Source: a virus. From it: 26,222 nucleotides of DNA. Of the stretch, positions 1 through 26,222 are shown one piece after another. Location of the stretch: positions 1-26,222 of the IMG/VR virus record IMGVR_UViG_3300005467_000035; one strand, written 5' to 3'. Every line of letters starts with the position of its first letter. The stretch's first letter is position 1. The notes under the pieces are model-generated. The model was given only the letters and a program-made list of their open reading frames with translations. It did not search any database and had not been told where the DNA came from. The translations under genes were made by a program, and so were the position numbers.

Positions 1-29
1 GCACCGGGAATTGGGGGCATTGCTGACAT
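1..29 (-). CDS. Start of a gene cut by the left edge
   Basis: An ATG at 29 opens a minus-strand frame reading MSAMPPIPG before the window ends. AAGG lies about six bases upstream, and the gene follows the stop at 45 after a 15-base gap, which fits the tight spacing of the arm. It lies downstream of the portal region, so a head or tail gene is possible, but nine residues do not allow a function call. Confidence 0.4.
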
Positions 30-44
30 GATAGCCTTATGTAA

Positions 45-173
45 TTAGCGCCTCTTTAGCTGGCGCTGGAGTCCTCGAATCTTGCGGCGGGGAACTGCTT
101 CTTCGGTTCGATAGACCGGCTTGCCTTCGTCGGTTTCCCCGTACTTGGTTGTTATCGTTCGCTTCTTTTTCAT
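45..173 (-). CDS. Small basic protein, unknown function (42 aa)
   Basis: This small frame begins MKKKRTITTKYGE and ends in a basic tail, GLQRQLKRR. It is strongly basic, with lysine and arginine at both ends, so nucleic-acid contact is plausible but unproven. A second in-frame ATG at 188 would add MRKQR and give 47 residues. Neither start has a strong ribosome binding site; GAGAAAG before the inner ATG is the best. It belongs to the run of tiny basic genes after the portal gene. I do not recognise the family. Confidence 0.45.
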   Translation of the reverse strand: MKKKRTITTKYGETDEGKPVYRTEEAVPRRKIRGLQRQLKRR

Positions 174-198
174 TCGTTGCTTTCTCATTTGAGCTAGC

Positions 199-230
199 GG
201 GAGAGGCAAGTGAAATGCCCAGCCTCTCCC
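199..230. repeat. Perfect 9-bp inverted repeat between two small genes
   Basis: GGGAGAGGC at 199-207 pairs exactly with GCCTCTCCC at 222-230 around a 14-base loop. It lies between the stop of the 264-407 gene and the next minus-strand start. No T-run follows on either strand, so it is not a standard intrinsic terminator. It could be an mRNA stabiliser or processing site. Confidence 0.5.
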
Positions 231-263
231 CCTAGAACCCCCGTTTTGCGTAGCGGCGACGAG

Positions 264-407
264 CTAGTTTGAAGGACGGGCAATTCGGGCCTTCTTGCCC
301 CTCTTTTTCTTCCGCTTCTCTCGTTGATCGTTCACTAACATGATGTTCTCCTCGTCTTCTGGCTCATCCATGATGGAGCCTCCAACTTTGTAAAGTGGAG
401 GAACCAC
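264..407 (-). CDS. Small charged protein, GTG start (47 aa)
   Basis: A GTG at 407 has a strong ribosome binding site, AGGAGG seven bases upstream, and opens a 47-residue frame beginning MVPPLYKVGGSIMDEPEDEE. The protein has an acidic middle (DEPEDEEN) and a very basic stretch (REKRKKKRGKKARIAR), a split-charge layout common in small phage proteins that bind nucleic acid or capsid. An internal ATG at 371 also has GGAGG seven bases upstream and would give a 35-residue form, so two products are possible. The function is unknown. Confidence 0.55.
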   Translation of the reverse strand: MVPPLYKVGGSIMDEPEDEENIMLVNDQREKRKKKRGKKARIARPSN

Positions 408-498
408 GACGGTCCCTCCTGTTTAACGCCACCCTGCTGTCGCCGGGGATCAGCCCTTGATGTAAGAGCGATCTTTAAGCGGAACAGGAAAGACGGGT

Positions 499-714
499 CT
501 AGCGGCGTTTGCCCTTTCGACCCTTTTTGCGCCGGTTCCGACGATCCATGGGTTTGCCTCCTTTCTTTAAGACTGAGTTTGCAGTAGCGACGGCCCGGCC
601 TTCGTCACCAGTACGCCTGAGCACACTGTTAGCAACTTGTGCCCATTGACGGCGTTTCTTGGATGACTTGGCTTTGCGAGTGTGACGTTTGGCATCTGTA
701 GATGACCACGGCAT
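499..714 (-). CDS. Small basic conserved phage protein (71 aa)
   Basis: The protein begins MPWSSTDAKRHTRKAKS and contains WAQVANSVLRRTGDEGRA followed by VATANSVLKK. The pattern of a basic HT-K/R-KA stretch, then W-x-x-VANSVL-x-x-x-GDEG-x-A and a second AN repeat, is one I recognise from many short phage proteins encoded near head genes, usually annotated as hypothetical. The C-terminus is extremely basic. The ATG at 714 lacks a clear ribosome binding site; a TTG at 732 is an alternative. Its place in the portal and terminase arm suggests a virion or packaging role, which is inference. Confidence 0.7.
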   Translation of the reverse strand: MPWSSTDAKRHTRKAKSSKKRRQWAQVANSVLRRTGDEGRAVATANSVLKKGGKPMDRRNRRKKGRKGKRR

Positions 715-721
715 ACGGCAA

Positions 722-751
722 GAGGCCACCAACCGGATGGTCAGTGGCCTC
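722..751. repeat. Perfect 8-bp hairpin just upstream of a minus-strand gene
   Basis: GAGGCCAC (722-729) pairs exactly with GTGGCCTC (744-751) around 14 bases. Read on the plus strand it is followed by GTTTTCT, a weak terminator-like T-run. On the minus strand, where the genes lie, it ends about eight bases before the ATG at 714. Confidence 0.5.
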
Positions 752-806
752 GTTTTCTAACGTCGGACCGAGAAGCTACTTATGCAACTACAAGCTGACG
801 GTACAG

Positions 807-1031
807 CTAAACAGGATTAGTGTCAACAGGTTTGTTGCGCTGGTGGTTGTGGTCCCACTCGGTTATGACCGCTACCCCTTGGTTGACATGGATGTGGATG
901 GTGCCGTTTTCGCGGAGGTTCAGAAGGTAGTCGATGATCTCGTGGGGATCACCAGAGTAGCTGGTTTGCTCGAACGCTCGGGTGCGCTCGATGCAGGGTT
1001 GCTTTCGGAGACGAGGGGTTGGCTGGCTCAT
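807..1031 (-). CDS. Hypothetical phage protein (74 aa)
   Basis: The protein begins MSQPTPRLRKQPCIE and carries the segment DPHEIIDYLLNLRENGTIHI followed by HVNQGVAVITEWDH. The alternating hydrophobic residues suggest a small alpha/beta fold. The ATG at 1031 overlaps the stop of the upstream gene as ATGA, so translation is probably coupled; no strong Shine-Dalgarno is visible. A gap of about 90 bp with a hairpin follows before the next gene. I do not recognise a family. Confidence 0.6.
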   Translation of the reverse strand: MSQPTPRLRKQPCIERTRAFEQTSYSGDPHEIIDYLLNLRENGTIHIHVNQGVAVITEWDHNHQRNKPVDTNPV

Positions 1032-1198
1032 TGTAGGCTCTTGTGGGTAACTACTACGTTGACCTTATCGTGGTCGGGAGCATACGATTCTAGTTCTGGA
1101 TCACACCAACATTCCACAGTTTCTTCATGAGCATGATCTGTAGGAATAACATGAACTTCTTCCTGCGTCTCCCTCAAATCTACTACCCGCCATTGCAT
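1028..1198 (-). CDS. Small conserved phage protein with CWC motif (56 aa)
   Basis: This frame starts MQWRVVDLRETQEEVHVIP and contains HEETVECWCDPELESY, then VNVVVTHKS near the end. The combination VHVIP(T/L)-D-x-x-x-H, then a C-W-C-x-PE motif, then a closing V-x-V-x-H is one I know from small phage proteins of unknown function. The paired cysteines with upstream histidines could bind metal, but this is inference. The ATG at 1198 shares one base with the portal gene stop (TAATG), and its own stop overlaps the next start as ATGA, so it is co-translated with its neighbours. Confidence 0.7.
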   Translation of the reverse strand: MQWRVVDLRETQEEVHVIPTDHAHEETVECWCDPELESYAPDHDKVNVVVTHKSLQ

Positions 1199-3240
1199 TA
1201 GCGGCTCTCACTAACCGTGGTTCTCGAACCACCGTCTTTGCTCTTGACCTGTGGTAGATTCTGGCCACTAGGTTTACGACCCCCGCCTTTGCCCTGACCG
1301 GCACCTTGCGCGGCTTGGGCCATCTGATCTGCAATAGTAGCTTCAAGGTCTTTCCACTGGCCCCACTTTTCGAGAACTGTATTCCCTTGCAGGTGGCCCC
1401 AGTTCGGGATGTCGAGAGCGGTTGAAACTGTCTCAGGATCGATAGGATAGCCGCTCCTCATAAGCTGTAGATAGAGCAACTTTCTCGAAGTCTGATTAAG
1501 CTGATGCAATGAACCAGGGGTTATCCTGAAGTTAAAGTTGTGCATATGCGTTCTAGCCCGTTCCATCCGGGTTTGAACGAAACCCTGCTCGTTGGCCGGG
1601 ATGATTGAACCGGGATCGAAGTCGAAGTCCTGCTCGGTTATCCCGTCTTGGCCCATGACCCAGATTCTCCGCTGGGTGTCGTAGAACTGGAAGAACATCG
1701 GGCCGACCTGTTGGCCGAGGCCACGTAGCGAACGTTCCATTGAGCGGCTCATTCCACGAACGATTGGGCCAGCCATTTCCATCAGCTTCTCGATTGCATC
1801 GCCACCGGGGACTTGCTTGGCTTTAGCCAAGGATTTGAGATCAGGAACACCCAGCATGTCACCAATGAGGTTCTTCAGGAATGGAACGTATTCAGAGATG
1901 ATCCAAGGCGGTACATCATACATCTGAGGAGGCACCGGAAACTTAATAGGGTTCTCGTTCTTGAAGTTATCGTAGCGCATTTTCATGCCCCGGCGACGGG
2001 TGCTGAATCGCTGGGCATCGGTAGCCGAGATAGCGTTCTTGTCCCAGAGCATCGGCGGATCAAGCCGAACGGAGGCACTGTCATCTATGTTCCTGAGATG
2101 CTCGTTGAAGCTGTCGCTGATCGAGGCGACTTCGAGGACTAGAGAAAAGCCGAGAAAGTTCCAGACCCACTCGTCCATAGAGAAGCTGATGAGAGGGACT
2201 TGGCCATGCCACCAGTAGCTCGGACCATCGTAGATAATGCAGGTCTTGGTACAGATTATCAGCCTGCGGTTTGGGTAAAGCTGACAATCAGATCGTTCTG
2301 CTTTGCGGTAGGTAGTCTGGCCTGTGGTCGTTCGGCCGGCTGGAACATCACTGCCGAGCGAAGGCACTTCGTAGTAGAAGGAAGTACCAGGCTGGCCCAT
2401 CGGTTTCGTAAAGCCAGATGTGTTTATCGAGAAGTCATCGATGTAGATGTAGTTGACATCAACGGTTGGAAACGGGGTTTCTTCATCTTCCCGGTTCTTA
2501 GGCAAGCCTATGAAATCCATTAGAGTCCGGCCTGTCTTGGCCCAGATGGACTGGCCCCGATCAGTGGCGGTTGTCGGCAAGTCTCGATCGGCGGTGATGC
2601 GATGCTGTAGATGGGGCCACTGGCGCCAGGCTACGGTTATTGGCAACTCGTCTTTGATGATAACGGCGTAGGCTTCCTGGAGATTGTGATTTGACGGAAG
2701 CTGAATGGGAAGTACGTCCCTCGCACCATACGATTGTAGAGCGATATCACCCACCCCACGGCGGCGAGCGTTCGACTTCCAAAAGGGAGAGAGGTATCCC
2801 TTGCCAAGAGCGGCTGCATATTGCAAGGCTTCCTTGATGCTGAGATCAACAAACGTATTGTGATACCAGTCATTAGTAAGGTTGTTGAGAATAGTAGTCT
2901 GATGCTCCCAGCGGGTCTTGTCGCTGGTTTCAAACATCCAGAAGTCCCGGAGATCGGTGAGAACGCTGATCTGCTCATTGAGAGCACGCTTAACGATGTT
3001 AGCCCTAATCTTGGACATAGCGCCACCAGCAGCGCTGTTACCCGGTAGCTGCTCGTTGAGCTGGCCTGAGATGATGTCGATAGCTCGGTCGAGCTGGCTG
3101 AAGCCGGGTTGGGTGTTGAGATAGGCAAGACCCTCAGAAGTAGCTTCAGCTACCCAGCCCAAGCGGTAGGCTTCCGAGGTATCGTCCGGGGGGCAGACGT
3201 AGCTGGAATGCTGGGGTTCTCGGTCTGGGTTACTTGACAT
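1198..3240 (-). CDS. Portal protein (probable), 680 aa
   Basis: The portal forms the dodecameric ring at the capsid vertex through which the terminase pumps DNA. This call rests on size (680 residues), position downstream of the large terminase in the same operon, and composition: a long N-terminal helical region (IISGQLNEQLPGNSAAGGA, then KRALNEQISVLTDLRDFW), a central beta-rich part, and a helical C-terminal half with GIPDL-like GVPDLKSLAKAK and the aromatic FFQFYDTQRRIW. The C-terminus is Gly/Gln/Lys-rich (AAQGAGQGKGGGRKPSGQ) and probably disordered. It starts 11 bases inside the end of the upstream gene. No single motif is diagnostic, so a different large head protein is not excluded. Confidence 0.72.
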   Translation of the reverse strand: MSSNPDREPQHSSYVCPPDDTSEAYRLGWVAEATSEGLAYLNTQPGFSQLDRAIDIISGQLNEQLPGNSAAGGAMSKIRANIVKRALNEQISVLTDLRDFWMFETSDKTRWEHQTTILNNLTNDWYHNTFVDLSIKEALQYAAALGKGYLSPFWKSNARRRGVGDIALQSYGARDVLPIQLPSNHNLQEAYAVIIKDELPITVAWRQWPHLQHRITADRDLPTTATDRGQSIWAKTGRTLMDFIGLPKNREDEETPFPTVDVNYIYIDDFSINTSGFTKPMGQPGTSFYYEVPSLGSDVPAGRTTTGQTTYRKAERSDCQLYPNRRLIICTKTCIIYDGPSYWWHGQVPLISFSMDEWVWNFLGFSLVLEVASISDSFNEHLRNIDDSASVRLDPPMLWDKNAISATDAQRFSTRRRGMKMRYDNFKNENPIKFPVPPQMYDVPPWIISEYVPFLKNLIGDMLGVPDLKSLAKAKQVPGGDAIEKLMEMAGPIVRGMSRSMERSLRGLGQQVGPMFFQFYDTQRRIWVMGQDGITEQDFDFDPGSIIPANEQGFVQTRMERARTHMHNFNFRITPGSLHQLNQTSRKLLYLQLMRSGYPIDPETVSTALDIPNWGHLQGNTVLEKWGQWKDLEATIADQMAQAAQGAGQGKGGGRKPSGQNLPQVKSKDGGSRTTVSESR

Positions 3241-3508
3241 CCATCATCCCCATAGGAGGTTTTTCTACCAAGGGGCAGGACTCAGGAATAGAAGCCCCTA
3301 TGTGAAAATTAAGTGCTCTGTAGAAGCCGTAGTCTTCTTCACCATAATAGCTCATATTGGCTATTACAGAAGCCCAAGCACTTGCATCCAAGGTAGGTAC
3401 TATCTCTGATCCATTCAGAACTACCCGAACACCTCCATTGGCCATCTTCTCAAACACCAAGCTATCTTGAACATGGAATCCACAATAACCCGGAGTAACA
3501 CTGCTCAT
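3230..3508 (-). CDS. Hypothetical protein before the portal gene (92 aa)
   Basis: The protein begins MSSVTPGYCGFHVQDSLVFE and has a strand-like stretch, GGVRVVLNGSEIVPTLDASA, followed by WASVIANMSYYGEEDYGFY and a closing ALNFHIG segment. The WAS(V/I)-(I/V)A-x-(M/V)S...GE pattern occurs in small phage head-region proteins of unknown role. Its ATG at 3508 forms an ATGA overlap with the gene before it, and its stop overlaps the portal start by 11 bases, so it is coupled to portal synthesis. Confidence 0.65.
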   Translation of the reverse strand: MSSVTPGYCGFHVQDSLVFEKMANGGVRVVLNGSEIVPTLDASAWASVIANMSYYGEEDYGFYRALNFHIGASIPESCPLVEKPPMGMMDVK

Positions 3509-3672
3509 TTTGTAACCTCTATCATCCTTGCCATCTGTCTCGCCAATCTGCGCTCCTTGCCCTTGAGCTTCGGCGACAACCGCTTGAGGGAGCCAGTGCC
3601 TGTGACCTGATAGACCTTACCATCGGTGTCTTGAACGTGTTTACCTGCGTGCTTGAGCAGAGGGCTTGGCAT
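3505..3672 (-). CDS. Small basic protein (55 aa)
   Basis: This short gene begins MPSPLLKHAGKHVQDTDGKV, continues YQVTGTGSLKRLSPKLKGKE and ends RRLARQMARMIEVTK. The ATG at 3672 follows AGGAG by about ten bases and overlaps the upstream stop as TGATG; its own stop overlaps the next ATG as ATGA. A predicted beta hairpin (GKVYQVTGTGSLKRLS) precedes a basic helix. The overlaps at both ends support real coding. The function is unknown. Confidence 0.65.
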   Translation of the reverse strand: MPSPLLKHAGKHVQDTDGKVYQVTGTGSLKRLSPKLKGKERRLARQMARMIEVTK

Positions 3673-4241
3673 CAGTCCATTCTCCTGTAGTTGTGATGCT
3701 CATCCTGATAGGGCTGCCTCTCGCTTCGGTCCAGCTCGAAGCCCTGAATCATGCACTCTGGATTAGCAGCCGGAATATCAACATTGTAGCTGCTCTCTAT
3801 AGCAGCTTCGGCGAAAGCCCGAGCTTCGGGCGACAGGCTGGAGAGCATTGATTCTAGCCTTTCTCGACCGGCTTTGTTCTCCACTGACCTAAAGGCTTTC
3901 TCCTGCTCCCGGTTGATCTCGGCATCGGCTTTCATTCGATCAGAGTATTGCCTACGGAACTGGCTGTACTCGTTCATCGTCCTGATCTCTTTGCGAACGA
4001 AGCCCCGAGGGTGCCGAGTGTCTTCGGCGGTAGCGGCTACAAAGATTTCACCGTCCGAGGGCCGCTCGTAGTAGACGAAGGGCTGGCTGTTTTGGGCGTT
4101 GTGGCCTCGACCTGTCAAGGCTCTATAGGACTGTAATCGACAACCTCTGGTCCTGCATCGTAGCTTCAATTCATTGTCCCAAGCCCAGTGCTTGCTGACA
4201 TGGCCTTTCTTGCAGATAAAGGTTCTCTCTCTGAATTGCAT
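3672..4241 (-). CDS. Zinc-ribbon phage protein of the packaging region (189 aa)
   Basis: An N-terminal knuckle (FICKKGHVSKHWAWDNELKL, then RCRTRGC) has Cys and His residues placed as in a zinc ribbon. The middle reads QPFVYYERPSDGEIFVAATA, then RHPRGFVRKEIRTMNEYSQF, followed by a long charged helix (residues about 95-150). The layout of a zinc ribbon, a short 'G-E-I/V-x-x-P' strand pair and a coiled helix recalls conserved proteins encoded near phage portals, usually left unnamed. It lies between terminase and portal, so a head-assembly role is reasonable inference. Its ATG at 4241 has only a weak ribosome binding site. Confidence 0.65.
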   Translation of the reverse strand: MQFRERTFICKKGHVSKHWAWDNELKLRCRTRGCRLQSYRALTGRGHNAQNSQPFVYYERPSDGEIFVAATAEDTRHPRGFVRKEIRTMNEYSQFRRQYSDRMKADAEINREQEKAFRSVENKAGRERLESMLSSLSPEARAFAEAAIESSYNVDIPAANPECMIQGFELDRSERQPYQDEHHNYRRMD

Positions 4242-4247
4242 CGCTGG

Positions 4248-4463
4248 CTATTCTCGCACCGATGTTGTTGAATGTCTACTACCAACATCTGATACACCTG
4301 AAGAATGCTGCAAATTCTTGATTAGTTGCTCTAGGCGTTCATACGGAGCAAGCATTCTACCATTAAGTGCATGAGGCGCATCCACCCCCATTCGGTTTAG
4401 CACTTCCTCAACCTTGTCTAAATGCCAGTTGGCCATGTAGTATTCCTGCCACAAAGTAGGCAT
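4248..4463 (-). CDS. Hypothetical protein (71 aa)
   Basis: The frame starts MPTLWQEYYMANWHLDKVEE and continues as amphipathic helix (LNRMGVDAPHALNGRMLAPY, ERLEQLIKNLQ), ending in a serine-rich tail. The ATG at 4463 has AAAGGGG about eight bases upstream, a good site. The stop lies six bases before the next start. It is probably a small helical protein; I do not recognise it. Confidence 0.6.
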   Translation of the reverse strand: MPTLWQEYYMANWHLDKVEEVLNRMGVDAPHALNGRMLAPYERLEQLIKNLQHSSGVSDVGSRHSTTSVRE

Positions 4464-4466
4464 GTA

Positions 4467-4595
4467 TTAACCCCTTTCCCTGCACAAGTCTCTATACCGC
4501 TTTTCCCATGCAGCCCTGCGATTGGCCTTCCGACGAATTGGGGAGTTCTCCCGCTTTCTCTTGGCTATCTTAAGTTTTATGGCCGCTGACCTCAT
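4467..4595 (-). CDS. Very basic small protein after terminase (42 aa)
   Basis: The protein begins MRSAAIKLKIAKRKRENSP and continues IRRKANRRAAWEKRYRDLCR. About a third of its residues are Lys or Arg, arranged as one amphipathic helix, so DNA or RNA contact is likely. The ATG at 4595 lies three bases after the terminase stop (TAG at 4601-4599), and its own stop is three bases before the next ATG. The tight packing supports coding even though the ribosome binding site is weak. Confidence 0.55.
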   Translation of the reverse strand: MRSAAIKLKIAKRKRENSPIRRKANRRAAWEKRYRDLCRERG

Positions 4596-4598
4596 AAG

Positions 4599-6815
4599 CT
4601 AATCTTGATGGCTCATCCCCCACAGCGGATCATCATCGAGGGTCTTCACTAACCCGCTATAAGCCTCATCATCCGGCTGCTGTTCCACCATCGGCTGCAA
4701 CGTGGGCAGGCTGAAGTCAAACATATGCTCCCCGCCTTTCCACCTTGATTCCCAGTCTTCAAGCTGCTTCTTGGCCTGCTCTCTGGCCTGCGACGAGAAG
4801 ACATCCTCATCGCCCTGAACGACGGACTTCCAAACATGGAGGCAGAAGAAGGCGATGCCCGCGCCCATGTAGCGATCATCGTGGCCCCCGGTGTCGGCCC
4901 TTATGGATTGCTGGAACTCATCCTTCGACAAGGTTCTAAGCTCCTGAATCAACCAAGGAGAGTTGATCTTGAAGTTGCAATCCCTGATAGCTTGATTTGT
5001 CCTGTCCATCAGCATCGGCCGGGACCAGCTATTAGTGAACCAACCCAGCTTATGAACCCTCGTTCGCTTCATGTTGTCGTAGCGTTCCCAACGATGAAAG
5101 TTCGACCAGCCCTGCTTTCGCATTTCGAGTTGGGTTGTCTCGCCGTTGCCGGCGCACTCGATCACAACGAGCGGCTGTTCCATCTGATCGGTGTAGCAGG
5201 ACGAGTAGAAAGCACTGATGCACATGCAAATGGGGGTTAGGTCGATGGAGTTGACGTAGGCATTGGCGAACTCAGCGACTTGAACAGCAGGGTTGATAAT
5301 AGAGCCCTCCTTTACCACCTCTATGGTAGAGCGGTCTTGGCCGAGTCCATAGCTGGTATCGACGCCAACGCCGTACTTCGCCCCCTTTATGGGGGGCTCC
5401 CAGATGAACACCCGGTTCTCCCAAGGGCAGCTTGGATAGCCGTCATAGGTCAGCGGGCGTAAGGTGAAATGAAGCGTGGCTTCTCCAGTGAACCAGGTTA
5501 GCTCGATTGGCTTTCGGCTCAAGTCCCAATCACGGCGCTCTGGCCACAGTCTTCTAGGCAACAGGTTTGACTCTATCCCGAAGCAGCCCCACGGAGCTGA
5601 TCGCTGGTCGTTCAACATCTCTATAGTTTCAACGTCGAACACAGTTAGGTTAGTCGTCTGGAAGGCTTCGAGCGGATCAGCAGGCATCTCCTGTAGAAAC
5701 AGGTTCAACGCTTTCTTGCGAACCATCTCAGAGCGGTAACATTCCCAGAACCATGTTTGATCCAGCGGCATCTCCCAATCATCACCAAGGAACTTCCGTA
5801 CGAGTGTATTAGTAGCTACATACTTCTTAGCCCGCTCTGCGTGCTGAGAGCCCTTAGCCGTTGGCGTCCAGTCAGCAGGAATCGGGTGATCGCTCTTCCA
5901 TGTCTGCGTGGGCCAGACATCAGTGCCGATGAACCAAGGCAAGAAGATCGGCCTGAACGTTGAGGTTCCGTTGTCGTAGCCCTCGCTCGAAATATCCCAA
6001 GTCTGGTGCCACCAGTCATGCATTCCAGCGGCGGTTGATTCGAGGATAACGAAGGTTCTTGGGTTGGGGTGGATTGATGGCATTAGAGAAGCGTCGATGA
6101 GTTCTTTAGGATCACCTACCCACTCAGGAATCTCGCTGAGATGACAAATATCAGGCGTCTCTCCACGAGCTATACCCGTCATCTTTGCACCGTGTTGCAT
6201 CGTGATTGCACTGTTCAGTTCAGGAAACTCTAACAGCACTTCCCCGGATTCATAAGGCCCTTTCATAACCGGCATCAGCCAGTAAGGTTCAAGCTCATAG
6301 CAGAGCGTAATCCAGCCGCTCATCTTCTCGGTTTTCTGTGGCGTCGATGAACAGATGAGAGCGTTGATGTTGCTATAGAATTGTACTCGATGAGCGATGG
6401 CAAGCTCGGTCAAAGTAGAAACCCCGAGCTGTCGAGCCTTGAGTTGCTGCATCATTATTGCAGAGCCTCGGGCTTCAAGTTCGGCCCAGACATCGAGAAC
6501 CATTTTCCAGGCAACCGTCATCCGTGGGCGAACGATGAACTCAGTATTGCTAAGCAAAGTAGACTTGATCTTGACGTAGCGTTCCAGCCAGTAACGAAAG
6601 TCATACTTGCAGAGAACCCGCTCACTGCGGATGTAGTTCTTCTCGGGTTGGCCGAAATGGAAGTCAGCCGGGAGTTCTCCTGTGTCCCGGTCGAGGAAAG
6701 AATCGAAATAGTTGACGTAGAACTCGGACTCAGCAACGGAGCGACGGACTAGAGGGAAGTCCAGCTTGGATTGGAGACGGTCGAGGGTCTGTTGAGTTAT
6801 GAGGGGGCTATACAT
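4599..6815 (-). CDS. Terminase large subunit (738 aa)
   Basis: This is the motor ATPase and headful or end nuclease that packages phage DNA into the prohead. From the ATG at 6815, residues about 126-134 form a terminase-type Walker A (KARQLGVST); LICSSTPQKTEKM follows as the next motor motif, and ICHLSEIPEW (about 223-232) is a Walker B-like strand with its catalytic acid. The C-terminal RNase H-like nuclease shows its acids in order: GVGVDTSYG (D486), VVIECAGNG (E553) and TGGHDDRY (D646 or D647). All the classical parts are present, so it should be active. A TTG at 6824 would add three residues; GGAGG is 12 bases from the ATG and three from the TTG, so the start is not certain. The length is larger than many terminases. 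Confidence 0.93.
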   Translation of the reverse strand: MYSPLITQQTLDRLQSKLDFPLVRRSVAESEFYVNYFDSFLDRDTGELPADFHFGQPEKNYIRSERVLCKYDFRYWLERYVKIKSTLLSNTEFIVRPRMTVAWKMVLDVWAELEARGSAIMMQQLKARQLGVSTLTELAIAHRVQFYSNINALICSSTPQKTEKMSGWITLCYELEPYWLMPVMKGPYESGEVLLEFPELNSAITMQHGAKMTGIARGETPDICHLSEIPEWVGDPKELIDASLMPSIHPNPRTFVILESTAAGMHDWWHQTWDISSEGYDNGTSTFRPIFLPWFIGTDVWPTQTWKSDHPIPADWTPTAKGSQHAERAKKYVATNTLVRKFLGDDWEMPLDQTWFWECYRSEMVRKKALNLFLQEMPADPLEAFQTTNLTVFDVETIEMLNDQRSAPWGCFGIESNLLPRRLWPERRDWDLSRKPIELTWFTGEATLHFTLRPLTYDGYPSCPWENRVFIWEPPIKGAKYGVGVDTSYGLGQDRSTIEVVKEGSIINPAVQVAEFANAYVNSIDLTPICMCISAFYSSCYTDQMEQPLVVIECAGNGETTQLEMRKQGWSNFHRWERYDNMKRTRVHKLGWFTNSWSRPMLMDRTNQAIRDCNFKINSPWLIQELRTLSKDEFQQSIRADTGGHDDRYMGAGIAFFCLHVWKSVVQGDEDVFSSQAREQAKKQLEDWESRWKGGEHMFDFSLPTLQPMVEQQPDDEAYSGLVKTLDDDPLWGMSHQD

Positions 6816-6979
6816 GAAGGGCAAAGACCTCCGACCATCAAGAATAGCCTAACCTTACCACCACATAGATTGCACTTTCTATATTTGGGATTAGGAGAGC
6901 GGCGAGCCTGCTTCTTAGCAAAGGCTGAGTCCCCCCGTTTCAGACGGGCGGCATGGTTGTCTCGATGAGATTTACTCAT
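6797..6979 (-). CDS. Small zinc-ribbon protein overlapping terminase (60 aa)
   Basis: The N-terminal half is basic (MSKSHRDNHAARLKRGDSAF, then AKKQARRSPNPKY). The C-terminal half has two CxxC knuckles, CNLCGGK and GLCPSC, spaced as in a zinc ribbon. The stop lies 19 bases inside the terminase gene, so translation of the two is likely coupled. The ribosome binding site is poor: GAAGG lies about 14 bases before the ATG. Small DNA-binding zinc proteins often accompany packaging genes, but no function is shown. Confidence 0.6.
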   Translation of the reverse strand: MSKSHRDNHAARLKRGDSAFAKKQARRSPNPKYRKCNLCGGKVRLFLMVGGLCPSCIAPS

Positions 6980-7005
6980 GTGGAAACCCAGCCTTCATGC
7001 CCTTT

Positions 7006-7296
7006 CTAGGTGCTTCTCAGAGTCAGAGACTTCAGCGGCATCGCTCCGGCTTGGACGATAGAGTTATCCACAACCGGATGAACCCCGTAGCTGGATTGAA
7101 CCTGAGTAACATAGCACCTGAACGCAGCACCACATCGAGGGCAGGTGAAGGTTTCCATGTGATAGATGACCACCGCTGAGATAGGAGTGTTGACTATCTC
7201 GGCTGTTGGCATCAGGGCTTGAAATGCCTGCCTACAGGTGCTATCAGGACAAGTATATGAGAAGCTGTTCTCAGGCGTTAGGATTGGAACTGACAT
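7006..7296 (-). CDS. Cysteine-rich zinc-finger-like protein (96 aa)
   Basis: Two cysteine pairs are visible: YTCPDSTCRQAF near residue 15 and FTCPRCGAAFRCYV near residue 50. The spacing of about 35 residues fits a zinc ribbon with a long insert. The ATG at 7296 has GAAGGAG eight bases upstream and lies inside the end of the upstream gene (26-base overlap). It sits directly before the small zinc protein and the terminase in the same transcript. The family is not recognised. Confidence 0.65.
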   Translation of the reverse strand: MSVPILTPENSFSYTCPDSTCRQAFQALMPTAEIVNTPISAVVIYHMETFTCPRCGAAFRCYVTQVQSSYGVHPVVDNSIVQAGAMPLKSLTLRST

Positions 7297-7942
7297 TCGC
7301 TGACTCCTTCTCGGTTATCTTGAACGGAACATCAATAGGCTCAGCCGTCGTCGCCGGTAGCTGCCGGAACGCTTCATCCGTTTCCTCCATCGTCTCAACG
7401 AACGAAGGCAAGCCTCTTTCTATAGCACTGGCTGCTGCTGCGCTCTGGGCGTTTGCCTGAGCATGAACATTGACGATGGTTCCTTTCGACGGAAGCGGAG
7501 CGTGGCCCCAGGTTTGTAACCACTGCCTTGCTTCCTCGGGATCAGCCAACGCTCTTTCAAGGCTGGCCTTGATGATCGGGAACTTCGCGGCGTTGATTAT
7601 GAGCCCAGTTGCGTTGCCCCCAAGCGATGTAACCGAGCCAACAACCCACATCAGGAACTCCCACCGCTCGACTTGATGCTCGTCACAGAACCGTTCTAGG
7701 TCCAGATCGGCTCTCTGCTCGACCGTCATCATTCTATAGGCATCACAGAGCCTATCCAGCCTCTCATCCCGCTTGGCCCTAGGCAGGTAGCCGAGCATGA
7801 TGAAGGCGTGATCGACCCCGGCGCCGAGCGACATCTCAAGGACTTCCCTGATACCGGCCGGCGTGGTCAGCTTCAAGGGATCGCTGACCGGGGCTGGCTT
7901 GGGCTTAGCCCGCGATTTTCGTTTGACTTGCTTCTGGGGCAA
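7271..7942 (-). CDS. Possible terminase small subunit
   Basis: The small terminase recognises phage DNA and feeds it to the large subunit. The gene lies two small genes upstream of the large terminase and has a basic N-terminal tail (KQVKRKSRAKPKPAP), a helical core (YRMMTVEQRADLDLERFCDE, HQVERWEFLMWVVG) and an acidic, disordered C-terminus; these features fit, but no small-terminase HTH can be named with certainty. I chose the TTG at 7942 because AGG precedes it and it limits the overlap with the upstream gene to 38 bases; TTG at 7981 and ATG at 7834 are alternatives. Otherwise it is a hypothetical protein. Confidence 0.45.
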   Translation of the reverse strand: MPQKQVKRKSRAKPKPAPVSDPLKLTTPAGIREVLEMSLGAGVDHAFIMLGYLPRAKRDERLDRLCDAYRMMTVEQRADLDLERFCDEHQVERWEFLMWVVGSVTSLGGNATGLIINAAKFPIIKASLERALADPEEARQWLQTWGHAPLPSKGTIVNVHAQANAQSAAAASAIERGLPSFVETMEETDEAFRQLPATTAEPIDVPFKITEKESANVSSNPNA

Positions 7943-8174
7943 TAGCTGTAACCTCAAATAGTGTTTCTGATTCTGTTTCAAAAGGAAGAAGTTCCACCAC
8001 TATGTCATTAGGACAAGATGGATTAGAGCAGTGAAAATATATGGGGTTACTGGTGGTACGTATTACTGATGCAGAGGTAGTCCTAGTTGATGAATTGAAT
8101 GCCTCATCTGGCTTCAAGGACCATCTACAAGAACCGCATAGTAAGCTCACTCTTGGATAGTAATAGGCTTTCAT
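7905..8174 (-). CDS. Zinc-knuckle hypothetical protein (89 aa)
   Basis: The protein begins MKAYYYPRVSLLCGSCRWSL and later has FHCSNPSCPNDIVVEL; its two cysteine pairs (CGSC and CSNPSC) look like a zinc ribbon of the kind that ends in a beta strand. The ATG at 8174 forms an ATGA overlap with the upstream stop. It is the third protein with paired cysteines in the 2.4 kb upstream of terminase. The function is unknown. Confidence 0.6.
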   Translation of the reverse strand: MKAYYYPRVSLLCGSCRWSLKPDEAFNSSTRTTSASVIRTTSNPIYFHCSNPSCPNDIVVELLPFETESETLFEVTAIAPEASQTKIAG

Positions 8175-8452
8175 GGATGGACAGTCTCGGCTTCCTTTTC
8201 TTCCTGGATTGCGTGGTTATAGGCATCGTCAAAGTTGAAGTAGCGGCCTTCCAGCAACAGTTCTGTTGCTCTCTCCTCTAGCCGGGCCTGCCGCTGTGGA
8301 TCGTAGAAGCTGACGGCTCCCGGTTCGGGTGGCTCGTCGCTGGGCTTCCTCGGTGGTAGCCTGAGAGATTGCTGCTGCATGTAGCTCTCGAACAGCGATG
8401 TGAGCCGCTCTAGGGCATCGGCTATTCGGTTGAGTAGAGAGAAGGGTTTCAT
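8171..8452 (-). CDS. Hypothetical helical protein (93 aa)
   Basis: From the ATG at 8452 the protein reads MKPFSLLNRIADALERLTSL, an amphipathic helix, followed by a proline-rich linker (PPRKPSDEPPEPGA) and a charged C-terminal helix (EERATELLLEGRYFNFDDAY). I prefer this start to an upstream ATG at 8521, because it is five bases after the previous stop, whereas the longer form would overlap the secreted protein by 64 bases. The stop overlaps the next start as ATGA. Confidence 0.6.
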   Translation of the reverse strand: MKPFSLLNRIADALERLTSLFESYMQQQSLRLPPRKPSDEPPEPGAVSFYDPQRQARLEERATELLLEGRYFNFDDAYNHAIQEEKEAETVHP

Positions 8453-8457
8453 CTGGT

Positions 8458-8814
8458 TTATCGTGCTGGAATGTCGAAAGTAATAGGCACGTCCTTGATG
8501 CCCTTCGCGGTTCTCAGCCATTCCTTCACATCGCGATATTCGTAGAATAGCTGCGCCTCAACCGGCGTCTCCGTCTCAATTTTCAGCTTTATATGATGAT
8601 CCGCATTCACAAAGAACCGTACAGGTAGAGCCCGCTGTCTCCACTCAATCGCAGTCACCGTGCCGTCCGGCTGCTCATCAGAGCCAGATATCTGAACCAC
8701 AGCTCCCGGCTCACCCATGACGTAAATTGAGTAGGTAGGAATGGGCTGTTGCCTGTCAGCAAGAACCGACGGAAATAAGAGAGCAAACCAAGTAACCAAC
8801 AATAGCTTCTTCAT
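8458..8814 (-). CDS. Secreted protein with signal peptide (118 aa)
   Basis: The N-terminus is a clear Sec signal peptide: MKK, a hydrophobic core LLLVTWFALLFPSVL and a likely cleavage after SVLA-D. The mature part (about 98 residues) is beta-rich (YSIYVMGEPGAVVQIS, LPVRFFVNADHHIKLKIE), with alternating strands. AAGGAGG is eight bases before the ATG at 8814, which overlaps the upstream stop as ATGA. An exported protein from the packaging arm could act in the envelope, for example in lysis or superinfection exclusion; no motif decides this. Confidence 0.75.
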   Translation of the reverse strand: MKKLLLVTWFALLFPSVLADRQQPIPTYSIYVMGEPGAVVQISGSDEQPDGTVTAIEWRQRALPVRFFVNADHHIKLKIETETPVEAQLFYEYRDVKEWLRTAKGIKDVPITFDIPAR

Positions 8815-8993
8815 CCTTCTTCCTCCTTGGGAGCCTGTGTTACATGAGCCGTGGCTTGCCTTACATCAATCTGAAAAGAGCCCAGATCAAACTGGTTTCG
8901 CAGGGCAGCATTGAGCTTGGCCTTGTCTTTCAGGAAACCCAGCGGAGCATCGGTCTGAACCTCCATTGTGATAACAACTGTTCTCGGTTTCAT
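8811..8993 (-). CDS. Hypothetical small protein (60 aa)
   Basis: From the ATG at 8993, with AAGGAG about six bases upstream, the protein reads MKPRTVVITMEVQTDAPLGF and continues with a helix (LKDKAKLNAALRNQF) and a strand (FQIDVRQATAHVTQ). The beta-alpha-beta pattern suggests a small ferredoxin-like or dimeric fold. Start and stop both form ATGA overlaps with the neighbours, so it is tightly coupled. The function is not known. Confidence 0.7.
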   Translation of the reverse strand: MKPRTVVITMEVQTDAPLGFLKDKAKLNAALRNQFDLGSFQIDVRQATAHVTQAPKEEEG

Positions 8994-9586
8994 AGGTTCT
9001 CCTTCAACTGCCACATCGCATCGACGCGATCCCAGTTCTTTAGCTCCTCTTGGAGCAGCCCGAAGCAGTCCTTATACTGCGCTCCATCAAACACCCCAAG
9101 CTGCCTCTGCTCGAAAGGCACGATGACAACGTTGTGGTTGTCTTTCTGCTCGTAGGTTGTGCCTGTCAGCGTTACCCGCCAAGGCCGTAGATCAAACCAG
9201 GTTCCCGGCACCAGCGCACCTCCTGGTTCAGCCGCACTGCTGGTCGTGAACTGGTCAACGATCTGGCCCTCTTTACTGACAACCGGAGGATCTTGCGGCC
9301 TCGACCGCTGGTAGAGCCTGAACTGCTTGACCTTCATGTTGACAAACATGTTCATGCTCTCTCGATCGGGGTTCCTGCGGCGCTCATCTTGAATGACCGT
9401 CGCTTCGAGATCAACCCGACCGTCGTTCAACAGCCGCTTGATGACCGCTGGAACGACTTCTCGAACCGTGAGAACGAAGCCTATCAGGTCGCCGACTTTG
9501 AGGGCCGCTTCATCGTCTCGAACCAGGACCGATGGTGGAACAACCGTGCTTTCTTCTGCTGTAGCTGCTTTATTTGCTGTCGCCAT
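8990..9586 (-). CDS. Hypothetical protein (198 aa)
   Basis: From the ATG at 9586 (AAGGA about eight bases upstream) the protein begins MATANKAATAEESTVVPPSV. Residues about 25-60 (DDEAALKVGDLIGFVLTVRE, VVPAVIKRLLNDGRVDLEAT) and 135-170 (FDLRPWRVTLTGTTYEQKDN, then VVIVPFEQRQLGVF) look like a two-part alpha/beta protein. I do not recognise it. It overlaps the upstream ribbon-helix-helix gene by 17 bases and the next gene by ATGA. It could be a structural or regulatory protein. Confidence 0.65.
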   Translation of the reverse strand: MATANKAATAEESTVVPPSVLVRDDEAALKVGDLIGFVLTVREVVPAVIKRLLNDGRVDLEATVIQDERRRNPDRESMNMFVNMKVKQFRLYQRSRPQDPPVVSKEGQIVDQFTTSSAAEPGGALVPGTWFDLRPWRVTLTGTTYEQKDNHNVVIVPFEQRQLGVFDGAQYKDCFGLLQEELKNWDRVDAMWQLKENL

Positions 9587-9746
9587 TTTCAATCCTTTCT
9601 ACATGCTCTCTATAGAGCTGCAACGCAGCACGAACAACCGCCGCCTGCTTCACCGCATCAACGGCTTGTGCTGAAAGCCAGTCCTGCTGCGACTGGTAGA
9701 TCATTGTGTTGAGCGGGACGAGCCTAGCCTTTTGCAGCTTCGGCAA
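9570..9746 (-). CDS. Ribbon-helix-helix (CopG/Arc-like) protein, TTG start
   Basis: The segment ARLVPLNTMIYQSQQDWL, then AVKQAAVVRAALQLYREHVE, has the order expected of a ribbon-helix-helix DNA-binding domain: a short strand, helix A, a turn and a helix B of R-x-AL-x-x-Y type. This family binds operators as dimers. The strand begins before the only internal ATG (9704), so I chose the TTG at 9746, which has GGGGG nine bases upstream and gives 58 residues. It overlaps the upstream gene by 23 bases. It may regulate the left arm. Confidence 0.55.
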   Translation of the reverse strand: MPKLQKARLVPLNTMIYQSQQDWLSAQAVDAVKQAAVVRAALQLYREHVERIENGDSK

Positions 9747-10125
9747 GCTGGTAGCCCCCGGCTTCGTCCTTGCAGCCCACGCCGTAGAAGACACCGCCGC
9801 TCACGACAACCTTGGCCGCAACCTGAGTCTCAGGATTGATGGCGAAGGCCCTGCCGTTGAGAACGGTGTCTCGGTCGAGCCTGAACTTGACGGCAACGCC
9901 TCCGTCAGCAGTAGCTGCCGCAGCTTTAGCGAGTGGCTGGGTCTTCGTGGTGTCTTCGCTGGCTGACGCAGCAGCAACGGCAGCTTCGATGTCCTTGGCA
10001 CCGGAAGGCCCGATACCGGGTATCTTGGTGTAGTCCTCGCTGTACTTTGCAAGCTGAAGCTCGGTGTTGATTCCGGCTGCATTGAGGGTTGAGAGATGAG
10101 GGAAATCATCGGGTAGCTTTGGCAT
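9724..10125 (-). CDS. Helix-hairpin-helix protein (133 aa)
   Basis: The N-terminal 50 residues contain LSTLNAAGINTELQLAKYSE and KIPGIGPSGAKDIEAAV. This is a helix-hairpin-helix motif with the I-P-G-I-G-P-x-x-A hairpin that contacts DNA backbone without sequence preference. An Ala/Thr-rich linker (about 50-72) leads to a beta-rich C-terminal part (VAVKFRLDRDTVLNGRAFAI, VVVSGGVFYGVGC). AGGAGG is nine bases before the ATG at 10125, and the start overlaps the upstream stop as TGATG. Such two-part proteins are found among phage tail or head genes, but the role here is open. Confidence 0.65.
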   Translation of the reverse strand: MPKLPDDFPHLSTLNAAGINTELQLAKYSEDYTKIPGIGPSGAKDIEAAVAAASASEDTTKTQPLAKAAAATADGGVAVKFRLDRDTVLNGRAFAINPETQVAAKVVVSGGVFYGVGCKDEAGGYQLAEAAKG

Positions 10126-10346
10126 CAGTATTTACCTCCTGTGGCGACGGCTGCATTCGCGGTCATCACACATTCTCGCAGCAATCGCATTGCTGCCGAC
10201 TGGTCGGCGCAAGAAGGAGTATTGGCTACAAGAGTCTTAGCGAATTCTCTTGCGGCTGATCGTATTGCATCGTACTTTGCGGGTTGATCCGCAGTAGGCG
10301 GATGATAAGTGAAAATGTCATCAATCTGCTCGGGTGTAAAGGGCAT
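10125..10346 (-). CDS. Acb2-like cyclic-nucleotide sponge (probable anti-CBASS), 73 aa
   Basis: Acb2 proteins (T4 Vs.4 family, Acb2/Tad1 hairpin domain) are small hexameric helical hairpins that sequester the cyclic nucleotides made by CBASS and related defence systems, so host effectors are not triggered. The match is in the pattern: IDDIFTYHPPTADQPAKYDA, then a helix IRSAAREFAKTL, a P-S-x-x-x-Q/E-S turn (TPSCADQSAAM) and a closing helix CVMTANAAVA. This is the order FTYHPP...DQP-x-(R/K)Y-x-x-IR...AVMWANAAIAR known from the phage family. One difference is a Thr where the family usually has Trp (VMTANA). GGAGGA is seven bases before the ATG at 10346. It is encoded two genes after thyX. The call is from memory of the family, not from a search. 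Confidence 0.78.
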   Translation of the reverse strand: MPFTPEQIDDIFTYHPPTADQPAKYDAIRSAAREFAKTLVANTPSCADQSAAMRLLRECVMTANAAVATGGKY

Positions 10347-10407
10347 CTGGTTATCCTCCAACAAGTTAAAGTTCTACAACTTTCTGACGGGGGTTATCCT
10401 ACGCTTT

Positions 10408-11127
10408 CTAGCTTGAAAGATCAACAGAAAACAATGACCATGTTCTAGGAAACTCAGCAGCAATGATCTTGCCCACCGCATTGGCAAACTGCCGGATCTC
10501 CCACTGAGCGTCCGGGTGCATTCGCAATGTGAGAAAAGCAAGCCAGTTTCTTAGGTTAGCGGAAGCCCTCATTCGAGAATATCTCCCTACAGGCAGCACT
10601 ATCCGAGCCAACTCTTTAGGCACCCCTAAGCGTAGTCCATCCAGATAAGTCTGTTGTGAAGCAGCATACAAGACCTCAACTGAGGCTAACCACTTCATGG
10701 CCGCATCGCCTGTTAGCTCGGCCATTCCCTCTGCTTGCTTATTACCCTTCTGGATGGTGAGGCATCGCTCTTGAGTAGGTAGATAGTTGATGTCCGGCAG
10801 AGGCGCATACCTTGCGCTCATCTCATTGTAGCTCTGAGTTCTATGCCGATGCCACTCACGAAAGACAAAGATCGGAGCCTGAACCTCAATCACCATTCCG
10901 GCAAACTCGAAGGGAGTGGAATGATGATGAGAGTACATGAATTTCAGCAGTCGCTCGTCCTGATCCCAGCCACGAAATGAGCCCTGAGTAGACTGTCGGG
11001 CAGCTTCTATTATTCCACATTCATGATCTGGATCATCCGGGTCAAAAGGATGACTGTTGGGATCACCATGCCCCCATGATTCAATGTGTTTAACATAACC
11101 CATGTCAAGCACTTTAATCGATTCCAT
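10408..11127 (-). CDS. thyX: FAD-dependent thymidylate synthase ThyX (239 aa)
   Basis: ThyX makes dTMP from dUMP with methylene-tetrahydrofolate, FAD and NADPH, supplying thymidine for phage DNA. The signature RHR-x-x-S-x-NE-x-S-x-RY is complete at residues 94-107 (RHRTQSYNEMSARY). Upstream are the FAD/dUMP-site residues in HHHSTPFEFA (about 67-76), and downstream GRYSRMRASANLRNWLAF (about 181-198), with the conserved N-x-R near the C-terminal helix. The length of 239 matches the family. The ATG at 11127 has GGGAGG about ten bases upstream and overlaps the DUF3310-type gene by 14 bases, so both are probably made together. Confidence 0.96.
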   Translation of the reverse strand: MESIKVLDMGYVKHIESWGHGDPNSHPFDPDDPDHECGIIEAARQSTQGSFRGWDQDERLLKFMYSHHHSTPFEFAGMVIEVQAPIFVFREWHRHRTQSYNEMSARYAPLPDINYLPTQERCLTIQKGNKQAEGMAELTGDAAMKWLASVEVLYAASQQTYLDGLRLGVPKELARIVLPVGRYSRMRASANLRNWLAFLTLRMHPDAQWEIRQFANAVGKIIAAEFPRTWSLFSVDLSS

Positions 11128-11335
11128 TCTTAACAGCCTCCCTGTTGGTTATTTCTCGATCCAAGTACCATCGAGCTTTCTTCAGGTCTTCCAGTCCATC
11201 TCCTTTGTGATCAGTTCGTAGAACATACTTGACCACGTTGCCGAGGTGAAAACCCAGCCCGAAGCCCTCAATGATGTCGATAACTTCGACCGGGCCTCTG
11301 GTGTAATGACTTGGGTGGTTGATCGAATCACTCAT
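11114..11335 (-). CDS. DUF3310 (SaV-like) protein (73 aa)
   Basis: Nearly the whole protein matches the DUF3310 pattern: INHPSHYTRGPVEVIDII, then FHLGNVVKYVLRTDHKGD and LEDLKKARWYLDREI. The motif order NHPSHY, E(V/C)ID, G-N-x-x-KY-x-x-R and (L)-D-L-x-KA-x-(W)YL is diagnostic. These small proteins occur in many phages beside nucleotide metabolism genes; a biochemical role is not established. I chose the ATG at 11335 because GAGGAG precedes it; a GTG at 11353 is an alternative. It overlaps thyX at its end and the small cysteine protein at its start. Confidence 0.88.
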   Translation of the reverse strand: MSDSINHPSHYTRGPVEVIDIIEGFGLGFHLGNVVKYVLRTDHKGDGLEDLKKARWYLDREITNREAVKNGID

Positions 11336-11495
11336 GCTTAACCAGCTCCTCACTCATCGACCGGACCTTTCCACAATTCCGGCAAGTAACCAGCAGAATA
11401 GGGTTCCCCAGCACGTCTTCCCCGGCAAGCGGGGGGTTCCACTTGTGGCCTGATTGCAACTCGCAGGGGATAGTTTTGATGTAGTCAGTGGTCAT
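11328..11495 (-). CDS. Small CxxC protein (55 aa)
   Basis: The protein begins MTTDYIKTIPCELQSGHKW and has TCRNCGKVRSMS near residue 38, with earlier Cys and His residues that could complete a zinc site (C11, H17, C38, C41). GGAGG is six bases before the ATG at 11495, and the stop lies inside the next gene's start (8-base overlap). It is the third gene in a tight run leading into thyX. It may be a zinc-knuckle protein; the function is unknown. Confidence 0.7.
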   Translation of the reverse strand: MTTDYIKTIPCELQSGHKWNPPLAGEDVLGNPILLVTCRNCGKVRSMSEELVKHE

Positions 11496-11497
11496 AT

Positions 11498-11620
11498 CTA
11501 CCTCCAATATCTATCTCCCATCCCGTCATCCGGCGCTTGACCCAGCAGCCAGAGAAACCAGCCGCCTACGACTATGACCACGAGAGAGATGATGAGCAAG
11601 ACTAGAATGATGGTCTTCAT
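11498..11620 (-). CDS. Small single-pass membrane peptide (40 aa)
   Basis: Almost the entire N-terminal part is hydrophobic (MKTIILVLLIISLVVIVVGG, WFLWLLG), followed by a short acidic/polar tail (QAPDDGMGDRYWR). This is a single transmembrane segment with the tail probably in the cytoplasm or periplasm. The ATG at 11620 overlaps the methyltransferase stop as ATGA, with GGGGAA upstream. Such peptides include small holins and inhibitors, but nothing here allows that choice. Confidence 0.7.
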   Translation of the reverse strand: MKTIILVLLIISLVVIVVGGWFLWLLGQAPDDGMGDRYWR

Positions 11621-12231
11621 AACAGGCTTCCCCACTGCTCAGCCATCGCTTTTGCGATCCCTTCATAGGTAGTAGACCTCAGCTTCCATCTATCATCAGA
11701 TGGCCCCAACCGATTTTGCCCGCTGGGGGTTTGGTTATCCCATCCCCTTTTATGATCCCCGTTCCGGGGCTCCAACACCTTCGTTGCCCGAAGCAAGGGC
11801 AACCCCTTTAACCACAAACAAGTCGCCTTACTTTCAGGATGCCCGAACTGCCACGGCTGGATAATCTGATTAGGCTTACGAAAGGCAGTTGAGATTCTCC
11901 CAATAGGATTCTCTAGAGCTATTCGAGGAACGGGATTATCAACAAACCCATCACCCATTAGATTCAACACAAATAGCATTGCCTCATGAGTTTGCTGCTC
12001 TCTGCCGGGGATTCTCCCGTTCCAATGAAGCCCACTACTGGCTAAGTAAGTACAGGGTGGATGAGCGATCATTAGATCCCAATTCCCATCTAGATGTAGT
12101 AGAACATCGCCTTGAATATGAGGCCCGAGTCGATCCGAGGGCAACAAGTCACATGACCAAGCATCGTGCCCAAGCGCCCGAAAAGCATCCCTCACAACCC
12201 CACTGAACTCACATGCAACAAGAACCTTCAT
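11617..12231 (-). CDS. Short cytosine-methyltransferase-like enzyme (204 aa)
   Basis: Motifs of C5-cytosine methyltransferases appear in order: VLVACEFSGVVRDAFRALGH (SAM-binding motif I, residues 3-22), MIAHPPCTYLASSG (motif IV with the catalytic PPC, about 54-67) and ALENPIGRIS (motif VI, ENP instead of ENV, about 105-114). The C-terminus ends YEGIAKAMAEQWG, like motif X. The protein is short for this family, with no clear target-recognition domain. It probably modifies phage DNA or nucleotides. AGGATG is 13 bases before the ATG; a leader peptide ends just in front (see findings). Confidence 0.75.
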   Translation of the reverse strand: MKVLVACEFSGVVRDAFRALGHDAWSCDLLPSDRLGPHIQGDVLLHLDGNWDLMIAHPPCTYLASSGLHWNGRIPGREQQTHEAMLFVLNLMGDGFVDNPVPRIALENPIGRISTAFRKPNQIIQPWQFGHPESKATCLWLKGLPLLRATKVLEPRNGDHKRGWDNQTPSGQNRLGPSDDRWKLRSTTYEGIAKAMAEQWGSLL

Positions 12232-12285
12232 AGTTAAACCAGGTCATCCTTTTCAACCGGCATAAGCAGCACCTTCTCACACCTG

Positions 12286-12447
12286 CTACCCCAGAACCCT
12301 TCCCAGCAAATCTCGGTTGCCCTCCAAAACCAGCAACAGAGCCACAACAACCAAAATCCATAAGATGAAAGCTACCAAGTCAGCCACTAATTCAGCATCA
12401 TTCCCGCCCTCGTCATCGAGGAAAAATCCTATGTCCTCAGCTTTCAT
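12286..12447 (-). CDS. Small membrane protein, first gene of the left arm (53 aa)
   Basis: This short frame begins MKAEDIGFFLDDEGGNDAEL and has a strong single membrane segment, VADLVAFILWILVVVALLLV, before a short charged tail. The N-terminal half is acidic. The stop is 54 bases before the methyltransferase ATG. No strong ribosome binding site precedes the ATG at 12447; AGTGAG is the best. As the first gene after the divergent region it may be an early product of the left arm. The function is unknown. Confidence 0.55.
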   Translation of the reverse strand: MKAEDIGFFLDDEGGNDAELVADLVAFILWILVVVALLLVLEGNRDLLGRVLG

Positions 12448-12839
12448 GTGATAGATAGTCTCACTGCTGCTTCAGTAGTTCAAGGGCCATGGGCCAGAAA
12501 AGCAACTGGAGTTTCGTCCCCAAAAGCAGAAGGCCCCGGAGCGGCAACCCCGAGGCCTGTTGAACCAAGTTGACTGAGCGGCCCTGCTAATGGAGCTCCA
12601 ACCGGCGAAGCTGTCCAGCTAAATCGAGTGTAACCCAGACTACCATTACCGGCTACAGCACAGGCAGCGGAAAAGGAAGAAAAAAAATGCAAGTTTGAGA
12701 TCAGGCTCGCACGCTGGCCTACCCCCTGGGGGTCCGCAGGACAACCTCGGCTAGCGGCGACAGGTCAACCTAACGGCGGACAGCCTGGGCTGGCCTGGGC
12801 TGGAGCTGGCCCGGCGCGGTGTAACGCTGCATACGCTGT

Positions 12840-12870
12840 GGCCGCATCGCTGCTTGCAGCGTTGGCGGCC
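12840..12870. repeat. Strong nested hairpin in the divergent region
   Basis: GGCCGC (12840-12845) pairs with GCGGCC (12865-12870), and within it CGCTGC (12848-12853) pairs with GCAGCG (12856-12861). Only a 2-base side and a 3-base side separate the two stems, and the loop is TT. It is GC-rich with no T-run, so it could be a structural element of an origin or a transcription barrier. Confidence 0.65.
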
Positions 12871-12988
12871 GAGGCTGCTGCTGTTGAAGGATGACAACAG
12901 CAACAACCTCTTGGAGCGTTGATAACGGCGACAACATCGTGGCGGCAGCCTCTAGCTATGGTAGCCTACATTGCAGAGCGGCTGAAAC

Positions 12989-13003
12989 CGGCTCTCAGAG
13001 CCG
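12989..13003. promoter_or_regulatory. 15-bp palindrome upstream of the HTH-HNH gene
   Basis: CGGCTCTCAGAGCCG is a perfect inverted repeat with a one-base centre, 63 bases before the ATG at 13067. Its size and symmetry fit an operator for a dimeric regulator; the HTH protein encoded at 13067 or the one at 13395-13667 are the nearby candidates. Confidence 0.5.
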
Positions 13004-13066
13004 ATTCTGCGCTCCTGTAGAACGTCTTCTGGACGGATGTCCTGTACTCGTGTATAGTCCAGCACT

Positions 13067-13405
13067 ATGCAATATCGTATTAGCCAAGTTGCAACGCTGT
13101 TGGGACTATCTCGGGGTCGGGTAGACCAGTTGTTGAGACAAGGGGATATTGCTTTCACAGTCCATGCACCAACAGGCAATCGCTTAGTGTCTAGTGCTGG
13201 ATTACGAGCTTTCCAGCGCAAACGCCAACACAAAGCGCACGTAGCCGTTGCTCTAGCTCTGAGGTCTGGCAGGCTAATCCGCCAACCTTGCATCAAGTGC
13301 GGCCACCGCAAGGTAGAGGCGCATCACGAGGACTATAACCAGCCGCTTAAGGTGGAATGGTTATGCAGGCCACATCATAGAGAGCGGCACAAAGCTAAGG
13401 CTTGA
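13067..13405 (+). CDS. HTH and HNH-type zinc domain protein (112 aa)
   Basis: The N-terminal half is a helix-turn-helix of MerR/excisionase type (YRISQVATLLGLSRGRVDQL, LRQGDIAFTVHAP), and the C-terminal half is an HNH-like treble clef: CIKCGHRKVEAHHEDYNQPL, then EWLCRPHHRERH. The HNH part has its zinc CxxC, the catalytic-type HH pair and a final H-x-x-x-H. Many phages carry a similar C-terminal module. TATAGT (13053-13058) lies nine bases before the ATG and there is no clear ribosome binding site, so it may be nearly leaderless. It may be a nuclease, or a regulator that uses the zinc fold to bind DNA. Confidence 0.78.
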   Translation: MQYRISQVATLLGLSRGRVDQLLRQGDIAFTVHAPTGNRLVSSAGLRAFQRKRQHKAHVAVALALRSGRLIRQPCIKCGHRKVEAHHEDYNQPLKVEWLCRPHHRERHKAKA

Positions 13406-13667
13406 GACGTTGAATAACCTCGGATCGAAGCACGTAGAGGTGAGAGCCAATGGTTAGCGAGTACAGAGTTCCGCGTTCGATCATCTTACAGACTGAGCCA
13501 CGCTGGATGCCAAGTAAACGGGCCGCATCGGTCACGGTTAGAACGGCGTCGAGCGATACAAGCAAGTCTATTAGGCTTTTGGTGCGAACTAGACTGTACT
13601 CTGTAGCGGCCAGCTTCATTCGGCCACGACTGGATGAGGAGCGGACGCGGGACACGTTTGCAGACAT
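13395..13667 (-). CDS. HTH protein, candidate repressor or excisionase (90 aa)
   Basis: The C-terminal half is a helix-turn-helix of the HTH_17/excisionase type: LTVTDAARLLGIQRGSVCKM, then IERGTLYSLTIGSHLYVLRS. It has the A-A-x-x-L-G-(I/V)-x-x-x-x-V core and the wing with a G-S/R-x-(L/R) turn. Residues 1-40 are basic and Ser-rich. It is the only minus-strand gene in the right arm and ends inside the HNH gene (11-base convergent overlap). A promoter at 13677-13706 sits so close to the ATG that the transcript would be nearly leaderless, which is frequent for phage repressors. An Xis-like role is less likely because no integrase is seen. Confidence 0.72.
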   Translation of the reverse strand: MSANVSRVRSSSSRGRMKLAATEYSLVRTKSLIDLLVSLDAVLTVTDAARLLGIQRGSVCKMIERGTLYSLTIGSHLYVLRSEVIQRLKP

Positions 13668-13676
13668 AACGGCGCG

Positions 13677-13706
13677 ATTCTAGCGCAAGCCGGGATCGCT
13701 TGGCAA
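13677..13706 (-). promoter_or_regulatory. Promoter of the HTH gene
   Basis: On the minus strand TTGCCA (13706-13701) and TAGAAT (13682-13677) are separated by 18 bases and match sigma-70 -35 and -10 boxes at four and five positions. Transcription would begin about three bases before the ATG at 13667. Confidence 0.6.
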
Positions 13707-13736
13707 GGGCGCTTTCAAACAATGGAGGGTTGAGAT

Positions 13737-13997
13737 ATGAAACGGATCATTGCAGGTTTAGCAGTGGCAGTGATGCTGGGCTTTGGGGCAGCCTGTAAGC
13801 AGCAAGCGACTGTGGCTAGCGCCGATGCACAGCAAGCCTCTGTGGAGCAGAAGGCGAAGCGGAATACAGTGGCAAAAGGATCGCATGAGTGTGGAGCGCC
13901 GACCAAAGCCGGTGGGCAGTGCAAGCGGCGGGTCAGCAACGGCGACGGGACCGATTCGGCGGTTGAAGCCAGGTGTTGGATGCATCGGGTGAAGTAA
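13737..13997 (+). CDS. Exported cysteine-cluster protein, possible lipoprotein (86 aa)
   Basis: An N-terminal signal (MKRIIAGLAVAVMLGFGAAC) has a weak lipobox, GAA-C, with Cys20 as the possible lipid site. The C-terminal half has a short metal-binding-like motif: CGAPTKAGGQCKRR, then RCWMHR. The order C-x-A-x-TKAG-x-QC-x-x-x...C-x-x-H matches the DUF5763-type cluster known from small phage and bacterial proteins. The combination of an export signal and this cluster is unusual. GGAGGG lies about seven bases before the ATG. It could be an envelope protein made early in infection; the function is not known. Confidence 0.7.
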   Translation: MKRIIAGLAVAVMLGFGAACKQQATVASADAQQASVEQKAKRNTVAKGSHECGAPTKAGGQCKRRVSNGDGTDSAVEARCWMHRVK

Positions 13998-14032
13998 GGC
14001 AAAGGGTTTTCTAGCGCGAAAGGGAGGGTCAA

Positions 14033-14290
14033 ATGGAGGACTGGGAAGACCAAGACAGGTTGTTAGTACGGGTTGGAGGCTCACATAAGCTGATGCAAAG
14101 GCAATATAGAGCTTTTGAGGCTGCGGGAATTCCAATCAGGGGCGTGGGGTCTGCTTCTCTGGGCAGTAAAGCTCAACACGCAATCATTCCAGATACAATA
14201 GAGGCTAGAGCATTGCTGAAACGAGTAAAGGGGAGCGTAGTTAGAGCGCAATGGTCATGGCTGAAAGTGGACAAGGGATTGCCAAGCTGA
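14033..14290 (+). CDS. Hypothetical protein (85 aa)
   Basis: The protein begins MEDWEDQDRLLVRVGGSHKL and continues with a helix (MQRQYRAFEAAGIPIRGVGS) and a basic C-terminal part (ARALLKRVKGSVVRAQWSWL). GGGAGGG is five bases before the ATG. I do not recognise a family. It stands in the early cluster of conserved and unknown genes after the repressor. Confidence 0.65.
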   Translation: MEDWEDQDRLLVRVGGSHKLMQRQYRAFEAAGIPIRGVGSASLGSKAQHAIIPDTIEARALLKRVKGSVVRAQWSWLKVDKGLPS

Positions 14291-14348
14291 AACGTGGATT
14301 GCAGCCTCAAAGGTTGCCGCTTGGCTTGCTTGTAGATTTGAGGGGAAT

Positions 14349-14358
14349 GGAGGGTTAG
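14349..14358 (+). promoter_or_regulatory. Ribosome binding site GGAGGGTTAG (first copy)
   Basis: The purine stretch GGAGGG lies in the right place before the ATG at 14362. The same ten bases recur before the gene at 14864 (14850-14859), and their exact complement occurs twice further on (15524-15533 and 16583-16592). Confidence 0.75.
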
Positions 14359-14361
14359 ATT

Positions 14362-14778
14362 ATGTCAACAGATTGGACCGGATACGAAAGAGTCTGGGGC
14401 GAGTTTCAGCCTAAGATAGAGGAGTTTATGAAAGAGCTTGCAGAGCTGTTTGGCTCTGAGGTCTGGGTTGATAACGGCGACGACTACGGGGTTAGGTTCA
14501 CCATTGGCGATAGCCAAAGCGATGATAGCATCGATGTGAGCTTGTCGCTGTGGGATTCGGGAGATTCCGATGACGGGATCTACGGCCAGCATGGTAACTG
14601 GGTGTTTGACATTGTGGAGGTCGGTGGGCGAATCATCGGAGGCATTACGCCCGAGAATTACACCGACCGCGTTTGGGTGGACTACTCAGACCTTGCGGAG
14701 TTTCGATTCCGGTTGAACGGGATCATTGACAGCAAGGATGACATTCTGAGAGTGCTGAATCAGAATGCGAAACAGTAG
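14362..14778 (+). CDS. Acidic hypothetical protein (138 aa)
   Basis: The protein begins MSTDWTGYERVWGEFQPKIE. About 29 of its 138 residues are Asp or Glu, against about 11 Lys or Arg, for a net charge near -18, with acidic runs such as NGDDYG, SDDSIDVS and DSGDSDDG. The middle is beta-rich (VRFTIGDSQ, SLSLWDSGD). This charge pattern is seen in phage DNA-mimic proteins and also in ordinary acidic proteins. It could bind a host DNA-binding protein, which is inference. GGAGGGTTAG precedes the ATG. Confidence 0.65.
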   Translation: MSTDWTGYERVWGEFQPKIEEFMKELAELFGSEVWVDNGDDYGVRFTIGDSQSDDSIDVSLSLWDSGDSDDGIYGQHGNWVFDIVEVGGRIIGGITPENYTDRVWVDYSDLAEFRFRLNGIIDSKDDILRVLNQNAKQ

Positions 14779-14849
14779 TTCCCTTTCTCGCGTCTTCGAC
14801 GCTGCGAGGCGGTGAGAATGTGGTAGGGTAGCGGCAGATTTTGAGGGTT

Positions 14850-14859
14850 GGAGGGTTAG
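14850..14859 (+). promoter_or_regulatory. Ribosome binding site GGAGGGTTAG (second copy)
   Basis: This site stands before the ATG at 14864 and is identical over ten bases to the site at 14349-14358. TTGAGGGTT just upstream makes it a doubled purine-rich region. Confidence 0.75.
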
Positions 14860-14863
14860 AACA

Positions 14864-15508
14864 ATGGAACATGCAATAGAGACATTCAAGCAGGACGGTT
14901 ACAAGATCAAGATTTATCAGGATGAAGATCCGATGAATCCCAGAGAGAACGATAACCTCTGTGTCATGGTGTGTGAACATAGACGCTATGAGCTGGGCGA
15001 CCGCACAGCGACGGAGACGGAGCTTGAAGCAGTGAGACGTGGAGGATTCGAGTTGTTGGAGCGGTATCTGAGAATGAAAGAGGGAGCTGTTTGCCTTGTG
15101 CCGCTGGGCTTGCTGGATCATAGCGGGCTGCATATGTGGACTGGAGGCGGCAGTCATTGGAGCGATAGTGCGGGCTGGGATAGTGGGACGGTCGGTTTTG
15201 CTTACATCACCAAGCAGAGAATGGTCGAGCTTTGCGGCACCGCTGACTATAAGACGGCTGATTTTGCAGGGACCGCGCAGCAGTGGGCAGAGAAGCAGAT
15301 CGACGGTGAGGTTGAGGAGTATGACCAGTATTTGAGGGGCGACGTTTACGGTTACGTCATCGAGGGCGAGGACGGCGAACACGTTGATAGCTGTTGGGGT
15401 TTCTTTGGATCGGATTATGTAGTCAAAGAGGCGAAGTCGGCGGCGAAGGCTCAACGGGCGCATGAGACTGAACAGGTTTACAAGCTGCAACAATGCTTGG
15501 CGTTGTAG
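14864..15508 (+). CDS. Conserved phage protein of unknown function (214 aa)
   Basis: I recognise the pattern from many phages: an N-terminal IKIYQDEDPMNPRENDNLCV, MVCEHRRYELGD, a central LVPLGLLDHSGLHMWTGG, then WDSGTVGFAYITKQRMVE and a C-terminal GDVYGYVIEG followed by VDSCWGFFGSDYV. The motif order DED-x-x-NPRE, HRRY-x-LGD, (I/L)-P-L-x-L-x-DHSG and WDSG-x-VG(F)-(A/I)Y is typical of this protein, which remains uncharacterised. It probably folds as one alpha/beta domain. It stands among early genes, which suggests an effect on the host or on replication. The start has a good ribosome binding site. Confidence 0.82.
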   Translation: MEHAIETFKQDGYKIKIYQDEDPMNPRENDNLCVMVCEHRRYELGDRTATETELEAVRRGGFELLERYLRMKEGAVCLVPLGLLDHSGLHMWTGGGSHWSDSAGWDSGTVGFAYITKQRMVELCGTADYKTADFAGTAQQWAEKQIDGEVEEYDQYLRGDVYGYVIEGEDGEHVDSCWGFFGSDYVVKEAKSAAKAQRAHETEQVYKLQQCLAL

Positions 15509-15516
15509 CTGGGATC

Positions 15517-15533
15517 GGAGGGACTAACCCTCC
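15517..15533 (+). promoter_or_regulatory. Hairpin GGAGGG / CCCTCC with anti-RBS sequence
   Basis: GGAGGG (15517-15522) pairs perfectly with CCCTCC (15528-15533) around ACTAA. The 3' arm with its flank, CTAACCCTCC (15524-15533), is the exact complement of the binding sites at 14349 and 14850. It lies just after the stop of the preceding gene and about 100 bases before the next start. Confidence 0.6.
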
Positions 15534-15583
15534 CGCTGGGCCGCGACAGCGTGAACAACGCGGGTTATTTCATCAGGTTATTG

Positions 15584-15610
15584 AGTCGTAGCCGAGATCG
15601 ACGCGGCACA
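15584..15610 (+). repeat. 27-bp direct repeat in a leader, copy 1
   Basis: The 27 bases starting AGTCGTAGCC and ending CGGCACA are repeated exactly at 16691-16717. Both copies lie just upstream of an ATG (25 bases before 15635 and 25 bases before 16743), in otherwise different leaders. They contain a GCCG/CGGC pair that could form a small stem. Confidence 0.85.
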
Positions 15611-15634
15611 TATTCTTAGATAGGAGCTAGTCCG

Positions 15635-16111
15635 ATGACAAAAGCAAAAAGCATCGAGAGACAGCAAGCAGTTGACGCCCTAAAAGAACAACTCCGGCCC
15701 GGCGATGTAGTTTATACGACACTGAAGCACGTTAGCCGCTCGGGGATGATGCGAAGCATCAACGTTCACCTGATTCGTGATAACCAGCCTCAATGGATTG
15801 CGCGACGTGTCGCCACGGCGATTGACTTCAGCTTTGACGATAAGCGCGGGTCAATTAAGGTGCAAGGATGCGGAATGGACATAGGGTTCGAGGTTGTTTA
15901 TAACCTTGGCCGCGTGCTATTCCCCAACGGGTTCGGTGAAAAGTGCAGCGAGTGCGATCAGCGGCCTACGAGCCCGGAACATGCCAAAGCGGTTAGAGTT
16001 GTCGGCTCTGTGGGCCATCACGTACATGCCTGTAAATTCCGTGGGCGCAACGGCGATCCTTCCGGCTGGGATAACGACGGTGGGTATGCCCTTCAGCAAT
16101 GTTGGATGTAG
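15635..16111 (+). CDS. Conserved phage protein of unknown function (158 aa)
   Basis: The pattern is one I know from many phages: LRPGDVVYTTLKHVSRSGMM, RSINVHLIRDNQPQWI, then a central KVQGCGMDIGFEVVYNLGRV, LFPNGF, and a C-terminal DNDGGYALQQCWM. The marks HVSRSGM-x-R-x-I, GCGMD-x-GF-x-VVY and GGYAL-x-(H/Q)-x-W(L/M) are conserved. A CSEC/H...C cluster (C-S-E-C, then HHVHAC) suggests an added zinc-binding insert. TAGGAG is nine bases before the ATG. The gene follows a long leader that carries copy 1 of the 27-bp repeat. It is uncharacterised. Confidence 0.82.
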   Translation: MTKAKSIERQQAVDALKEQLRPGDVVYTTLKHVSRSGMMRSINVHLIRDNQPQWIARRVATAIDFSFDDKRGSIKVQGCGMDIGFEVVYNLGRVLFPNGFGEKCSECDQRPTSPEHAKAVRVVGSVGHHVHACKFRGRNGDPSGWDNDGGYALQQCWM

Positions 16112-16123
16112 GGGGTTGAAGCT

Positions 16124-16225
16124 ATAATCGATCCTGAAATTGCAAACCTGGTCATCAAGGCTGCGATAGCAGCGGCTTTGTTGATTATTGCGGTTGGGTT
16201 GGTAACGTGGAGGGGAGAGAGATGA
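16124..16225 (+). CDS. Possible membrane peptide with a non-AUG start (33 aa)
   Basis: The frame reads IDPEIANLVIKAAIAAALLI, IAVGLVTWRGER and ends in a TGA that overlaps the next gene's ATG (ATGA). It looks like one transmembrane helix with a positively charged end. No ATG, GTG or TTG is usable at its 5' end; ATA at 16124, about eight bases after GGGGG, or ATC at 16127 would be the starts. The closing ATGA overlap is the same type used by many real genes here. The call is weak because non-AUG starts are rare. Confidence 0.3.
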   Translation: MIDPEIANLVIKAAIAAALLIIAVGLVTWRGER

Positions 16226-16557
16226 AGCTATACAAGATGCAGGTAGTTTTGACTAACGCTAAGGGAGATACAATTAGAACAGTTCCCGGAAAGTGCTTGG
16301 GCTTGTTGGCGGTAACGCCCACAGATGACAAACCTTCATCCCGGCGACGGAACATCACGCACATTCCTACAGGGTTCAAGCTCTGTCCCACGTTTGATAA
16401 CCAACAACAAGCGTTGGAGGCTTTGCCCAAGTGGGTAGATGCGGCTGATTGGAATTTTTTCAAGGCGCAAACCATCAGCGATGATGGGTTCAGTCATCGA
16501 GTGACGCCGGAAGCGCAAGCAGCATGGGAAGCCGTTAAAGCCGCCGGATTACGCTAG
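16222..16557 (+). CDS. Hypothetical protein (111 aa)
   Basis: From the ATG at 16222, with GGAGGGGAGAG immediately upstream, the protein begins MKLYKMQVVLTNAKGDTIRT. It continues with TVPGKCLGLLAVTPTDDK, a basic turn (SSRRRNITH), and a helical C-terminal end (EAQAAWEAVKAAGLR). A GTG at 16207 would add five residues. The function is unknown. Confidence 0.65.
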   Translation: MKLYKMQVVLTNAKGDTIRTVPGKCLGLLAVTPTDDKPSSRRRNITHIPTGFKLCPTFDNQQQALEALPKWVDAADWNFFKAQTISDDGFSHRVTPEAQAAWEAVKAAGLR

Positions 16558-16582
16558 GAATTGAGTTGACCGCCGCCGCCTA

Positions 16583-16592
16583 CTAACCCTCC
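16583..16592 (+). promoter_or_regulatory. Anti-RBS sequence CTAACCCTCC, copy 2
   Basis: CTAACCCTCC here is the exact complement of the ribosome binding sites GGAGGGTTAG at 14349 and 14850 and is identical to 15524-15533. It lies in the leader of the gene at 16743, next to a GCGGC-AAA-GCCGC hairpin. Confidence 0.55.
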
Positions 16593-16662
16593 GCGGCGCG
16601 GCAAAGCCGCTGGCCCATTCGTGGGAGAGTCCTGGATGGGCTGGCGGTCCCCTCGTGAGTAC

Positions 16663-16680
16663 AACGTTTGGGGAAACGTT
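16663..16680 (+). promoter_or_regulatory. Perfect 7-bp inverted repeat in a leader
   Basis: AACGTTT (16663-16669) and AAACGTT (16674-16680) flank a GGGG loop, ten bases before copy 2 of the 27-bp repeat. This may be an operator or an RNA hairpin. No T-run follows. Confidence 0.5.
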
Positions 16681-16690
16681 AATCCCTGCC

Positions 16691-16717
16691 AGTCGTAGCC
16701 GAGATCGACGCGGCACA
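16691..16717 (+). repeat. 27-bp direct repeat in a leader, copy 2
   Basis: This is an exact copy of the sequence at 15584-15610, again 25 bases before a start codon (16743). The sequences on both sides differ from copy 1, so the repeat itself seems to be under selection. Confidence 0.85.
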
Positions 16718-16742
16718 GACTAACTGACTAGGAGAATTAAAA

Positions 16743-17198
16743 ATGACAACAACAACAACAACCGAGACTGATCCTTCGATGGGCACCTTCTACGGACTTC
16801 GCGTGCCCTACAAGATGTGGGCCGCGCTTGGGCTCAGGGTTTCCGCGTCGTCCAACTGCGAGGCGCGGGTTGACGGGTGGGGCGGCTCAAACGGCGACCG
16901 CCAAGAAGCCTACATTTTCGAGCTGTGCGAGCGGGCAAAAGCAGACGGCTTCACTGACCCTACGGAGATAGTCCGCCGCGCAATCGTACTCTACGCTGAC
17001 GATCGTCCGGCGCGTGCCGCTACTGATTTGGCCGCTGCGATCCGCGCCGCCGCACACGCAGACCACGAAGCACTTACCAGTCTCGCTTCGGCAATCCGTA
17101 GCAGCGAGACTCAAACGGTGGTCGAGCGCATCGTCAGCCGGCTAAGTGAGCGCACGCAGTACGCCGTGCGCGCCCAGCTCAAACAGCGTCCCTTGTGA
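16743..17198 (+). CDS. Hypothetical protein (151 aa)
   Basis: The protein begins with a threonine run (MTTTTTTETDPSMGTFYGLR), then VPYKMWAALGLRVSASSNCE and a helical core, YIFELCERAKADGF, EIVRRAIVLYADD. The C-terminal half is an Ala-rich helix (ATDLAAAIRAAAHADHEAL, then QTVVERIVSRL). AGGAG lies about eight bases before the ATG. The leader of about 185 bases carries the second repeat copy, the second anti-RBS sequence and two hairpins, so expression is probably regulated. The family is not recognised. Confidence 0.65.
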   Translation: MTTTTTTETDPSMGTFYGLRVPYKMWAALGLRVSASSNCEARVDGWGGSNGDRQEAYIFELCERAKADGFTDPTEIVRRAIVLYADDRPARAATDLAAAIRAAAHADHEALTSLASAIRSSETQTVVERIVSRLSERTQYAVRAQLKQRPL

Positions 17199-17283
17199 CC
17201 CTTTCGCTTCTAGCGGGTTGAGCGTATCAGCCCGCTTCAACATGCATGGGAAGGGGAGACATGGAAGCAATGAGTACACGATT

Positions 17284-17613
17284 ATGATAAAAGGCAATCA
17301 ACATTTCATTCTACCAAGGCAACCGCTGGAAGGGGATGATCGGCCGCGAAATGCTTTTGGTTATCTCATTGGATTTGGAGAGGCTTACTCAGCTTACTAC
17401 AACGAGAGGGACAAACTTATGGAACAGCAACAGCAGCAACCGACGACTGATGTAGCAGAGACAACCGTTATGCAATGCCTTTCGAGGTTGCCCAGAATCA
17501 GGGTTCATGAGAGAACCGCGATGAGCCGGACGGTTCAGAGGCTTGCAGGTGAGAAGCGGTTGAACGTGAGGCAGGATCGAGAGGGAAGATGGTGGATAAG
17601 CAGGAGAGCATAA
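17284..17613 (+). CDS. Hypothetical protein with a winged-helix-like C-terminus (109 aa)
   Basis: From the ATG at 17284 the protein reads MIKGNQHFILPRQPLEGDDR, continues with an aromatic helix (NAFGYLIGFGEAYSAYYN), a Gln-rich linker (MEQQQQQPTT) and a C-terminal module, MQCLSRLPRIRVHERTAMSR, TVQRLAGEKRLNV, RQDREGRWWISRRA, shaped like a winged helix. A frame-shifted eight-residue leader (17261-17287) ends in an ATGA overlap with this start, which has no ribosome binding site of its own. An in-frame ATG at 17242 is the other option (123 residues). It may be a DNA-binding regulator. Confidence 0.55.
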   Translation: MIKGNQHFILPRQPLEGDDRPRNAFGYLIGFGEAYSAYYNERDKLMEQQQQQPTTDVAETTVMQCLSRLPRIRVHERTAMSRTVQRLAGEKRLNVRQDREGRWWISRRA

Positions 17614-17810
17614 TGGATAGACCAACTGGTAAATGGCGTTGTCGGGCCTGTGGCCAGATTTGTGACGGGGCCGATGTTTACATTGATCCTCGATGGCAAC
17701 GATACTACTGTGCAGACTTGTTCTGCGGAGGCACAGTTGATCGGGTAGAAACAGAGGAACGAGATGAGCAAAGGCGGCTGGATTGGGCTAGATCAAAAGG
17801 CAATCAATGA
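17613..17810 (+). CDS. Zinc-ribbon protein (65 aa)
   Basis: The ATG at 17613 overlaps the previous stop (TAATG) and has GGAG seven bases upstream; an in-frame ATG at 17589 would add eight residues. The protein has CRACGQICDGADVYIDPRW, then YYCADLFCGGTVDRVETEER. The four Cys in two pairs make a zinc-ribbon pattern, and the C-terminus is a charged helix. It starts a chain of four tiny coupled genes. The function is unknown. Confidence 0.7.
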   Translation: MDRPTGKWRCRACGQICDGADVYIDPRWQRYYCADLFCGGTVDRVETEERDEQRRLDWARSKGNQ

Positions 17811-17959
17811 TTTGGCTCTACTGTCTAACCTGTAACCAGGAGCTATGCTTTCCTGAGTGGTTGACCTTGGAGCAGTTCAAGGTTGAGCTGGGGAAGCACG
17901 GCTGTAAGGTGGTAAGGGTTAGATGGAGCGGGAGAATCGAAAGGCTGACGGTGCAATGA
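17807..17959 (+). CDS. Small CxxC protein (50 aa)
   Basis: The protein reads MIWLYCLTCNQELCFPEWLT, LEQFKVELGKHGCKVVRV, then a basic end (RWSGRIERLTVQ). A CxxC with further Cys residues (C6, C9, C14, C33) may bind zinc. It starts and stops through ATGA overlaps (17807-17810 and 17956-17959). It is too short for a family call, but the overlaps strongly support coding. Confidence 0.65.
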   Translation: MIWLYCLTCNQELCFPEWLTLEQFKVELGKHGCKVVRVRWSGRIERLTVQ

Positions 17960-18099
17960 TCTGTTGTTGTTGTAATGTTGCTGACGATAGAACCTTATAC
18001 TGGTTCATTGATCCAGAGACAGGCGAGCGATGCGCTGCTCATGCTGAATGTGGTGATGAACATGGGCTCGAAGAAGGCCAAGAGGCAGTTGACTTATGA
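17956..18099 (+). CDS. Small Cys-rich protein (47 aa)
   Basis: The protein begins with four adjacent cysteines, MICCCCNVADDRTLYWFIDP, and has CAAHAECGDEHGLEE in the middle, so Cys and His residues could bind zinc or another metal. The start and the end both use ATGA overlaps. It is the second of three tiny proteins made in sequence. The acidic C-terminal part is probably helical. The function is unknown. Confidence 0.65.
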   Translation: MICCCCNVADDRTLYWFIDPETGERCAAHAECGDEHGLEEGQEAVDL

Positions 18100-18275
18100 A
18101 TCCTGAGCAAGAGATCAAGCTGCTGCTAGATAAGGTTTTCGACTTGGCGTTGAAAGCGAATGCCACGTTGACGGTTTACAATGATGGAGTCGTTGTAACG
18201 GTTGCGGGCCGGTTCGTCGGATCGTGGGCGGGCCGGAAGGTTATTCAGTTGGCGGGTGGGAAGACGCCTGCGTAG
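18096..18275 (+). CDS. Hypothetical small protein (59 aa)
   Basis: The protein begins MNPEQEIKLLLDKVFDLALK, then a strand-rich part (ATLTVYNDGVVVTVAGRFVG) and a basic tail (AGRKVIQLAGGKTPA). The ATGA overlap with the upstream gene continues the coupled chain. The stop lies eight bases before the next ATG. I see no motif. Confidence 0.6.
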   Translation: MNPEQEIKLLLDKVFDLALKANATLTVYNDGVVVTVAGRFVGSWAGRKVIQLAGGKTPA

Positions 18276-18283
18276 GAGATGTG

Positions 18284-18580
18284 ATGGAAGATCAACACGG
18301 GAAGCACAGAGTTTGTAAGATAACTGCAAGGGGTCCGGTTGTACTGGATGCCCCGGTGGCTTTGTTTGACCCCATAGAGATTTGTGATGGCAATGGGAAA
18401 ATCACTCTCCAAATGATCGATGGGGAGCCTTTTCTTGTGCTTCAGAAATTTTGCGGTGAGTGCCAGACCTTGCTTCCAGTTATGATGCTTTTGACTCAGG
18501 ATGCGACTATAGAGCTATTGCATCTATGTGATTTGCTAATGGATACAGGAGAACTTCTATCTAAGATGCAGGAGGGCTAG
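18284..18580 (+). CDS. Hypothetical protein (98 aa)
   Basis: From the ATG at 18284 (TAGGAG upstream) the protein reads MEDQHGKHRVCKITARGPVV, then a beta-rich core (PVALFDPIEICDGN, ITLQMIDGEPFLVLQKFCGE) and a C-terminal helix (DATIELLHLCDLLMDTGELL). A CGEC pair around residue 70 with C11 may bind metal. No family is recognised. Confidence 0.6.
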   Translation: MEDQHGKHRVCKITARGPVVLDAPVALFDPIEICDGNGKITLQMIDGEPFLVLQKFCGECQTLLPVMMLLTQDATIELLHLCDLLMDTGELLSKMQEG

Positions 18581-18582
18581 AA

Positions 18583-18711
18583 ATGCTGAAACGACTACTA
18601 CAGAGATTGATTCGCCCGAGCTGTGACGGGGTGATATGGGAGAGAAACAAGTGGGGATTTATGAGGAGGAAGCTGAGCCTGCCTGAGCATATCAAGAGGA
18701 GTTGGAGCTAG
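18583..18711 (+). CDS. Small basic protein (42 aa)
   Basis: This gene reads MLKRLLQRLIRPSCDGVIWE, then RNKWGFMRRKLSLPEHIKRS. It is rich in Arg and Lys, with an amphipathic N-terminal helix. AGGAGG is eight bases before the ATG at 18583, a very good site, which supports coding. It is the last gene before the promoter of the RepA-like ATPase. The function is unknown. Confidence 0.65.
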   Translation: MLKRLLQRLIRPSCDGVIWERNKWGFMRRKLSLPEHIKRSWS

Positions 18712-18779
18712 TTGGAAAGTAACTATCCAGATTCCAGCCATACCTTTCACTTTTCTTGCTCCCTCTCAACTGATAGTTG

Positions 18780-18808
18780 TTGAGCCTTGACGTGGTTGGT
18801 AGTATTAT
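18780..18808 (+). promoter_or_regulatory. Promoter upstream of the RepA-like ATPase
   Basis: TTGAGC (18780-18785) and TATTAT (18803-18808) are separated by exactly 17 bases, matching sigma-70 boxes at four and five positions. It drives the replication block starting at 18932 and lies just upstream of a cluster of repeats. Confidence 0.6.
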
Positions 18809-18821
18809 CAACAAGACCAGC

Positions 18822-18900
18822 CTCATTGAGAACGTAGGGCCAGGGGCAGGTTCGACGGAACTTTGAGTTCCTGGCCCATCATTCAACCGGCCTCAATGAG
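18822..18900. promoter_or_regulatory. Paired CTCA-N-TGAG sites and nested inverted repeats
   Basis: CTCATTGAG (18822-18830) and CTCAATGAG (18892-18900) are 9-bp inverted repeats in similar contexts (GCCTCA-x-TGAGAA). Between them GGGCCAGG (18837-18844) pairs with CCTGGCCC (18870-18877), and GGAAC pairs with GTTCC around TTTGA (18857-18871). They could be operators or part of a replication origin beside the ATPase gene. Confidence 0.5.
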
Positions 18901-18931
18901 AATGGAATTACGTTCTTGCTGAGGTACTATC

Positions 18932-19906
18932 GTGGCTCAACGACTGCGCCTTGTCTCTGCACCTGAACTCGCCAACTATCCATCAGTCAAACATCTAGCT
19001 GATACTCACCTAGTAGCCAAAGGCTTAAACGTCCTGTTCGGCCCTAGCGGTTGCTTCAAGAGTTTCTACATGCTTCATCAAGCCTTGTCGATCGCACAGA
19101 CGGAGCCGGTTCTCTACGTTGCTGCCGAGGGCGTTAGCGGGCTGAACATCAGGATTCAAGCCTGGTGTGACTATTGGCAAAGATCCGCAGATAACCTTCA
19201 CTTCATCTTGCATGAGATAAACCTCAGAGAAACCCCTGATGATTTTATAAAGCAGATTAAGACAGACTTGCCGGGGGTTGCTCTGGTTGTTTTCGATACC
19301 TACGCTCGATGCCTTGTTGGGGGAGATGAGAACGCGGCCAAAGATACCGGAATGGCTATACAGAACTGCGCCAAGATGCAGAGAGGTTTGGATTGTGGGG
19401 TAACGTTGGTTCACCACAGTAACAAGGCTGAGAGGGGCGAAAGAGGCAGTAGCGCGATGCGTGGCGCCGCCGATGCGATGATCGAGATGACGGAGGCGGA
19501 TGGAATCATTCGCGTAATGTGCTCAAAGGCGAAGGACGGCCAGCCTTGGGAGACAGAGCTATACAGGTTCTTGCCGGTTCTGGAATCGGGAGTGATGCTG
19601 CCTGCTGAAGTCGTGCCTGAGTCCTCGGAGCTGACCAAGAACGGGCTACGGATTTTGGAGTTTTTGAGCCTACCAGTCTTCGATCCCTACGGAGCGACGG
19701 CAAAACAGATTAGCGAGGCGCTAAACATTCCAAGCACTAGCCTTTTCAGGATTTTGAGCAAGCTAAAGAGCGACTCCCACTTGTACCAAGCCCAAAAAGG
19801 CGATCCATACCACATAACTGACTTTGGCAAAACCATGCTTAACGAGCGATTACCAAGAAGCAGGCCAGGGGCTAAAGTTGTGGATATAAAGGATTACAAG
19901 GATTGA
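18932..19906 (+). CDS. RepA-like AAA/RecA-fold ATPase, GTG start (324 aa)
   Basis: This belongs to the phage AAA_25/RepA-type family of RecA-fold ATPases and probably loads or drives a replicative helicase. Walker A is FGPSGCFKSF (residues 36-45), with Phe where the last glycine of GxxxxGK normally stands; similar FKS forms occur in phage relatives. Walker B is LVVFDTYARC (D122), and VTLVHHSNKAERGERGSSAM gives sensor and H-motif regions. The C-terminal 90 residues look like a winged helix (ATAKQISEALNIPSTSLFRI). The GTG at 18932 has GAGG about nine bases upstream. It is likely to be needed for DNA replication. Confidence 0.8.
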   Translation: MAQRLRLVSAPELANYPSVKHLADTHLVAKGLNVLFGPSGCFKSFYMLHQALSIAQTEPVLYVAAEGVSGLNIRIQAWCDYWQRSADNLHFILHEINLRETPDDFIKQIKTDLPGVALVVFDTYARCLVGGDENAAKDTGMAIQNCAKMQRGLDCGVTLVHHSNKAERGERGSSAMRGAADAMIEMTEADGIIRVMCSKAKDGQPWETELYRFLPVLESGVMLPAEVVPESSELTKNGLRILEFLSLPVFDPYGATAKQISEALNIPSTSLFRILSKLKSDSHLYQAQKGDPYHITDFGKTMLNERLPRSRPGAKVVDIKDYKD

Positions 19907-20068
19907 CTACCATCACTACCAAACAGTACCAACGTGTTTTTTGGTAGTTCGTCTAAGCCACTACCACCCAACACCCCACTCTTAGGAGTGGGTGTGTGGA
20001 AGTAGACCGAGATTTGGTGTTGACATTGTTTCCCACATAATGATAGGTTAGCAAACATAGGAGAACCT
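19907..20068 (+). promoter_or_regulatory. Intergenic region with CTACCA repeats and hairpin
   Basis: This 162-bp gap starts right after the RepA-like gene. ACTACCAAA (19915-19923) and TTTGGTAGT (19940-19948) form a perfect 9-bp inverted repeat; further CTACCA copies stand at 19907 and 19970. CCCACTC-TTAG-GAGTGGG (19975-19992) is a perfect hairpin without a T-run. TTGACA (20020-20025) then provides a consensus -35, with TAGGTT 18 bases later. It may be an operator or an origin. Confidence 0.6.
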
Positions 20069-20302
20069 ATGGAACTTGAGATAGAACGTGGGATTCCAAT
20101 TACTCCTCGGCGTCTGGGTGAACTGGCCGGGATGTCAAACACTTTGCGGGCCATGAAAATCGGGGAGAGCTTCTGGATTCGATTCACCCTACATCGTAGG
20201 ACTTCTTTGCATTCTTGCGGTCGTGCTATCGGCATAAAGCTGGCCATCAGGCGAGAGGATCAGGACGGAGTAAAGGGGCTAAGGGTATGGAAACTGGAGT
20301 AA
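20069..20302 (+). CDS. DUF7303-like small phage protein (77 aa)
   Basis: The protein begins MELEIERGIPITPRRLGELA, then AMKIGESFWIRFTLHRRTSL and a closing KLAIRREDQDGVKGLRVWKL. The order I-x-x-GIP-(I/L), MK-(I/V)-G-(E/D)-SF, then (K/R)-x-x-(I/V)-R...G-x-RVW(K/R) is a pattern I associate with short phage proteins of the DUF7303 type, often next to recombination genes. Usually the middle part is a short helix with a basic HTH look. GGAGAACCT precedes the ATG, which has its own TTGACA promoter upstream. Confidence 0.7.
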   Translation: MELEIERGIPITPRRLGELAGMSNTLRAMKIGESFWIRFTLHRRTSLHSCGRAIGIKLAIRREDQDGVKGLRVWKLE

Positions 20303-20667
20303 CAGACCGTTATAACGGTTCTTCTAGCCCTTCCAGCCTCCAAGCCGGGGCCGAGTCGGGCCAGAGGGTCTGTCTCCTGAAAAGCTGCTCCAAGAGCTTC
20401 CAGCCCCGTCTACCGAGCCAGCTCTACTGTGAGCCGGCGCATGGGGCGAGGGCCAGGATCGAGCGCTATTTGGCCAAGAAGCGAATGGCTGAAATGAAGA
20501 AGCTCAGGGAAGAACCGATTAAAGACCCAGTAGCATTCATGGGCTGGCTTGCTGGGGTTCAGCCTGAACTAAAGTTAAATTTAGTTCAGGAGATCATGAC
20601 AGAGCACATGATAGAGGTACGCTGTGTCTATAGACATAAAGGTCATCATCTGGCCAAGAAAGGATAG
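20287..20667 (+). CDS. Zinc-knuckle protein (126 aa)
   Basis: From the ATG at 20287 the protein begins METGVTDRYNGSSSPSSLQA, then VCLLKSCSKSFQPRLPSQLY and CEPAHGARARIERYLAKKRM. The pattern C-x4-C-x(K)-x-F-x-P-R...Y-C-x-x-x-H is a zinc knuckle related to the CxxC-x-x-F-x-x-x...YC-x-x-x-C motif of phage proteins. The C-terminal part is helical (DPVAFMGWLAGVQPELKLNL). The gene overlaps the previous one by 16 bases and has GGGG about eight bases before the ATG. The role is unknown; DNA binding is plausible. Confidence 0.6.
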   Translation: METGVTDRYNGSSSPSSLQAGAESGQRVCLLKSCSKSFQPRLPSQLYCEPAHGARARIERYLAKKRMAEMKKLREEPIKDPVAFMGWLAGVQPELKLNLVQEIMTEHMIEVRCVYRHKGHHLAKKG

Positions 20668-20670
20668 ATC

Positions 20671-21000
20671 ATGAAGCAGGTGCTTATCATTCTACTACTG
20701 GCCTTTGCTCAGAACATCTCATTCAGCATCGTATCGAGGTCCAGAAACCGGAGCAGCTTTACCTACCACATGATTGCTTCCGTCTTCAGTAACGGAATCT
20801 GGTTTCTGACCTTTCGGCAGCTTGTGTTGGGTGAGATGAACTGGCTTCTGTTTGTGCCCTACACGATAGGCACAGTTCTAGGTAGTTTATCAGGAGCCAA
20901 GCTGTCTATGTGGATCGAAGCGAAGATTGGTGCAGTGTCGGATGGGCATATTCCAATGATACGAACTGGAGTTCCTGAATCGACGGTAGCAGAACGGTAG
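20671..21000 (+). CDS. Conserved phage membrane protein (109 aa)
   Basis: There are about three membrane segments: residues 3-18 (QVLIILLLAFAQNISF), 35-55 (MIASVFSNGIWFLTFRQLVL) and 58-75 (WLLFVPYTIGTVLGSLSG). The motif AFAQN-x-SF-x-(I/L)-VSR-(S/A)RN...YH-x-(I/V)ASV-FSN-G-IW-x-L recalls small membrane proteins of phages, of unknown role. AAAGGA is seven bases before the ATG. It lies inside a DNA-metabolism operon, which is odd, and may modify the host membrane. Confidence 0.72.
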   Translation: MKQVLIILLLAFAQNISFSIVSRSRNRSSFTYHMIASVFSNGIWFLTFRQLVLGEMNWLLFVPYTIGTVLGSLSGAKLSMWIEAKIGAVSDGHIPMIRTGVPESTVAER

Positions 21001-21033
21001 TTATCTTTGAAGCAGCCCCCCAAGATTTTATGG

Positions 21034-21063
21034 TTGACAAGTGTGTATGCGTGCGTGTAGTCT
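21034..21063 (+). promoter_or_regulatory. Promoter of the nuclease operon
   Basis: A consensus -35, TTGACA (21034-21039), is followed 18 bases later by TAGTCT (21058-21063), a weak -10. The ATG of the zinc-ribbon gene follows ten bases after, leaving a very short leader. Confidence 0.5.
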
Positions 21064-21072
21064 TGGCTCGTT

Positions 21073-21204
21073 ATGAGAAAGAAACAAACATCAGATCAAC
21101 TACGCTGCGTCAAGTGTAATTCGTCTAATACCCTTGTCAAAAAGAACAATGGTAAGCCGCTGCGCTGGTGCAGGAAGTGTGGGCATGAGGAGCCGGTGAA
21201 ATGA
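21073..21204 (+). CDS. Zinc-ribbon peptide (43 aa)
   Basis: The whole protein is a zinc ribbon: RCVKCNSSNTLVKKNNGKPL, then RWCRKCGHEEPVK, with CxxC and CxxC at residues 12-15 and 33-36. It has a basic N-terminus (MRKKQTSD). There is no clear ribosome binding site. The stop overlaps the next ATG as ATGA. It looks like a small DNA-binding partner of the nuclease made from the same message, which is inference. Confidence 0.7.
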   Translation: MRKKQTSDQLRCVKCNSSNTLVKKNNGKPLRWCRKCGHEEPVK

Positions 21205-21359
21205 GCACCATAACGAAGTGTGATAATTGTGAGAAGGTTCTCAAGCAAGGCATTGGGGAGCGATTTGCTGTTGAGTGCCCTGATGGTTGGTTTCACTTCT
21301 GTAATTGGGAATGCCTTTATAAATGGGTTATCCGGGGAGTCAAAGGAGACAAGAAATGA
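21201..21359 (+). CDS. MYM/FCS-like zinc-finger protein (52 aa)
   Basis: The protein has CDNCEKVLKQGIGERF, then ECPDGWFHFCNWECLYKWVI. The sequence CxxC-x-K...G...F-C-x-x-x-C-(L/Y)-x-W is close to the small treble-clef MYM/FCS-type fingers of phage proteins. It starts with ATGA inside the zinc ribbon gene and ends with ATGA inside the nuclease gene. Two small zinc proteins therefore precede the nuclease on one message. Confidence 0.72.
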   Translation: MSTITKCDNCEKVLKQGIGERFAVECPDGWFHFCNWECLYKWVIRGVKGDKK

Positions 21360-22849
21360 CAGCAGCTTATCTTACATCGAGAAGCCGAATCGAAAGCCAG
21401 CAGAAATGCCCGAGGCTTCGCTTTCTCGAAAAGGATTTCGAGGGCAGAGGCTTGGAAACCATACGGCTCAGCTTACCGTTGGCTACAGGTTCAGCGGTGC
21501 ATAAGGGGGTTGAGGTTCTGTTGAAGATAGATCAGCTTGGTTTGTCGGTGCAAGAAGTCCTTGAGTTACAGGATGACTTTATGTATGCGGGGTTGGAGCA
21601 GCTTGAGGTTGGGATGGCTACGATTGACATTGCTGTAGCTGCTGCTCTATCAGAATTCAAACAAGCCTATGAAACACATGAAGTAGATGTGACTATCAAC
21701 GAGTCGATGCAGTGGATTCAGGACGAGCACTGCGCGTTGATCGAGCTGATCCTGAGAATGTGGGCCGAGCATCCTGATGGGTTGCCTTGGCTGGTTGCGA
21801 CGTATGAGGTGCTGGAGGTGGAGCGGTGGGACTTGCTACCGCTGACGGCGGGTACGCCCTGCACTGAGTGCAGCAATACTGGCTGGGTCTATAACCCCGA
21901 GCTGAGCGACAAGCAGATCGAGTGTGAGAGTTGTGGTGGGAGCGCCAGCATCGGCGGCATCACCCTACGCTCCCGCGCAGACGCGTTGCTTCGCAAACGC
22001 AGCGACGGATCGCTCTACGTCTGGAGCCTGAAGACAGCCAACGGCTGGGACAAGAGGCAGGAAAACGCTAACAGGCATGACGTTCAGGGGATCAGTGAGA
22101 TGGTTTGTATTGAGTATAGGCTGAGACGGGTAGCTGATGATCCTGAAAGGGCTGGAGGGTTACTGCCAACAGGGCAAGTAGCCCCGAGGGTTGATGGAAC
22201 CCAGATGACCTACCTCATCAAAGGCCGGCGAGAACTAAACGAAAAGCTGAATGTCTACCAGATCAAGAATGGTTTGCTTCACCCTTGGGCTATCGACGCC
22301 GGGTTACTCGGCGAGAAGGAATATGCTCATAGCTACTGGTACAAATGTGAGCTTCCGCACCAGAAAGGGACTACTAAAGGTGGTAAGCCGATCATGTGTG
22401 AGGGCAATGCTAATCATCGGCTGAATGATAGCTGGCAGCAGGTCAATATCTGGGAGCAGATGACGATTAAAGAATGGGTTGCAAAGCTGCTCGCCGGGGA
22501 GGTCCAGCCAAGCCTGCCATTGCCGACTGTAGTTATCAATCCTGTTCCTTATTTCAGGAATGATGTTGAGGTTGAGGATTGGCTAGAGCAGGTCAAGGCT
22601 CAAGAAGAAACAGCTCAGCTTGGAGTAGAACTGGTGAAATTGGCTAAGGCTAACAATGATGAAGCCGGGGTTCGATCTCTGCTGAATATCCACTTCAGAC
22701 AACACCGAAATCGGTGTGACTACCCTTACAAATGTGCAATGCAGGACATCTGTTGGGGGCCATCGGCGATAGCCGATGATCCGGTTGGTTCTGGGCTGTA
22801 TCGGCTGAGAGATGAGGTTGAGATGGAGGTTACTACAGATGACAGGTAG
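21356..22849 (+). CDS. PD-(D/E)XK nuclease with Fe-S and zinc cysteine sets (497 aa)
   Basis: This resembles RecB/AddB/Cas4-family exonucleases that process DNA ends for recombination. From the ATG at 21356 (ATGA overlap), residues 7-20 (TSRSRIESQQKCPR) give the N-terminal Q-(K)C-P motif; GSAVHKG (45-51) is the conserved G-x-x-x-H. LRSRADALLRK has the acidic D209, and VWSLKTANGW carries the catalytic-type K226, but a Ser (S224) stands where (D/E)-x-K normally has its acid. C18 with C454, C460 and C466 (CDYPYKCAMQDIC) matches the 4Fe-4S set of Cas4/AddB. CTEC and CESC (169-172, 190-193) form a separate zinc ribbon. It is likely the recombination nuclease of this phage. Confidence 0.8.
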   Translation: MTAAYLTSRSRIESQQKCPRLRFLEKDFEGRGLETIRLSLPLATGSAVHKGVEVLLKIDQLGLSVQEVLELQDDFMYAGLEQLEVGMATIDIAVAAALSEFKQAYETHEVDVTINESMQWIQDEHCALIELILRMWAEHPDGLPWLVATYEVLEVERWDLLPLTAGTPCTECSNTGWVYNPELSDKQIECESCGGSASIGGITLRSRADALLRKRSDGSLYVWSLKTANGWDKRQENANRHDVQGISEMVCIEYRLRRVADDPERAGGLLPTGQVAPRVDGTQMTYLIKGRRELNEKLNVYQIKNGLLHPWAIDAGLLGEKEYAHSYWYKCELPHQKGTTKGGKPIMCEGNANHRLNDSWQQVNIWEQMTIKEWVAKLLAGEVQPSLPLPTVVINPVPYFRNDVEVEDWLEQVKAQEETAQLGVELVKLAKANNDEAGVRSLLNIHFRQHRNRCDYPYKCAMQDICWGPSAIADDPVGSGLYRLRDEVEMEVTTDDR

Positions 22850-23018
22850 CATTTTTCCAGAGCGCATTCAGGCAAAGGCCGAAGACTATAAAGAGTGGCC
22901 TACTACCTTGAGGCTTACGGAAGAAATGGGTAGCGAGATCACGGTTTTTCTAACTGCCGATGTTCGAGAAGCCTTGATCGAGGCTTTGCAGAACCCCGAA
23001 AAGGAAGAAGATGTCTAA
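22839..23018 (+). CDS. Small hypothetical protein (59 aa)
   Basis: From the ATG at 22839 (GGAGG about ten bases upstream) the protein reads MTGSIFPERIQAKAEDYKEW, then TLRLTEEMGSEITVFLTADV and REALIEALQNPEKEEDV. It overlaps the nuclease by 11 bases and the ATPase by 8. A beta strand pair and an acidic helix are visible. It is probably a coupled partner of the recombination proteins. The function is unknown. Confidence 0.65.
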   Translation: MTGSIFPERIQAKAEDYKEWPTTLRLTEEMGSEITVFLTADVREALIEALQNPEKEEDV

Positions 23019-23943
23019 CAGAGCTTCAACCCTCATCATCTACGGCGGCTCGGGCTCAGCCAAAACCACGAGCCTTGGTTGGCTAGCTCGCCACGTTCAC
23101 AGGACAACCGGCAAGATAACCCGCTTAGTGAGCGCCGATGGCGGCGGCTGGGACCCGATTCAGGACTGCATTGACGATGGGATCATTGAAGCATGGCATG
23201 TAGGCAGCCTGAACGACCCAACGGCGACGATGAGAAAACTCAGCCGGTTCGAGTGGCCGGTTGTCGAGAACGGGAAGCTGGTTATGAAGCCTACTTCAGC
23301 AGAACAGCGAGAGAAGATCGGGGCTTATGCTATTGAAGGGCTGACCAGCGTTGGCGATGCAGTTATGAGATCGCTGCGTAGTAGGGGATCGAAGTTGGGG
23401 GAGAGCCCAAATTACAGCTACGCCGAGGGTACTGAAACCTTCTATGGCTCTAACCAGAGCTACTATGGTTTCATCCAAGACGTTCTCTATGAGTTTGTAA
23501 CCAGCTTCTCTCAGTTGCCGGTTCAGTATGTAGCCTGGACCGCGATGGAAGCCAAGGGAGAGGACGACCAGAGAGTGCCAATCTATGGGCCGGCGATTGC
23601 GGGCAAGAAGGCCGTCAGCAAGGCTCCTCAGTGGTTCGGAGATTGTCTGCATCACGACATCATAACGGTTGAGGAAACAGGCAAGGATGGAAAACCAGTT
23701 ATAGATGTGAAGACCAAGGCGAAGGTCTTGAAAACCGAGATCAGGGCTTACTTCACTAATCATCCCGATCCGGCTACGCAGATTGTCTACCCCGCGAAGA
23801 TCAGGGTTCCAGCAGCAAGGCTGGCTGAGCTGAGAGCCGACGAGAAGTTCAAGAATGGTTACTTCGAGCCGAGCTTGACCGGGGGGCTGGATTGGCTGTT
23901 GGAGATTGAGGAACGCTTACGGAAGGGGGGTAACACGAAATGA
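23011..23943 (+). CDS. Recombination-type RecA-fold ATPase (Sak4-like), 310 aa
   Basis: The N-terminal Walker A, YGGSGSAKTT (residues 11-20), lacks the last Gly (Ala17 instead). The next stretch (TGKITRLVSADGGGWD) and a Walker B-like strand (AYAIEGLTSVGDAVM, near 110) fit a RecA-fold ATPase of the AAA_24/Sak4 type, which supports single-strand annealing and recombination in phages. VAWTAMEAKGEDD may hold the sensor region. It stands between the nuclease and a putative ssDNA-binding protein, the typical place for Sak4. AAGGAAGAAG precedes the ATG, which overlaps the previous gene by 8 bases. Confidence 0.72.
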   Translation: MSNRASTLIIYGGSGSAKTTSLGWLARHVHRTTGKITRLVSADGGGWDPIQDCIDDGIIEAWHVGSLNDPTATMRKLSRFEWPVVENGKLVMKPTSAEQREKIGAYAIEGLTSVGDAVMRSLRSRGSKLGESPNYSYAEGTETFYGSNQSYYGFIQDVLYEFVTSFSQLPVQYVAWTAMEAKGEDDQRVPIYGPAIAGKKAVSKAPQWFGDCLHHDIITVEETGKDGKPVIDVKTKAKVLKTEIRAYFTNHPDPATQIVYPAKIRVPAARLAELRADEKFKNGYFEPSLTGGLDWLLEIEERLRKGGNTK

Positions 23944-24206
23944 TAAATGATGAACAAGATATTCTGGATGGATTATCCGAACAGATCAGTCTGGCTCTGA
24001 GGCAACTGGACCAAGAACAGGAAGCACCGGGATTTAATCCTGATAGAAGTGACTCCACAATACGAGACTTAAAGAAAAAGGTTGTCCGGCTGAGAGAAAT
24101 CCGTACTGATCTTGAGCACGTTTTCTTTGGCGGGATTCTGGATTATTTCCCCAGTTCAGTACCAACCCCTGCTAAGCCGGTTGAGGATGATGGGATTCCA
24201 TTCTGA
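23940..24206 (+). CDS. Small helical protein with an SSB-like acidic tail (88 aa)
   Basis: The body is helical with heptad-like spacing (ILDGLSEQISLALRQLDQEQ, then TIRDLKKKVVRLREIRTDLE). The last residues, VEDDGIPF, closely resemble the C-terminal tail of bacterial SSB proteins (DDDIPF), which docks many repair and replication enzymes. No OB-fold is visible, so it is not an SSB itself. It overlaps the ATPase gene as ATGA. It may recruit host or phage partners to the recombination complex (inference). Confidence 0.65.
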   Translation: MINDEQDILDGLSEQISLALRQLDQEQEAPGFNPDRSDSTIRDLKKKVVRLREIRTDLEHVFFGGILDYFPSSVPTPAKPVEDDGIPF

Positions 24207-24243
24207 TAAGTAGTAAAACCTTTGCAAAGGAGAGCAAGAACGT

Positions 24244-24837
24244 ATGACCGACGAAGTGAAATCTGTTGATATCAACTCACTGGACCTCGAAGAAGATGAG
24301 GTTCAATTCGACGCTGCGGCGGACTCTACGGAGCAGCCACCGCCAGTGCCGGATGGTATTTACCGAGCTAAACCACGTTTCGGGCAAGGACATCAATGGA
24401 TGGGCAAGTTCAAGGACGGCAAGCCCACGTCAATGTGGCCAAAGCCCAATGTGCAGTTTGTGATTCAGGCACCGGGGACTCCCCAGGACGGCCAGCTTGT
24501 GTTTGATATGTGCTCGACCATGATTCGCTTCAATGGTGCCAGTCGGATCAGCACGATCCTGTCAAAGATGGGGCTGGAGGCCGAGGTGGGCCAGTGTCGA
24601 GGCCACAAGGATCTCGTGAAGCTGTTCGAGGTGGCACTTGAACAAGGCCGAGAGGTCAACATTGAGACTGAGTGGAAGGCTCAAGTCAAAGGGCCAGACG
24701 GCAAGTACAAGGATGTGAAGGTTGGAATGAAGAACTTCCCCAGCGACGGTAATGGGGGGTTCAGTCCTGTGGTCAGTGTGCCGGGAACTGGAGATGTAGT
24801 CGCTCAGGCGACAATCAAGAAGTTCATTGCCATCTAA
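24244..24837 (+). CDS. Putative ssDNA-binding protein of the recombination block (197 aa)
   Basis: An acidic N-terminus (VDINSLDLEEDEVQFDAAAD) is followed by VPDGIYRAKPRFGQGHQWMG, then strand-rich stretches (NVQFVIQAPGTPQDGQLVF, ARIS-like GASRISTILSKMGLEAEV) and a C-terminal strand part, VNIETEWKAQVKGPDGKYKD. The pattern of an OB-like beta barrel and the position after nuclease and ATPase fit a phage ssDNA-binding protein of DUF669/Erf-type neighbourhood. The ATG has GGAGAG about 12 bases upstream. Structure comparison would settle this; I would not give a gene name. Confidence 0.5.
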   Translation: MTDEVKSVDINSLDLEEDEVQFDAAADSTEQPPPVPDGIYRAKPRFGQGHQWMGKFKDGKPTSMWPKPNVQFVIQAPGTPQDGQLVFDMCSTMIRFNGASRISTILSKMGLEAEVGQCRGHKDLVKLFEVALEQGREVNIETEWKAQVKGPDGKYKDVKVGMKNFPSDGNGGFSPVVSVPGTGDVVAQATIKKFIAI

Positions 24838-24876
24838 GCAACGCCTGCCTCTTGCAGATAGCAGCAGGAGGTTGGC

Positions 24877-24999
24877 TTGCTTACGATGCCTCGGCCTGGT
24901 GGTAGCCAGTGCAATTTACCCAAGGGCCATCAGGCCGGGGCTCTTTTAGGAACTTATGCGGCAGCTTCAGCGAGGTGTAACAAGCGCTGGCTGTCGTAG
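24877..24999 (+). CDS. Possible small protein, TTG start (40 aa)
   Basis: A TTG at 24877 stands five bases after a perfect AGGAGG and opens a 40-residue frame beginning MLTMPRPGGSQCNLPKGHQA and ending ARCNKRWLS. Two Cys and one His could bind a metal. No overlap with neighbours supports it, so the call rests on the ribosome binding site alone. Confidence 0.35.
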   Translation: MLTMPRPGGSQCNLPKGHQAGALLGTYAAASARCNKRWLS

Positions 25000-25060
25000 G
25001 CTGGTGGCCGGCTCGTGCTGCGAATGAAGCTGCTACTCCCTTTCATCGAGGAGAAAGATA

Positions 25061-25279
25061 ATGATTGGTGACTACTTTCGATTGCGTAGTTGGACGGCTT
25101 ACGGCCAAAAACTACCCAAAGGCCAGCCGGGAATTATCTCACAGAGCTTCAAGGCCAATCCCGGCAAGCATGTGGTAGTTGTGGTCATCGGCGAAGTTCG
25201 GGACAGCGCTGAGATAGATGATGAGTATGTCAAGGCGCAGTTAAACCTATTACAAAGTCGCATCCTAAAGGGCGAGTGA
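25061..25279 (+). CDS. Hypothetical protein (72 aa)
   Basis: The protein begins MIGDYFRLRSWTAYGQKLPK, continues GQPGIISQSFKANPGKHVVV and ends with a helix (DEYVKAQLNLLQSRILKGE). A VVVVVIGEV strand stands in the middle, so a small alpha/beta fold is likely. GAGGAG is eight bases before the ATG. A gap of about 220 bp precedes it. The family is not known. Confidence 0.65.
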   Translation: MIGDYFRLRSWTAYGQKLPKGQPGIISQSFKANPGKHVVVVVIGEVRDSAEIDDEYVKAQLNLLQSRILKGE

Positions 25280-25286
25280 GAACTTT

Positions 25287-25454
25287 ATGTTTGATCGAGA
25301 CTATCCAACCCTCTTAGTAGTATCCCACGATAACGATTGCACAATTTCATTCACTGGAAGATGTAATTGTAATTGCACTATGGAACTGCTCGTTGGGGAC
25401 AGCGAGCGATGGCGGGCGAAGAAGCTGAGATTACAACAGGAGGTTGTAGAATGA
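25287..25454 (+). CDS. Small Cys-rich protein (55 aa)
   Basis: This frame reads MFDRDYPTLLVVSHDNDCTI, then SFTGRCNCNCTMELLVGDSE. The cluster CNCNC with an earlier Cys may bind metal. The start follows the previous stop by seven bases, and the end overlaps the next ATG as ATGA, which supports coding. There is no family match. Confidence 0.6.
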   Translation: MFDRDYPTLLVVSHDNDCTISFTGRCNCNCTMELLVGDSERWRAKKLRLQQEVVE

Positions 25455-25810
25455 CATTCAAGGTAAAACGGTCTTTATTGGTAGCTGCTCTCAAGAGAGA
25501 ACAGGAGCAACTGAAGCAGGAACATGAGAAAGCCCTTGCTCAATTCGAGAAGGCTCTGCCTGCTCATCAGTCGAAACTCATAGATGCCTGTGAGCAGTTG
25601 GTCAAGAAGGCCAAGGCAGGGACGTTGAAGGTAGATGGCCATTATAAGGGCCAAGGGACTGTATCTCTACCAGCAATTCCAACAAAGCCAAAACCTGATT
25701 GTCGGATAGCCGAGATCAATGAGCTACAAAAGCTGTTGGCCCTCAATGACGATGAGTATTTCACGCTGACCGAGAGCAGCAAGTTCTATCGATACACTTG
25801 CAAGATTTGA
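25451..25810 (+). CDS. Coiled-coil phage protein (119 aa)
   Basis: The N-terminal half is a long coiled coil: ALKREQEQLKQEHEKALAQF, EKALPAHQSKLIDACEQLV. It is followed by a basic proline-rich stretch (LPAIPTKPKPDC) and a C-terminal part with LQKLLALNDDEYFTLTESS. GGAGG is eight bases before the ATG at 25451. Proteins of this layout are common and uncharacterised in phage early regions. Confidence 0.65.
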   Translation: MTFKVKRSLLVAALKREQEQLKQEHEKALAQFEKALPAHQSKLIDACEQLVKKAKAGTLKVDGHYKGQGTVSLPAIPTKPKPDCRIAEINELQKLLALNDDEYFTLTESSKFYRYTCKI

Positions 25811-25829
25811 CCGAAAGGGAGGCTACACA

Positions 25830-26057
25830 ATGACAGCTACGGCGAGGAAACCGAGGGAGAAGAAGGAACCCACTGAGGAACAGAAGCTACGATCAGAGAT
25901 CAGTGCATTGGATAGGAAGATTGAAGCGCAGCGGGTTCACACCCAGAAGCTACAGAAGGAACTGGGGGAGAAGCAGGCTGAGCGGAATGCACTCGTGAAG
26001 CAGAGGATAGAGCTTCTCAAATCGGAGCTACTAGATGAGCAAACAACAGAACAGTAG
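25830..26057 (+). CDS. Coiled-coil protein (75 aa)
   Basis: A basic, proline-containing N-terminus (MTATARKPREKKEPTEEQ) precedes an uninterrupted heptad pattern (LRSEISALDRKIEAQRVHTQ, KLQKELGEKQAERNALVKQR). GGGAGG lies eight bases before the ATG. It follows another coiled-coil gene, so the two might interact. The end overlaps the next gene by 23 bases. Confidence 0.65.
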   Translation: MTATARKPREKKEPTEEQKLRSEISALDRKIEAQRVHTQKLQKELGEKQAERNALVKQRIELLKSELLDEQTTEQ

Positions 26058-26222
26058 CAGCTACAGGCAGGGGCTTCATCTCTACCTGGATGCAGTTAGT
26101 TTAGAGTTGAAGCCTCTGCCGGCTGAATACATGCCCGAGCACAGGCTGCATGGGTGTACGAAGCATTGCATTCCAGCCGGGGAGCAATCCAATGAGCAAG
26201 ATCAGACTAGACGACAACGAAC
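26035..26222 (+). CDS. Small gene cut by the right edge
   Basis: From the ATG at 26035, with GGAG eight bases upstream, the frame stays open to the end: MSKQQNSSSYRQGLHLYLDA, then SLELKPLPAEYMPEHRLHGC and TKHCIPAGEQSN. It overlaps the previous gene by 23 bases. Cys and His residues in the middle may form a metal site. Another start at 26192 in a different frame suggests it ends soon after the edge. Confidence 0.5.
   Translation, partial: MSKQQNSSSYRQGLHLYLDAVSLELKPLPAEYMPEHRLHGCTKHCIPAGEQSNEQDQTRRQR
26192..26222 (+). CDS. Possible gene start at the right edge
   Basis: An ATG at 26192 follows GGGGAG by eight bases and reads MSKIRLDDNE before the window ends. The strong ribosome binding site makes it a plausible true start, overlapping the end of the gene at 26035 in another frame. 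Confidence 0.4.
   Translation, partial: MSKIRLDDNE

Follow-up and report, generated by a model that had tools for sequence, protein, structure and literature searches.

Conserved intergenic stem-loops complementary to a shared ribosome binding site at gene-cassette borders of a phage operon

The window analyzed here is the whole 26,222-nt stretch of viral DNA in IMG/VR record IMGVR_UViG_3300005467_000035, from a phage for which metagenome DNA is the sole source. Its leftward genes include those for likely portal and terminase proteins, and the 239-aa protein encoded on the minus strand at 10408-11127 resembles a ThyX thymidylate synthase by eye. In the continuation of the phage, contig L135 encodes at 13601-16477 a 958-aa protein that, by eye, resembles a fusion of a uracil-DNA-glycosylase-like domain with a family A DNA polymerase. 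The genes studied here form a rightward, probably early operon. The first of them share an extended ribosome binding site (RBS), (T)GGAGGGTT(AG): GGAGGGTT is found ahead of the gene at 13737, and the ten-letter form GGAGGGTTAG occurs on the plus strand at 14349-14358 (RBS1), preceding the 138-aa gene at 14362, and at 14850-14859 (RBS2), preceding the 214-aa gene at 14864. Window genes farther right have RBSs of other sequence. The reverse complement of GGAGGGTTAG, hereafter the anti-RBS, occurs at 15524-15533 (A1) in leader 1, upstream of a 158-aa gene, and at 16583-16592 (A2) in leader 2, upstream of a 151-aa gene. All four 10-mers are exact, as the original prediction had claimed from the letters alone, and there is no fifth copy in either orientation across the window. 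In G001, a 61 kb contig of this phage that over the stretch compared equals the window from position 13348 on, the identical four matches recur and there are none besides; the 63 kb contig likewise lacks additional copies.

It had also been proposed that ten exact bases, twice on each side, exceed chance. By dinucleotide shuffling this is correct, with a mean of 0.01 such matches expected in the window (100 shuffles). The four copies are not independent of each other, since both forward copies are RBSs of one shared type and the forward pair thus counts as one event, and a transcript of this length has many exact 10-nt complementary pairs, with about 136 of them lying within 13690-26222. When RBS regions were compared with intergenic sequence, three 10-mers were seen against 0.28 expected (Markov null; P about 0.02). 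A composition-matched control, in which the complement was taken without reversal, gave two 10-mers against these three, while for nine-letter matches the figures were 12 observed and 3 in the control. The excess of RBS/anti-RBS complementarity above chance is real but modest. The control count for 10-mers is what would be expected if the leaders had no regulatory RNA function and the matches arose from a simple GC hairpin past a stop codon in leader 1 (an mRNA 3' stabilizer or weak terminator), a stop codon with CCCTCC directly after it in leader 2, and G-rich RBSs, an account to which we allow a sizeable minority chance. The nine-letter counts speak against this account, as does the fact that both leaders match TTAG beyond the Shine-Dalgarno core. 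Better support than the window statistics comes from conservation in a relative.

That relative, L022 (IMGVR_UViG_3300005549_000012), is the sole close and informative one in the collections searched; its counterpart of the 214-aa protein is 76% identical. No related phage was found by DNA match in the annotated GenBank collection, the 324-aa protein is absent from the bacterial and archaeal genome contigs searched, and no leader could be recognized by eye next to farther homologues of the 158-aa and 214-aa genes (L009-L019, L023-L026). The RBS GGAGGGTT is common to this phage group and stands in L022 ahead of four genes, at about 4118, 4697, 5001 and 5720. L022 keeps 10 of the 10 anti-RBS bases in leader 1 and 9 of 10 in leader 2, a degree of conservation that the account without function does not readily explain. 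RBS2 is unchanged at L022 4987-4996, the position of RBS1 reads GGAGGGTTTA ahead of an unrelated 72-aa gene, and A2 is altered to CTAACCCTCT. As to the covariation between sites and anti-sites by which the original prediction could be judged, in this one relative RBS1 and A2 have changed without compensation, RBS2 and A1 have not changed, and no covariation supports long-range or trans pairing.

Comparison of the two phages shows that genes have been exchanged while the sequences between them stayed. The 138-aa gene of the window stands in place of the 72-aa gene of L022, the 158-aa and 116-aa genes stand in place of a 285-aa gene, and the 151-aa gene is inserted. The intergenic parts are 78-93% identical, whereas the intervening genes are unrelated: they share 21-29% of their nucleotides, and their proteins gave no significant match. 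As the breaks in homology fall on or close to the beginnings and ends of genes, the leaders border the swapped genes. The proximal part of leader 1 (15509-15583, plus strand) is 78% identical to L022 5610-5687; homology stops at 15583, 51 nt before the start codon, and these next 51 nt are only 18% identical. Exactly at this border begins a 27-bp direct repeat, AGTCGTAGCCGAGATCGACGCGGCACA, whose first copy (15584-15610, plus strand) opens the incoming cassette with the 158-aa gene and whose second, exact copy (16691-16717, plus strand) precedes the inserted 151-aa gene; from either copy it is about 25 nt to an ATG that has a TAGGAG RBS. The repeat is not present in L022, and its 26-base core was found in no viral contigs other than those of this phage; it is possibly a donor promoter or linker. 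The arrangement resembles the promoter-stem-loop (PeSL) cassettes responsible for modular shuffling in T4-like phages (Comeau et al., cited in PMC4503421) in that small exchangeable genes are separated by stem-loops whose sequence is conserved. Unlike in PeSLs, no early promoter was recognized in the present elements, and the phage need not be T4-like; a scan for plus-strand sigma-70-like sites found none at either element, although this phage may use promoters of another type. A second parallel is offered by the short boundary sequences conserved where mosaic modules meet (PMC3029335), with homology breaking near gene starts and ends and conserved intergenic linkers, although the linker here also bears RBS and anti-RBS sequences. 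Copies in both orientations near cassette borders and the inverted repeat within leader 1 would also suit a DNA-level operator or recombination site rather than an RNA element. We consider this very unlikely: the forward copies are spaced from start codons like RBSs and show the variation expected of RBSs, neither the 61 kb nor the 63 kb contig holds further copies, and the longer conserved intergenic stretches of 70-100 nt account better for recombination.

In the window, leader 1 is predicted to fold into a local hairpin, GGAGGG-ACTAA-CCCTCC (15517-15533, plus strand), with pair probabilities of 0.9-1.0. The 5' arm (15517-15522) begins 8 nt past the stop codon of the 214-aa gene, and A1 comprises most of the loop together with the 3' arm (15528-15533). 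The stem is kept in L022 as GGAGGG-ATCTAA-CCCTCC, with a loop one base longer. When the whole 2.47 kb from 14290 to 16760 was folded, the local pairing of A1 remained at 0.9-1.0 and the expected number of pairs with RBS1 or RBS2 was 0.00; opening A1 costs 4.5-10.9 kcal/mol depending on the folding-window setting, more than A2 in every setting. The proposal that leader 1 hides the earlier sites finds no support in these folds. The overall folding energy of the leader is not unusual (z of -0.7 in the window and -1.8 in L022). The RBS that follows leader 1 in the window is TAGGAG, which is not complementary to the anti-RBS and whose pairing is no higher than in shuffles. Because homology ends at 15583 and the unrelated cassette carries this TAGGAG RBS, leader 1 of the window has an anti-RBS and a local hairpin without a target in cis. 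The hairpin pattern matches 101 stretches of viral contigs, close to a rough estimate of chance; most of these, and those outside this phage group, look unrelated. Such frequency is in line with leaders of no function, and other gaps of the operon can form hairpins after stop codons too, as judged by eye.

A different fold is predicted for leader 1 of L022. There the anti-RBS pairs with the RBS of the next gene (RBS3, again GGAGGGTTAG), which lies 72 nt downstream. The predicted stem joins UCUAACCCUCC with RBS3 over 11 complementary nt, with 9.9 of 10 core pairs expected, and the local-hairpin state is less stable than this closed state by about 5 kcal/mol. RBS3 has a paired probability of 0.999, compared with 0.62 +/- 0.14 when the leader was shuffled and the RBS held fixed, and 0 of 300 shuffles reach it; the pairing was noticed once the anti-RBS was already known, and as the RBS is shared by several genes, a matching cassette could sit at this leader by luck. 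Leader 1 of L022 is a predicted sequestor/anti-sequestor arrangement. The full sequestration of RBS3 in the prediction is a further point against leaders devoid of function. The original prediction is partly supported, in that masking of an RBS by an anti-RBS is plausible, with the RBS of the next gene as the partner and probably not RBS1 or RBS2. Leader structures that sequester the RBS of genes e, soc, 49, I-TevI and mobE are known from T4 and its relatives (PMC3014915), where the Shine-Dalgarno sequence lies in a helix with the upstream leader, as predicted for L022, and where the gene is freed by a later transcript whose start lies within the helix. Unlike T4, the present leader 1 has a local GGAGGG/CCCTCC hairpin as the competitor, close to the stop codon upstream, and the window lacks the partner RBS. 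A search across viral contigs for RBS/anti-RBS pairs at 60-90 nt found, besides L022, only L140/L141, and was rejected as support; these are two copies of one lineage in which the next start codon found is some 100 nt away from GGAGGGTTAG, and a handful of such pairs are expected by chance on a rough estimate.

Leader 2 is built differently; the attempt to treat the two leaders as one duplicated element was abandoned, as they barely align outside an 11-mer and the 27-bp repeat. Positions 16561-16663 are 93% identical to L022. A first, GC-rich hairpin (16571-16604, plus strand) holds A2 in its loop, and next comes a long, very stable one (16606-16648, plus strand; about -30 kcal/mol). The latter has two differences from L022, GU to AU and UG to CG, and both preserve pairing, which, with two events, hints at a selected RNA fold; it has no U-tract and no Rfam match. 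In L022 the 285-aa gene runs into this element and has its stop codon inside CTAACCCTCT; the TAA at 16584-16586 within A2 is the counterpart of that stop codon. Moreover, 16557-16586 (plus strand) reads as a remnant of the 3' end of the replaced gene, GIELTAAAY* (L022: ELELTAADN*), its first position being the final base of the 116-aa gene's stop codon. It thus seems that, in the lineage of the window, a gene ending as in L022 gave way to another, and A2 may owe part of its match to an old stop codon. An in-frame stop codon at this place is also what leaders without function would lead one to expect.

A2 lies in an open loop (opening cost 0.1-1.0 kcal/mol), and duplex plus opening energies amount to -15.5 kcal/mol with RBS1 and -15.0 kcal/mol with RBS2; for neither of them do the 3.9 kb contain a better site. 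Since A2 is open and the energy is about -15 kcal/mol, pairing with RBS1 and RBS2 is physically possible. The loop core ACTAACCCTC is conserved and the flanks vary. These features would suit a model in which leader RNA, chiefly through the open loop of leader 2, pairs with RBS1 and RBS2 in cis or in trans and turns down translation of the first genes of the operon once transcription has passed 16.6 kb, as a delayed feedback. We regard this as unlikely. In the global fold A2 has few expected pairs (0.22 of 10 with RBS1 and 0.48 of 10 with RBS2), pairing in L022 is weaker and uncompensated with GGAGGGTTTA and CTAACCCTCT, and ribosomes covering the RBSs would compete. A terminated fragment, which had been suggested as the acting RNA, finds no basis at either element: the scan for intrinsic terminators (GC-rich hairpin and U-tract) found none. 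The window had no Rfam match at gathering score, and 13650-17700 had none up to E=1. A broader version, in which GGAGGGTTAG marks a translational regulon of the first operon genes and downstream open anti-RBS loops act on all of them as delayed feedback past 16.6 kb, seems quite unlikely. Control of RBS1 and RBS2 by the leaders is possible but unsupported. With respect to its own downstream RBS, leader 2 shows in neither phage more pairing than the shuffles do.

The best explanation, to which we give a probability of roughly 0.45, is that these are conserved intercistronic stem-loops at cassette borders that can sequester an RBS in cis and were uncoupled from it in the window by cassette replacement. 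Two conserved stem-loop elements would sit between genes and edge exchangeable cassettes. Leader 1 would be a two-state element: in the open state the anti-RBS pairs locally with the upstream GGAGGG, and in the closed state it would pair with GGAGGGTTAG of the immediately downstream gene. A ribosome ending at the upstream stop codon would contact the 5' arm and might decide which of the two forms. The closed-state partner is present in L022; in the window it would have been replaced, if the exchange ran in that direction, by the unrelated cassette with the 27-bp repeat and the TAGGAG RBS. The local hairpin would then be dominant at A1, and the match with RBS1 and RBS2, 0.7-2.2 kb off, would be a by-product of the shared RBS type. 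The copy in leader 2 would lie in a hairpin loop over the former stop codon of a replaced gene. If the cis switch of L022 is real, cassettes may swap between phages such that the leader of the old gene stays and loses its target. If the shared RBS really is a target of the open leader-2 loop, a set of early genes would be under the control of a single short sequence.

Matches of this kind are not confined to A1 and A2. At 14780, 15524, 16583, 17199 and 24845, at most 30 nt past stop codons, 8-10 nt are complementary to the RBS regions of other genes, and overall such intergenic matches, which were counted post hoc and which a pyrimidine-rich composition could explain, outnumber those in the controls.
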